Shown one piece after another: positions 1 through 56,914 of a stretch of 56,914 nt of DNA. Each line of letters begins with the position of its first letter. Positions within the stretch are counted from its first letter, which is position 1. Where the stretch lies: contig CP070638.1 of assembly GCA_020354025.1 (NCBI GenBank), forward strand, positions 906,960 through 963,873. The letters are read 5' to 3'. Under the pieces are notes generated by a model, which did not search any database, was not told the DNA's origin, and saw nothing but the letters and a program-made list of their open reading frames with translations. The DNA is from Fidelibacterota bacterium (GTDB taxonomy: Bacteria > Fidelibacterota > Marinisomatia > SCGC-AAA003-L08 > TS1B11). The position numbers were made by a program, and so were the translations under genes.

Positions 1-3000
1 CAAACCTCCACGCCGGGCGTGGGTAGTGGACCCTACTTTGTTTCGGCCGGAGACCTTGACAGCGATGGTGACCTGGACCTGGCGGTGGTAAACTATTACA
101 GCAACACTGTTTCCATCCTGACCGGGGATGGGAGTGGAGCCTTCAGCCAGACCTCCGCCCCCGGTGTGGGTACTTATCCTATGTCCGTCACGACCGGGGA
201 CTGGGACAATGACGGCGACCTGGATCTGGCGGTGGGAGTTTGGAATTCAGCCCGCGTCACAATCTTATCCAATAACGGCTCGGGAAGCTTTACAAACACG
301 AAAAATATCTCTTCGGGATATTATGTCAGATCGGTAGTCCACGGGGACTGGGACGGCGATGGGAGCCTCGATCTGGCGGCCTCGAATTCTAACCATGACC
401 GGGTGTCTATTTTTCAGAATAAAACGGCCATCAACATTGCGATTGCCCCGGATTCACTGGATTATGGCATCATCAAGACCAATACTTCCAAAGAGCTATT
501 CTTTTCAATAAGTAATACCGGCCAGTACCAGACCCTAGAAGTGACGAACATTGTCTCGTCCAATCCCTCCTTCTCGGTAACGCCTTCCTCGGTATCTATT
601 GCTCCAAATACAACTGATAGCATCATGGTTACGTTCACTCCCATAGAAGTGGGAGTCTATAACGATACCCTGACCATTTACTCCAATGACCCTGACGAAC
701 CCGAAAAAATTCACTTGCTTTATGGGACCGGGGCACCTGCTGTTCTAAGTACCATTCCACCAGCCAACTCACCGGGAGCCGACTCAAGAACGATTGTCTC
801 TGCAACCTTCAATACTGCCATTAGGGAGGCCACCCTGAATCCAGCTAGTATCCACATCATCGGCGATGTCTCTGGGGAGTGCATCTGTTCGATATCATAT
901 GATTCTCTTTCTCAGACGGTTGTCCTTAAGCCGGACTCGAATTTTATCTACGGTGAACAGGTGTCGGTTATCCTTACAGATAGCATCAAAGCTGTCAATG
1001 GTGATGTGGCGTTACAGGCGGGCTATAGCTGGAATTTTTTTGTGAGCCCGTTGTTTGGGACCGGCAATTTTGAATTGGATACGGTCGGCTATAAATCCGG
1101 AGGAGGACCATTTACTGCCGTGCCCGGAGACTTCAATCGCGATGGATTTGCTGACCTTGCTGCTGCTAACGACGGAGATAACTCCGTCAGCGTATTTCTA
1201 AACGACAAGTCCAGGAGCTTTGTAGCACCGGTTCACTACGCGACAGGAGCAGCTCCTCAGGGCATTGCCGTTAGCGACCTCAATAGCGACGGCTATCCTG
1301 ATATAATCGCGGCTAACAACGGCTCTGATAACATTTCCGTACTGATAAATAACGGCGATGGCACTTTCGCAGTAGCCAGCAACTATCCAGTGGAGACCAA
1401 TCCCCGGCCTCTGGCTGTTGGAGATCTGGATAATGATGGGGATATGGATGTAGTCGTGGCTAATGTTTCAAGCAATGATATCTCGGTGCTGATAAATGAT
1501 GGTGCAGGGGCCTATGCTGCAGATACTGTCATAACGGTAGGTGATGCCCCTAGTGGAATTGTCCTCCAGGATCTCGATGGTGATGCCGATGTTGATATCG
1601 CCGTCAGCAATAAGAATTCGAATAACATCTCGATTCTGCTGAATCAGATGCCCGGTTTTACTACGAGCAGTCCCCATAGCTCGGGCTCTGACTCGAACCC
1701 CAACGACCTGGTTGCGATAGATCTCAATGATGATGGCAGCGTAGACCTTGCCACTGCCAACCGTACCAGTGATAATATAGCTCTGCTCTTCAACAACGGC
1801 GACGCCACATTCACCACGCCTTCGATGATCCCTGTCGGAGATCAACCTATTGACCTTTATGCCCACGATTTTGATGCCGATGGGGACGCCGACCTGGCCG
1901 TCTTAGACTACGGCGACTTTGATGTCCGTACCTTTTTAAACGATGGTCTGGGCAGTTTTATCGGCAGCGATACGGTTTCAGTTGTAGGTGGCCCGCGTAG
2001 CCTGACCGGTTTGGACATCAGCGGGAAAATCGGCATTATTGACCTGATGGTTGTCGATATTCTTCGCGATAGCATACTGGTTATTAAAAACCGGATTAAA
2101 GAAGGTATTCTGGCAACAACCCATCTCAGGCGTTCCGGTGAGCAGTCTGGTAACGTTGTCTTTGACTACCTTGCCTATAATTCCAGCTCTGCGGACAGCA
2201 TGGGACTGGTAGCCGAGTATTCCCGGAGCGGGGACTTGGCATGGCTGCCTGCGTCTGTTACGGGGGACACATCCCGGCTGCCGCCGGGAATCAATGAGGG
2301 AGAGTTCATTTGGAATTCTGAAAATGACTTGCCCTCTGTTGATCTCGACAGTGCAAGATTCAGGATCATCGCTTACTCCGGACCCCAGAAGGATACGTCC
2401 CAGGCCATATTCTTTCCACTTGACAACTTTCACGGCCAATCGGTTTCTGTAGCCCTGACCGACACTCTGTCTGAGTACTCCGACAGCGTCCACATCAAGG
2501 TGGTGCTTGTAGACACGACTTACGATGTACTCTCCATTAGCGGCTTCTATAACGTGGCTGGTGGGGGAGATTCCTCAGCTACCCTCATCGGCGATCTGGT
2601 AGGTCTGGATTCATCCCGGTATGTATTGGACGTCGTATGGAATTCTGGAGCAGACCTGCCCAATACTGAACTCGATAGTGTTCAGTTGAAGATCATACCC
2701 TCAGACGGTTGGGCTGAGAGTGCCGCCGATTCAACCGTGGTGTTTTCCCTGGATAACAACCTCCCGCCATCGGTGGCAATCCCTGATTTTCCTGGCGAGC
2801 AATCCGGCGATGTGTTTGTGGTGTATCAATTGACCGATGAAGAACATGATACCCTGGCAATTGACCTGTACTATTCTACTGGTTCAGATCCTTCGTGGAA
2901 AAAGGCGACCGTCACCGGAGATACTATTGATGTAGTGGACTATGCTGATACACTGGTATGGCACAGCTTAATCGATCTGAATACCATCGATGATACTACC

Positions 3001-4713
3001 ACTAGGCTCCTGCTAATACCTAGGGATAAAGACGCAGGATTTGCTGATACAACGGCTGCTTTCCACTTGGACAACAATCAGCTCCCTGGAATAGTCCTCT
3101 CAGAACTGGATGGGTATTATCAAGGTGATATTACCATTTCTTATACACTGAATGATCCAGAATCCGACCCAATATCTCTGCTCGTTGAATATAAGCAGAA
3201 GCCCGCCACCTCCTGGGATTCGGCAAGCGTTGAAGACGATATCACGGATTTGACGGTGTACCAGGATAGCCTGGTCTGGAACTCACTAAGCGATCTGCCG
3301 GACTACACCGGACAAGTGGCTTTTCGTATAATCCCACTGGATAATGACCCCGGTCAGCCAGATACAATCGTGTTCTTTGTCAATCAGATCGGGGCACCGG
3401 TGGTAGCAGTGCATGATGTACTACCGGCTCACAATTCTTCGTGCTGTTGGTATGATAAGATTCAAGTAACATTATCAAAGTCGATAGACGTATCGACAGT
3501 TACTCCCAACGTTGAAGTTCAGGGTATACATACTGGTGAGGTCACAATAATCCCGGCTGTCCAGGATACACTCCTGTTCCTCACTCCTGATTCTCCATTT
3601 ACATCGCTTGATTCTATTACAGTTGAACTGAAAGCGGACATGACTGATATCTACGGTCTCTATTTAGATGGCAATAATAATGGTGCCCCTGATGGGTCGC
3701 CTGACGACGATTATGTGTGGAATTTTTCCGTAACGGCCCTTGGTGATTTCAACCTCGATTCTATGGTTGATCAATCCGATCTAAACCTGTTCAGAGCCGC
3801 ATGGTTTAAGCGCCCTCAAGATCTGCAGTACGAACTGGGACCGTTTCAGGGCGAAATTCCCCATTTGCGGCTAGTCCCGGACAATTCACTTGATTTTGAC
3901 GATCTGGTTGTTTTTGCCGGTATGTGGAACTGGTCACAGGCAAACGTGAATCCCGTGATCAATCTGAACACTCTAGCCAAGGCCAACGTGGGAGAAACCC
4001 TCCTTAGATTTGAACCCGTCTTCCTTGATAATTACATGTGGGCTGATATCAGTGAACGCAGTTTTGCGCTTGAACTGTGGATTGAAGAAGACGGACTGCC
4101 GATCGGTCTGGGTATTACGATGCTTCTCGATCCGAATGTAATGCGGTATAAGGGCTTTGAGTCTTCAGACAGCCTCGGTAAGGAGCTAAATGGCTGGTTC
4201 ACCTTAGATAAGTACTATGAAGAGTCAGGCCTCTTGGTCTTGAACATGGCTAATTTTTCGACATCCTCAAATGGCGCCAGTCCGCCCGGCTATATCGGTA
4301 GATTGAATGCCGAGGTCCTCCAGGTGAGTGAAACCGCAGTGCCTTTCAAGTATGATTTATGGATGACAGGTGCGGATGATTCCCTATATCAGGGATTAAC
4401 TATGGTTCATATCTCCACAGCACCGCCGCTCCCCACTGAATTTGCCCTCCATCAGAACTATCCCAATCCATTTAATCCCTCTACAACCATCCGCTTTGAG
4501 CTCCCTGAAGCGGTAGATGTTCATTTGATGGTATACGATATCCTTGGTCGTGAAATTGTCCGGCTGAAGAATGAACGAATGGAGGCCGGCTATCATCAGG
4601 TTAGATGGAATGGGCGGGATGGTCTCGGCCGATTCATTGCTTCGGGGATCTACTTTGCCAGAATGGCGACCCCCGGATATTCCAAGACAGTAAAGATGCT
4701 CCTGCTTAAATAA
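1..4713 (+). CDS. Giant secreted FG-GAP/VCBS-repeat protein with T9SS type A sorting domain (5' truncated)
   Basis: The frame is open from base 1, and its first residues (QTSTPGVG) match the next repeat (QTSAPGVG), so the gene starts upstream; about 1,570 residues are visible. In order they show: FG-GAP/VCBS repeats rich in DxDxDGxxD calcium motifs (about 1-140), an ASPM/choice-of-anchor-D-like Ig domain (about 140-240), a Big_5-type Ig domain (about 245-345), a second FG-GAP block (about 350-690), four Ig-like repeats of about 105 residues (about 700-1130), another Big_5-like domain, a dockerin-like segment (GDFNLDSMVDQSDLN), a cohesin-like beta domain, and a C-terminal YPNPFNPST sorting domain that ends in MLLLK. 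The family is exported by the type IX system and held at or released from the cell surface. The role is probably adhesive or polysaccharide-binding; no catalytic domain is visible. It converges on the rhaB operon. Confidence 0.9.
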   Translation, partial: QTSTPGVGSGPYFVSAGDLDSDGDLDLAVVNYYSNTVSILTGDGSGAFSQTSAPGVGTYPMSVTTGDWDNDGDLDLAVGVWNSARVTILSNNGSGSFTNTKNISSGYYVRSVVHGDWDGDGSLDLAASNSNHDRVSIFQNKTAINIAIAPDSLDYGIIKTNTSKELFFSISNTGQYQTLEVTNIVSSNPSFSVTPSSVSIAPNTTDSIMVTFTPIEVGVYNDTLTIYSNDPDEPEKIHLLYGTGAPAVLSTIPPANSPGADSRTIVSATFNTAIREATLNPASIHIIGDVSGECICSISYDSLSQTVVLKPDSNFIYGEQVSVILTDSIKAVNGDVALQAGYSWNFFVSPLFGTGNFELDTVGYKSGGGPFTAVPGDFNRDGFADLAAANDGDNSVSVFLNDKSRSFVAPVHYATGAAPQGIAVSDLNSDGYPDIIAANNGSDNISVLINNGDGTFAVASNYPVETNPRPLAVGDLDNDGDMDVVVANVSSNDISVLINDGAGAYAADTVITVGDAPSGIVLQDLDGDADVDIAVSNKNSNNISILLNQMPGFTTSSPHSSGSDSNPNDLVAIDLNDDGSVDLATANRTSDNIALLFNNGDATFTTPSMIPVGDQPIDLYAHDFDADGDADLAVLDYGDFDVRTFLNDGLGSFIGSDTVSVVGGPRSLTGLDISGKIGIIDLMVVDILRDSILVIKNRIKEGILATTHLRRSGEQSGNVVFDYLAYNSSSADSMGLVAEYSRSGDLAWLPASVTGDTSRLPPGINEGEFIWNSENDLPSVDLDSARFRIIAYSGPQKDTSQAIFFPLDNFHGQSVSVALTDTLSEYSDSVHIKVVLVDTTYDVLSISGFYNVAGGGDSSATLIGDLVGLDSSRYVLDVVWNSGADLPNTELDSVQLKIIPSDGWAESAADSTVVFSLDNNLPPSVAIPDFPGEQSGDVFVVYQLTDEEHDTLAIDLYYSTGSDPSWKKATVTGDTIDVVDYADTLVWHSLIDLNTIDDTTTRLLLIPRDKDAGFADTTAAFHLDNNQLPGIVLSELDGYYQGDITISYTLNDPESDPISLLVEYKQKPATSWDSASVEDDITDLTVYQDSLVWNSLSDLPDYTGQVAFRIIPLDNDPGQPDTIVFFVNQIGAPVVAVHDVLPAHNSSCCWYDKIQVTLSKSIDVSTVTPNVEVQGIHTGEVTIIPAVQDTLLFLTPDSPFTSLDSITVELKADMTDIYGLYLDGNNNGAPDGSPDDDYVWNFSVTALGDFNLDSMVDQSDLNLFRAAWFKRPQDLQYELGPFQGEIPHLRLVPDNSLDFDDLVVFAGMWNWSQANVNPVINLNTLAKANVGETLLRFEPVFLDNYMWADISERSFALELWIEEDGLPIGLGITMLLDPNVMRYKGFESSDSLGKELNGWFTLDKYYEESGLLVLNMANFSTSSNGASPPGYIGRLNAEVLQVSETAVPFKYDLWMTGADDSLYQGLTMVHISTAPPLPTEFALHQNYPNPFNPSTTIRFELPEAVDVHLMVYDILGREIVRLKNERMEAGYHQVRWNGRDGLGRFIASGIYFARMATPGYSKTVKMLLLK

Positions 4714-4980
4714 AATATGCCATTGGCGGAGATTGCGGTGGATATTCAGGAATTTATCTCCCGCCGGTTCTCTCCCGAAAATAATCAGTCACTGTTATTC
4801 TAAAATCTCGCGCATGGAGCGCACCTCGCGCACCAGGCGAACGACAAACCATCTCTTTGGTCGTATAATTACCGCATGAAACATGTCGTGCCCGCTAGTA
4901 CTTTCCGCAGCGCTGCTCACCGCAGCCTCTTCGGGAAAAATCTTCAAAGTGCAGAATTTTGGTGGGATTTTGTGTGGATT
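4714..4980. other. Convergent intergenic region with weak hairpin
   Basis: This gap separates two converging genes. It holds an imperfect inverted repeat, GGCGGAGAT at 4725-4733 against ATCTCCCGCC at 4756-4765, with a 22-nt loop and no T-run, so it is only a weak terminator candidate. Its right end carries one copy of a degenerate repeat that recurs near 48.45 kb and is listed separately. I see no gene here. Confidence 0.4.
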
Positions 4981-5000
4981 TTATTCGGGGTGGCTGGGCT
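4933..5000. repeat. Degenerate dispersed repeat, copy A
   Basis: The block at 4933-5000 resembles 48442-48526. Both contain GGGATTTTGTG, a preceding GAAAAAT...AAA.TGC.GAATTT segment and a following GGGGTGGCT. Copy A overlaps the last codons and stop of rhaB (stop at 4983-4981). Copy B has about 20 extra bases before GGGGTGGCT. The similarity was judged by eye; it could be a decayed mobile element or a shared 3'-end structure. Confidence 0.4.
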
Positions 5001-6453
5001 TGACTGCGCCTGGGCCGGAGGCCCTGGCGATTGGCTGGGATAGGTGTGGTTCATACACTTTCAGTTCGCAGCTGCGACGCACCACGTCTCGGATAGAGAC
5101 ATCCCCCGGCAGGTCCTTCATGGTCCGCGCCTGTACCAGCAGGTTCCCCAGCGCCGTCGCTTCAGCCGGCCCGGCCACCACCCGGCAGCCACAGGCATCA
5201 GCGGTCAATTGGCACAATAGACCGTTGAGCGATCCGCCTCCAACGATATGAAGCACTTCGATCCGCTTATCTATCACACTCTCAAGGTCACGGAGCGTGC
5301 GCCGGTAAGCCTCAGCCAGGCTTTCAAGGATAACCCTGACGATTTCCCCCCGGGATCGGGGCACGGGAAGATCCTGTTCTTGGCAGTAGCCCTGCAACTT
5401 CTGCTGCATATTGCCACGCAGTATGAAGCGCTGGTCGCTCAGATCGATGTATATACCGCTGGGTGGGGCAGCTGCGGCTTCTTTAAGTAAGGTATCGTAA
5501 TCAAGGTGCTCACCAGCGGCCTTCCACTCCCGTTTGCATTCCTGTAAGACCCATAGCCCCGTGATATTCTTCAGAAAGCGAATGGTACCATCCAGCCCGG
5601 CCTCATTGGTGAAACCGGCCAACCGGGCAGCTTCAGTAATAAGGGGTTTTAGCAGTTCTGCACCCATGCATGACCACGTACCCGAGCTCACGTAAGCCCA
5701 CCGGGAGTCATTCTCAGCCGGGACAGCGGCAACCGCACAGGATGTATCATGAGAGCAGCTGGCGACTATTTCTAATTCGGTCCCGCTCAGTGAAACTTTG
5801 CCTAACCGGGTCCCGGAAGGCACGATCTTCGGCCAGGTGGCTGCTGATATCCCCAGTCGATCCATGAGTTCGACCGACCAGGCATTCTTTCGAGCATCCA
5901 TGAGTTGGGTTGTACTGGCCATTGAGACTTCGGCCACGGCGCTGCCGCCAAAGCGGTGGTTGAAGTAATCGGCGATCATTAACCTCTTTGACGTGCGCTC
6001 GAAGAGTTCTGGTTCTTGCTCCAGGTCAGCGCAGACCTGATAGAGGGTGTTGAACTCCATGAACTGGATACCCGTGATAGCGTAGATATCGCGGGCTGGA
6101 ACGCGCTTGTGCACTTTATTCATCATTCCTAGGATACGCGGGTCCCGATAACAGTAGGCATTGCGAACCGGCCTCCCATCATGGCCTAGTGGGATGTAGT
6201 CGACTCCCCAGGAATCTACGGCAAGGCTCCGAAGCTCCGGCATAGCCTTAAAGGCATGCTTAAGGCCCACATTAAGCCCCCGCCAGAGTGCATCCAGATC
6301 CCAGTATAACCGTTTGCCCATTTCGATTATAGGTGTCTGGAAGCGATGAATATCTTCCAAGCGCAGGTGGTCTCCTTCGAGGGTACCCAGAACAGTGCGT
6401 ACACTGGAGGCTCCCAGGTCAAAAGCGAGATAGGTTACAGGTTTAGAGGTCAT
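4981..6453 (-). CDS. rhaB: Rhamnulokinase (FGGY sugar kinase)
   Basis: A 490-residue FGGY-family kinase that phosphorylates L-rhamnulose (or a related 6-deoxyketose such as L-fuculose) at C1 with ATP. The N-terminal ATPase motif AFDLGASSVR is at about 10-19, LAVDSWGVDYIPLG lies near residue 80, and the C-terminal lobe has the SSGTWS and HIVGGGSLNGLL (adenosine-binding) motifs. The length matches RhaB (about 480-490). It is the last gene of the minus-strand operon, 19 nt after the isomerase. The FucI-type isomerase upstream leaves L-fuculose as an alternative substrate. The stop codon lies inside a degenerate intergenic repeat. Confidence 0.9.
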   Translation of the reverse strand: MTSKPVTYLAFDLGASSVRTVLGTLEGDHLRLEDIHRFQTPIIEMGKRLYWDLDALWRGLNVGLKHAFKAMPELRSLAVDSWGVDYIPLGHDGRPVRNAYCYRDPRILGMMNKVHKRVPARDIYAITGIQFMEFNTLYQVCADLEQEPELFERTSKRLMIADYFNHRFGGSAVAEVSMASTTQLMDARKNAWSVELMDRLGISAATWPKIVPSGTRLGKVSLSGTELEIVASCSHDTSCAVAAVPAENDSRWAYVSSGTWSCMGAELLKPLITEAARLAGFTNEAGLDGTIRFLKNITGLWVLQECKREWKAAGEHLDYDTLLKEAAAAPPSGIYIDLSDQRFILRGNMQQKLQGYCQEQDLPVPRSRGEIVRVILESLAEAYRRTLRDLESVIDKRIEVLHIVGGGSLNGLLCQLTADACGCRVVAGPAEATALGNLLVQARTMKDLPGDVSIRDVVRRSCELKVYEPHLSQPIARASGPGAVKPSHPE

Positions 6454-6472
6454 TGTTGGATAAGGCGGATCA

Positions 6473-8191
6473 TTATCGCCCTGAACTATGCCTCAGCAGC
6501 TTTGCGTTCGTCTCACCCCCGTTCACAATATAGAGTAGTGGCAGGGGCCGGTCCACCTCCTCCCTGAAGGCAGGCATTTTCTGCCAGGGAGCAACCGACA
6601 GGACGTTGGCTATATCCATCCAGTATTGTAGCCGGGCTGTGGCCAGGTCCCACGTCATGTGGAAATGATTCGCCGGTGCGTACTGTTTGTATTCTGCCAT
6701 GGTTGCATGCCTGGGCGTTACAAAGGTATGTGGCCAGGTGGGATTTGAAGCGTTGCAGACAGCTTCTGCGATTTCCTCCGGCAAGTCAACGGTAACTGCC
6801 TCGTCCCAGACCAGAGAAAATAGCCCTGAGAGGCTGCTGTAGGTCAGGCGGGCGGCGATCCCCTCAATGCCACCCGGGCTGATGAAGGTAACCGAGTTCC
6901 CCATACCTGGGAAGTAGTACTCGATGGCCAGGGGGAAGGAAACGCTCTTCATAATATCAGTCACCTTAGCCTCCGGCCTAGCCGCCCAGTTGAACGAAGC
7001 TGAGCCCGAGTTATTACCATCCACGATACCCACCTGCTCCCAGAGAGTATCGCCAGCTAGCTTGATCTTGAATCCCCGGGCTAGCTCCTTAAGCTCCCTC
7101 GGCTCCCAGACCTTCCTGAAGTCCATGAACAAAGGCGGATTCCCACCAGACAGCCATGTCATGAACAGCATAGTAAGCAAGCCCTGCACGTCGGCCTCCG
7201 TGGCATAGGGCACTGCGGGCTTGGGCCCGTTATGATCGAAGGTGGAATTAAAAAGCGACTCCATGATGTCCGCTACGGGCAGGGGGATGCCCCTGCGGTC
7301 GGAGCCCCACTCCAGCTGGCTCATAAAACCGCCACCTGCAGCGTTCAGCTCCCCCATGAGGTCCCGTACGATCAGGTACATGGCCAGGCTCTGATTTAGG
7401 CGCTCACTGTCATCTTCATGCCGCAGCTCAATGCGGGCCCCGGCGTTTTCATCCAGCCAGCCCCTCAAAGCTCGCAGCTCTCGCTCATCATAGGCCTTCT
7501 TCTGGAGCATGTCAGCTAGGAGTTTCATATCCAGCCGGGTGATCTCTAGGCCGAAAGTGTTACGGGTCTCTAGCACATGGGCTAAGCCCGTTTCCATGCC
7601 CATGGAATCGTGCCCCAGGATAACAACCCTCCGGCCTTTGAGCCCCTGGTAGGTCACAGCCCCGTATGCCCAATCTACCAGGGCTTTCCTGGTTTGCTCG
7701 CTCATTTTCGGAGCCTGCCCCGTATCGGGCCAATTGCCGACATTTATATGGACTAGCTGGCCATACTGGGAAATTGCTCCTGAGGCTGCATGGGTAAAAA
7801 CCACTCCCGGCTTAGAGGCGCTGTTGCCGCATGTGAGGTTTACAGGCGTGTCCTTGGGAAAATGACTTAACAGGGATATCAGGGTCAACTGGGGGAAGGC
7901 CCAGGTGTCGGGTACTCCGACCAAGATATATACGCCATTATCCTTGAACTGCCGGGCTACCGCGTCAGCCTGCACTTCCCCCTCGATAAGCAGGTCAGAG
8001 TAAACCACCGGAACAGCAGAGCCATCAGGCAGCTTCACATCCAGCGCCAATGCATCGGCCACCATTCGGATTATATTTTTCGTCCGCTCCCGCGATTCTT
8101 CATCAATGCGAGGATCGCAGGTTGAGAACACGCCGATCACTGGGCCTTCCGGCCTAGTGTCCGGATCCTGGGACAATTTCGTCGCTGGCAT
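6473..8191 (-). CDS. L-fucose isomerase-family aldose-ketose isomerase
   Basis: About 572 residues, of FucI size (E. coli FucI is about 590). I chose ATG at 8191 because GGAGG lies 5 nt upstream; an in-frame GTG at 8203 has no such signal. The N-terminus (VIGVFSTCDPRID) and the C-terminal half with QLEWGSDRRGIPLP, YATEADVQGLL and NHFHMTWDLA fit the Mn2+-dependent FucI/AraA fold, in which Glu, Asp and His bind the metal; I infer these from position rather than alignment. It would convert an imported 6-deoxyaldose to its ketose for the kinase next door. In a cluster with RhaB and RhaEW it may stand in for the unrelated rhamnose isomerase RhaA, or act on L-fucose. Confidence 0.8.
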   Translation of the reverse strand: MPATKLSQDPDTRPEGPVIGVFSTCDPRIDEESRERTKNIIRMVADALALDVKLPDGSAVPVVYSDLLIEGEVQADAVARQFKDNGVYILVGVPDTWAFPQLTLISLLSHFPKDTPVNLTCGNSASKPGVVFTHAASGAISQYGQLVHINVGNWPDTGQAPKMSEQTRKALVDWAYGAVTYQGLKGRRVVILGHDSMGMETGLAHVLETRNTFGLEITRLDMKLLADMLQKKAYDERELRALRGWLDENAGARIELRHEDDSERLNQSLAMYLIVRDLMGELNAAGGGFMSQLEWGSDRRGIPLPVADIMESLFNSTFDHNGPKPAVPYATEADVQGLLTMLFMTWLSGGNPPLFMDFRKVWEPRELKELARGFKIKLAGDTLWEQVGIVDGNNSGSASFNWAARPEAKVTDIMKSVSFPLAIEYYFPGMGNSVTFISPGGIEGIAARLTYSSLSGLFSLVWDEAVTVDLPEEIAEAVCNASNPTWPHTFVTPRHATMAEYKQYAPANHFHMTWDLATARLQYWMDIANVLSVAPWQKMPAFREEVDRPLPLLYIVNGGETNAKLLRHSSGR

Positions 8192-8228
8192 TGGGTCCTC
8201 CACGGTTTATTCCGAAAGGTTTTTCAAT

Positions 8229-10463
8229 CTAGAGCATGACCTCGGCTAGGAGTTCCATCGGATGTAGCACCCGACGGCTGATCCCCGCGCGGATCTGCTC
8301 GCAACATGATATACCGCTGGCCAGGATGGTCCGGTCACCACCAGGGATCTCTGTCTGCCGGACTTGATTGAACAGGTCTTCGCCAACGCTCATACTCAGC
8401 TCATGATACTCCCGTTTGTAGCCGAAACTTCCCGCCATCCCGCAGCATTCCGCGCTCGAAGTGTCGATCTCGAAGCCTAGCTGCCGCAGCAACGTTACAG
8501 TCGGGGCGGTTGCATCAATGGTCTTCTGCTGACAGTGGCCGTGGAAAAAGATTCTTCCTCCAGCTGTTTCCTCAACGTTGAAGATCTGCTTCAGCTCGAG
8601 TTCATCTTCACCGATTATCTTCAGTAAATACTCGATCGGATCATAACTGTTGGCTTTGAGCTTCTCAAAGAGAGCTGGATTCCCGAGTAAGTGTCGGTAA
8701 TCGTGTCGGAAGAGCGCCAGCACGCTGGGTTCCACGACCACAATATCCCGGCCTTGGTCAATGCGGCTTTCAAGATAGGCCGCCGTATTCTCAGCCCTAC
8801 GGCCGGCCTTGACTATCATCCCCTGCGATAACGTGGCCCGACCCTCAGCCATCACCCGGCTCAGCTCCACCTGAACACCGAGGCACTCTAGCACCTTGAT
8901 GGTCGCCATCCCCCGCTGTGGAAGGGTGTAGTTCGTATAGACATCCGCGAACAGGAGGGCTTTCCTGTGGGGTGTCTCTTGCTCGGCATGACTGACCGAT
9001 GGAGCCTGTATCTTCCTCCATTGACGATATTGCCGGGTCAGCGGCCGGACAGCAGATTCGGGCAGGTCGGGACGACGATCCACTCCGGCCATCTTTTCCA
9101 GAAGCCAGCGCGAAGGAGATAGACGCAGGACCGAGCCGGCAAACGGGGTCACGCGGCTGCCCCACCTGGCAAAGTGATAAAAATTACCGAAGAACCGTTT
9201 TTGCAGGGAAACACCACCACCTGCCCGATCAAGGCGGCTTTTAAGAACCGTATTGAGCCAGGGAATATCGATCCGCACCGGGCACTGGGGGACGCATCGG
9301 GAACAGCCGGTGCAGAGTTCAGTGAAACGGGCTTTTTGTAACGTCCCCGTTCCCGCTTCCCAAGACCCGCCGATGCCGCCGGAGTAAGTCTCCCCGCCGA
9401 AGGCATGGCCGCCTACGGTCTGGAAATTGGCGCAGACGTTCAGACATGCACTGCACCGGATACAGTAGAGCGCTTCCCTTAAAACGGGATCCTCCCTCAT
9501 TGTCATGCGGCCATTGTCGATAAGCACCAGGTGGAACTGGCGGTCACGGGCCGGCGAACCACCGAATGAGAATGAGGGGAAATCCAGGGGAGGCGTGATG
9601 ACACTGGTATAGGAAGTCAGGGGCTGTCCCGTTCCACTGGGCCCCAGCAGCTCGATGAAGGGGGCCAGGTCTTCCCGCCGGGATACCACCTTCTCCACGC
9701 CCGCCACGGCGATATGCACCGGCGGGGCCTGGGTCACCATACGGATGTTGCCCTCGCTCTCAACCAGCACCAGCGTCCCGGTATCGGCGGCGATGACATT
9801 AGCCCCGCTGATGCCTATATCAGCCGTCAGGAATTTCTCGCGCAGCTGATCCCGGGCAAACCTGGTCAGATCCTCTCCCGAGTCCAGAGGATGGTCGGTT
9901 TCAAAGGCGGCTTTGAACAGCTGCGAAATACGCTCCCGGCTGCGATGGATCGCCGGGGCTACGATGTGCGAAGGCTGCTCACCGGACACCTGCAAAATGA
10001 ACTCGGCTAGGTCCGTTTCTACCACTTCGATACTCGCCTGCTCTAGAACACCGTTGAGCCCGATCTCTTCGGTCGTCATGGACTTGGCTTTCACTACCAG
10101 CCGCGCCCGCCGCTCCAGGCAGATCCTCTTAATATAGTAACAGGCATCAGCGGCATCGCGGGCGAGGTAGTAGTGACCTCCACGTGAAGTAACCGAGGCC
10201 TCCAGCGTCGCCAGCAGCTCCGAAAGGCTCTCGATGGCTGCTTCCTTGATAGCCCGGGCGCGATCCTTGAGCTCTTCGTAATCCGCGATATCGGCTGTGG
10301 CCTGGTAGCGCCCCAAGTTGAAGGTCTGGGTATTGCGCCGAACCGCCCCGCTTTCAACTTCCAGCGCCATTCGTATCGCCCGCTCCAGGGAACCCTTCAC
10401 GCTCTTGTCCGCCACATCCCTGGGGTGTATCTGATCAGTGGGAATTGTCCTTAGACGGGCCAT
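8229..10463 (-). CDS. LutB-LutA fusion, L-lactate oxidation iron-sulfur protein
   Basis: This 744-residue protein joins two subunits that are usually separate. Residues about 1-470 are LutB-like: a LUD domain (ADTGTLVLVESEGN) followed by two [4Fe-4S] motifs, CIRCSACLNVC and CTGCSRCVPQC. Residues about 500-744 are LutA/GlpC-like with cysteine-rich (CCG) domains. The second CCG motif is intact (HGHCQQKT ... AECCGMAGSFG). The first is degenerate: the expected CCG-x-P-x-LS site reads AEGRATLSQG. LutABC oxidises L-lactate to pyruvate in the cytoplasm. Here it would take the lactate that RhaEW makes from lactaldehyde. It lies 3 nt after lutC. A GlpC-type electron-transfer protein is a less likely reading. 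Confidence 0.85.
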   Translation of the reverse strand: MARLRTIPTDQIHPRDVADKSVKGSLERAIRMALEVESGAVRRNTQTFNLGRYQATADIADYEELKDRARAIKEAAIESLSELLATLEASVTSRGGHYYLARDAADACYYIKRICLERRARLVVKAKSMTTEEIGLNGVLEQASIEVVETDLAEFILQVSGEQPSHIVAPAIHRSRERISQLFKAAFETDHPLDSGEDLTRFARDQLREKFLTADIGISGANVIAADTGTLVLVESEGNIRMVTQAPPVHIAVAGVEKVVSRREDLAPFIELLGPSGTGQPLTSYTSVITPPLDFPSFSFGGSPARDRQFHLVLIDNGRMTMREDPVLREALYCIRCSACLNVCANFQTVGGHAFGGETYSGGIGGSWEAGTGTLQKARFTELCTGCSRCVPQCPVRIDIPWLNTVLKSRLDRAGGGVSLQKRFFGNFYHFARWGSRVTPFAGSVLRLSPSRWLLEKMAGVDRRPDLPESAVRPLTRQYRQWRKIQAPSVSHAEQETPHRKALLFADVYTNYTLPQRGMATIKVLECLGVQVELSRVMAEGRATLSQGMIVKAGRRAENTAAYLESRIDQGRDIVVVEPSVLALFRHDYRHLLGNPALFEKLKANSYDPIEYLLKIIGEDELELKQIFNVEETAGGRIFFHGHCQQKTIDATAPTVTLLRQLGFEIDTSSAECCGMAGSFGYKREYHELSMSVGEDLFNQVRQTEIPGGDRTILASGISCCEQIRAGISRRVLHPMELLAEVML

Positions 10464-10466
10464 TGC

Positions 10467-11033
10467 CTACTCTTCAAGGATGATTATATGTAGGTGATCG
10501 GGGCCGTGCACCCCGCGTACCAGCTCACCCATATCAGCGGTTACGCTGGGCCCGGTAATAAAAACAAAGCTGCGCTTCATGCCCTTGTTTTCCAGCTGCC
10601 CGGCGGTGAATACGTCCCCGGGGCGGGAAACGATATTCCGGGCCTCCAGGACAGCAATGTGGCTGCGGGGGAACAGGCTCACGGCACCACCCAGCTTCGC
10701 GGTCACAGCCACACAGACCGAACCGGTGCGCGCCACCCCGGCGAAGGCATCGGTGATGCCCACCCTGGCAGAACGGAGCTGGTTGTCCGGCGGATTGTCA
10801 ACTACCTGCTCGAGATTCCTGAGTGGGTCCCACAGCTCGGACGGCAGGTCATCAGGCTCGGCCAGCAGTGCCGACCCTGAGCTTTCCGAAGGCACCTCAA
10901 TACCGCCTGAAAGTACGCGCCGGACGGCATGCTTCAGGGCTTCTGGAGAACGTGACACCAGTTCAACGGTGGCCCCGGTCAGTCCGATAGCCGCAACAAA
11001 CTCCCGGATCAACGATTCGCTGCCTGAGTGCAT
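10467..11033 (-). CDS. lutC: LUD-domain lactate utilisation protein C
   Basis: A 188-residue single LUD domain ending in the typical GPSVTADMGELVRGVHGP segment. An earlier conserved stretch, VGITDAFAGVARTGSVCV, matches the LutC nucleotide-like pocket region. LutC is the third component of the LutABC lactate oxidase complex. It starts with ATG behind GAGG, 11 nt after the rhaEW stop, and is followed 3 nt later by the LutB-LutA fusion, so the two would be made in step. Its N-terminus is shorter than some LutC proteins (about 200-240 residues), but the core is complete. Confidence 0.85.
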   Translation of the reverse strand: MHSGSESLIREFVAAIGLTGATVELVSRSPEALKHAVRRVLSGGIEVPSESSGSALLAEPDDLPSELWDPLRNLEQVVDNPPDNQLRSARVGITDAFAGVARTGSVCVAVTAKLGGAVSLFPRSHIAVLEARNIVSRPGDVFTAGQLENKGMKRSFVFITGPSVTADMGELVRGVHGPDHLHIIILEE

Positions 11034-11044
11034 CCCGTCCTCAG

Positions 11045-13219
11045 CTACCGCAGGAATGCTTCCTTGAGGCCCCCATCCACCGGGATAACATGCCCGGTGG
11101 TGCGATCGGAGCGGGGGCTGAGCAGGAAGTAGCCGGCTTCCACTACGTCCCGGGGACGAATGGGGCGGCCGGTCAGCGTCCTCTGGGCATAATAGCCAGC
11201 CAGTTTTTCGATCAGCGCCATCGCCTCCTCGCTTTCATCAAAGCTAATATTGTATTTACTGAGACTGGCCATCACGCGCTCCCGGGGAAACATGGAACTG
11301 CCCTCGATGACCGTCGCTGGGCTGATCCCGTTCACCCGGATCGCGGGCGCATAGCGGATAGCCAGCTCCCGGATAAGGTGGTTCACCGCCGCCTTGCTGG
11401 CATCGTAGGGCTCGCTACCGGTCTTGGGGACCACCGCATTAGCCGAGCTGGTCAGCAGGACCGATCCTTCCGAGCCCTGTTCTCCTATTAGCACCGCAAA
11501 CTCTTCGACCAGGATGATGTTGCCGATCACGTTGACCTTCAGGACCGTATCCCACGTGGCATCCAGGAAACCATCCCCTCTGTCGGGTGGGATAAAGACA
11601 GCTGCGGTATTGACAAGGTCATCCACGCCGCCAAAATACATCGCCGCTTCCCTCAGGGCCTTTGCGACGGTTCCCCGCCGGGTTATATCCAGGGGCAAGG
11701 CCAGAGCCACGTCCCCGCCGAAGTGCCGCTTCAGTTCATCGACTGTCTCCTGGGCGGCTTCCTGGTTCCGGTCGGCTACCACCACGTGGGCTCCCTCGTG
11801 AGCCAGGCGGGTGCAGAACTCCCGGCCAATACCGCTGCCTCCCCCAACCACCATCGCCACCCGGCGGGCCATTTCCTTCTCAGGCGGCTGTCGCTGAAGC
11901 TTGGCTTCCTCCAAGGCCCAGTACTCAATGCCGAAAGCCTCCTCAGGGGAGAGCGCGACGTAATTGTTAACCACGCGATCCGGATCAATGCCCTCATCCA
12001 TAGTACCATCCGCCAGGGCCGTAGCTCCCTCCATGACGTGGATAGCGTTAACGTAGAACTCGCCTGTTATCCGGGCTTCCTTCTTGCTCTTCCCAAAGCT
12101 CAGCATGCCCACGCCCGGAATCAGGACAACCGTGGGATTAGGATCGCGCATCGCGGGGGAGTCGGCCGTCTTGTGAGAATCGTAGTAGTCGGCATAGTCC
12201 CGCCGATATTGTGTCAGGCCGGTCGCGATGGATTCCTTGAGCGAATCGAGATCGCCTTTTTGAGGATCCCAGTCAACATTAAAAGGCCGCACCTTGGTGC
12301 GAATAAAGTGGTCCGGACAGCTGGTACCCTGAAAGGCCAGACGTTGGGCATCACGGCTGCAGACAAAGCGAAGCACTTCCGGCAGGTCAACCAGCTGGCC
12401 GATGAGTCCCTTCGCCTCGCCTACCAGCCCCCTCACAAATGGCAGGACCTGAGAGGCAACCTCACGCCGGTCAGCGCGGGGCTGACAGCACTCGCCGCCA
12501 AAAAGCTCCTCACCCACAGCTTCGATCTTCCCCGCTACGAACCGTCCCAGCGCGTCAATGATCTCGATGGTGCTGCGGTAGCATCCATACTGGTCGTCAC
12601 CCCAGGTCATTAGCCCGTGTGAGGCCAGGATAATACCGTTGGCCTGGGGATCGGTCTTGAGGGCTTCGGCCAGCATCACGCCCAGCTCATATCCCGGACG
12701 CCGCCACGGCAACCACATCAGGTGGTGGTCGAACTGCCGGTTGAACTCCGCCAGCAGTTTACGGCCGTTAGCGGTTGCCGCCAGGGCAATGCCCCAATCC
12801 GGATGGGTGTGATCAATATGCTTGAAGGGCATTAGACCGTGCAGGGGAGTATCAATAGAGGCCGGGCGGTCGTGCAGGCCGAAGCGGCAAAGCGGGTAGT
12901 AGCCGACCATTTCATCTTCATAATCACTGCCTCGGTACCTGTCCTTCAGTGCGAGGAATTTGTCCATGTAGAGCCGGGCGAAGCCGTCCCGCCCCATCGA
13001 GCCGAGGTCACCACCGGACCCCTTGACCCACAATACCTCCACTTCCTGTCCCGTCAGCGGATCAGTCTGCCTGACCTTTGACGAAGTATTGCCCCCACCG
13101 AAATTGGTGATCCGCAGGTCCGAGCCGAGCAGGTTGGATCGGTAGCGCAGGGTGTCAGTCTCGTCGAGGCTCTCCGCCAGTTTGGGATCCCATTTATCCT
13201 CCAGATACTTCAGTGACAT
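11045..13219 (-). CDS. rhaEW: Bifunctional rhamnulose-1-phosphate aldolase / lactaldehyde dehydrogenase
   Basis: A 724-residue two-domain enzyme. Residues about 1-430 form a class II aldolase with the zinc-histidine segments HIDHTHPDWG and ILASHGLMTWG. Residues about 455-724 form a short-chain dehydrogenase with VVGGGSGIGREF (NAD-binding) and the YDASK catalytic pair. The family (B. subtilis YuxG type, RhaEW) cleaves L-rhamnulose 1-phosphate to dihydroxyacetone phosphate and L-lactaldehyde and oxidises the lactaldehyde to lactate. GGAGG lies 9 nt before the ATG. Two Lut proteins follow directly, giving a direct route to pyruvate. The length and domain order match the known family. Confidence 0.92.
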   Translation of the reverse strand: MSLKYLEDKWDPKLAESLDETDTLRYRSNLLGSDLRITNFGGGNTSSKVRQTDPLTGQEVEVLWVKGSGGDLGSMGRDGFARLYMDKFLALKDRYRGSDYEDEMVGYYPLCRFGLHDRPASIDTPLHGLMPFKHIDHTHPDWGIALAATANGRKLLAEFNRQFDHHLMWLPWRRPGYELGVMLAEALKTDPQANGIILASHGLMTWGDDQYGCYRSTIEIIDALGRFVAGKIEAVGEELFGGECCQPRADRREVASQVLPFVRGLVGEAKGLIGQLVDLPEVLRFVCSRDAQRLAFQGTSCPDHFIRTKVRPFNVDWDPQKGDLDSLKESIATGLTQYRRDYADYYDSHKTADSPAMRDPNPTVVLIPGVGMLSFGKSKKEARITGEFYVNAIHVMEGATALADGTMDEGIDPDRVVNNYVALSPEEAFGIEYWALEEAKLQRQPPEKEMARRVAMVVGGGSGIGREFCTRLAHEGAHVVVADRNQEAAQETVDELKRHFGGDVALALPLDITRRGTVAKALREAAMYFGGVDDLVNTAAVFIPPDRGDGFLDATWDTVLKVNVIGNIILVEEFAVLIGEQGSEGSVLLTSSANAVVPKTGSEPYDASKAAVNHLIRELAIRYAPAIRVNGISPATVIEGSSMFPRERVMASLSKYNISFDESEEAMALIEKLAGYYAQRTLTGRPIRPRDVVEAGYFLLSPRSDRTTGHVIPVDGGLKEAFLR

Positions 13220-13270
13220 ACACTTTTCCTCCAGCCATTGTTCTGAGACCTGCTACCTACCCAAGTGTAC

Positions 13271-14041
13271 TTAAGTAAGGTGGAGCTGTTTCCGGCGGTA
13301 CTGCTCATCCAGACGGGCATGGATCCGCTCCACCTCTTCCGGGGCCATGAATACCACTTCCCCCAGTGTATGGGCACCGTTGAATATTTCCGCAGCTTTC
13401 ACGGCCATAGTGCTCGCGGCTAAGACCGACTCCGGGGTCGGACCGACGGTGATCATGCCATGGTTTCGCAGCAGGATCAGGTTCGGCGCGAAACCGTTTT
13501 CGCCGCTGAACCGTTCCCATCCAGTCCGGATTGCCCGCGCCAGTGCCACGCCCGGATTGACATAGTCAATAAACAGCGACCTGGGGCCGCAGCATACGAC
13601 TTCATCGGGAAAGAGTCGCCGCCGGGCGAAAAGCTCGGCCTTCCCGGAGCAGAGTATCTTGTTCACTTCCACCGGGTGGGTATGACCGACAAAGTTTACC
13701 CCCTCCTGCCGCAGGAGCCAGGCGTGAAACGTGGTCTCAATCGACGGCCTGGGCTCGTCGGGATCAACCCGGGCCGCCAGCAGGGCCGCTTCCGTTGCCT
13801 CCTGATCCAGTTCCTGGTCCAGTAGAGGCAGGACGCCTTCAAATCGAACCGGCACTAGCTGCTGGAGATCCAGGGTGCCCAACTGGCTGCCACTGGCTTT
13901 GACGAAGAAAGTGCTGCCATCCACCAAGGCCGAGGTATTCCCCTCGCCAAGTAACGCCAGGCGGTTTCCCGGCTTTCCCAGTTCCAGAGAAAGTTCCAGC
14001 AGTTGTTTCCTGATGCGGACAGGATCTGTTTCCGGGGTCAT
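13271..14041 (-). CDS. Class II aldolase/adducin-family protein (FucA/RhaD-like)
   Basis: A 256-residue stand-alone class II aldolase fold. Visible features are GEGNTSALVDG near residue 30, the zinc-site HTHPVEV and the second-histidine segment LLRNHGMITVGPT. It is close in size to L-fuculose-1-phosphate aldolase or ribulose-phosphate epimerase but somewhat longer. It sits between the ABC permease and rhaEW, so the operon has two class II aldolase domains. This one may handle a different 6-deoxyketose phosphate, for example fuculose 1-phosphate. The substrate cannot be fixed from sequence alone. Confidence 0.75.
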   Translation of the reverse strand: MTPETDPVRIRKQLLELSLELGKPGNRLALLGEGNTSALVDGSTFFVKASGSQLGTLDLQQLVPVRFEGVLPLLDQELDQEATEAALLAARVDPDEPRPSIETTFHAWLLRQEGVNFVGHTHPVEVNKILCSGKAELFARRRLFPDEVVCCGPRSLFIDYVNPGVALARAIRTGWERFSGENGFAPNLILLRNHGMITVGPTPESVLAASTMAVKAAEIFNGAHTLGEVVFMAPEEVERIHARLDEQYRRKQLHLT

Positions 14042-14138
14042 CGCGAAGGCCTTATCTTATGGTGTTAATCCTCGTTTGAAATAATCTAAATCCAAGTCCT
14101 ATCGACGGGCCCACCCCACCAAGCGACCTCCCTCTGGA

Positions 14139-15152
14139 TCAGGCCAGGTGCCGGTGCCGCAGGCGGTCTACTACCACGGCGATAATAATCACCACCCCGG
14201 TGACGACCTGGGTAACCCAGGTGGGCCAGCCGTTGAGCTGGCTGCCGGTGCGGATTACGGTCATGATTATCGCCCCGACCAGGCTGCCTAGGATGGAACC
14301 CTCCCCACCCGACAGGCTGCCTCCCCCGATTACCACCGCAGCGATGATATCCAGTTCCATACCGACAGCGCCGGTCGGATCACCTTGCTCCTGGTATGAC
14401 GTTAACATTATACCGGCTAATCCCGCGAAGGCCCCAGCAGCGGCATAGACGAACTGCTTGACCCGTTCGACATCTACTCCACATAGTCTGGCCGTCTGCT
14501 CGTTGGAGCCTACGGCATAGATATGGCGTCCGAGGGGAGTGTATCTCAGGAATCCGGCGATTATCACGGCCAGGAATAGCATGAGCCAGCCACCAGGAGG
14601 TATCAGGAGCCATTTCTGATCAGGCGGGAGTGTTGCCAGAAGTTCATTCAACCAGGTAGGTTCCACGTTCACCGGCATACCTCTGGCCAGTCCCTTGGCA
14701 AAGCCCCGCACCGCCAGCATCATGCCCAGGGTTACGATAAAGGGCACCATCCTGAGGCGGGTGATGAGCATACCGTTGATAAATCCCAGCATGGCAGCAA
14801 CCAGCAGGCACCCGAGAACAGCTAGGATCGGGCTGAGACCGAGGGATTGGATCAGCAGGGCCACAACCACCGAGCTCATGGCGATAATTGATCCCGCTGA
14901 CAAGTCGATCCCGGCGGAGATGATGACCATGGTCATCCCGAGGGCCGCCACACCCACGATGACGGACTGCTGGATGATAGTCTCCAAAGCCATAAAGGTG
15001 ACGATCCTGGCATTCAGGAGGGCGAAAAAGCCGTATACCAGCAGCAGGGCCAGCAGCGGGCCAAAGCGGTTGAGCCAGCCCAGGCGCTTCACGGTGGTAG
15101 CATTGTTATGGCTGGCCGGTGCCAGTTTCTTAAATAACTCTGTGATATTCAC
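14139..15152 (-). CDS. Ribose/rhamnose-type ABC sugar permease (RbsC family)
   Basis: A 337-residue integral membrane permease with 8-10 hydrophobic segments and family motifs: SAGIDLSAGSIIAMSS, the cytoplasmic loop YAVGSNEQTARLCGV, and VIGGGSLSGGEGSILGSLVGA near the C-terminus. It starts at GTG (15152), overlapping the TGA of the ATPase gene as GTGA, which implies translational coupling. It forms the channel of the importer with the ATPase and lipoprotein binding protein upstream. No second permease is present, so it probably acts as a homodimer. Confidence 0.9.
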   Translation of the reverse strand: MNITELFKKLAPASHNNATTVKRLGWLNRFGPLLALLLVYGFFALLNARIVTFMALETIIQQSVIVGVAALGMTMVIISAGIDLSAGSIIAMSSVVVALLIQSLGLSPILAVLGCLLVAAMLGFINGMLITRLRMVPFIVTLGMMLAVRGFAKGLARGMPVNVEPTWLNELLATLPPDQKWLLIPPGGWLMLFLAVIIAGFLRYTPLGRHIYAVGSNEQTARLCGVDVERVKQFVYAAAGAFAGLAGIMLTSYQEQGDPTGAVGMELDIIAAVVIGGGSLSGGEGSILGSLVGAIIMTVIRTGSQLNGWPTWVTQVVTGVVIIIAVVVDRLRHRHLA

Positions 15153-16699
15153 GCGACACCACTCTCCCCGGTGGCAGCCAGCATCAGCTGGTGCTCATCC
15201 AGGTCTTTCACCGGTCTGGCCTCACAAAGCCGGCCGCGATGCATCACAGCCACCCTATCACAAACACCCAGCAGCTCGGGAAGGTAGCTGCTGATCATAA
15301 GCACGGCCTTGGGCTTGCGACCAGTGGTTCCCGTTCCGGAGGCCAGCTCATCAATGACCTGGTATATCTTGGCCTTCGCAGCTACGTCAATACCTCGTGT
15401 CGGCTCGTCCAGCAGCAGGACATCCACGTCGTGTTGGAGCAGACGGGCCAACGCCACCTTCTGCTGGTTGCCACCTGACAGCTCCACTACCTTTTGAACA
15501 GAGGTGAGGCAGTGAATATCCAGCCCCTCAACCCATCTCTGGGTGGCTCTCTGCTGATGCTGTGGGAGAACCAATCCCAGGGGTCCCAATCCCTTAAGTC
15601 TGGAGAGTGTGATGTTTTCCGCGAGGCTGAGATCCAGCGCCAGCCCTTCCTCCTGACGATCCTCACTGAGCATCCCCACTCCCTGGCGCCAGCGGGCTTT
15701 GGGGGAGGCGGGGCCCGTGATCGTTCCAATCCTGATCTGCCCCTGCCTGACAGGGTCAATGCCAAATATAGCCCGGAGCAGCTCGGTCCGACCGGCGCCC
15801 ACGAGACCGAAGATCCCCAGCACTTCTCCCCGGTAGAGCGTCAGACTGGCCGATTCGGGCATTTTATTGCCGCCCAGGTTTTCTATCATCAGTGCGGTTT
15901 CCCCAGGAGTGCGGGTTGACCGGGGATAAAGTTCCTCCACTGTCCGCCCCACCATCATCTGAACGATTTCACCGGGTGTTACTGTGCTGATGTCACAAGT
16001 TTTGACTACAGTGCCGTCAAGCAGCACGGTAACGCGGTCCGCAATCCTTTGCACCTCCTCCAGAAAGTGGGAGATATAGATAATAGACAGCCCCTGTTCC
16101 TTGAGCTTTTTAATTATTTCGAATAGCCGCTCAATATCCTCGCGAGACAGGCTACTGGTAGGTTCGTCGAGGATCAGGACCCGGCATCCGACGGCCAACG
16201 CCCGCGCAATCTCCACCAGCTGCCTGGCGCTGACTGGAAGGTCCCCCGCCCGGCGCTGCGGTTCAATTTCAGCATGCCCGAACTGGGCCAGCGTCTCAAG
16301 CGTACGCGCCCGGACTTCCTCCCAGCGAACCAGCCCCCATTTATTGGTCGGCTCCATACCCAGCAGGATATTCTCCTCTACCGAGAGGTGTGGCGCCAGT
16401 GAAAGCTCCTGATAGATCATGGCGACCTGCTCGTGGCGGGCATCCAGTGGACTGCGGGGGACGAAAGATTGACCATCGAGGTACATGGTCCCTTCATCGG
16501 GCTGGTGGGCGCCGGAGAGAACCTTCATCAGAGTACTCTTACCCGCACCGTTTTCCCCTACCAGGGCATGTACTTCACCGGCTGCCACTGAGAAATCAAC
16601 TTGAGACAGTGCCACGGTCGCGCCAAAGTGCTTTGTGATCCGCCGCATCTCTAGGCGCGGGGACTGGGGTGAGTGCATATTTACTGAAGGCTCAGCCAT
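15149..16699 (-). CDS. Sugar ABC transporter ATPase, two ABC domains (RbsA/RhaT type)
   Basis: A 516-residue duplicated ABC ATPase. The first domain has Walker A GENGAGKST, a divergent signature (LPVSARQ) and Walker B VLILDEPTSSL. The second has the degenerate P-loop GLVGAGRTELL, signature LSGGNQQK and DEPTRGIDV, as usual for monosaccharide ATPases (CUT2 family). It energises import through the adjacent permease. The ATG at 16699 overlaps the end of the binding-protein gene by 19 nt; an in-frame ATG at 16678 begins just after that stop, and neither has a strong ribosome site. Confidence 0.92.
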   Translation of the reverse strand: MAEPSVNMHSPQSPRLEMRRITKHFGATVALSQVDFSVAAGEVHALVGENGAGKSTLMKVLSGAHQPDEGTMYLDGQSFVPRSPLDARHEQVAMIYQELSLAPHLSVEENILLGMEPTNKWGLVRWEEVRARTLETLAQFGHAEIEPQRRAGDLPVSARQLVEIARALAVGCRVLILDEPTSSLSREDIERLFEIIKKLKEQGLSIIYISHFLEEVQRIADRVTVLLDGTVVKTCDISTVTPGEIVQMMVGRTVEELYPRSTRTPGETALMIENLGGNKMPESASLTLYRGEVLGIFGLVGAGRTELLRAIFGIDPVRQGQIRIGTITGPASPKARWRQGVGMLSEDRQEEGLALDLSLAENITLSRLKGLGPLGLVLPQHQQRATQRWVEGLDIHCLTSVQKVVELSGGNQQKVALARLLQHDVDVLLLDEPTRGIDVAAKAKIYQVIDELASGTGTTGRKPKAVLMISSYLPELLGVCDRVAVMHRGRLCEARPVKDLDEHQLMLAATGESGVA

Positions 16700-17685
16700 T
16701 TTTCAATATCCGGCTTGATCATCTCCTGGATCTCCGGTTTATCGAGGTCATCAGGCCCAACAAAGAGTACACCGGTATCAATTCGCTTCTCGACTTTCCG
16801 GCCTTGGATATGCTCCACTAGCGTCTTTACGCCCAGGTAGCCCATATTAAAGGGATTTTGAAGTACCAGTCCGTTGATCTCACCCTGACGAATACCTTCG
16901 ACTAGGGGATCCTCAGCGTCGAAACCGACGTACTTGACGGCACCTGCCAGACGCTGCCGTTTGAGGGCTTGGTGCATACCGTAGGTAGTGGAGGAATTGG
17001 GGCAGAAAATGCCGTCAATAGTAAGCTGGCCTTGCTCGTCCTTGAAGCGGATTAGGAGGTTCTCGGCCGCCTGCTGGGCGGTGGATTGCGTTACGCCGCC
17101 GTACTGCTCTTGACTAGCAACCTCGATACCTGGGAATTCCTTAATCGCCTCTAAAAATCCGCCCACCCGGTTTTCGGTGCTGGCAGACCCCTCGGCATAC
17201 CGCAGTGCAATGACCTTCCCCTGACCACCGAGTAACCGGCCCAGCTGCTGACCACCGATACGTCCACCCTGCCAGTTGTCCGTTGCTACGAAGCTGGTAT
17301 ATATACTCTCCGAGTCCTTGAGCCCGGAATCAATGATCACCACCGGGATGCCGTTCTTGACCGCCGATCTTACCGGACGACGGAGGGCCATGTCATCCAG
17401 GGGAGCCAGGACAATACCGGATACCTGGTTCACCACCTGATTATCCACGAGGGCGATCTGCTGCTGGCGGTCATCTTCCTTTTCCGGGCCAATCCACGAC
17501 ATGTGTATGCCAAGCTCTTTAGCGGCTTTGATAGCCCCGGCATGAACCGACTGCCAAAAAATATGTGTCGTCCCCTTGGGGATCACCGCTATCGTCAGCT
17601 GCTTCTGGTCCTTACCGTCCCGACCGCATGAGATAACTCCAGTCACCAGAACACCTGCTGAGAGTAGCAATAACCATCTACGCAT
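16681..17685 (-). CDS. Periplasmic sugar-binding lipoprotein of ABC importer (RbsB type)
   Basis: About 334 residues. I chose ATG at 17685 (MRRWLLLLSAG), which has GAGGG upstream; a TTG sits just before it at 17688. A lipoprotein signal ends in VISC, so it is tethered to the membrane. The mature part is a type I periplasmic-binding fold (Peripla_BP_4) with AVIPKGTTHIFWQSVH at the N-terminus and NGLVLQNPFNMGYLG in the C-terminal lobe. It captures the sugar for the importer. It is the first gene of the nine-gene catabolic operon; no transcription regulator is encoded beside it. Confidence 0.9.
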   Translation of the reverse strand: MRRWLLLLSAGVLVTGVISCGRDGKDQKQLTIAVIPKGTTHIFWQSVHAGAIKAAKELGIHMSWIGPEKEDDRQQQIALVDNQVVNQVSGIVLAPLDDMALRRPVRSAVKNGIPVVIIDSGLKDSESIYTSFVATDNWQGGRIGGQQLGRLLGGQGKVIALRYAEGSASTENRVGGFLEAIKEFPGIEVASQEQYGGVTQSTAQQAAENLLIRFKDEQGQLTIDGIFCPNSSTTYGMHQALKRQRLAGAVKYVGFDAEDPLVEGIRQGEINGLVLQNPFNMGYLGVKTLVEHIQGRKVEKRIDTGVLFVGPDDLDKPEIQEMIKPDIEKWLSLQ

Positions 17686-17688
17686 CAA

Positions 17689-18076
17689 TTAGGCCCTCTT
17701 TCGCTATATTCCAAAATCCGGGCACCAGGGTGGGATTGATAATGACCTGCCAACTCCCGGGAATTCCATCAGAGCCTTCCGCCCGGCGCTGTACAGTTTC
17801 CGCCACCTGTGTAAATCGAACATCACAGCTGGGTAGAAAATTATGCATTCAATCTGGTGCAACAGACTTTAATATAAGCACGATGAGTCCTGATTGCACG
17901 GACGCAAGTGCAGTGAGTGAACCGGGCTTGAACTCTTCAGAATTTCCCATGGTAAAATTCCGTTGATATTCAAGGATTCCCTTAGCTACTTTTCAACAAT
18001 CTAACGAATTCAGTTGAATGGCCAATTCGAATAAACATAAGCCAGGCAACGACCCTTCGCTGAAGATGGGAGTAGG
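17689..18076. promoter_or_regulatory. Divergent intergenic region between sugar operon and acyP
   Basis: This gap of about 390 nt must carry the promoters of both the leftward sugar operon and rightward acyP. Two small inverted repeats are visible: TGCAC/GTGCA (17895-17899 and 17908-17912) and GAATTT/AAATTC around a CCATGG centre (17940-17945 and 17955-17960). Either could be an operator. I could not identify convincing -35/-10 pairs. I see no coding sequence here. Confidence 0.4.
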
Positions 18077-18349
18077 ATGAAGAAAGTACGAGTTATAGCT
18101 ACCGGGAGGGTTCAGGGAGTATGGTTCAGAGCAGCTACCCGTGATAAGGCGATACAATTAGGCGTCAACGGGTATGTCCGGAATCTGGCTAATGGTAACG
18201 TTGAATTCGTCGCCGAGGGTGACGATTCTGAAGTGGACCAGCTCCTTCAATGGGCCTGGCATGGACCGCCGCTGGCGCGGGTCGATGATGTCAAGGTCGA
18301 AATTCTACCATATGATAATGAATATACTGACTTCAGAGTCGGATACTGA
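18077..18349 (+). CDS. acyP: Acylphosphatase
   Basis: A 90-residue enzyme of exactly the family size. It hydrolyses acyl phosphates such as acetyl phosphate or carbamoyl phosphate in the cytoplasm. The phosphate loop GRVQGVWFRA contains catalytic Arg18, and GYVRNLANG carries Asn36, the second catalytic residue. GGGAGTAGG lies just upstream of the ATG. It stands alone, divergent from the sugar operon and about 660 nt before efp. Confidence 0.93.
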   Translation: MKKVRVIATGRVQGVWFRAATRDKAIQLGVNGYVRNLANGNVEFVAEGDDSEVDQLLQWAWHGPPLARVDDVKVEILPYDNEYTDFRVGY

Positions 18350-19014
18350 TCCTTACTAACTGAGTTTCCTCTAAATTCAAGACAGTATCTGAACAAATAT
18401 TGGATGTCTGGAATTCCAGGAGAATAATCGAATCAACTCCCTTTTTGGCATTATTCTATCAAGCGTAGCCATTTAGATAACATCTTTTGGTCGTGCTTCG
18501 AGAACTATAGCACAACAACTCATCATACTCGATAATACCTTACTCCCTAAGAACCACCTTAAGGTTCTCGAAGAGGATTCCCTATCTGCCTCATGTTCAT
18601 TCAGGAGCTTGCCCTGCCCGTTATGGAAAGCACATCTTCAGTTACCAGTGGGTGTATCTATATTTTTAATAACTGGTTATTCTTTCGATTGAAAAATTTG
18701 CGTATTAATCCCTGACCATTACCAGGAGTTTCCCACGGAGAACTCAGGTGAAATAAAGGAACTCCCCAGGGAAAGTCTCTTGCGATAGAAGATTGGTATG
18801 TACCATTACTTATGCGTCCTCGACCACAAAGCCGCTGAAATGATTTTTACAAAACCCAGGAACCTTCAGTCAATCCATGACTTCGGTTGTGGGCAGGTCT
18901 CAAACGACTGGTTCTCCGGGGAGAGCTTCCTGAGAACCCTTTCTTGATTGCCCAGGGGGAGCGGGATTAAATTGACCTGCTTTCTGTAATAATACTTTAG
19001 CAGTCGGGGTATAG
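18350..19014. other. Long non-coding gap before efp
   Basis: No plausible gene is present in about 665 nt. Two small hairpins can be drawn: AGAACC/GGTTCT (18550-18555 and 18563-18568) and GGTTCTC/GAGAACC (18910-18916 and 18932-18938). Neither has a T-run. The second lies about 80 nt before efp and could be part of its leader. No tRNA cloverleaf was recognised. Confidence 0.4.
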
Positions 19015-19578
19015 GTGGCGACTACAGCAGATTTTCGCAACAGTATGGTTATTGAACACAAGGGTGGCCTTTGGAAGATCGTGGAGTTCCTTCACGTAAA
19101 GCCGGGGAAAGGACCTGCCTTTGTGCGAACCAAGCTGAAAAATATCCGCACCAGCCAGGTTGTTGATGAGACCTTTCGTGCTGGGGAGAAAGTAACGGAG
19201 ATACGGGTTGAGGCCCGCAACCTCACTTACCAGTACAATGATGGTCAGCACTACTACTTCATGGACAATGATACTTATGAACAGCTGGCCCTTACCACGG
19301 ATCAGGTGGGGAGCGTCACCGATTTTCTGACCGATAACCTGGAAGTCACGGTCGCCTTCCATGAGAACGATCCGGTAGAGGTTCGCATTCCCCAGCATAT
19401 GAATCTGAAAGTAATGGAGACCGAACCTGGAGTAAGGGGAGATACCGCCACCGGCGGAAGTAAACCCGCTGCCCTGGAGACCGGAGTGGTAGTGCAGGTG
19501 CCGCTCTTTATTGAAAAGGGTGAAACTATCCGCATCGACACCAGGGAGCGGCGTTATATTGAGCGTGTAAAGAAGTAA
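19015..19578 (+). CDS. efp: Translation elongation factor P
   Basis: A 187-residue EF-P with the three-domain family length. It starts at GTG, with GGGG about 6 nt upstream. The loop PGKGPAF carries Lys32, which aligns with the lysine that is modified in E. coli EF-P. The C-terminus (KGETIRIDTRERRYIERVKK) has the conserved domain III signature. EF-P relieves ribosome stalling at polyproline stretches. It heads a run of genes with accB and accC, the common bacterial order. No lysine-modifying enzyme gene is visible in the window. Confidence 0.95.
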   Translation: MATTADFRNSMVIEHKGGLWKIVEFLHVKPGKGPAFVRTKLKNIRTSQVVDETFRAGEKVTEIRVEARNLTYQYNDGQHYYFMDNDTYEQLALTTDQVGSVTDFLTDNLEVTVAFHENDPVEVRIPQHMNLKVMETEPGVRGDTATGGSKPAALETGVVVQVPLFIEKGETIRIDTRERRYIERVKK

Positions 19579-19614
19579 TTTTTCGAACAAACTGATGACC
19601 AACTAGAGGGGGTC

Positions 19615-20103
19615 ATGCTCAAGGGTAAACTGAAAGAAATTATTGCTATCGTCGAAGAGAGCAACGTCCACGAAGTGGAGGTTTCTACCTGGTGGGGACG
19701 TAAGATCCGAGTTACAAAGGACTCGTCCGACCCGGCAAAGGATTCTCCCAATGTCTCGGTTCATACCGAACCACAGGTTTCCACCGATAGCATCAGCGAT
19801 GATCAGCTGGTTAAGGCTACCACCGGAGTAGATATATCTATGCCGGTGAAGGATACCTCCAAGCACCAAAAAATCCATGCGCCGATTGTCGGCACCTTCT
19901 ACCGGGCGCCTTCGCCTGAGTCGTCTCCTTATATTAATGTAGGAGATAAAATTTCCGTCGGCCAGACGATTTGCATCATTGAAGCCATGAAGATCATGAA
20001 CGAGATCGAAAGCGACGTTGATGGCACGGTGGTGGATATCCTGGTGGAAAATGCCTCCCCAGTGGAGTTCAACCAGCCCCTCGTGGTCGTGGATCCAGGC
20101 TAA
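19615..20103 (+). CDS. accB: Biotin carboxyl carrier protein of acetyl-CoA carboxylase
   Basis: 162 residues: a charged N-terminal region (residues 1-30), a low-complexity linker, and a C-terminal biotinyl domain with the EAMKIM motif. Lys126 is the expected biotin attachment site. The ATG follows AGAGGGGGTC. It shuttles carboxylate between biotin carboxylase (next gene, 75 nt downstream) and a carboxyltransferase that is not encoded here. The efp-accB-accC order is common in bacteria. Confidence 0.93.
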   Translation: MLKGKLKEIIAIVEESNVHEVEVSTWWGRKIRVTKDSSDPAKDSPNVSVHTEPQVSTDSISDDQLVKATTGVDISMPVKDTSKHQKIHAPIVGTFYRAPSPESSPYINVGDKISVGQTICIIEAMKIMNEIESDVDGTVVDILVENASPVEFNQPLVVVDPG

Positions 20104-20178
20104 ATTTAGTGCAGACAGCATTGACCGTCCTATTGTCTGACCTACCGACTGTCCTGATACTGCCCGGGGAACCGGAAC

Positions 20179-21540
20179 ATGTTTGAGAAAATACTAATTG
20201 CTAACCGGGGGGAGATTGCCCTGCGGATCATTCGGGCTTGTCATGAACTGGGTATCTCCACCGTGGCGGTTTATTCCACCGCTGATGAGCTGGCGCTGCA
20301 TGTGCGGTTTGCAACCGAAGCCGTGTGCATCGGTCCACCTGAGGGCAGTAGAAGTTACCTCCATATCCCTGCGATTATCTCCGCTGCGGAGCTAACCAAT
20401 GCTGATGCTATCCATCCTGGGTACGGATTTCTGGCGGAAAATGCCGAGTTTGCCACCATCTGCGAAGATCACGGCATAACCTTTATCGGACCTAAAGCCG
20501 ATACCATTCGACTGATGGGCAACAAATCGGAGGCCAGAAAGACGATGATAAAAGCCGGGGTCCCTGTTACACCCGGTTCCCGGGATGTCATTCATAACGT
20601 GCAGGAGGTCGTTCAGGAAGCTGAGGAGTTGGGATATCCGGTGATGGTAAAGGCCTCGGCAGGTGGCGGTGGTCGGGGAATGCGACTGGTAGAAAGTCCG
20701 GAGCTGCTTCCGGAGGCCTTTATCCAAGCCCAGCATGAGGCCCGGAACGCTTTCGGAAACGGCGACCTGTATCTTGAAAAATTTATCACTGAGCCCCGCC
20801 ATATTGAAGTACAGATAATGGGTGATCCAAGTGGCAAGGCCGTGGCCTTGGGCGAAAGGGAATGTTCCATTCAGCGGCGGCACCAGAAGCTGATAGAGGA
20901 ATCCCCCTCACCAGCGGTGAACGGGCCTCTGAGGGAGAAGATCTGCAAGGCCGCGGTTCGGGCCGCTGAAAAAGTAAAATATCTCGGCGCCGGTACGGTG
21001 GAGTTTCTGCTGGATGGTGAGAACGACTTCTACTTCATGGAAATGAACACTCGCATTCAGGTCGAGCACCCGGTGACCGAGATGGTCTACGGGACCGATC
21101 TGCTTAAGACCCAGCTTGGTGTCCATGCGGGAATTCCAATGCCGGACTGGGTAAGGAAGGCCAGTTTGCGGGGGCACGCAATCGAGTGCCGCATCAATGC
21201 CGAAGATCCCAGTCACGATTTCCGACCTTCGCCGGGATTAATCACCAGCTTCCACGTCCCTGGTGGTATGGGAGTACGGGTCGACACCGCTGCTTATGCC
21301 GGATACCATGTGCAGCCCTACTACGATTCCATGATTGCCAAGCTGATCGTTCATAGCAACTCTCGGGACTCGGCTATTAACCGGATGCAACAGGCCTTGG
21401 AGGAATTCGTCATTGAGGGCATCCCCACTACCATTCCCTTTCATCAGCAGGTACTTGCGGATCCCGATTTCCGCCGGGGCGAGTTTACCACATCCTTCCT
21501 CGAAACATTTCAGTATCAACCGATTGAGGAATCCGAATGA
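20179..21540 (+). CDS. accC: Biotin carboxylase
   Basis: A 453-residue ATP-grasp enzyme that carboxylates biotin on AccB with bicarbonate and ATP, the first step of malonyl-CoA formation. Visible motifs are the N-terminal [27 protein letters not shown], the glycine loop [12 protein letters not shown] at about 162-173, and the active-site [13 protein letters not shown]. The size equals that of E. coli AccC (449). The stop overlaps the gcvH start as ATGA, linking fatty-acid and glycine genes in one transcript. Confidence 0.95.
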
Positions 21541-21911
21541 ATATTCCTGAAGATCTGTTTTATACCAAGGATCACGAGTGGGTTCGACTGGAAGACGATA
21601 CGGCTACCGTTGGCATTACTGACTTTGCCCAGGGAGAATTGGGCGATATTATATTTCTGGAGTTTCCCGACGTTGGAGATGCTTTCAACCAGGGAGAAGC
21701 CTTCGGTACGGTGGAAGCTGTTAAAACCGTGGCTGATCTGTTCATGCCCATTTCCGGAGAGGTCATCGTCGTCAATACCGATCTGGAAGAGGCACCGGAG
21801 AAGGTAAACAGCGATGCCTACGGCGAAGGCTGGATGGTGAAGGTCAAGCTTTCCAATCCCGCCGAGAAGGAGCATCTCCTTAACGCCGTTGCTTATAAGG
21901 ACCTTATTTAG
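21537..21911 (+). CDS. gcvH: Glycine cleavage system H protein
   Basis: A 124-residue lipoyl carrier protein with DHEWVRLE near the N-terminus and the lipoylation segment [12 protein letters not shown] (Lys63). It shuttles the aminomethyl group between the P, T and L proteins of glycine cleavage. Its ATG overlaps the accC stop, and its TAG overlaps the GTG of gcvPA, so it is tightly coupled to both. GcvT is not in the window. Confidence 0.95.
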
Positions 21912-23251
21912 TGACTCAGACGCACCCTTATATCCCGGCTACCGAAACCGAGGAACAGGAAATGCTCAAGGCTATCGGTGTCCAGTCTTTTGAGGAGCTC
22001 ATCAAGATCATTCCCGCAGAGCTGCGAGCGAACGGGGAGCTCGGTTTGGATCCAAGCCTGTCTGAGATGGAGGTATCCAGCGGATTTAATAGCCTGGGAA
22101 GCATGAACCGCCCTGCCGCCAACGGGATCTGTTTCTTGGGCGGTGGGGCTTACGACCACTATACTCCTGAGACAGCTAAGGCTATCGTCCAACGCTCGGA
22201 ATTCTATACTGCCTATACCCCCTACCAGGCGGAGGTAAGCCAGGGGACTTTGCAGGTGATGTACGAGTTTCAGAGCCTGGTGTGCGAGCTCAGCGGTCTG
22301 GATGTAGCTAACGCCAGCTTGTACGATGGTGCCTCGGCTGCGGCGGAGGCGTGTCTCCTTGCCCTCAGCGCTAGCGATTGCGAGAAGATTCTTCTGCCGG
22401 AGACTCTATGCCCCCGTACTAGGGCTGTGATCGAGACCTACCTTCAGAACCGGTCTGCTGAGGTTGTATCCGTTGCTAGCCGTGACGGCCGGATCGACCT
22501 GGATAACCTGGCGGCCGAATCAACAGAGGCCGCTGGAGTAGTGATCCAGTCTCCCAACTATCTGGGCTTGCTGGAGGACTGGGCTGCTGCCCGACGGGTA
22601 CTGACAAATAACGACACGCTCCTTATCGCCGCCGCCGATCCTCTTACACTGGGCCTCTTGGAAAGTCCGGGTGCCGCTGGAGCTGATGTGTATGTTGGTG
22701 AAGGGCAAACCTTGGGCATTCCTCTCTCCTATGGCGGCCCATACCTGGGATTAATGGCAACCAGAGAAAAGTATATCCGACGGCTTCCGGGACGCATCGC
22801 CGGTCGTACCGTTGACCGGCAGGGCCATCCGGGATTCGTCATGGTGCTACGTACACGAGAGCAGGATATTCGCCGGGAAAAAGCTACCTCCAATATCTGT
22901 ACGAATCAGGGACTCATGGCCCTCTGGGCGACAGTCTATTTGTCAATGCTAGGCAGGGAAGGCCTACAGCGGCTGGCAAGGTTGTGCTTTGACAAGAGCC
23001 AGTATCTAGGACAGGCCATCGCCGGGCTCCAGGGTTTTGAGTTGCCCTTCGGCTTCGGCTATGTAAAAGAATTTGTGGTCCGAACACCCATCCCAGCACG
23101 GGACCTGTGTAGCAGGGCTGAAAAAGAGGATCTTTTCATGGGCACTGTTGCCTGGCAAGGGGAAGAGCTGCTACGGCTGGCCGTAACTGAAAAACGGACC
23201 AAGGCGGAAATGGACCACCTTGTAGATTTCTTGGGGAAGGCGACTTCGTGA
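21911..23251 (+). CDS. gcvPA: Glycine dehydrogenase (decarboxylating) subunit 1
   Basis: A 446-residue N-terminal half of the two-subunit P protein. Motifs include FLGGGAYDHYTP, the YTPYQAEVSQGTLQ segment, LYDGASAAAEA and TSNICTNQGLMAL, all typical of GcvPA. It starts at GTG, which overlaps the gcvH stop by one base. The partner GcvPB, which binds the pyridoxal phosphate lysine, normally follows directly but does not here: GGGP synthase does. GcvPB must be elsewhere if the system works. Confidence 0.93.
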   Translation: MTQTHPYIPATETEEQEMLKAIGVQSFEELIKIIPAELRANGELGLDPSLSEMEVSSGFNSLGSMNRPAANGICFLGGGAYDHYTPETAKAIVQRSEFYTAYTPYQAEVSQGTLQVMYEFQSLVCELSGLDVANASLYDGASAAAEACLLALSASDCEKILLPETLCPRTRAVIETYLQNRSAEVVSVASRDGRIDLDNLAAESTEAAGVVIQSPNYLGLLEDWAAARRVLTNNDTLLIAAADPLTLGLLESPGAAGADVYVGEGQTLGIPLSYGGPYLGLMATREKYIRRLPGRIAGRTVDRQGHPGFVMVLRTREQDIRREKATSNICTNQGLMALWATVYLSMLGREGLQRLARLCFDKSQYLGQAIAGLQGFELPFGFGYVKEFVVRTPIPARDLCSRAEKEDLFMGTVAWQGEELLRLAVTEKRTKAEMDHLVDFLGKATS

Positions 23252-24006
23252 GTGTCCTCCAATCACTGCTGGAGCGGCTTTCGATCCAGAAGGGTAACTA
23301 CCTCGTGCTCATCGATCCCGACCGCAAGAACGACGGCCGTCTGGATGACCTGGTGGCAGCCGTGAACGAGTCGGGTGCTGATGCTATCCTGGTTGGCGGC
23401 AGCCTGATCATGGACGGCGGCTTTGAGAAGCGGGTGGGAATTATCAAGGCGGCCTCCAGGGTGCCTGTAATCCTGTTCCCCGGCGCTTCCAATCAGCTCA
23501 CGGGGCAGGTGGATGCAGTGCTGTTCATGTCCCTGCTCAGCGGGCGGAATCCCCAGTACCTGATTGGTGAGCAGGTGCAGGCTGCACCGGTGGTGAAATA
23601 CCTGGGATTGGAGGTAATACCGACTGGCTACCTCCTTATGGCGGGGGGTAGTCCTACGGCAGTGGAATTCATGAGCAGCAGCCAACCGCTGCCCATGGAC
23701 AAGCCCGATATCGTTCTGGCCCATGCTCTGGCGGCCCAATTTCTGGGCATGTCCCTTATCTACTTGGAGGCTGGCAGTGGCGCCCTACGGTCTGTCCCTG
23801 AAGAGACAATCCGCTACATTGCTGGGGAGCTGGACATCCCCCTGGTCGTGGGCGGTGGTATCCGCGAACCTGCCGAGGCGGCCGGGAAAGTCAGGGCGGG
23901 TGCCCGGTTCGTAGTTACCAGCACCGTTCTTGAAAAAGAGAGTCGTCTATCCACCCGAGGCCTGGATACCATGCGGGCTTTCGCCTCAGCGATCCACGAA
24001 GGCTGA
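23248..24006 (+). CDS. Geranylgeranylglyceryl-phosphate synthase family protein (PcrB/GGGPS)
   Basis: A 252-residue TIM barrel of the GGGPS/PcrB family. It shows LVLIDPDRKNDG near residue 20, YLEAGSGA near residue 173 and the phosphate-binding VVGGGIREPAEAA near residue 193. The long form and YLEAGSGA fit the group II GGGPS enzymes found in archaea and in some FCB bacteria, which join sn-glycerol 1-phosphate to a polyprenyl diphosphate to begin archaeal-type ether lipid synthesis. The chain length used here is unknown. It starts at GTG, overlapping the gcvPA stop as GTGA, and its TGA overlaps the next ATG. No digeranylgeranylglyceryl-phosphate synthase or glycerol-1-phosphate dehydrogenase is present in the window. 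Confidence 0.88.
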   Translation: MSVLQSLLERLSIQKGNYLVLIDPDRKNDGRLDDLVAAVNESGADAILVGGSLIMDGGFEKRVGIIKAASRVPVILFPGASNQLTGQVDAVLFMSLLSGRNPQYLIGEQVQAAPVVKYLGLEVIPTGYLLMAGGSPTAVEFMSSSQPLPMDKPDIVLAHALAAQFLGMSLIYLEAGSGALRSVPEETIRYIAGELDIPLVVGGGIREPAEAAGKVRAGARFVVTSTVLEKESRLSTRGLDTMRAFASAIHEG

Positions 24007-24917
24007 TGGCCGTAGAAGCCCTGCCGGGTGAAGAGTACATTCAGGAGTATCTCCTGTACGCCAGGATCGAACGTAACCTCTCACCAGCCACCCTCCAGGC
24101 CTATCACAGCGATTTAACACGTTATCTATACTATCTGAGAGAACACGGTGTCAAAGACCTCAACGAGGTGCGCCAAGGCCAGGTGCGAGGGTATACCCGC
24201 TGCCTGAACTCCTTGTACCTCTCTGCGGCAACCATTCACCGCTCCTTTTCAGCCATCAGAGGTTTCCATCATTTCCTGTTGACGGAAGAACGCGTTGCCA
24301 AAGATCCCTCAGCTTTCCTGGAACCCCCCAAACTGCCCCAGCGCTTGCCCAAAGTGCTGGAAGTACACGAAATCGAAGCTATTCTGGAGGCGGTGGATAC
24401 CGACAAACCGCTGGGAATCCGGGATCGATCTATCATCTCCCTCCTGTATGCCTGCGGTTTGCGGGTATCAGAACTCATAGGGCTGCGGCTCATCAATCTC
24501 ATGCTGGAGGATGAGTTGGTGCGGGTTCTGGGTAAGGGTTCCAGGGAACGGGTAGTTCCCATTGGTCGGAAAGCCATCGACGATCTGGAGAATTATGTTT
24601 ACAGCGTAAGACCTGCGTTAGCCCGGAAAGGGAAAAACGCTGGAGAGGTTTACCTGAGCATCCGCGGTAATCCACTTACCCGCATGAGTGTCTGGAATAT
24701 TTTCAGCCGCTGGTCGGTAAACGCCGACATCCAAAAGGAAATTTCACCACACACCCTGCGGCATAGCTTCGCAACCCACCTGTTGGAAGGAGGCGCCGAC
24801 CTGCGCGCCGTTCAGGAAATGCTGGGCCACGCCGACATCGCCACCACCCAGGTTTACACCCACCTGGATAGGGATTACCTGAAAGAGGTGCATCAAACGT
24901 ATCATCCCAGAGGATAG
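24006..24917 (+). CDS. xerD: Tyrosine recombinase XerC/XerD
   Basis: 303 residues, the size of XerC/XerD. An N-terminal SAM-like core-binding domain (YARIERNLSPATLQAY) precedes the catalytic domain with Arg in ACGLRVSEL, HTLRHSFATHLL (His and Arg), LGHADIATTQVY (His and Tyr nucleophile). These enzymes resolve chromosome dimers at dif. The ATG overlaps the GGGPS stop by one base. It could be either XerC or XerD. Its position in a housekeeping operon argues against a phage or integron integrase. Confidence 0.88.
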   Translation: MAVEALPGEEYIQEYLLYARIERNLSPATLQAYHSDLTRYLYYLREHGVKDLNEVRQGQVRGYTRCLNSLYLSAATIHRSFSAIRGFHHFLLTEERVAKDPSAFLEPPKLPQRLPKVLEVHEIEAILEAVDTDKPLGIRDRSIISLLYACGLRVSELIGLRLINLMLEDELVRVLGKGSRERVVPIGRKAIDDLENYVYSVRPALARKGKNAGEVYLSIRGNPLTRMSVWNIFSRWSVNADIQKEISPHTLRHSFATHLLEGGADLRAVQEMLGHADIATTQVYTHLDRDYLKEVHQTYHPRG

Positions 24918-25014
24918 TGTATCAAGGCTTGAAAAAATGATGGAAACATACAGGCATATTGTGAATATGCTGGGGGAGTGATGAATATCACCGCTTACTG
25001 GAATATGGCATACC

Positions 25015-25665
25015 TTGAGGGCTGTTGTGCTTAACCTGCAGACCCTTATCCTTCTTATCCCGGTCATACTGCTGGCCTTGTCGGTTCATGAATTCTCCCA
25101 TGGATTGGTGGCCTACCGCCTGGGCGATCCCACAGCCAAGTATGCTGGCCGACTCACCCTTAATCCTATCTCGCACCTCGATCCCATCGGCACTATTATG
25201 TTGTTCCTGGTGCACTTCGGCTGGGCCAAGCCAGTGCCGGTGGACCCGCGTTATTTTTCCAATCCCAAGCAGGACATGCTTCGGGTGGCTCTGGCAGGTC
25301 CCGTCTCCAATATGATCCTGGCGTTCATCAGCGGGATGGTTATCCGCGTGATCAAAGTTAATCCCGATCCGTTCATGGGTAGTTATCTAGGAGAAGCATT
25401 CATCGCCATGTTATACCTGAGCCTCCAGATCAATCTGGCATTGGCGGTGTTCAACCTGCTGCCGGTTCCTCCACTGGACGGCTCAAAAGTGCTTTACGGC
25501 CTGCTGCCGCCCCAATATGAGCACATGGCCTATAATCTGGAGCGCTATGGTCCTGGTATCCTGTTCGGCCTGATCCTTTTCGGCATGATCACCGGATTCT
25601 CCATTCTCTGGGCCTTCATTGGTCCCTTTGTTGGCTTCTTCTCAACCCTCTTCGCCGGGGCATGA
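25015..25665 (+). CDS. Site-2 protease family zinc metalloprotease (M50, YwhC-like)
   Basis: A 216-residue integral membrane peptidase with about five membrane segments. The zinc motif HEFSH is at residues 25-29, and the second metal-binding segment NLLPVPPLDGS lies near residue 153. It has no PDZ domain, unlike RseP. TTG (25015) is the likely start; a later ATG would remove the metal motif. Relatives are small membrane-embedded proteases of uncertain substrate. Its TGA overlaps the next ATG as ATGA. It follows xerD after 97 nt. Confidence 0.88.
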   Translation: MRAVVLNLQTLILLIPVILLALSVHEFSHGLVAYRLGDPTAKYAGRLTLNPISHLDPIGTIMLFLVHFGWAKPVPVDPRYFSNPKQDMLRVALAGPVSNMILAFISGMVIRVIKVNPDPFMGSYLGEAFIAMLYLSLQINLALAVFNLLPVPPLDGSKVLYGLLPPQYEHMAYNLERYGPGILFGLILFGMITGFSILWAFIGPFVGFFSTLFAGA

Positions 25666-25844
25666 GGTTCACCTCGGATCCGTCTGACCGGCCTACGCGT
25701 AGTCGAGACGGCCAGCGCCGCGTGGAGTTCCGCCGTCTACGCGATCAACGGTGGAACAAGCTCACTATCTGGCGCTACTTTGCCCTCCTGATCCTGGTTA
25801 TCCTGCTACTTAAATTCCTGTACTCCCTCACAACAAGCCCATGA
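25662..25844 (+). CDS. Small single-span membrane protein, function unknown
   Basis: 60 residues: a basic, Arg-rich N-terminal half (residues 1-34) followed by one hydrophobic segment (about 37-55, YFALLILVILLLKFLYSL). The topology is probably N-in by the positive-inside rule. I do not recognise a family. The gene is credible because both ends overlap neighbours as ATGA (start with the M50 stop, stop with the ftcD start), leaving no free space. It might be an accessory of the M50 protease, but that is inference from position only. Confidence 0.7.
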   Translation: MRFTSDPSDRPTRSRDGQRRVEFRRLRDQRWNKLTIWRYFALLILVILLLKFLYSLTTSP

Positions 25845-27022
25845 TGCAGCTGGTTGAGTGTGTGCCCAACTTCTCAGAAGGGCGGGATCAGGAAGTGATC
25901 CAGTCTATAACAGACGCCATTTCCCGAGTAAGCGGGGTACGACTGCTGCATGTAGACTCCAGCACTGACGCCAATCGTACGGTCGCAACCTTCGTAGGCC
26001 AGCCGGGATCTGTAGGTGAAGCAGCCTTTCAAGCCATCTCCAGGGCAGCAGAGCTGATTGACATGCGTCGTCACCAGGGTGCGCATCCCCGTCTGGGAAC
26101 CACGGATGTCTGCCCCTTCGTGCCACTAGCAGGAGTCTCAGTGGAAAAATGTATCCGGCTAGCCCGGAGAGTGGGAAAGCGTGTCGGCCGGGAACTGGCG
26201 ATTCCGGTCTATTTTTACGGCGCCGCTGCAGATCCTGATCGCTGTCGCCTTGCTGACATTCGTAGGGGGGAATACGAGGGTCTTTCGCAAAAGCTGACCA
26301 CCCCGAAGTGGAAGCCCGACTGTGGGCCGACGGAATTTAAGCCAAGGACAGGTGCTACGATCATCGGCTCCCGCAACCTACTCATCGCCTTTAACGTGAA
26401 CCTGAACACCACAAACCAAGCTCGAGCCAGCGAGATCGCCCTGGCTGTCCGGGAGCGGGGACAGGCCAAGCGTGATGCTGACGGCCGGATCGTTCGGGAT
26501 AGCAGAGGCCGGGCGGTACGCCAATTGGGTGCTCTCAGGGCAACCCGGGCTATGGGATGGTTTATACCGGAGTATAACTGCGCTCAGGTCAGCTTGAATC
26601 TGGAGGACTATCGGCTAACACCACCACATGCAGCCCTGGAGGAAGTACGGCGACAGGCGCGGCTGCGAGGCCTGGAAGTGACTGGCAGCGAACTGGTGGG
26701 TATGGTCCCCCTGGAAGCTATGCTTATGGCCGGACGGTACTATATTGAGGAAGCGGGCAGCTCACTATCGGAGATCGGGATAGCCGATACCAATGTAGCG
26801 TCACCTGCGAGTCCTACGGGAAGCTACCCGGAGGAGGAGCTGGTAGCGACTGCAATCCGGTCCATGGGAATGTCGAAGATAAGGCAATTCAAGCCCGAAG
26901 AGAGTATCATTGAATACCGGCTGCGTCAGGAAGGCAGCCCCTGGGCGGAATCGGTGGATCGGCTGGCGGCCTGTCATGAGGAACCCACCACCGCGGGGGA
27001 AGTAGTAAGTGATTCGTATTGA
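25841..27022 (+). CDS. ftcD: Glutamate formimidoyltransferase
   Basis: 393 residues with the N-terminal LVECVPNFSEGRD motif, MRRHQGAHPRLGTTDVCPF, the YFYGAAA segment and AFNVNLNT. These mark the formiminotransferase domain that transfers the formimino group from N-formimino-glutamate to tetrahydrofolate. The fused cyclodeaminase domain of the bifunctional enzyme is absent, as in many bacteria. No histidine-degradation (hut) gene is nearby, so a role in folate one-carbon metabolism beside glycine cleavage is possible. It starts with ATG overlapping the previous stop. Confidence 0.9.
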   Translation: MMQLVECVPNFSEGRDQEVIQSITDAISRVSGVRLLHVDSSTDANRTVATFVGQPGSVGEAAFQAISRAAELIDMRRHQGAHPRLGTTDVCPFVPLAGVSVEKCIRLARRVGKRVGRELAIPVYFYGAAADPDRCRLADIRRGEYEGLSQKLTTPKWKPDCGPTEFKPRTGATIIGSRNLLIAFNVNLNTTNQARASEIALAVRERGQAKRDADGRIVRDSRGRAVRQLGALRATRAMGWFIPEYNCAQVSLNLEDYRLTPPHAALEEVRRQARLRGLEVTGSELVGMVPLEAMLMAGRYYIEEAGSSLSEIGIADTNVASPASPTGSYPEEELVATAIRSMGMSKIRQFKPEESIIEYRLRQEGSPWAESVDRLAACHEEPTTAGEVVSDSY

Positions 27023-27048
27023 AATGGGGCTTTGGGTGGAAACCTGGT

Positions 27049-28836
27049 ATGAGTAGGATCAAGCGCATGTCCGCCGCCCTGGCCGACCAGATCGCAGCTG
27101 GTGAGGTAGTGGAGCGGCCAGCCTCGGTGGTAAAGGAGCTCATCGAGAACGCCATCGACGCCGGTGCTAACGACATCGCCGTTGTCGTCCAGCAGGGGGG
27201 ACGCAGCCTGATCCAGGTCACCGACAACGGCAACGGTATGGATAGCGAGGACCTGGTCTTGGCTTTCGAACGCCACGCCACCAGCAAGATCGAATCCGCT
27301 GACGATCTGACCCGTATTGCGACCCTGGGATTTCGGGGTGAAGCGCTCCCCAGTATCGGATCTGTGGCCCAGGTGCGGGCTCTGACATCGGTGAACCTGA
27401 ACGAAGGCAACGAGATCACCGTAGATGGTGGCAAGAGCAAGGGTGTGAAACCGGCACCAGCGGTGGGGGGCACAACCATCCAGGTGAAGAACTTATTCTA
27501 TAATACCCCTGCTCGCAGGAAATTTCTCAAACGGCCCGCCACCGAGAACCAACACATTGTTGAGGTAGTGCGCCGGTTTGCTCTGTGCTACCCTGGAGTC
27601 GCTTTCAGCCTCACCAGCGGCGGCCGGGAGACCTACCGTCTGCCACCGGCGGAGCTCAGACAACGCATTGGCGCCGTCTTTGATCGTTTCTACCAGCAGT
27701 CCCTGAAGGAAGTATTTCTAGAAAAACCACCCTTCGAGGTAGAAGGCTATGTGGGGAACCTGAACCTGGTGCGAGGTCGTCCCGGAGAGCAGTACATCTT
27801 CCTCAACCGCCGGGCGGTGCAGGACCGCCTGCTTAACAGCGCCGTATACAGCTCCTACCGTTCCCTCATAAGCCGTGGAGAGTATCCTTTCTTTGTCTTA
27901 AATATTGCTATACCGGCGGAAATGGTGGACGTGAACGTGCATCCGGCCAAGAGCGAGGTGCGCTTTCAGGACGAGTGGCGGGTATATCACGTTGTCAAGA
28001 CGGCGGTGACCGAAGCCATCCGGGACATTCCCGGCATGATACCTGATCTTGCGTCGCCGATCGAGAGAGAGCTTCCCCGGACCTTCCCGACGTCAACAAC
28101 GGCAGGGATTCCGCATCAGGCACCGGCCGCAGGCCTATTTGAAGCCGCTCCCAGGCCGGCTTCCGGGCCCGATTCCGATGATGCCGCAATCCGTATCGGG
28201 AAGACAGTACCAGGGATTGATCCCGCCTCCTCAGTGGATGAAACGGCGCGGGCCCGACCCGAGCTGCTCTATAATCCTGAATCCATCTGGCAAGTGCATA
28301 ACAGGTATATCCTGAGCCAGGTGACCTCGGGAATTGTGGTAATCGACCAACACGTAGCCCATGAGCGAGTGCTGTTCGAGGAGGCTCGAAAAGCATTCGC
28401 TGGTCGAGCATTGTCTTCCCAGACGGTGTTGTTTCCCCAGGCTATCGAGCTGGCCCCTGACGAGTTCACCCGGCTGGTGGACCTAATCCCCAGCCTGGAG
28501 CGGCTGGGATTCCGCGTCCGGGAATTCGGTAAGAACACGGTGGTGGTTGACGGCGTGCCCACCGATGTGGTCTGGGGACGGGAGCGAGAGATCATCCGGG
28601 ATATCCTGGACAACTACGGTGAGGGGCGAAGCGGAACCGAGTTTTTCGACCAGCTGGCAGCAGCCTACGCCTGCAAGGCGGCCATCAAGGCCGGGGATCC
28701 CCTGGCGCTGGAAGAAATGGTAAGCCTTGTAGATCGCCTCTTCGCTACCGAGAATCCCTATTACTGCCCGCACGGCCGGCCCATCGTGGTGCACCTCTCC
28801 TTGCAGGAGCTGGACAAGCGCTTTGAGCGGATTTGA
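27049..28836 (+). CDS. mutL: DNA mismatch repair protein MutL with endonuclease motif
   Basis: About 595 residues. I chose ATG at 27049 because GGTGGA lies about 10 nt upstream; an in-frame TTG at 27019 would overlap ftcD but adds a non-conserved extension. The GHKL ATPase part has IAAGEVVERPASVVKELIENAIDAG, DNGNGM and TLGFRGEALPSI. A Pro-rich linker (about 335-405) separates it from the C-terminal dimerisation domain. That domain has DQHVAHERVLFE (metal-binding endonuclease motif) and CPHGRP, so this MutL should nick DNA itself, as in bacteria without MutH. Confidence 0.94.
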   Translation: MSRIKRMSAALADQIAAGEVVERPASVVKELIENAIDAGANDIAVVVQQGGRSLIQVTDNGNGMDSEDLVLAFERHATSKIESADDLTRIATLGFRGEALPSIGSVAQVRALTSVNLNEGNEITVDGGKSKGVKPAPAVGGTTIQVKNLFYNTPARRKFLKRPATENQHIVEVVRRFALCYPGVAFSLTSGGRETYRLPPAELRQRIGAVFDRFYQQSLKEVFLEKPPFEVEGYVGNLNLVRGRPGEQYIFLNRRAVQDRLLNSAVYSSYRSLISRGEYPFFVLNIAIPAEMVDVNVHPAKSEVRFQDEWRVYHVVKTAVTEAIRDIPGMIPDLASPIERELPRTFPTSTTAGIPHQAPAAGLFEAAPRPASGPDSDDAAIRIGKTVPGIDPASSVDETARARPELLYNPESIWQVHNRYILSQVTSGIVVIDQHVAHERVLFEEARKAFAGRALSSQTVLFPQAIELAPDEFTRLVDLIPSLERLGFRVREFGKNTVVVDGVPTDVVWGREREIIRDILDNYGEGRSGTEFFDQLAAAYACKAAIKAGDPLALEEMVSLVDRLFATENPYYCPHGRPIVVHLSLQELDKRFERI

Positions 28837-28958
28837 AGTCGTAATTACTTACCCCAGAAGCCTGCCCATTCTGATAAGCGACACACGAGTTTTACCTGGG
28901 ATGATGTCGTATTTATTAGTGGTCATAAGTTTAAGGATGGGGAATAAGGAGGAGCGGC

Positions 28959-29813
28959 GTGAGATCTGATCCCGAATGTCTGGTGTGTATACTTAAACAG
29001 TCATTGAATACCGCTAGAATTATCACTTCCGATATCAACCTCCTTAGAACGATCATCGACCAGACAGCTGAGCAGATCCTGCGAAGTGATTTAGCCCTAA
29101 CACCTGCTGCGCTCTCGAAACCGGTTTACGAGATTGTCGCTGGCGTCACTGGCACAAAGGACCCGTTTCGAGAACTGAAACACCGAACAAACCTGGAAGC
29201 GTTGCAGCTACTCCCAGAGCTCGAAGCGAATATTGCAGATGCAGACGATCCTTTGAGCATCGCCCTGCACCTGGCTGTAGCCGGGAACATAATTGATCTG
29301 GGGATCGGGCACGATTTCGATCTTATCAATGACATCAAGGCTATCCTGAATACCGAATTTGCCGTTGATGACACCGAAGACTTCCGGAGGGACCTCCAGC
29401 CGGGGAGGCAGTTATTATTCCTCGGCGACAATTCGGGCGAGATCGTTTTTGATCGTATTCTGGTTCAGGAACTTGTCGGAAGAGGATTGGCGGTTACCTA
29501 TTGCGTCAAGTCCGGGCCTATCATCAACGATGCCACCATGGAAGATGCACTGCAGGCGGGTCTGACGGAAATGGTCCCTGTCATCGAGACCGGCTCAAAC
29601 GATATCGGGGTAGATTTCAACCGCATCAGCAGCGAATTCGAGGCCGCTTTCAACAGGGCGGATATCATCATTGCCAAGGGACAGGGTAATTTTGAGACCT
29701 GCGACGATGCGTCCGGAAATATATATTTTCTCCTGAAGGCGAAATGCGATGTGGTCGCCCGCGAGCTGGGTGTCACAACCGGTGATATCGTCTTCACGCA
29801 TTCACCGGCCTGA
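28959..29813 (+). CDS. DUF89 / ARMT1-like damage-control phosphatase family protein
   Basis: A 284-residue protein starting at GTG. The N-terminal ECLVCILKQSLNTA, the active-site-like FLGDNSGEIVFDRIL (about 152-166) and KGQGNFETCDD (about 233-243) are the hallmarks of DUF89. Family members are metal-dependent phosphatases thought to remove harmful phosphometabolites; the substrate of this group is unknown. It stands about 120 nt after mutL and converges on the beta-galactosidase gene with 22 nt between stops. Confidence 0.88.
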   Translation: MRSDPECLVCILKQSLNTARIITSDINLLRTIIDQTAEQILRSDLALTPAALSKPVYEIVAGVTGTKDPFRELKHRTNLEALQLLPELEANIADADDPLSIALHLAVAGNIIDLGIGHDFDLINDIKAILNTEFAVDDTEDFRRDLQPGRQLLFLGDNSGEIVFDRILVQELVGRGLAVTYCVKSGPIINDATMEDALQAGLTEMVPVIETGSNDIGVDFNRISSEFEAAFNRADIIIAKGQGNFETCDDASGNIYFLLKAKCDVVARELGVTTGDIVFTHSPA

Positions 29814-29835
29814 TGCGGCGCTCAGGCTTGAGTAA

Positions 29836-33147
<3,312 letters not shown>

Positions 33148-33182
33148 TTATCGGTGATATGATCCTTAGGGTCGAGAAATGG

Positions 33183-33827
33183 TCACTGCTGCCCGTACTC
33201 TTCCCGATAGCGCCGGTTCAGCCGGGCGATATCCTCCGGGCTGATGGGAATAGGCTCGCCCAGCTGCAGGGCGTGGTGGATGGTTCTGGCGGCATCCTCC
33301 ACCATAACTGCCGATTTCACCGCCGATGTGGCATCTTCCCCGATGGTGAATACGCCGTGGTTCTGCATGAGGATGGCCTTGCTGTCTCCGATTGACTTCA
33401 CAATCTCCTGGCCAATCTCCTCGCCCCCGATAGGGGCAAAGCCCCCTACCGGGATCGGGCCGCCGAATTCATCACAGACAGCTGTCAGGACAGCGGGGAT
33501 CGGCTTCCCCACAGCCGCAAATGCGGTGGCGAAAGTGGAGTGCGTATGAACGATTCCACCCACATCCTGACGGTGGCGATAGATGTACAGATGTGTGGCA
33601 GTATCCGAGGAAGGTTTCAGCTCCCCTTCAAGCACTCGCCCATCCAGATCGACAATGACCAGCTTGTCGGCTGTTAGATCATCATAGCGCACGCCGCTGG
33701 GCTTGATGACGACCCGGTTGGTGCTGGGGTCACGAGCACTGATATTGCCGCCGGTCCAGACAACCAGACCGTTCAGGACCAATTCCCGATGGAGCGCCGC
33801 TAACTCCTGACGCAGCTCTTCAAGCAT
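33183..33827 (-). CDS. araD: L-ribulose-5-phosphate 4-epimerase
   Basis: A 214-residue class II aldolase-like epimerase. Motifs are TGGNISARDP, KPSGVRYDDL, the zinc-site HTHSTFATAFA and MQNHGVFTIGE. It converts L-ribulose 5-phosphate to D-xylulose 5-phosphate, the last step of the L-arabinose route. It lies 27 nt after araB, with GGGAG before its ATG. The related fuculose aldolase is the alternative reading, but its length and the neighbouring ribulokinase favour AraD. Confidence 0.88.
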   Translation of the reverse strand: MLEELRQELAALHRELVLNGLVVWTGGNISARDPSTNRVVIKPSGVRYDDLTADKLVIVDLDGRVLEGELKPSSDTATHLYIYRHRQDVGGIVHTHSTFATAFAAVGKPIPAVLTAVCDEFGGPIPVGGFAPIGGEEIGQEIVKSIGDSKAILMQNHGVFTIGEDATSAVKSAVMVEDAARTIHHALQLGEPIPISPEDIARLNRRYREEYGQQ

Positions 33828-33854
33828 CGCTACTCCCTGAGGTTATACGGCAGG

Positions 33855-35537
33855 TCAGTCACTCCGGACCTTGTCCCGTATGGCCCTCAAATTTTTCATG
33901 ACGTTATTTTCCCCTCGGCCAAAGTAGTCATACAGCCGCCGGTATTCAGTAAATAACCGGTCGTAAACCCGCTGATTTTCCTGGATGGGCTTATAGGCCC
34001 TTTCTTTCAGTCGAGCCATATGGCGGGCAGCGTCGAAAATGGTGTCGTACCCCCCGGCAGCGTGACCTGCTGCTACCGCCCCGAACATGGCCGAGCCCAG
34101 GGCTGGCGTCTGTGCGGTTGCGGACAGCTTGATTTCCCGCCCGGTAACATCGGCGTATATCTGCATGAGCATATCGTTCTTTTCCGGCAAGCCGCCACAA
34201 GCTACCAGTTCCTGAACAGCTACTCCGCTGGCTTCGAAGGCCTCGATGATAACCCGGGTGCCATAGGCGGTAGACTCGATAAGGGCTCGGTAGATATCTT
34301 CCGGTTTGGTGCCCAGTGTAGCCCCTAGAAGCAGCCCCGAGAGATCCACATCCACTAGCACCGACCTATTGCCATTCCACCAATCCAATGCCAGCAGGCC
34401 GTGCTCTCCCGGCTTTTGCGCAGCAGCTTTGCTCTCCAGGAACCGGTGGAGATCAAGCCCGCTCTCCCGGGCTTCTTTCTGACAGGACTCCGGCACGCAA
34501 TTATCCACAAACCAGGCAAAAATGTCCCCCACTCCGGATTGGCCGGCTTCAAAGCCGAACAATCCCGGGATAATTCCATCCTCAACAACACCACACATGC
34601 CTTCAACGGTACGCTCTTCTTCACCAAGCACCATATGGCATATGCTGGTTCCCATAATCATCACCAGGCGGCCCGGCTCGGTGACGGTTACAGCCGGGAC
34701 CGAGACATGCGCATCCACATTCGCGATGGCCACGGCCGTACCAGGCCTGAGCCCCATCCACTCCGCAGCTTGGGGCGTCAGCTCGCCAGCCTTCTCGCCG
34801 ATCGAGTGAATGCTTCTCGACATCTTCTCATCAATTACGTTTGCCAGCCGCGGATCGAGAGCGGCAAAATAAGCATCGCTGGGATATCCCTCCCTCTTTG
34901 ACCACATGGCCTTATAGCCCGCGGTGCACGAATTGCGCTTCTCCTCCCCGACGAGCTGCCACACCACCCAATCGGCTGCCTCGATCAGTCGGTCTGCGGC
35001 AGCGTAGATTTCCGGTGCCTCGTCCAGGATCTGGAGGGTCTTGGCGAAAAACCATTCCGATGAGATCTTTCCACCGTAGCGGTCAAGCCATTTCTCTCCG
35101 CGCGACCGAGCCGTCTCGGTGATCTTATCCGCCTCGGGCTGCGCAGCGTGATGCTTCCAGAGCTTGACCCAGGCGTGGGGATTTAGCCGGTACTCGGGCA
35201 GGGTACACAACGGCTGGCCGTCACTAGTCACCGGTAGCATGGTACAGGCCGTGAAGTCGATACCTATGCCGATAACATCCGCCGGATCGACTCCGCTTTT
35301 TGCCAGAACATCGGGGACGGTAGTCTGGAAAGTACGCACGTAATCCTCGGGGTCCTGCAAAGCCCAGTCCGGTTCGAGCATCACCGAATCACCTTCAACG
35401 GGAAGCCCGTGATCGATTACACCGTTTTTATAGGCATAAACTGATTCCGCGACCGTCGTCCCGGTGGCCACATCTATCAGCACCGTCCGGCCGGACTCCG
35501 TCCCAAAATCGATACCGATGGTGTATTTCCCGCTCAT
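33855..35537 (-). CDS. araB: L-ribulokinase
   Basis: About 560 residues of the FGGY kinase family. I chose ATG at 35537 ([15 protein letters not shown]), which has GAGGGTG upstream; an ATG at 35558 would overlap the dehydrogenase stop as ATGA and add seven residues. [15 protein letters not shown] is the N-terminal ATPase loop, [13 protein letters not shown] follows near residue 90, and [22 protein letters not shown] marks the C-terminal adenosine site typical of AraB. It phosphorylates L-ribulose made by the neighbouring isomerase. The size matches AraB (about 560). Confidence 0.92.
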
Positions 35538-35554
35538 GTCACCCTCGTTACCTG

Positions 35555-36574
35555 TCATCCCGATTGGATCGGTTCAATAACGACCTTCAAGCCCTCCCGC
35601 CGTACAGCTACGGCAAAAGCTTCTGCATATTCATCGATAGGGAAACGATGCGTCACCAGGGAGCGTAAATCAACCCGTCCCTTTTCGGCCAGCTTGATCG
35701 CGCGCGGGTATGTATGTTTCATCCTGCGACACAGCTTGATTGTTAGTCCTTTGCGCCGCGCTGTCGTAGCCTTAAAAGTGGTCCTTTCATCAACAGGAAT
35801 GCCGACCAAAACTACTGTCGCACCAGGGCAGGCGGAAGCCACAGCTGTCTCTACGGCTGCATTCTCACCGGCAACCTCGAATGCGACATCCACCCCTTCT
35901 TCGCCGGATGCAGCCCATATTTCCCCATTTTCCTCGCCATCCTCTGCCTGGATTACACTCGTAGCTCCAAAAGTACGAGCGGCTTCCAGACGGTGAGATA
36001 GCTTATCGGTGGCAATGATTTGTGCGGCTCCCATCAGGCGTGCTAGCTGCACAACCATCAAACCTATGGGACCGCAGCCGAAAACACCTACCCGCATCCC
36101 CAGCTTAACTGATCCTAGCTCGACCGCATGGATAGCTACTCCCAGGGGCTCAAGCATTGCCCCATCAATTTCGTTGAGAGACTCGGGAAGAGCGTGAAGA
36201 CATTGATCCGGCCAGGCAATTTTTTCGCGTAGAGCCCCGTCGTCTGCACCATGACCAGCGAAACGGAGTGCTTTGCATAGATTCGGATGACCTTCTCTGC
36301 AAAATCGACACTGCTCACAGGGCACTGCCGGATCAACCGCGACACGCAAGACACCTCCGTCCCTCTCTTCAATCAAACCGGAAAATTCATGCCCCAGAAT
36401 GAGCGGGCTTTCAATTTTCTCACCACCAAGGCCGGCTTCTGAGAACCAGTGCAGATCTGAGCCACATAAAGCCACCGCACTTACTCGAACCACGGTTTCA
36501 CCCGGACCCGGTTCAGGATCAGGTTCAGTATGTAGATGCAAGTCTCCGGCCCCGTGCAGGCGGATCACTTTCAT
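35555..36574 (-). CDS. Zinc-dependent medium-chain (polyol/sugar) dehydrogenase
   Basis: 339 residues of the sorbitol/L-threonine dehydrogenase-like MDR family. CGSDLHWF and GHEFSGL hold the catalytic zinc ligands, [15 protein letters not shown] the four structural zinc cysteines, and [17 protein letters not shown] the NAD(P) Rossmann loop. It may interconvert a pentitol (arabinitol, xylitol) or pentose with a ketose and so feed the ribulokinase. It lies between the isomerase (4 nt gap) and araB. The exact substrate is not predictable. Confidence 0.85.
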
Positions 36575-36578
36575 TGAA

Positions 36579-38024
36579 TCAACCTGCCTTATTATGATGG
36601 TGTACTGCCCAATCCAGATACTTGCTCAATGCCTCATCCACAGCCAATGCGGTCTGTGAAAGATTGATAGCTACGTGATGTTCGAATCCATTTTCGCAAA
36701 TATATTGCAGCAATTTCTGCAGATTCGGCACATGCGCAACGCCATACCCTCCAAAAGTATCCAGAGCATCATCCGTCATCTTGCCTTCACCGACATAAAC
36801 CGAAATTTTGCCTGCGAGATCATCCGTTGAGATTCGGCAATAGGTGAAAGGTCCGGCCTGTATCCTTCCTGAGATCGTGCCGAAAGCGTTCTCCTGCCCC
36901 ACGTTGCCCGCGATTATCTCCTGGTAGTCCATATGACATGCACGACAGCCTTTCCTCACGGAGTCCTCTTCAAAAACGTCCTTGGGTAGATTAGAACAAT
37001 GGAACAGAACACATTTGTTAAGATCATCCCCGTAATTATTATTCCAGTCTACAATCGCGCTTGGCTTGCCGGAAGCCAGCATGAGAGCGTACATGCCAAC
37101 TAGGCCGGCTGCATCCGTTTCACAGGCGCTGGGCAATAGCTTGCTGCTCATGATGCTCATCAGTGCGCAGGGCATTACGCCATAATACTCTTCCATGGAG
37201 GTCCAGCATTGAATAGTGCTGGCCGCCAGGTCCTGCTCTTGCATCCAATCGTCGATCACCACACCTAGCTTGGCCATTTTTCCCAGGGACTTGGCTGGAA
37301 TCCCCTCAGTTGAAACGTAATCCTCGATTTCCTCCCGCTTAGCTTTGATTTTGGGATCCTTGTCTTCAAAGCGATCGGCACGGCCAAAAATCTCCGAAAG
37401 GTCGATTGTCTCGGTGCTGATCCCGGCGCGCTCAAACAACTTCTCGCTGAACCGAACTGTGTTAAAAGCCGCAGGACGGGCACCGATGAGGCCAATCCGG
37501 ACACCAGCTAATCCGCCAACGATCCGACAGATACTCTCAAACCGTTGAAGGTCAGACCGAAAGGCTTCGCTCTCGGGTTTGACCGTGTGATGTCCTGTCA
37601 GGGTATACTTGATCCCGTATTGGGTCAGGTTATTGCACACCGACATTTTACCGCAGAAGGCATCACCCCGGTCAGCAATCGTCATTTTTTCGGGATCATC
37701 GGGAAACGCCTGAATTAGGATCGGGACGTCAAGGTCAGCCCAACGGAGGGTATTGGCCACCGCTCTTTCATCCCCGAAATTGGGTAGAGACACCAGGACA
37801 CCATCAATCTCGTCATAATGGGTTTTAAATAGCCTGGCGCATTTTCGGGCATCCTCCAGGCTCTCAACACTGCCATACTTGGTATCCTCGGTCGTTAGCG
37901 CTACTGATCTTATCCCTTCTTGCTCAAGTACCTTCAGGATAGAAGCCCTCCCCGTCTCACATAGATAGTCGGGAAAAAATCCACGGTTTCCGATGATGAT
38001 GCCCAATGTCATTCCACTACTCAT
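36579..38024 (-). CDS. L-fucose/L-arabinose isomerase-family sugar isomerase
   Basis: 481 residues, related to FucI/AraA-type isomerases but diverged from the 500-residue AraA. Visible segments: IGLIGARPAAFNTV near residue 180, TIQCWTSMEEYYG, and ACETDAAGLVGMYAL, where Glu and Asp would bind the metal. It stands where araA would be in the operon, upstream of the dehydrogenase and ribulokinase, so it probably makes L-ribulose from L-arabinose. A different aldose is possible. It is the second isomerase of this superfamily in the window and is only distantly like the 572-residue one at 6473-8191. AAAGGG precedes the ATG. Confidence 0.78.
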   Translation of the reverse strand: MSSGMTLGIIIGNRGFFPDYLCETGRASILKVLEQEGIRSVALTTEDTKYGSVESLEDARKCARLFKTHYDEIDGVLVSLPNFGDERAVANTLRWADLDVPILIQAFPDDPEKMTIADRGDAFCGKMSVCNNLTQYGIKYTLTGHHTVKPESEAFRSDLQRFESICRIVGGLAGVRIGLIGARPAAFNTVRFSEKLFERAGISTETIDLSEIFGRADRFEDKDPKIKAKREEIEDYVSTEGIPAKSLGKMAKLGVVIDDWMQEQDLAASTIQCWTSMEEYYGVMPCALMSIMSSKLLPSACETDAAGLVGMYALMLASGKPSAIVDWNNNYGDDLNKCVLFHCSNLPKDVFEEDSVRKGCRACHMDYQEIIAGNVGQENAFGTISGRIQAGPFTYCRISTDDLAGKISVYVGEGKMTDDALDTFGGYGVAHVPNLQKLLQYICENGFEHHVAINLSQTALAVDEALSKYLDWAVHHHNKAG

Positions 38025-38065
38025 GACATACCCTTTCTAATGAGGATTCTTATAGCTGACAGTAC

Positions 38066-39820
38066 TTATCCTGTAAAATACAGGTAGGCTGCGATGATCA
38101 AAATCAGTACTAGTGCTGAAGCTACCACATCCCGCATTGACCAGCTGGCTCGGGAACTTTGACGGTCTTCATCCGACGTGGTCCCAAAAGTGAGCCCGTT
38201 GATTTTCTCGTATACCGGTTCCTCGGTTAGCTTGCTGACAACGATCATTACCACGATACAAACAATAAAAATGAATAGACTATAGTACTGGAAGAAGACA
38301 TTATTGATCACCCAGAAAAATGAACCTTCCGCGTAGATAAATCCGTCCACCAGTTTGACTGGGGTATCGATAGCCAGCCGGAACAAGCCCATGGCAAAAC
38401 CGACAATAAGGGTTGCCAGACAGCCCTTGGCATTCAGTCGTTTATTAAAAACGCCAAGGAAGAAAACCACAAAGATCGGCGGTGCAAGATAGGCCTGAAC
38501 GCCTTGCAGGTAATCATAAAGTCCCTTTCCACCCCTGATAACCGGTATCCAGAAGAGGCCGAACAGGACCATCACCGTTGTGGCCACTCTTCCAATCCAG
38601 ACCAGGCGATGTTGGCTTACATTGGGTCGTAGTCGGGAGTAGAAATCCATCGTAAAAAGCGTGGAAGACGCATTGAAAACCCCGGCCAGTGAGCTCATCA
38701 ATGCTGCGAGCAATCCAGCTACCACCAGGCCGCGAATGCCAACAGGTAGAACGTTAGCCACAAGCAGAGGGAAGGCCTTCTGAGCATTATCCCGTATAAG
38801 TTGGCCGTCTGCACTGAACAATTGATCCTGGATAGCCGGCACTTGCCCGCTTTTTGCCAGAGCGAAGGCAATCATTCCCGGAATAATGAAAATGAACACG
38901 GGGAGCAGCTTCAGAAAGGCGGCTGCGATTGAGCCGCGACGGGCTTCGGTTTCATTATTGGCCGCCAGCGCTCGCTGCACGATGTATTGGTCCGTTGTCC
39001 AGTACCACAGGCCAATGATCGGGGCACAGAACAGCATCCCCAGCCAGGGGTAATTATCATTGAAATACCAGGCCATGCGACCTGCTTCCCTGACAGGAGC
39101 CCACGTGCCTTCTATACCTGACGGTACCAGCGGTTTCCAGAGATTAAACATCTCCGAGCCTGCGATTGCCCGCAACTCTCCCCAGCCACCTAAGGCATGA
39201 AGCCCGAATATTGTTACCAATATTGAACCAACAACGAGGACGATCGTCTGCAATGCTTCGGTATAGGCCACCGCGCGCAGGCCACCCAAAATCGTATAGA
39301 CACCTGTCAGAACGATCACCAGCACGGAGCCAATCCAAAAACTGTCCAGGCCCATGAAGTTCATTTCCGGGAGCAGGACACTAAAAACGATGCCGCCGGC
39401 AAAGATCCCCACCGCAATCTTGGTTAATACGTAGGCGACAAGTGAAATAACTGAGAGAACCGTGCGGGCGGCCGGTGAGAACCGCCGCTCAAGAAATTCA
39501 GGCATGGTAAACACCTTCGACCGGGAGTAAAACGGAACCATTACCCACCCCAGCACTAATAGACACCAGGCGTGCAATTCGTAGTGGGCCAAGGCAACTC
39601 CGTCGGTCGCACCCGTACCAGCCAATCCTACTAGATGTTCCGATCCAATATTCGATGCAAAAATTGACGCTCCCACGATAAACCAACCCAAATGGCGACC
39701 AGCTAGGAAATAATCGGCTGATGTATCACTCCGTTGTTTGATTGTCCACCAGGCAATTCCAAGGATAACCATAAAGTACAATCCAATTACCAACCAATCG
39801 ATGGTTCCAAAGGCGTTCAT
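38066..39820 (-). CDS. Sodium:solute symporter (SSS family, sugar type)
   Basis: 584 residues with about 14 membrane segments. SADYFLAGRHLGW near residue 35, ASNIGSEHLVGLAGTGA near residue 55, and LGGLRAVAYTEALQTIVLVVGS are signatures of SGLT-like transporters that import sugars with Na+. It is the first gene of the operon, with a clear AAGGAGAG before ATG, and is followed 41 nt later by the isomerase. Probable cargo is L-arabinose or galactose released by the exported beta-galactosidase. Confidence 0.9.
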   Translation of the reverse strand: MNAFGTIDWLVIGLYFMVILGIAWWTIKQRSDTSADYFLAGRHLGWFIVGASIFASNIGSEHLVGLAGTGATDGVALAHYELHAWCLLVLGWVMVPFYSRSKVFTMPEFLERRFSPAARTVLSVISLVAYVLTKIAVGIFAGGIVFSVLLPEMNFMGLDSFWIGSVLVIVLTGVYTILGGLRAVAYTEALQTIVLVVGSILVTIFGLHALGGWGELRAIAGSEMFNLWKPLVPSGIEGTWAPVREAGRMAWYFNDNYPWLGMLFCAPIIGLWYWTTDQYIVQRALAANNETEARRGSIAAAFLKLLPVFIFIIPGMIAFALAKSGQVPAIQDQLFSADGQLIRDNAQKAFPLLVANVLPVGIRGLVVAGLLAALMSSLAGVFNASSTLFTMDFYSRLRPNVSQHRLVWIGRVATTVMVLFGLFWIPVIRGGKGLYDYLQGVQAYLAPPIFVVFFLGVFNKRLNAKGCLATLIVGFAMGLFRLAIDTPVKLVDGFIYAEGSFFWVINNVFFQYYSLFIFIVCIVVMIVVSKLTEEPVYEKINGLTFGTTSDEDRQSSRASWSMRDVVASALVLILIIAAYLYFTG

Positions 39821-40635
39821 CTGCTGCTCTCCTTTACCTTGATGTGATAAAAATTATCTCCAAACCTGTTCTCATGATACTCAAATATCATAATCCGGTA
39901 GATCAATTCGCTTATCTTCATTGTCCTAGTCAAGCATTTTACCTATGGTTCGAACTAAAAAATACATCGCTTCCACATAATTCCATGCATTTGGCTTTCT
40001 GTCAGGTTGAACCCCCTGTCAATAGTAAATAAACATGTAGCAGTTATCATTTCTGCATGATCTGCGGAATCCCTTCAGCGCACTTGGCATCATATGATAT
40101 CCCGTGGACCGTGCTGATCCATCTATATACTGTATTGCAGATCAAGGCTCAATAATGGGACGCTCTAGATTCATTTTGCGGTAACTGTTCAGAAACGTCG
40201 AGAGTGTCGCTGCAGGTGCGAACGAATTCAGAAAGGTGTCCCACTTCTTCACTACAAGTGAGGTCATGAAAAAAAATAGTAATCTGACATACATACGCCG
40301 CCAGAGGTAATAACAGTGTACGTCGTAATACAATGTGAGCTCTTGGGGCTAAAAACTAAGAGAGACATTTTGTGATTCCAAGGTTTTTTCTGCACCTCAT
40401 TTGGTGCATCATTCGCTTGATCCTCCTCCACCGATTCAGAGGGTGGAGTTCAGTTCACATACCTACCGCGGTGAGTTCGGCTGTGTGCTTCGTGTATACC
40501 GGAACCGGAATCTAACTGATCGGTTTAAGGGAAAACAAAGCCAACGTCATCTCGCTCCGGACAGATGTCTGAAGCTGTCGGTTAATGGCATGCCCGTCGC
40601 TACTTGGAACCTCGGAAAACATGGAGAGCTACACA
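39821..40635. other. Long divergent intergenic region with operator-like palindrome
   Basis: About 815 nt between the leftward arabinose operon and a rightward secreted-protein gene. It holds ATGATA-n6-TATCAT at 39874-39891, listed separately, and a 10-nt palindrome ATCATATGAT at 40089-40098. Short frames in this stretch show no family signal. A minus-strand frame at 40142-40333 ends in TFLNSF...TFLNSYRKMNLERP, which could be a decayed gene tail, but I could not tie it to a family. Confidence 0.4.
39874..39891. promoter_or_regulatory. Candidate operator upstream of arabinose operon
   Basis: The perfect inverted repeat ATGATA-n6-TATCAT lies 54-71 nt upstream of the symporter start codon, where a regulator could control the six-gene operon. 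It does not match the AraR or AraC sites I know. No regulator gene is encoded in or beside the operon. Confidence 0.35.
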
Positions 40636-41805
40636 ATGGCTGGAATCCGTAATGGATGGTGGCATCTTCAGGTGATCACTCTAATGTGCCTATGTCCACT
40701 GGCATGTGCCCAGAGCAATGCTCAGCCTGAGAAAGTACACCGACTATGCTATATTCAGCGATCTCAGGAATGGTACGTAAAGCAGGCGAATCTATGGAAA
40801 CTGGAAATCGAGAAGAACCAGGGAAACGAGGAAGCGTGGTACAATTACTTTTTCGCTAGTCGGTACGCCAATCTCTTTGGCAAGGCGCCAAACCGAGAAA
40901 CGATTATGGACTCTATTATCCAGGCGATGGGCCGAACAATACCCGGTTCATACGTGTATCCCTACATCCAGTACTACAATTACGGTAATGAATACTTCGA
41001 TGAACTTCAAAAAGCCTATCGGATCAATCCAGATGCTCCCGAGATCCACTGGGAAATGGTACGGTACCATAAACTGACTGGGAACGATCAGAAAGCGAAA
41101 GAGTTCTGTGAGAAGCTATATCAGAGTAAGGATATTTCAACGGGTATTTACGAGTTGAATTACAACATCCTTAATTCAACTCGCCCCAACGCAATTCTTT
41201 TCACCAACGGTGATAACGACACCTATCCCGCCTGGGTGCTTCAAGAGGCGAAAGGAGTTCGCAGGGATGTCCTGGTCTTGAACGTTCACGGGATATTTAG
41301 CGATCGGAAATACTTGGAGGTGAGTCTGAAAAATAGGGAGCTAAAACCCGATCTGGACGAGCTACCCGACACGAACCTGTCCTCCTTCCTTCATATACTG
41401 ATTCAAACAATTCATCGTAAATATCCAGATATCCCTATCCATGTAGCGAGCACTGTCTACCAGGACTATTACCGGGACTTCGAGGACAGACTGTATTTGG
41501 TTGGGCTGGGCTATGCCTATAGCGAGGAACCATTCGAGTCAATCCCGTTCCTCGTGAAAAACCTCTCAGCTAATCTCCGTTTGGACTATCTGGACTACGA
41601 CTGGTACAGTGAGCAGCACGTATCTGCACCCCTGGTAGAGCAATTGAACTTGTTATATATCGATCCATTCTTAAAGTACGCCGAACATTTGGGGACCGAG
41701 GGCAATCGAGAGGAGGCACTTCTGTGGAGAGATCGAGCCCTGGTTCTTGCCGAAAAGGCTGGTGATAGCGAATTGATAGAGCGCTGTAGTAAGGCCACCT
41801 ATTAA
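40636..41805 (+). CDS. Secreted protein with DUF2723-type C-terminal module, function unknown
   Basis: About 389 residues. I prefer ATG at 40636 because GGAGAG lies 7 nt upstream and a signal sequence follows ([16 protein letters not shown]); ATGs at 40585 and 40621 are alternatives. Residues about 40-160 look helical and TPR-like ([30 protein letters not shown]). Residues about 170-200, [19 protein letters not shown] then RRDVLVLNV, resemble the soluble tail of Bacteroidota DUF2723 (TMEM260-like glycosyltransferase) proteins. Here that tail occurs without the membrane transferase part. Cleavage or lipidation near PLAC is uncertain. Confidence 0.65.
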
Positions 41806-41855
41806 TCTACAGTAGCCAACTATTGCTCCAAAATCCCTTTCAGCCTTGGCTCTGA

Positions 41856-43373
41856 TTAGCTAATTGCTTGAAGTTCTAGCTTCTCTGTGGCAGCAGTACC
41901 GCCAGTAGCATCAACAGTGACAAGTTTATAGGCATGAGCGTTCTGGTCAGACAATTTATCTTCGAAAGCAAAAGGCTTCTTGGTAGTCTGCGGCTGATGT
42001 TGCACTTGAGCGATTTTATCGCCATCACGCCAAATGTCATACTGTTGGATTGGCGCCTTCCCGGCGTATGCTGTCTGCCAGGTAAGCCGCGCTATCCGTT
42101 GATCATCACGCATTTGTTGGCTGACAGCCGGTTCTCGGGGCGGACTCAACGGCTCAATGGGAATCTGGAAGTAATTGGTTTTTCCATCTTTGATAGAGCT
42201 CGCCATCTCCTCAACATCCTGACGACCGGACTCACCAAGACCATCAGGTCGTATCTGTGCAGCTGAAAGGTTCTGCTCCAACTGACATTGAGCTGGCTCA
42301 TCATCGATCTGGCCGATACCGATAATTGCCGTACTTATACCAGGAGTTGTTAATGAGTATTCGATCAAGGGACGACTTGGCAGTTTGGGATCGCCAACAG
42401 TTCGTACGACGTGTTCCGGAGCTCTGGACCAGACCGGTTCTTTCGTATACATCGCTCCGTCAGCGAAAACCTTCATGGCGATTATGCCCATATTTTTCGC
42501 TGTCGCCACCGGAATTGCATTGTGCTGCATATTGAAGTTCAGACGATCATTTGCGTTAATGGCGACGAGCATCCCGCCCAACTGGCCGTGTTCGTCGCGC
42601 TGTAGCATCTCCATCTGGACTGGGGGTGAGTGGTGGCCCGAAAATCCTATGTGTCGGATCAGCTGCTCCTCTTTGGGATTTAATCCGGTACGGTTGGTCC
42701 CATCGCGGTAGTCGAGCAGGGCAGCAAAGGCACCAATCCGTTCAGCACTTGGGTCCGGCTCATCAAAGCCCTCGTATGCTGCGTCTACATCTCTCATGCT
42801 TGTTATATTGTGCATCAGCATCATGTCCACATATGCACCTCGGGGATAATCACCGCGCCCATCACCAAATATTTGTGACAGGGTACGCTTCAGGTCATCG
42901 ATAGCACCTGATCCTTCTGGACCATTGGTGTAGTTAAAAAGACCTTCCTGGCCGAATCCACCTTTTGCGTAGCGTAATCCCGTCTTGCTTGTCAGGAATA
43001 TTGAACGGCGTTTCCCCTCATCATAGCCGGGTTGCCCAGGTATCAGATCCAATTCGTTGAAGGCCTTACCAAAATTCGATTGGCTGGGACCGTAGAGATT
43101 CGAGGTATCAAAGTAGTTGATGCCCAGTTTGAATGCCTTGAGAATAATTTGCACCGGATCGACGTCGGAAGGTGTCCATTGAACCGAAGCCTGACCCCCA
43201 AGGCCCAAGGTTGTGACCTCGAAGTCGAGTCCACCAAAACTCCGTTTCATCGGCTTCTTCACGCCAACTTTGCCGCAATTCAAGTAGGGAGCAAATGAAA
43301 GTCCCACCGCAACTGTCGCCGAAGCTCTTAAAAAACTCCGCCTGGAAATACCATGTTCAACTTGGCGAGCCAT
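41856..43373 (-). CDS. Tat-exported aldo/keto reductase with Fn3-like C-terminal domain
   Basis: 505 residues. The twin-arginine signal SRRSFLRAS (10-18) is followed by a hydrophobic stretch. The aldo/keto reductase barrel spans about 40-385: GINYFDTSNLYG carries the catalytic Asp and Tyr, SKTGLRYAKG the Lys, and IGFSGHHSP the His. The last about 90 residues (ARLTWQTAYAGKAPIQQYDIWRD) resemble a fibronectin type III domain. Export of a folded NAD(P)-family enzyme suggests a tightly bound cofactor or an altered reaction on sugars. GAGAGGAGG lies just upstream of the ATG. It converges on the preceding gene. Confidence 0.85.
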   Translation of the reverse strand: MARQVEHGISRRSFLRASATVAVGLSFAPYLNCGKVGVKKPMKRSFGGLDFEVTTLGLGGQASVQWTPSDVDPVQIILKAFKLGINYFDTSNLYGPSQSNFGKAFNELDLIPGQPGYDEGKRRSIFLTSKTGLRYAKGGFGQEGLFNYTNGPEGSGAIDDLKRTLSQIFGDGRGDYPRGAYVDMMLMHNITSMRDVDAAYEGFDEPDPSAERIGAFAALLDYRDGTNRTGLNPKEEQLIRHIGFSGHHSPPVQMEMLQRDEHGQLGGMLVAINANDRLNFNMQHNAIPVATAKNMGIIAMKVFADGAMYTKEPVWSRAPEHVVRTVGDPKLPSRPLIEYSLTTPGISTAIIGIGQIDDEPAQCQLEQNLSAAQIRPDGLGESGRQDVEEMASSIKDGKTNYFQIPIEPLSPPREPAVSQQMRDDQRIARLTWQTAYAGKAPIQQYDIWRDGDKIAQVQHQPQTTKKPFAFEDKLSDQNAHAYKLVTVDATGGTAATEKLELQAIS

Positions 43374-43863
43374 AACAATCCTCCTCTCAAATTATTGCTG
43401 TTGCATTGCCTCTCACAGGCAACCTCTTGCCCTCAGGAGGGTATCTCTTAAGGTCAATTGACCGACCCCCAATCATTGGCCTAATCGTAAGTTAGGCTAT
43501 TTGAGCAGATGTTGCTATCACTAGGTGCCCCATGTCAACCAGGATGCTTTTTCCCCGTCGCAGGCCGGGCCGCTGTTTAGATGATCCAGTGGAATAATTA
43601 TGCAAGTTTACCAACGGTGGCTGGTGATGGTCGATTTTATCGAGGGCAATTGATGATAATAGGGAACGGATCATGTCATATATCCATAACACGCTGGAGG
43701 TAGTAAAACCTTGGGAAGTTCAAATGCTTCTTTTATTTTCAGATCCCACGAGCTCAAATTATAATGATGATGTATGCTGGACAGTATAGCCACACAATGC
43801 TCAGCGCGAGTGGCGGCTCATACTCAGCATTGATGCCACATAATAATTAAACGGAAAAAAATA
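43374..43863. other. Divergent intergenic region with palindromes
   Basis: 490 nt between the leftward Tat-reductase gene and the rightward nitrilase gene. It contains a perfect 12-nt palindrome (43452-43463) and a hairpin GCCTAA-n7-TTAGGC (43479-43497). The frame on the minus strand at 43492-43692 (66 codons) has no recognisable family and no ribosome site; it may be a gene remnant. Confidence 0.4.
43452..43463. promoter_or_regulatory. Perfect palindrome GGTCAATTGACC, candidate operator
   Basis: GGTCAATTGACC is its own reverse complement over 12 bases and lies about 80 nt upstream of the aldo/keto reductase start. A dimeric repressor site is a plausible reading. No regulator is encoded nearby. 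Confidence 0.35.
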
Positions 43864-44832
43864 ATGAAAAAAGTCCGGGTAGCTTCAGTTCAATTCAATC
43901 ATGCTCCAGGGGATAAGCAATATAATCTAAGCAGGATCCGACACTTCTGTGAGATAGCAGCAGGCGAAAAAGTGAAACTGATATCCTTCCCTGAGATGTG
44001 TATCACAGGATATTGGCATGTGAGAAAATTGAGCAGAAACCAAATCCATGAACTCGCAGAAAACGTTGAAGACGGCCCTTCAATATTGGCACTCAAGGAA
44101 TTATCAAAAGAATTGGAGATGGTGATTGGTGCAGGACTTATTGAGAATTCAAATGATAACAAGCTATTTAATACCTATGCTGTTGTCATGCCCGATGGCC
44201 GTATAGAGAGCCACCGGAAACTTAATTGTTTTATAAGCAAACATATGGACAGTGGTGATAGCTATACCGTCTTCGAATCCCCGTTGGGATTCAAAGTCGG
44301 AGTTTTGACGTGTTGGGATAATAATCTCATAGAGAATGTTCGTATTATAGCCTTAAAAGGAGCAGATATTCTTTTAGCGCCCCATCAAACCGGAGGATGC
44401 AAATCGCCAAGCCCTCATGCAATGGGACCTATAGATCCGGAGCTATGGATAAGGAGAAGGGAAGAGCCAGCCCGGATCGAAGCCGAATTTCGTGGTCCGA
44501 AAGGAAGAGAATGGCTGATGCGATGGTTGCCTTCGCGGGCACACGATAATGGCCTTTTTATCGTATTCAGCAATGGTGTGGGTATAGATGACGATGAAGT
44601 CAGAACAGGGAATGCAATGATCATTGATTGTTATGGTAGAATCCTGAATGAGACCTGGAAAGCCGAAGATGCTATCGTAATAACAGATATAGATTTAAGT
44701 CTGCTTGAAATGTGTACAGGACGCCGCTGGATTCGCGGGCGAAGGCCAGAACTATATAATACCCTGGTTGAAAAAACGGGAAATGAATTAGATCCAAGGG
44801 CAGTAAAGTTTTCTGAACAGCCAACCGAATAA
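43864..44832 (+). CDS. Nitrilase-superfamily carbon-nitrogen hydrolase
   Basis: 322 residues without a signal peptide, so cytoplasmic. The catalytic triad is Glu44 (SFPEMCITGYW), Lys119 (SHRKLNCF) and Cys150 (VLTCWDNNLIEN). The family hydrolyses amides, nitriles or carbamyl groups. The N-terminus KVRVASVQFNHAPGD is typical, and the length is within the aliphatic amidase/N-carbamoylase range. The substrate is unknown. It is a single gene flanked by long gaps. The ribosome site is weak (ACGGAAAAAA). Confidence 0.87.
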   Translation: MKKVRVASVQFNHAPGDKQYNLSRIRHFCEIAAGEKVKLISFPEMCITGYWHVRKLSRNQIHELAENVEDGPSILALKELSKELEMVIGAGLIENSNDNKLFNTYAVVMPDGRIESHRKLNCFISKHMDSGDSYTVFESPLGFKVGVLTCWDNNLIENVRIIALKGADILLAPHQTGGCKSPSPHAMGPIDPELWIRRREEPARIEAEFRGPKGREWLMRWLPSRAHDNGLFIVFSNGVGIDDDEVRTGNAMIIDCYGRILNETWKAEDAIVITDIDLSLLEMCTGRRWIRGRRPELYNTLVEKTGNELDPRAVKFSEQPTE

Positions 44833-45066
44833 CAAAGTAGTACAGCGGACACAAGGGCAATGCTTTAAATTAGTGTAGTTCATGCCAAGGCCTGAAGTCT
44901 CTTGATGCTAAATAGGCCAGAGAGTCAACAATCAGATGGATCGCAGAACTTTTTCATAAGGTTTTGCCAGCTCTCACCGTTCAGTCAGATGAAAGACAAC
45001 GGTATATTTAAATCCGGGAGTTGATAAAGGTTCGCTCGTATTAATTTAAGAATAAGGAGCACTGAT

Positions 45067-45918
45067 ATGCCCAGGATCATATTTGCTCTATGTATTGCAT
45101 TTACTGGAATATATCAACTAAATGCACAAACAAATTCAGCTTGGTTTACTGCAAGAGAACTAGCCGAAAATGTATGGCTAATTGACGACCACAATGCTGT
45201 AAATATCTATCTGATCGAGGGCCAGGACGCCTCGCTAGTCATAGATACGGGTCTGGGAGCTGCAGATCTGTTTTCACAAATAAGGGATCTCACAACCAAG
45301 CCCTTAATTGTAGTAAATACACATGCTCATCCCGATCATTCAGGAGCCAATTACCAATTTAAAAAGGTGTATGTGCATGCTGCCGATTCATCCAATGCAA
45401 GGAATTTTGGCATGCCCACACAGCAGGGTGGCGCTTCGATGATGACGGGTGGGCAAGTACCTGAAAAGGATGAATTATTTACCAGAGAGCCTATATTTAC
45501 TCGCCTTGCTCCGGTTGCCGAAGGTCATATTTTCGATCTGGGCGACCGTCGGATCCAGGTAATGGAAACACCAGGGCATACGCCTGGAGGTATTTGCTTG
45601 TTGGATATTGAAAATAAACTTCTATTTACCGGAGATAACAATAACATCCTGGTGTGGCTTTTTCTTGAAGGATGTTCGCCGTTACATGAGTACTTGGAGA
45701 CTCTGGAGAAACAAAAACAACGCTTCTCTGAATTCGATACGTTGTATCCAGGCCACGGGATTCCGGTCTCGAAGGACTTTATTAACGACCAGATTGCATG
45801 TGTGAAAGGAATCTTGGATGGCACCTGTGAATCAGAGCCATACGAGAGCTTTGCCGGTACGGCTAGCGTGTGCACTTGGGGACGTGCTAGTGTGGCCTTT
45901 GATCCTGACAATCTGTGA
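45067..45918 (+). CDS. Exported metallo-beta-lactamase-fold hydrolase
   Basis: 283 residues with a signal peptide (about 1-20, ending LNAQT). The zinc motif HAHPDHSGA sits near residue 92, with further ligands in ETPGHTPGG (about 165) and YPGHG (about 230). These are features of the MBL fold (glyoxalase II / beta-lactamase relatives). The location is periplasmic. I cannot assign a substrate. AAGGAG precedes the ATG. It stands alone between gaps of 230 and about 370 nt. Confidence 0.87.
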   Translation: MPRIIFALCIAFTGIYQLNAQTNSAWFTARELAENVWLIDDHNAVNIYLIEGQDASLVIDTGLGAADLFSQIRDLTTKPLIVVNTHAHPDHSGANYQFKKVYVHAADSSNARNFGMPTQQGGASMMTGGQVPEKDELFTREPIFTRLAPVAEGHIFDLGDRRIQVMETPGHTPGGICLLDIENKLLFTGDNNNILVWLFLEGCSPLHEYLETLEKQKQRFSEFDTLYPGHGIPVSKDFINDQIACVKGILDGTCESEPYESFAGTASVCTWGRASVAFDPDNL

Positions 45919-46290
45919 GATCGAGTCTGATATCCAGGTTTCATCACCGATACTAAATCAGGAAGATTATCGGTTCAAATACTGAGAAGCCACAGAGTCA
46001 TGCAATCGCTTAAAGCCTGCCCCGGGATTTCTACTCCCTCCCTTTCAATTGATGAAGATTGTAGGAGGGGCTATTTCATGGTTGTCGCTCGTCCATGGTT
46101 ACTCTCTTTGAGGGCAGTCTCCTCCCCTGCCTTAGGCGTGGTGCGGATTTGATCTTGGAAATACGAAATATGTCTCTTAGTTTATTAATCCTAACTGTTT
46201 ATAAAGTCTTGCATAAGTACACACTCATATCTCATGTAAATTGTCGTGGCGCATTTAAATCTCAAGATTGAGTATACAGGAGGCAAGTCT
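45919..46290. other. Intergenic region before lipoprotein pair
   Basis: About 370 nt with no plausible gene. A hairpin can be drawn from CCCTCC near 46033 to GGAGGG near 46061. At the right end AGGAGG (46278-46283) is followed 7 nt later by ATT, the proposed start of the next gene. Confidence 0.4.
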
Positions 46291-47190
46291 ATTAAACGGA
46301 ATGCACTGATTCTCACATTACTCTGCGGACTATTCCTTATAGGTGGTGGTTGCACGGCCAAGAAGAAATACGTCATCGATAAAAATGCCGCGGCTATGAA
46401 TGTCAAGTATGCCGGTGTTCGTTCCTCGGCCTACGGTATCGAGCCATTTCCTGAACCGGCTGCATGGCAAAGCGCGATGACGGACATGCAAGCCCGCTTT
46501 GTGAGTTCTGTCCCCTGTGGCATCTGGATAGTTGGTGTTATGGGTGGAAAATATACTTGCCGCCTGGAATTCCCAGCCGACGGTCGTCAAGACAGTAATA
46601 TTGTATATCTTGATTATGATAAACACGAGCGTTATCTGGACTATTTTGATGCAGAGGGGATAAAGGTCTTTCTGCAAGTAGAGCCGGCGCATGCCGATGT
46701 GACCAACCTTATTGACATTGTGTTGAACCGCTACAAGCACCATACCTGCGTGATCGGTTTCGGCGTGGACGTGGAATGGCACCGCGAGGCGGATAATCCG
46801 GATTGGGGCGTGAAAATAAGTGACACATTAGCTCGAGACTGGGAAACGCAGGTGAAAGCCCACAATCCCGATTATCAACTGTTCCTGAAGCATTGGGATC
46901 GAGACTGGATGCCGCCGTCCTACCGCGGTGATCTCATCTTTGTTGATGACAGTCAGATGCTAGAGAATTTTTATGCCATGTTGGAGGAATTTGTTGACTA
47001 TTGGTCCGGTTATTTTGAACCGAATATGGTATTCTTCCAGATCGGCTACCGTTCCGACAAGCCATGGTGGCAGAAGCTGGACGATCCACCCAGGGACATT
47101 GGCGTGGCAATTGCTCAAAATATCTCTCAGAATTGTGGCGTATTTTGGGTTGATTTCACACTACAGGAAGTTCTCCCACTCAATGAGTAA
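46291..47190 (+). CDS. Lipoprotein with glycosidase-like fold, possible ATT start
   Basis: About 299 residues. The reading frame begins at GTG (46246), but a perfect AGGAGG with 7-nt spacing lies before ATT at 46291. Starting there gives a clean lipoprotein signal (basic N-terminus, LLCGLFLIGGGC). The GTG start would put 15 hydrophilic residues ahead of it. The rest (YFDAEGIKVFLQVEPAH, VIGFGVDVEWH, LFLKHWDRDW) looks like an alternating beta/alpha barrel with acidic residues at strand ends, as in glycoside hydrolases. I do not recognise the family. It is followed 32-41 nt later by a second lipoprotein of similar flavour. Confidence 0.65.
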   Translation: MKRNALILTLLCGLFLIGGGCTAKKKYVIDKNAAAMNVKYAGVRSSAYGIEPFPEPAAWQSAMTDMQARFVSSVPCGIWIVGVMGGKYTCRLEFPADGRQDSNIVYLDYDKHERYLDYFDAEGIKVFLQVEPAHADVTNLIDIVLNRYKHHTCVIGFGVDVEWHREADNPDWGVKISDTLARDWETQVKAHNPDYQLFLKHWDRDWMPPSYRGDLIFVDDSQMLENFYAMLEEFVDYWSGYFEPNMVFFQIGYRSDKPWWQKLDDPPRDIGVAIAQNISQNCGVFWVDFTLQEVLPLNE

Positions 47191-47231
47191 GCCACGTATC
47201 TATAAGATTATAATTAACACCGGTGCCTGAG

Positions 47232-48350
47232 ATGAAAAGGATAACCAGCAACCGCCAGGCCTTGGGGATGTTCATCTTTCTCGGGCTGGTCTTTGTGACG
47301 GCGGGGTGCCGGCAGCGATCGCAACAGATCCGCAAGCATGAACAGATGATTGGTGTCAAAGTATATGCCATTGAACAAGCACCTGCAGCGCTTTTTCAAT
47401 ATTGGGATGAACTGGGTATCAATACGGTATTTGCAGCTCCATCCTTGCTGAACACGGAATTCAGGATGTCGGCTCGCGCTCACCAGATCGAAACGTTCAT
47501 CATTGTGCCGATCTTTTTCGATCCGGATACATTGCACTTAAATCCTGACCTGTATGCCGTGACCAAGGATGGAAATACGGCCGTTGAAGAGTGGGTAGAG
47601 TTCGTCTGCCCGTCCCGTAAGGAGTATCGGGAACGAAAAATAGAGACTATCAGGACGCTCATCCGGGAGCTTGATCCTGACGGATTAAGCCTGGACTTCA
47701 TCCGTCATTTTGTGTTCTGGGAGAAGGTCTATCCGGACCGTCAGCCGGAGAACATCCCGAATACTTGTTTTGATTCCCAATGCTTGCAAAAATTTCAGAT
47801 GGATCTTAATCTGTCGATACCGGATTCATTGAGCCAGGTACCTGAGATCGCCGCCTGGATCAGAGATAACTATCTGGCAGAATGGACCGAGTGGAAGTGC
47901 GGACTCATAACGGGCATGATCCGTGAAATCGTGGATGCAGCCCGTGAGATCAATCCCGGAATAAAAATAAATGTTCATGCCGTACCCTGGCGGCAGGACG
48001 ATTTCGGTAATGCCATCAGGAACGTTGTCGGACAGGATTTTTCAAAGATCGCCCCCCATGTCGATATGTTATCGCCGATGACCTATGCCCATATGGTGAA
48101 ACAAAAGCCGGAGTGGGTGAACTCTGTCGTGGAGGATCTAGCCGGAATGGTGAAATGCCGGATTATTCCCAGTATTCAAGTGAATGAGGCTTATCTCACC
48201 GAACCACTGACCGTGGCTGAGTTTGAAAAATCGCTAATAGCAGCACTGAAAAAGCCTTCATCGGGAGTCATATTTTGGTCTTGGGAACAGCTAGTTGAAA
48301 ATCCTGAAAAGATGGAAATTTTAAGGTTCGTTCTTAAAAATAATCGATAG
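47232..48350 (+). CDS. Lipoprotein with glycosyl-hydrolase-like TIM barrel
   Basis: About 372 residues from ATG at 47232; a GTG at 47223 adds three residues. A lipoprotein signal ends in FVTAGC. Residues about 45-370 look like a barrel of the putative glycosyl hydrolase (GHL10 / DUF4015-like) group: GVKVYAIEQAPAALFQYW at the start, LDPDGLSLDFIRHFVFW near the middle, DMLSPMTYAHM, and the closing GVIFWSWEQL. Asp in GLSLDFIRH could be catalytic. It probably acts on sugars at the cell surface. It is almost certainly co-transcribed with the lipoprotein upstream. Confidence 0.7.
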   Translation: MKRITSNRQALGMFIFLGLVFVTAGCRQRSQQIRKHEQMIGVKVYAIEQAPAALFQYWDELGINTVFAAPSLLNTEFRMSARAHQIETFIIVPIFFDPDTLHLNPDLYAVTKDGNTAVEEWVEFVCPSRKEYRERKIETIRTLIRELDPDGLSLDFIRHFVFWEKVYPDRQPENIPNTCFDSQCLQKFQMDLNLSIPDSLSQVPEIAAWIRDNYLAEWTEWKCGLITGMIREIVDAAREINPGIKINVHAVPWRQDDFGNAIRNVVGQDFSKIAPHVDMLSPMTYAHMVKQKPEWVNSVVEDLAGMVKCRIIPSIQVNEAYLTEPLTVAEFEKSLIAALKKPSSGVIFWSWEQLVENPEKMEILRFVLKNNR

Positions 48351-48856
48351 CGACCGTAAATAAGCTGTGCAGTTTCACCATAAATGACGGCATGTAAGTT
48401 CGCTGTGGAATATTATACACTCCGGATTTACCCCTCCTGCCGGGCGAAAAATTTAAAATGCGGAATTTCGTAGGGATTTTGTGGAATTTCGTGCCGTCCC
48501 CTGCCTCCCGACGAGTGGGGTGGCTAAAAAAATAGGGCCCAGCTGTGGTTGTTTTTAAGCGACCGGACATAAACAAGAAAAGAATATCCCTTTATCTGAT
48601 TTTACCTTGAAAGTGCTTTTATGGCTCTGTAATTTTGGCGTGAATAAAAGCGGATCATATATCAGTATACATGAGGAATCCGGCGGTACTTGCAATATTT
48701 ATAATCATTTGCTGATGATAGCTTTTCCTCACAATAATCCGACAACCCCCAGGTTCATCCGCTGTGATTTACCTCCAACACAAGTCGTCTGAAAAAGGCC
48801 TTAGCCATGCAAAGTTGGCCTATTGAGCGCAAAATCCGCTACGAGAAGGCCTCCTA
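48351..48856. other. Intergenic region between lipoproteins and redox signalling genes
   Basis: 506 nt with no credible gene. The left part holds repeat copy B. The right part (about 48600-48856) is featureless apart from GAGAAGG before the next ATG. The accessory 40-48 kb stretch ends here. Confidence 0.4.
48442..48526. repeat. Degenerate dispersed repeat, copy B
   Basis: Partner of 4933-5000. It shares GGGATTTTGTG, the preceding GAAAAAT...AAATGC.GAATTT and a later GGGGTGGCT. It lies about 90 nt after the second lipoprotein gene, so both copies sit just beyond or at a 3' gene end. Judged by eye only. Confidence 0.4.
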
Positions 48857-49213
48857 ATGATCCTCGAACAGATTGTCGCCATTCTTGATGGTGACTTCCT
48901 GACCAGGCAGAATCACCGGCAGAAGAATGTACAGACCGGGTGCGGGTGCGACCTGATGAGCGATGTCTTGGCATTCATTAAGCGTGACGCTCTCCTCTTG
49001 ACGGGCTTGACCAACACCCAGGTGATCCGAACTGCCGAGATGGCCGATATCCAGGCTGTCTGCTTCGTGCGGGGAAAAAAGCCCACCAAGGAAGTAATCG
49101 CCCTCGCCGAGGAAAAGGAGATCACACTACTGGCTACATCACTGCCATTATTCGAGGCCTGCGGTCGTTTGTATCGCAGCGGCCTGGCCGGTTGCTCTGA
49201 GTATGAAGACTAA
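48857..49213 (+). CDS. DRTGG-domain regulatory protein (first copy)
   Basis: A 118-residue single-domain protein with SDVLAFIKRDALLLTG, AVCFVRGKKPTKEVIALA and TLLATSLPLFEACGRLY. These match the DRTGG domain, a small ligand-sensing fold known from phosphotransacetylase and CBS proteins. Small DRTGG proteins recur beside HydABC/Hnd hydrogenase and NADH-oxidoreductase operons; their ligand is unknown. It is the first gene of a five-gene signalling run and is followed by CBS-HATPase after 11 nt. Confidence 0.8.
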   Translation: MILEQIVAILDGDFLTRQNHRQKNVQTGCGCDLMSDVLAFIKRDALLLTGLTNTQVIRTAEMADIQAVCFVRGKKPTKEVIALAEEKEITLLATSLPLFEACGRLYRSGLAGCSEYED

Positions 49214-49224
49214 CACTATCGCCC

Positions 49225-50172
49225 ATGGCCCGTACGAAAGAAGTTACAAGGGTTCAGGAATTAATCTATGAGATGAAGGTCGGGCAGGTCATGTCTACAG
49301 AGGTTATCACCGTTGATCTCGACAGCCAGATGAGTAACCTTCGAAATTTGCTCGGAGAGAAGCGGATCTCCGGCGTACCAGTGATGGATAACGAGCAACT
49401 GGTGGGTATGGTCAGCATCGAAGACTTCATTACTTGCCTGGCTGACCGGAATTCGGACTGTTCCGTTCGGGAGCAGATGAGTCGGGATGTCAAGACGCTC
49501 TACGATACAGACCCCTTGGTCCATGCCGTCCAGGAGTTCGAGCGCCATGGCTACGGCCGCTTCCCGGTCATCAATCGCGAGACGGGGAAGTTGGCCGGGA
49601 TCATCACTAAGGGCGATATCGTGAGGGGCCTGCTCAACAAGATGGAGATTGACTATCACGAGGAGGAAACCCAGCGCCGACTGATTGACCGTTCATTTGA
49701 GGAGATCATCACCGAGAAGACGAGATTCACTCTGCGATATGACATCGTTGGCAAAGACTTCAATCGGGCCGGTGAAACCTCCAGTAAACTGAAGGAGGCG
49801 TTAAAGCGGATGGGGATACCTCCCGATATCCTGCGCCGCGTGGCTATCGCCACCTACGAAGCAGAAATGAATACGGTCATTTATACTAGCGGCGGGAAAC
49901 TGGCCGCACGGATTACTCCCGATGAGATCGCCGTAGAGGTTCAGGATTCAGGTCCGGGCATCAAAGACATTGACAAGGCCATGAAGCCCGGCTTCTCCAC
50001 CGCTACCGACCAGGTACGGGAATTGGGCTTCGGCGCCGGTATGGGTCTGCCCAACATAAAGAAGTGCGCCGATCAGATGCAATTGGAATCCACGATAGGG
50101 GAAGGCACACGACTAAAATTCTCCGTACACATTAAAAGAAGCGAGGATCATGGAACTAACAACCATCGTTGA
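49225..50172 (+). CDS. CBS-pair protein fused to RsbW-like HATPase
   Basis: 315 residues. Two CBS domains (about 15-135: VGQVMSTEVITVDL ... REQMSRDVKTLYDTDPLVH) could sense adenine nucleotides. A HATPase domain (about 160-310) has the N-box-like YEAEMNTVIYT, DSGPGI, GFGAGMGLPNIKK and GTRLKF, as in anti-sigma-factor kinases. A histidine phosphorylation site is lacking. The architecture links energy charge to a switch protein and is known from clusters near bifurcating hydrogenases. Its end overlaps the next gene by 23 nt. Confidence 0.85.
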   Translation: MARTKEVTRVQELIYEMKVGQVMSTEVITVDLDSQMSNLRNLLGEKRISGVPVMDNEQLVGMVSIEDFITCLADRNSDCSVREQMSRDVKTLYDTDPLVHAVQEFERHGYGRFPVINRETGKLAGIITKGDIVRGLLNKMEIDYHEEETQRRLIDRSFEEIITEKTRFTLRYDIVGKDFNRAGETSSKLKEALKRMGIPPDILRRVAIATYEAEMNTVIYTSGGKLAARITPDEIAVEVQDSGPGIKDIDKAMKPGFSTATDQVRELGFGAGMGLPNIKKCADQMQLESTIGEGTRLKFSVHIKRSEDHGTNNHR

Positions 50173-50488
50173 GACACTGGACCTGGACGTGAAAACCACC
50201 GAAGGAGATTTCTCACAAGAAATCTCGGGCGTCTATGTGAGTGATTTGTTGAGCGATGTCCTGGCACATGCTGATGAGGACAATCTGTGGATTACCCTCC
50301 AGGGGCATCCAAATATTATTGCGGTGGCTTCTATGAAGGACCTCGTAGGTATCGTACTGGTAAACGGCCGGATGCCAGAAGATGAGACGCTGCGGAAGGC
50401 TAATGATGAGAAAATCCCCATCATGACCACGGAGATGCAGGCGTTTGACCTGGCAGGAAAGCTGTATGGCCTTTTGGGGAAGGAATGA
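50150..50488 (+). CDS. DRTGG-domain regulatory protein (second copy)
   Basis: 112 residues with VSDLLSDVLAHADEDNLWITLQ and GIVLVNGRMPEDETLRKA, the same layout as the first DRTGG protein but only moderately similar, so the two are paralogues rather than a recent duplication. GCGAGGATC precedes the ATG. Its stop overlaps the start of the PHP gene as ATGA. The two DRTGG proteins flank the CBS-HATPase. Confidence 0.8.
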   Translation: MELTTIVETLDLDVKTTEGDFSQEISGVYVSDLLSDVLAHADEDNLWITLQGHPNIIAVASMKDLVGIVLVNGRMPEDETLRKANDEKIPIMTTEMQAFDLAGKLYGLLGKE

Positions 50489-51225
50489 GTATTATTCATG
50501 CTGACCTGCACATCCATACCTGCCTCTCTCCCTGCGCCGAACTGGAAATGTCACCGAAGGGAATCGTGAGTGAAGCGGTCAATAAGGGCATTGATATGAT
50601 CGCCGTCTGCGATCATAATTCCGCCGAAAATGTAGCAGCCGTCATTGAGGCCTCCCAACAGACCAAGCTTACCGTACTGCCGGGAATGGAGATCACGTCG
50701 AAGGAAGAGGTCCATATCGTTGGCATCTTTCGTATCCCGGAAGACACCGACCACATGCAGGCACTGGTCTACGGGCACCTTGAAGGACATAATGATACTG
50801 AAACCTTCGGTCTGCAGGTAGTGGTTGAAGCCGACGGGACTGTGACGGGATACAATGAACGGTTGTTGATTGGAGCCACCGATCTGTCGCTGGAACACGT
50901 TGTCCAGGCCATCCACGACCACAACGGCTTGGCCATCGCCGCCCACATTGATCGGGAAGGTTTCGGCATCCTTGGGCAGCTGGGTTTTATTCCACCGGAC
51001 CTTGATCTCGACGCCCTGGAGGTGTCCTCCAGGACGAGCCTCAAGGACGCCACAGCCACCTTCACTGAATACGCTGACTATCCCTTCGTCCAGTCATCCG
51101 ACGCACACCTTCTGGATGCCATCGGCTCGGGGATAACACCCCTCATGTTGGAAGCAGCTACTTTCGACGAACTCAGGATGGCGTTAAAGGGCGACCAGGG
51201 ACGCGGTGTTCATTATGAAGGGTGA
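50485..51225 (+). CDS. PHP-domain metal-dependent phosphoesterase
   Basis: 246 residues with the PHP metal motifs ADLHIHTCLSPCAE (6-19), AVCDHNSAENV, AAHIDREGFG and SSDAHLLDAIG. Relatives are phosphoesterases of the TrpH/YciV type that cleave nucleoside phosphates or short RNA. In this setting it may degrade or make the nucleotide ligand sensed by the CBS or DRTGG domains, but that is inference. It overlaps the previous gene as ATGA and is followed by the small HATPase after 12 nt. Confidence 0.88.
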   Translation: MSIIHADLHIHTCLSPCAELEMSPKGIVSEAVNKGIDMIAVCDHNSAENVAAVIEASQQTKLTVLPGMEITSKEEVHIVGIFRIPEDTDHMQALVYGHLEGHNDTETFGLQVVVEADGTVTGYNERLLIGATDLSLEHVVQAIHDHNGLAIAAHIDREGFGILGQLGFIPPDLDLDALEVSSRTSLKDATATFTEYADYPFVQSSDAHLLDAIGSGITPLMLEAATFDELRMALKGDQGRGVHYEG

Positions 51226-51237
51226 TGAAGGGGAGCG

Positions 51238-51699
51238 ATGGAGGACATGTCACTACATATTCTGGACATTGTGGAGAATTCCATCCGCGCCGGCGCCAAG
51301 GAGGTGCACATCCGAATCAACGAGGATGCAGCGGCGGACCGACTGGAGATCGAGATTGGAGATGACGGCGCCGGAATGGATCGGGCCACGCTGGAGAAAG
51401 CCCTGGACCCCTTCTATACCACCAAGTCGGTTAGGAAGGTGGGGCTGGGACTCTCTATGTTCCGGGAAGCGGCCCGAGCCGCCGGTGGGGATCTGGTCAT
51501 CCAGTCCCAGACGGGAAAGGGCACTTGGGTGAAAGCTACCTTCCAGCACAGTCATATCGACCGCCAACCCATGGGGGACCTGGCTAAAACCCTGGAGGTC
51601 CTTACCATCACCAATCCGGATGTGCGTTTCCGCTACTATCATCGAGAAGACGGCAAGGAGCACCATTTCGATTCTAATGGCCTATACCCTGAGAGCTAG
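51238..51699 (+). CDS. Small stand-alone HATPase (histidine-kinase-like ATP-binding protein)
   Basis: 153 residues covering only a GHKL ATP-binding domain: LDIVENSIRAGA (N box), GDDGAGMD (G1), the VGLGLSMFREAARAAGG lid region and GKGTWVKATF. There is no phospho-acceptor His domain. With the CBS-HATPase it gives two GHKL proteins in one cluster, as seen near NADH-dependent hydrogenase operons. Partner proteins are not in the window. 74 nt separate it from the redox operon, across which base composition changes. Confidence 0.85.
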   Translation: MEDMSLHILDIVENSIRAGAKEVHIRINEDAAADRLEIEIGDDGAGMDRATLEKALDPFYTTKSVRKVGLGLSMFREAARAAGGDLVIQSQTGKGTWVKATFQHSHIDRQPMGDLAKTLEVLTITNPDVRFRYYHREDGKEHHFDSNGLYPES

Positions 51700-51773
51700 C
51701 TGTAAAAAGCGGCGGACGGCTATGGTCACGTTATCAGTTCAATATCTATGACTTATTCTAGAAGAAATACAAT

Positions 51774-52976
51774 ATGATAATACAAAGCGATCCCACATTA
51801 GCGGCAGAAGTCCGCAGGTATGGCAAGTTTGATATCAACGCCTGTCTGCAATGTGGTAGTTGCACGGTCACATGTGATTTAACTAGTGATTCAACTTCAT
51901 TCCCTCGCAGGACAATCCAATATGTTTTGATGGGCTTGAGGAGACTTTTGAGAGGTAGCCTGGAACCGTGGTTATGCTACTATTGCGGTGATTGTTCCAC
52001 GGCCTGTCCCAGACAGACAGAACCCGGCGAATCGATGATGACTTTCCGTCGGTATCTCACGGCACAATATGACTGGACAGGACTCTCCTCAAAATTGTAC
52101 CAATCGAAGGTGTGGGAGATCGGGGCGCTGCTTGTTGTAGGTGCCTTCATTACGCTCCTGATATGGCTCTTTCACGGACCCCTCATTACTGACCACGTCG
52201 AACTCAACACCTTCGCTCCCCCGGAGATTGTACACCTCTGTGACCTCATACTGGCTGGAATGCTCGCGTTTTTTCTCTTCTCAAATGCTTTTCGTATGTA
52301 CTGGTTCACCATGCACCCGGACAGCGATGCTGGAGTACTTGATGTCATGAGGGGTTTTAAACAGGACGGCTTTGGATACATCACATACCAGGGAGAAAAG
52401 GTCAGGATACCTCTCAGTTCTTTCTTGGCAGAAGCCAGGACACTGATAGTGCATGCATTCACTCAGAAACAGTTTATGAGCTGCAAAGACAATATGGGTC
52501 GATGGATAAAGCACTGGCTGCTGGCATCGGGGTACGTACTGATGTTATTCATGGTGGTTGTATTTCTATTGTGGTTTCAGACCGATAATATCTATCCCCT
52601 TTACCATCCCCAGAGATGGTTGGGCTATTACGCTACTGCTGTGCTGATCTTCGGCACGGTAGAGATCCTGATTGGCCGCATTAGGAAGAGCGAGCAGATA
52701 CACAAGTTTTCTGATTTCAGTGACTGGCTGTTCCCGATATTGTTGTTACTTACAGTTTTGAGTGGAATCCTGGTTCACATTTTCAGGTATGAGGGATTAC
52801 CACTGGCAACTTATTACACGTACGCAATTCACTTGATAATAGCCGGGCCGATGCTGGTGGTCGAGGTCCCGTTTGGCAAATGGGCTCACCTTTTATATCG
52901 TCCACTAGCGCTTTACTTCAATGCAGTTAAAGAAAGTGCGATACAAAATCAACTAACAAAAGACGAAGTCCAGTAA
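51774..52976 (+). CDS. QmoC-like HdrC-cytochrome b fusion, quinone-facing electron transfer subunit
   Basis: 400 residues. An N-terminal HdrC-type domain has two [4Fe-4S] sets: Cys24/27/30/34 (CLQCGSCTVTC) and Cys68/71/74/78 (CYYCGDCSTAC). Six membrane segments follow (about 113-133, 148-172, 245-270, 285-305, 320-340, 348-370) with His in HIFRYEG, YAIHLIIAGP and WAHLLYRP, as in HdrE/DsrM/NarI haem b proteins. This HdrC-HdrE layout is that of QmoC, which exchanges electrons with menaquinone. No qmoAB or apr genes are here; instead HdrA-NuoE follows 2 nt later. It probably anchors the complex to the membrane. Confidence 0.85.
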   Translation: MIIQSDPTLAAEVRRYGKFDINACLQCGSCTVTCDLTSDSTSFPRRTIQYVLMGLRRLLRGSLEPWLCYYCGDCSTACPRQTEPGESMMTFRRYLTAQYDWTGLSSKLYQSKVWEIGALLVVGAFITLLIWLFHGPLITDHVELNTFAPPEIVHLCDLILAGMLAFFLFSNAFRMYWFTMHPDSDAGVLDVMRGFKQDGFGYITYQGEKVRIPLSSFLAEARTLIVHAFTQKQFMSCKDNMGRWIKHWLLASGYVLMLFMVVVFLLWFQTDNIYPLYHPQRWLGYYATAVLIFGTVEILIGRIRKSEQIHKFSDFSDWLFPILLLLTVLSGILVHIFRYEGLPLATYYTYAIHLIIAGPMLVVEVPFGKWAHLLYRPLALYFNAVKESAIQNQLTKDEVQ

Positions 52977-52978
52977 TC

Positions 52979-53869
52979 ATGGAACATAATAGAACAGAGG
53001 ATAACAAAGTTGGTGCTGCCCTAGTAGTTGGTGGTGGGATCGGTGGAATGCAGGCGGCGCTCGATTTAGCCGAATCCGGGATAAAGGTCTATCTGGCTGA
53101 CAATAAATCCTCTATCGGAGGGGTAATGTCTCAACTTGATAAGACATTTCCCACCAACGATTGTGCCATGTGCACGATGGCACCAAGATTAGTTGAAATC
53201 GGCCGGCACAAAGACATTGAGAAAATCACTTTAAGCGAAGTCGAGAGCATAACGGGACAGCCCGGGAATTTCTCAGTAACAATAAAGAAGAATCCGCGCT
53301 ACATAGATGATACAAAATGCACTGGCTGCGGTGCCTGTGTTTCGAATTGTCCCACTAGAAATACGGTTCAACCCGAGGAAATTGAGGATATCGTTCTCGA
53401 ATCTCAATTTGATGAAGAGGTAACAGGAATATTAGCAAAACATAGGGATAGAAAAGGTCCCTTAATGCCGATCCTTCAAGACATCAATGCCGCTTACAAT
53501 TATTTCCCTGAAAACATATTGCGATATGTGTCACAGGAAACAGGTTACTCCCTGGCCCACATCAACCGCATAGCCACGTTCTACAGCGCATTCAGTCTAA
53601 AGCCCATAGGCAAGCATGTAATAAATATGTGCATGGGCACCGCCTGTTACGTGCGTGGAGCCGAGTTGCTGCTTGAGAAGTTTACCGAAGTATTGGGAAT
53701 AGGTGAGGGTGAGACAACACCCGATATGCTTTTTACAATCAAACCGGTCAGGTGTATCGGTTGCTGTGGACTTGCACCTGTTATGATTACCGGGGATGAC
53801 GTATACGGGAAACTTCAGCCTAAGGACATTCCTGGGATAGTAAATAAGTATCAAGCTAAGGAGCAGTAA
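52979..53869 (+). CDS. HdrA N-terminal half fused to NuoE-like [2Fe-2S] subunit
   Basis: 296 residues. Residues about 14-127 match HdrA: Rossmann VVGGGIGGMQAALDLA, SQLDKTFPTNDCAMC, PRLVEIGRHKDI and the [4Fe-4S] set CTGCGACVSNC. HdrA should continue with an NxFxxGL...PQAVPN segment, but the sequence switches at about 130-140 to a NuoE/24-kDa domain: a helical N-terminus (INAAYNYFPENILRYVS) and a thioredoxin-like fold with CMGTAC (about 218-223) and CIGCC (about 259-263), the four [2Fe-2S] ligands. The missing HdrA part reappears at the end of the gene starting at 56234. FAD binding is likely. The start lies 2 nt after the QmoC-like gene. Confidence 0.88.
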   Translation: MEHNRTEDNKVGAALVVGGGIGGMQAALDLAESGIKVYLADNKSSIGGVMSQLDKTFPTNDCAMCTMAPRLVEIGRHKDIEKITLSEVESITGQPGNFSVTIKKNPRYIDDTKCTGCGACVSNCPTRNTVQPEEIEDIVLESQFDEEVTGILAKHRDRKGPLMPILQDINAAYNYFPENILRYVSQETGYSLAHINRIATFYSAFSLKPIGKHVINMCMGTACYVRGAELLLEKFTEVLGIGEGETTPDMLFTIKPVRCIGCCGLAPVMITGDDVYGKLQPKDIPGIVNKYQAKEQ

Positions 53870-53872
53870 CAA

Positions 53873-54256
53873 ATGCCCAAATTGACGATTGAAGAATTGA
53901 GAAAGAAAAGGGAGTCAACCAAGAAGAGTATTTACTTGAGAGAAGGCAACTTTAAGGGGAAAGTAACTGTTCATATGGGAACCTGTGGTATCGCTGCAGG
54001 AGCTCGAGAAATAATGAGTACGTTCCTGGATGAATTCGATGACAGAGAGATAACCGACATAATGCTCACTTCCTCTGGTTGCGCCGGCTTGTGTTCTGAG
54101 GAACCGATGGTCACGATAGAAATGGAGGACCATGCTCCCGTCAAGTATGGGAAACTCAATCCTGAAAAGACAAAAAAAATACTTAATGAACATATTATCG
54201 AGGGGAACATGGTCGAGGAGTATATACTTGGTATAGGTTCCGAAAGGGCAGGATAA
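53873..54256 (+). CDS. HndB-like thioredoxin-fold [2Fe-2S] protein
   Basis: 127 residues. After a charged N-terminus comes a thioredoxin-like ferredoxin fold: HMGTCGIAAGAREI, then SGCAGLCSEEPMVTI, which holds the other cysteines, and KYGKLNPEKTKKIL near the end. It resembles HndB of NADP-reducing hydrogenases and the free C-terminal domain of NuoE. Only three cysteines sit in typical ligand positions (one in MGTCG, two in GCAGLC), so cluster binding is less certain than in its neighbours. It lies 3 nt after the HdrA-NuoE gene, and its stop overlaps the NuoF start by one base. Confidence 0.82.
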   Translation: MPKLTIEELRKKRESTKKSIYLREGNFKGKVTVHMGTCGIAAGAREIMSTFLDEFDDREITDIMLTSSGCAGLCSEEPMVTIEMEDHAPVKYGKLNPEKTKKILNEHIIEGNMVEEYILGIGSERAG

Positions 54257-56142
54257 TGGCCGAAAAGAGGCGCATAGAATTAATGGCGTGCGCGGGTACG
54301 GGCTGTGTTGCCGGTGGTGCTTTCCAGATAATCGAAGAATTGGGGAAAGAGATCGATGCTCGCGGACTCGGTGAGGAGGTTTCCATAGTGCCAACCGGCT
54401 GCAATGGCTTCTGCGGTCAAGGTCCACTCATGGTCGTGATACCTGATAATATTTTCTATGGGTGGCTTTCACTGGATGATATCCCTCATCTCGTTGAAGA
54501 ACATTTTCTCAAGGGCAGGCCTGTTGAAAAACTGATGTTCACGCCGCCAGAAGAAAAAGAACCGCTTCCACTGCTCTCGGAAATTCCGTTCTTCAGAAAG
54601 CAGCTGCTGATTGTTCTGAGAAACAAAGGGATCATTGATCCCGAAAAAATTGACGACTATATCGCTAGAGACGGCTATGTAGCTATAGAAAAAGTTCTTA
54701 CCTCAATGTCACCGGAAAATGTTATAGACGAAGTCTCGAAAGCAGGGCTGAGAGGTCGTGGCGGTGCAGGTTTCCCTACCGGACTGAAATGGAAAATAGC
54801 CAGTCAGCAGGATAAAACACCGAAATACTTGATAGCAAACTGTGATGAAGGTGATCCGGGTGCATACATGGACCGGAGTGTGCTCGAGTCTGACCCGCAT
54901 TCTGTTATCGAAGGCATGTCTATTGCTGCGTATGCAATAAGCTCGTCAGAGGGATTTATCTATGTCAGGACAGAGTACCCGCTGGCGTTAAAGCGGATGG
55001 AGACGGCCATTTCCCAGGCAAGAGAATATGGGCTTTTAGGTCAGGATATTTTAGGTTCCGGTTTTGATTTCGACATAGAGATAAGAGGCGGTTCAGGCGC
55101 TTTTGTGTGCGGCGAAGAAACCTCTTTGATACATTCGATTGAGGGGGATATTCCCGAACCCAGGCAGCGTCCCCCCTTCCCGGCGCAGTCAGGACTCTGG
55201 GAATGTCCTACAGTTATTAACAATGTCGAGACACTGGCGAATCTGCCTGTGATAATCGCCAGAGGTGCAGACTGGTATTCAGGAATAGGTACGGAGACTT
55301 CTAAGGGTACCAAGATATTCTCCCTGGTTGGCAAGATAAATAATACCGGTCTAATTGAAGTTCCAATGGGGATAACTCTCAATGAAGTGATCTATGAGAT
55401 CGGTGGTGGTATTCCGGACGGCAAAGCATTCAAAGCTGTGCAGACCGGAGGGCCTTCTGGAGGATGTATACCTTCCAGCCTGATAGATTCTCCGATAGAT
55501 TTTGAATCGTTGAAACAAGCAGGCTCAATGATGGGATCCGGTGGGATGATCGTTATGGATGAAGATACGTGTGTGGTGGACGTCTCAAAATTCTTTATCC
55601 AGTTCACGAACGATGAGTCCTGTGGGAAATGTGTATCCTGCCGTGACGGGAGCGATGCATTGCTGGAAGTGCTCAACAGGATATCGGATGGCGAGGGCCA
55701 GGAAGGTGACGTGGAATTTTTAGAAGAACTGGCCGAGACTGTCAAAGATGCCTCCATGTGTGGACTGGGTCAAACTCTGCCAAATCCTGTCCTGTCAACA
55801 CTGAGATATTTCAGGGATGAGTATGACGCGCATATTAATGAGAAACGATGTCCCGCGCTCCACTGTAGAAACCTGATACAATACTATATTGATCCTGACA
55901 AATGTGTCGGATGCCTTAAGTGCCTGAAAAATTGTCCCACCGAGGCAATAATGGGGGAATTGAAACATATTCATATTATAGATCAGGAGAAGTGTTCGAA
56001 ATGTGGGCAGTGCCTGGAGGAATGTCCTCCTAAGATATCCGCAGTGATAAAAGCCACCGGCAGTGACATTGACAATCTCGAACAACTTCCCGAGATCGTT
56101 GCCTGTTCCGATTGGAAAACGATGAAAATTGGAGCTGCCTGA
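54256..56142 (+). CDS. NuoF/HydB-type NADH-binding flavoprotein with extra iron-sulfur domains
   Basis: 628 residues. Residues 1-90 form a thioredoxin-like [2Fe-2S] domain with Cys12, Cys17, Cys49 and Cys53. The core (about 130-545) is NuoF: GLRGRGGAGFPTGLKW at about 164 and GDPGAYMDRS near 202 (FMN and NADH sites), GSGAFVCGEETSL at about 277, and the N3-type [4Fe-4S] motif ESCGKCVSCRDG near 455 with a later Cys in MCGLGQTLPNP. Two C-terminal ferredoxin motifs follow, CVGCLKCLKNC at about 550 and CSKCGQCLEEC at about 580. This is the layout of HydB/HndC in bifurcating enzymes. It should exchange electrons with NAD(H) in the cytoplasm. Confidence 0.93.
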   Translation: MAEKRRIELMACAGTGCVAGGAFQIIEELGKEIDARGLGEEVSIVPTGCNGFCGQGPLMVVIPDNIFYGWLSLDDIPHLVEEHFLKGRPVEKLMFTPPEEKEPLPLLSEIPFFRKQLLIVLRNKGIIDPEKIDDYIARDGYVAIEKVLTSMSPENVIDEVSKAGLRGRGGAGFPTGLKWKIASQQDKTPKYLIANCDEGDPGAYMDRSVLESDPHSVIEGMSIAAYAISSSEGFIYVRTEYPLALKRMETAISQAREYGLLGQDILGSGFDFDIEIRGGSGAFVCGEETSLIHSIEGDIPEPRQRPPFPAQSGLWECPTVINNVETLANLPVIIARGADWYSGIGTETSKGTKIFSLVGKINNTGLIEVPMGITLNEVIYEIGGGIPDGKAFKAVQTGGPSGGCIPSSLIDSPIDFESLKQAGSMMGSGGMIVMDEDTCVVDVSKFFIQFTNDESCGKCVSCRDGSDALLEVLNRISDGEGQEGDVEFLEELAETVKDASMCGLGQTLPNPVLSTLRYFRDEYDAHINEKRCPALHCRNLIQYYIDPDKCVGCLKCLKNCPTEAIMGELKHIHIIDQEKCSKCGQCLEECPPKISAVIKATGSDIDNLEQLPEIVACSDWKTMKIGAA

Positions 56143-56233
56143 TATTGATGGTTGATCCTAATAGACAAGGATTAGCTAATATCCGAATGATCATTCTAGA
56201 GCTTATAGTAAATATAATAAACCGAGAGTGGCT
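56143..56233. other. Short gap before the NuoG-HdrA gene
   Basis: 91 nt, A/T-rich, unlike the 0-3 nt joints of the rest of the operon. There may be a secondary promoter; TATAGTAAATATAATAAA near 56203-56220 includes -10-like sequence. Nothing else is seen. Confidence 0.35.
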
Positions 56234-56914
56234 ATGATCGAGCTGACTATCAATGGTAATAAAAGCGAATTCCCTGAAGATAAGACTCTACTGGAATGTT
56301 TCAGGAGTGTCGGGATAAAAATACCGACACTGTGTTATCATAAAGCACTTTCTCCTTATGGCGCCTGCAGGTTATGCCTTGTTGAGGTCAAACAGGAAGG
56401 AAGAGACCCATCTATCCAGGCATCCTGTTCTTATCCGGCGTTAGATGGATTATCTGTCGAAACTGATTCAGACAGGGTTATTAGGGCAAGAAAAGTAGTC
56501 GCGGAGCTTCTTCTTGCGAGGTGCCCTGATTCGGAGAATATCAAGAGGGTAGCATCTGATCTCGGGGTCGAAGAGCCTAGAATTCAGAAGAAAAATGATG
56601 ATTGCATTTACTGTGGGCTTTGTGAAAGAATTTGCCGGGAGAGAATGGGGAGAACAGCGATCGGATTCTCAGGCAGGGGACCGGGGAAAACAATTGAGCC
56701 ACCGTTAGGCAAACACAACGAAATGAGCTGGACTTGCGGCGCTTGTGATTTCATATGCCCTGTTGGGAAAAAGGTATCAGGATTAACAAGCATAAATGAT
56801 CCATTGCCCATTCCTAATCCATATAATTATGGCTTAGACCAGAAACCTGTCGTGCATATTCTTTATCCTCAGGCGGTTCCCAATACTCCCGTAATAGATA
56901 AGGACAAATGTATT
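56234..56914 (+). CDS. NuoG-type iron-sulfur N-terminus fused to C-terminal half of HdrA (3' truncated)
   Basis: 227 codons are open to the window end, starting at ATG 56234. Residues 1-65 form a NuoG/HydA-type [2Fe-2S] ferredoxin with Cys34, 45, 48 and 65. The LLLARCPDSENIK stretch replaces the usual His-Cys cluster. Further [4Fe-4S] motifs are Cys123/126/129/133 and a second with Cys167/170/174 (CGACDFICPVG). From about residue 190 the sequence turns into HdrA: PNPYNYGLDQKPVVHI, then LYPQAVPNTPVIDKDKC. That is where HdrA stopped in the gene at 52979. The rest of HdrA presumably lies beyond base 56914. A [FeFe]-hydrogenase H-cluster is not seen in this part. Confidence 0.85.
   Translation, partial: MIELTINGNKSEFPEDKTLLECFRSVGIKIPTLCYHKALSPYGACRLCLVEVKQEGRDPSIQASCSYPALDGLSVETDSDRVIRARKVVAELLLARCPDSENIKRVASDLGVEEPRIQKKNDDCIYCGLCERICRERMGRTAIGFSGRGPGKTIEPPLGKHNEMSWTCGACDFICPVGKKVSGLTSINDPLPIPNPYNYGLDQKPVVHILYPQAVPNTPVIDKDKCI

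Follow-up and report, generated by a model that had tools for sequence, protein, structure and literature searches.

A conserved five-gene DRTGG, GHKL ATPase and PHP module accompanies Bfu-family electron-bifurcating enzymes and may serve to switch them

The window analysed here, a stretch of 56,914 nucleotides from a Fidelibacterota bacterium (GCA_020354025.1, contig CP070638.1), was found to carry five ORFs on the plus strand at 48857-51699, in the order DRTGG (D1), CBS-HATPase (CBSH), DRTGG (D2), PHP and HATPase (HATP), as a preliminary description had reported (Table 1). The genes form a tight unit, although the term 'one overlapping unit' used in that description applies to only two of the four internal junctions: CBSH and D2 overlap by 23 nt and D2 and PHP by 4 nt, whereas D1 and CBSH are 11 nt apart and PHP and HATP 12 nt apart. 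A further 74 nt separate HATP from the QmoC/HdrC-like gene with which the redox genes begin. Promoter and terminator scans of the module region gave results below shuffled expectation and were not informative.

Table 1. Genes of the module and of the redox operon that follows it, with positions in the window
Feature	Position	Strand	Length and profile matches
D1 (DRTGG1)	48857..49213	+	118 aa; Pfam DRTGG 34.6 bits (cut-off 25.2)
CBSH (CBS-CBS-HATPase, predicted kinase)	49225..50172	+	315 aa; Pfam CBS 92.5 bits, HATPase_c 38.3 bits
D2 (DRTGG2)	50150..50488	+	112 aa; Pfam DRTGG 22.5 bits, below the single-sequence gathering score of 25.2
PHP, putative phosphoesterase	50485..51225	+	246 aa; Pfam PHP and PHP_C
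HATP, lone GHKL ATPase	51238..51699	+	153 aa; Pfam HATPase_c 63.7 bits
QmoC/HdrC-like membrane Fe-S subunit, first redox gene after the module	51774..52976	+	QmoC model 177.5 bits, under its cut-off
Short HdrA (FAD/4Fe-4S) and NuoE (BfuC) in a single ORF	52979..53869	+	Pfam/NCBIfam matches
2Fe-2S protein	53873..54256	+	PF01257 25.4 bits
NuoF-type (BfuB) NADH-binding subunit	54256..56142	+	NuoF model 499 bits
HndD/BfuA-type subunit, start only	56228..56914	+	HndD profile 200 bits

The window ends at the edge of a 100-N scaffold gap (L095:2875-2974; G000:C1 from 963874, the first base past the window). About 6 kb further on, with two 100-N gaps in between, lie the C-terminus of the hydrogenase large subunit MvhA and its maturation protease HyaD. 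The assembly of this organism yielded no MvhG orthologue; the operon of a same-genus relative (L101) is intact. An assembly artefact was ruled out as the source of the joined HdrA-NuoE ORF, because the two matches show the same overlap in relatives (L022, L085, L093, L098 and L101), several of them on gap-free contigs. The preliminary description placed the module ahead of an HdrA/Nuo hybrid and contrasted this with its position beside hydrogenases. The contrast is not supported, since CBS-type [NiFe]-hydrogenase operons, the same-genus one included, usually have HdrA joined to NuoE, and here the scaffold gaps interrupt the operon, with the MvhA end and HyaD beyond them. The module of the window probably belongs to a [NiFe]-hydrogenase-type operon that is broken by these gaps.

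Of 158 distinct loci spanning many phyla, 129 contained all five genes, and the arrangement is therefore not due to chance; the gene order recurs in distant phyla, with CBS-HATPase proteins at, for example, 47-72% identity. Linkage was counted over the 73 complete modules that had 8 kb of flanking sequence in each direction, and 71 of these had the NuoE/2Fe2S/NuoF genes of Bfu (HydBC-like) bifurcating enzymes alongside, while the other two had [NiFe]-hydrogenase or FdhA genes nearby. The five genes were thus not equally often far from NADH-dependent redox operons, and their description as one unit tied to such operons of the Bfu type was borne out. Complete modules away from such an operon were seen at three loci only; these (L130-L132) resemble one another in sequence, have a short flank on one side and show no NuoEF genes in the sequence examined, and their genomes carry a Bfu NuoF operon elsewhere. 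All 12 genomes tested with an unlinked or partial module encode a BfuB-type NuoF. Six NuoF loci were examined from genomes in which PHP and HATP stand alone as a pair; D2 adjoins NuoE in five of them, and a divergent D1-kinase pair lies next to it in four. The module accompanies one enzyme core with different catalytic partners, either hydrogenase or formate dehydrogenase. The five genes are a conserved accessory module of Bfu-family (HydBC/NuoEF-like) electron-bifurcating enzymes.

The literature searched for DRTGG together with hydrogenase, PHP or bifurcation yielded no description of the whole gene set. HATP has counterparts in HydE of Acetobacterium woodii and HisK of the A. mobile NiFe-HydABCSL operon, likewise lone HATPase genes inside a bifurcating hydrogenase operon, and A. 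mobile HydP may, to judge by its name, be a PHP protein. These operons were described gene by gene; the DRTGG pair, the CBS/HydS kinase slot and the fixed order are undescribed in the literature searched. A. woodii HydE and A. mobile hisK and hydD do not belong to the enzymes as purified (PMC3315566, PMC8880783, PMC9304861), in keeping with a role in regulation or assembly.

CBSH is a putative kinase with the GHKL fold of the SpoIIAB/RsbW anti-sigma serine kinases. In its predicted model, the GHKL part fits SpoIIAB (1l0o/1til, TMt 0.85), and the ATP-box residues (G1/G2) are invariant in homologues. A two-component histidine kinase was not indicated: Pfam found no HisKA/DHp domain with a phospho-acceptor His in either CBSH or HATP. 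Unlike SpoIIAB and RsbW, the kinase is fused to CBS domains or tied to D1/HydS, and no STAS partner for it was found in the genome. STAS searches gave 0 matches in the window's genome, which is 95% complete, with the control search positive in 10 of 14 genomes, and none in five related genomes carrying the module; the STAS partner that had been sought for the module did not appear. Classical partner switching of the SpoIIAB/RsbW kind, in which a sigma factor would be controlled and transcription of the redox operon would be the output, is therefore unlikely. SpoIIAB is indeed the best NCBIfam model for the kinase, but far below its cut-off, and when representatives of the gene clusters recurring across 80 loci were inspected by eye, no STAS, sigma or PP2C gene stood out. 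We regard this explanation as largely refuted and very improbable.

Our study revealed that the kinase slot takes exchangeable inputs, which is a new observation. Across the 129 complete loci, the input was a fused CBS pair, as in the window, in 20, a separate [FeFe]-hydrogenase-like HydS in 38 and neither in 71, and no locus had both. On the kinase tree the input types fall into clusters: the CBS pair needs one or two changes (a single clade was not rejected, p-AU 0.89) and HydS about five, so their mutual exclusivity rests on few events. HydS tended to accompany hydrogenases, and the bare kinase FdhA (counts of 28 versus 2, and 4 versus 42), but only one independent pair was supported, so the correlation was not shown to be independent of ancestry. 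By its Fe_hyd_lg_C domain, its four retained H-cluster cysteines and its context, HydS of this sister variant resembles the putative sensory [FeFe]-hydrogenases (TmHydS, TamHydS M2e); HydS of one locus (L051) also shares with them the lack of a C299 equivalent. As described for TamHydS, it adjoins an HATPase and a bifurcating enzyme (PMC8163306). The window's module differs from this variant in having CBS domains and no HydS. In the predicted model, the CBS part of CBSH fits the CBS pairs of AcuB, a nucleotide-binding CBS-ACT adaptor controlled by Ap4A and its nearest structural match; the output of AcuB is an ACT domain and its target the deacetylase AcuC, whereas the output of CBSH would be a GHKL kinase (PMC13039410). 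We counted this likeness in favour of the kinase/phosphatase switch proposed below.

The two small proteins were first described as DRTGG sensors. The domain assignment holds for D1 and is weaker for D2, which scores under the cut-off when taken singly, and the sensor label is an assumption, because neither family keeps the GDR element (0 of 139 D1 and 2 of 142 D2 homologues). Among solved structures, their best relative is the CBS-DRTGG-CBS regulatory region of an inorganic pyrophosphatase with CBS domains (PDB 3L2B, 3L31), which pairs CBS domains with DRTGG as the module does; in the module, by contrast, CBS and DRTGG are on separate chains and attached to a kinase, and Pfam found no DHH/DHHA2 catalytic domain in the five proteins. 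D1 has a family-specific D-x-x-S-D motif, with D32, S35 and T49 invariant in 83 homologues, and is fused to the HATPase kinase in two loci (L013 and L014). Redox-sensing cysteines in D1 were considered and rejected, as C102 (66/83) and C113 (41/83) are too poorly conserved. D2 carries a signature, W-x-T-x-Q-x-H-x-N, in 141 of 142 homologues, and remains beside NuoE where the module is split.

The PHP protein has the set HxH, DH, E, H, H, DxH, which we take from general knowledge of the family to be metal ligands. H9, H11, D43, H44, E69, H77, H154, D206 and H208 were invariant or nearly so in 86 homologues, as were, nearly, Cys13, Cys17 and Cys42. The usual SDG metal motif is SPC here, with Pro in place of Asp and Cys17 adjacent. 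HATP follows PHP in nearly every locus. The predicted PHP model (pLDDT 96.7) is nearest to PHP proteins of the EndoQ/RNase AM type and is also similar to 2yb1, solved with AMP and phosphate. The preliminary description had suggested that the module could be a switch signalled by a nucleotide which it both produces and degrades. Spelled out, an adenine dinucleotide or a pAp-like molecule would be bound by the CBS and DRTGG domains, PHP would hydrolyse it and the HATPase would respond. This reading draws on the resemblance of PHP to RNase AM and 2yb1, of the CBS pair to an Ap4A-binding protein and of DRTGG to the pyrophosphatase regulatory region. However, the module genes include no synthetase, D1 and D2 are without GDR, and the nucleotide role rests on a CBS pair that 109 of the 129 complete loci do not have, despite their PHP and both DRTGG proteins. 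Making and destroying a ligand is not supported, and we consider the reading improbable.

Our preferred explanation, to which we give somewhat less than an even chance, is that the module acts on the bifurcating enzyme as a kinase/phosphatase switch without STAS. The SpoIIAB-like kinase, touching D1, would receive an energy or redox signal, which may be adenine nucleotides on the CBS pair in this organism and the H-cluster of HydS elsewhere. It would then phosphorylate a protein target, either a DRTGG protein with D-x-x-S-D in place of STAS or the enzyme itself, while D2 would dock on the NuoE/NuoF core. PHP would be the opposing metal-dependent phosphoesterase, acting with HATP, and the bifurcating complex would be switched post-translationally. 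Against this proposal, the PHP relatives of known function (EndoQ, RNase AM) act on nucleic acids or nucleotides, not on phosphoproteins. The three complete modules at L130-L132 and the small number of input changes on the kinase tree also weigh against it.

The main rival is a role in assembly or maturation, which we hold to be rather unlikely. GHKL ATPases can act as chaperones, as Hsp90- and MutL-type ATPases do, and here the two GHKL ATPases would be chaperones, D1 and D2 scaffolds and PHP a processing enzyme, which together would insert flavin and Fe-S clusters into the bifurcating complex or dock its subunits. The close linkage to a single enzyme core despite different catalytic partners suits this rival, as does the position kept by D2 beside NuoE, and the A. 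woodii and A. mobile authors proposed 'assembly or signalling' and 'maturation and/or regulation' (PMC3315566, PMC8880783). However, the kinase is of the SpoIIAB type, and an assembly factor has no obvious need of swappable, sensor-like parts such as the CBS pair and HydS. Syntrophus aciditrophicus HydAB, a related NADH-dependent, non-bifurcating enzyme, was reportedly active when made in E. coli, although this is no direct test (PMC7311640).

In summary, the preferred switch may be generalized, if doubtfully, to a STAS-free partner-switching circuit for bifurcating enzymes, in which DRTGG proteins would replace STAS as phospho-acceptor, PHP would replace the PP2C phosphatase and a SpoIIAB-like kinase would accept interchangeable inputs (adenylates through a CBS pair, H2 or redox state through a sensory [FeFe]-hydrogenase, or none), gating bifurcation after translation across many anaerobic phyla. 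The module is common to hydrogenase and formate-dehydrogenase types, with a swappable sensor part, and putative sensory [FeFe]-hydrogenases would gain a defined kinase partner. The energy economy of many anaerobes depends on bifurcating enzymes, whose control is poorly known; the module is a concrete, testable candidate for that control.

The preliminary description had proposed a five-gene signalling module in the window, and all five open reading frames were confirmed. Its description of 'one overlapping unit' holds for two of the four internal junctions, while the other two are spaced by 11-12 nt. A QmoC/HdrC-like membrane protein gene lies 74 nt 3' of the HATPase gene. Next come an HdrA-NuoE ORF, genes for a 2Fe-2S protein and NuoF, and the first part of an HndD-type subunit gene. 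Approximately 500 nt upstream of the module, two neighbouring lipoprotein-like proteins are encoded (window 46246-48350), the second with weak matches to the glycosyl-hydrolase-like families DUF4015/GHL6.

Genes of the module in the window
Feature	Position	Strand	Basis
DRTGG1 (D1)	48857-49213	+	ORF; DRTGG domain (Pfam)
CBS-CBS-HATPase kinase	49225-50172	+	ORF; Pfam domains
DRTGG2 (D2)	50150-50488	+	ORF; Pfam DRTGG slightly under single-sequence threshold
PHP	50485-51225	+	ORF; Pfam
HATPase (HATP)	51238-51699	+	ORF; Pfam

Within the window's phylum, 9 of 245 genomes had CBS-HATPase matches at E<=1e-20, two of them to the HATPase part alone. In two further groups, one drawn phylum-wide and the other a single class, the PHP protein was present in 37/347 and 118/155 genomes, respectively. 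A PHP-profile scan of GTDB genomes yielded at least 588 pattern matches and at least 537 confirmed relatives; 80 loci were retained, with record labels including Nitrospirae, Deltaproteobacteria, Aminicenantes, WOR-3, KSB1, Bacteroidetes and Planctomycetota. Using profiles derived from the loci themselves, we annotated 158 distinct loci and found the full set in 129, although such fractions are no unbiased census, since loci were sampled for their resemblance to the PHP protein of the window and two clades were oversampled. Nearly all complete loci share the order D1 - kinase - (HydS) - D2 - PHP - HATP, where HydS is a separate [FeFe]-hydrogenase-like protein. The single accessory genes HydE, HisK, HydD and HydP are already known; a search of an open-access collection that lacks most subscription journals turned up no account of the five-gene set, its spread or the CBS/HydS exchange.

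The proposed tie to NADH-dependent redox operons was borne out, as 71 of the 73 complete modules flanked by 8 kb or more on each side of PHP had NuoE, 2Fe2S or NuoF within the stretch, and the remaining two carry MvhG/MvhA or FdhA. In three loci (L130-L132) the CBS-type module is complete and the sequence examined there contains no NuoEF; some loci have the PHP-HATP pair alone. We checked 12 genomes from these groups: each encodes a BfuB-type NuoF, of the HydBC/NuoEF-like electron-bifurcating family Bfu, and two (G564, G580) turned out to be linked after all. Among six NuoF loci (L190-L195) of genomes whose PHP-HATP pair stands alone, D2 adjoins NuoE in five, four of which (L191, L192, L193, L195) have a divergent D1-kinase pair alongside; the sixth, L194, is cut by a contig end. 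The module therefore separates into D1-kinase, D2-NuoE and PHP-HATP. Lone PHP-HATP pairs in L135 and L139-L142 sit beside unrelated genes, with the other module genes at the NuoEF locus where this was fetched. The complete module in L131 (about 1-7000) is near microcompartment shell-like and aldehyde-dehydrogenase-like genes, named by eye. The split-module clade also contains NuoF-type open frames of ~1030 aa, compared to the usual 620 (G564:C258, G580:C55, G500:C20, G335:C16).

An HdrA/Nuo hybrid had been thought to replace the hydrogenase in the window, a reading that our data do not support. Short HdrA joined to NuoE recurs in L022, L085, L093, L098 and L101, and is therefore part of this operon type rather than a stand-in for hydrogenase. 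The window ends at the exact start of a 100-N gap within the HndD gene, beyond which lie an unrelated contig, a second 100-N gap and, directly behind that, a C-terminal MvhA portion and a HyaD-type protease for hydrogenase maturation. L101, from the same genus, has the intact order HdrC-like - HdrA/NuoE - 2Fe2S - NuoF - [D1, CBS kinase, D2, PHP, HATP] - HndD - HdrA - HndD - MvhD - MvhG - MvhA; in L098, whose operon is similar, the module stands at the end. No MvhG orthologue was found in the window's assembly (best matches 35% identical). The redox genes of the window probably belong to a broken hydrogenase operon, and the contig between the gaps appears to be misplaced; it carries imidazolonepropionase-like and transporter-like genes. 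The assembly is gap-scaffolded, with gaps at 2875-2974, 9158-9257 and 13087-13186 of L095 (G000:C1:961000-980000); gene-order claims close to the window end need caution.

The input slot of the kinase varied among complete modules: 20 resemble the window in having a CBS pair at the kinase N-terminus, 38 have a bare kinase followed by HydS, 71 have neither and none has both. The suggestion that the module makes and destroys its own ligand is not supported: no synthetase is part of the module, and the CBS pair is absent from most loci. HydS (~440 aa) comprises 2[4Fe-4S], an [FeFe]-hydrogenase large-subunit domain and a C-terminal FeS motif, and retains the four H-cluster-holding cysteines (25/26, 26/26, 26/26 and 26/26). 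Sensory hydrogenases have no Cys at the C299 equivalent (PMC8163306, PMC10055695), a feature shared by HydS where checked, in L051. On the kinase tree the three input states clustered, the CBS state needing two changes (a single CBS clade was not rejected, p-AU 0.89) and the HydS state about five; swaps were therefore few, and 20 vs 38 makes the perfect exclusivity look like stronger evidence than it is. HydS accompanies hydrogenase-type over FdhA-type operons (28 vs 2) and the bare kinase the reverse (4 vs 42), which may reflect ancestry.

The G1 and G2 residues of the kinase are invariant and no HisKA was found in it. Its model, of moderate overall confidence (pLDDT 76.5, pTM 0.47), resembles SpoIIAB (TMt 0.85) and, in the CBS pair of the window's kinase, AcuB-type pairs. 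Classical partner switching is unlikely in the window's organism, because no STAS domain was found in its genome; none was found in five related module-bearing genomes either, although more distant carriers have STAS elsewhere in the genome. A D1-kinase fusion in L013/L014 argues that these two proteins may be in direct contact. D1 and D2 are distantly related to the DRTGG domain of CBS-PPase, lack its GDR element and have in common a family-specific D-x-x-S-D motif (133/139 and 137/142); a generic DRTGG protein of the window's genome reads GAMGVDHAL at the apparently equivalent position, judged by eye. D1 and D2 aside, the third DRTGG domain of the genome, in a BioD-like protein (G000:C1:1446094-1446414, L001), has the usual GDR element, which offers an in-genome contrast to D1/D2. 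The very confident PHP model (pLDDT 96.7) is of EndoQ/RNase AM type. The His/Asp/Glu set is complete in PHP, but SPC takes the place of the customary SDG, so that the metal-motif Asp is replaced (HTCLSPC in the window); 'H.H.CLSPC' occurs in 135/150 homologues and Cys13, Cys17 and Cys42 are nearly invariant. A thiolate may lie in or close to the metal site.

HATP is an HATPase_c protein like HydE/HisK, which are not components of the purified enzymes (PMC3315566, PMC8880783, PMC9304861). The main rival reading is a role for the module in assembly or maturation; most likely, the module switches the bifurcating enzyme post-translationally, with every phosphorylation step putative. Under such a switch, adenylates on the CBS pair would give the input signal in the window's module, which would pass to the D1-bound kinase; this would phosphorylate a DRTGG protein or an enzyme subunit, and PHP would reverse the modification. 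We file the CBS input as a variant of a known, yet unexplained, kind of module.
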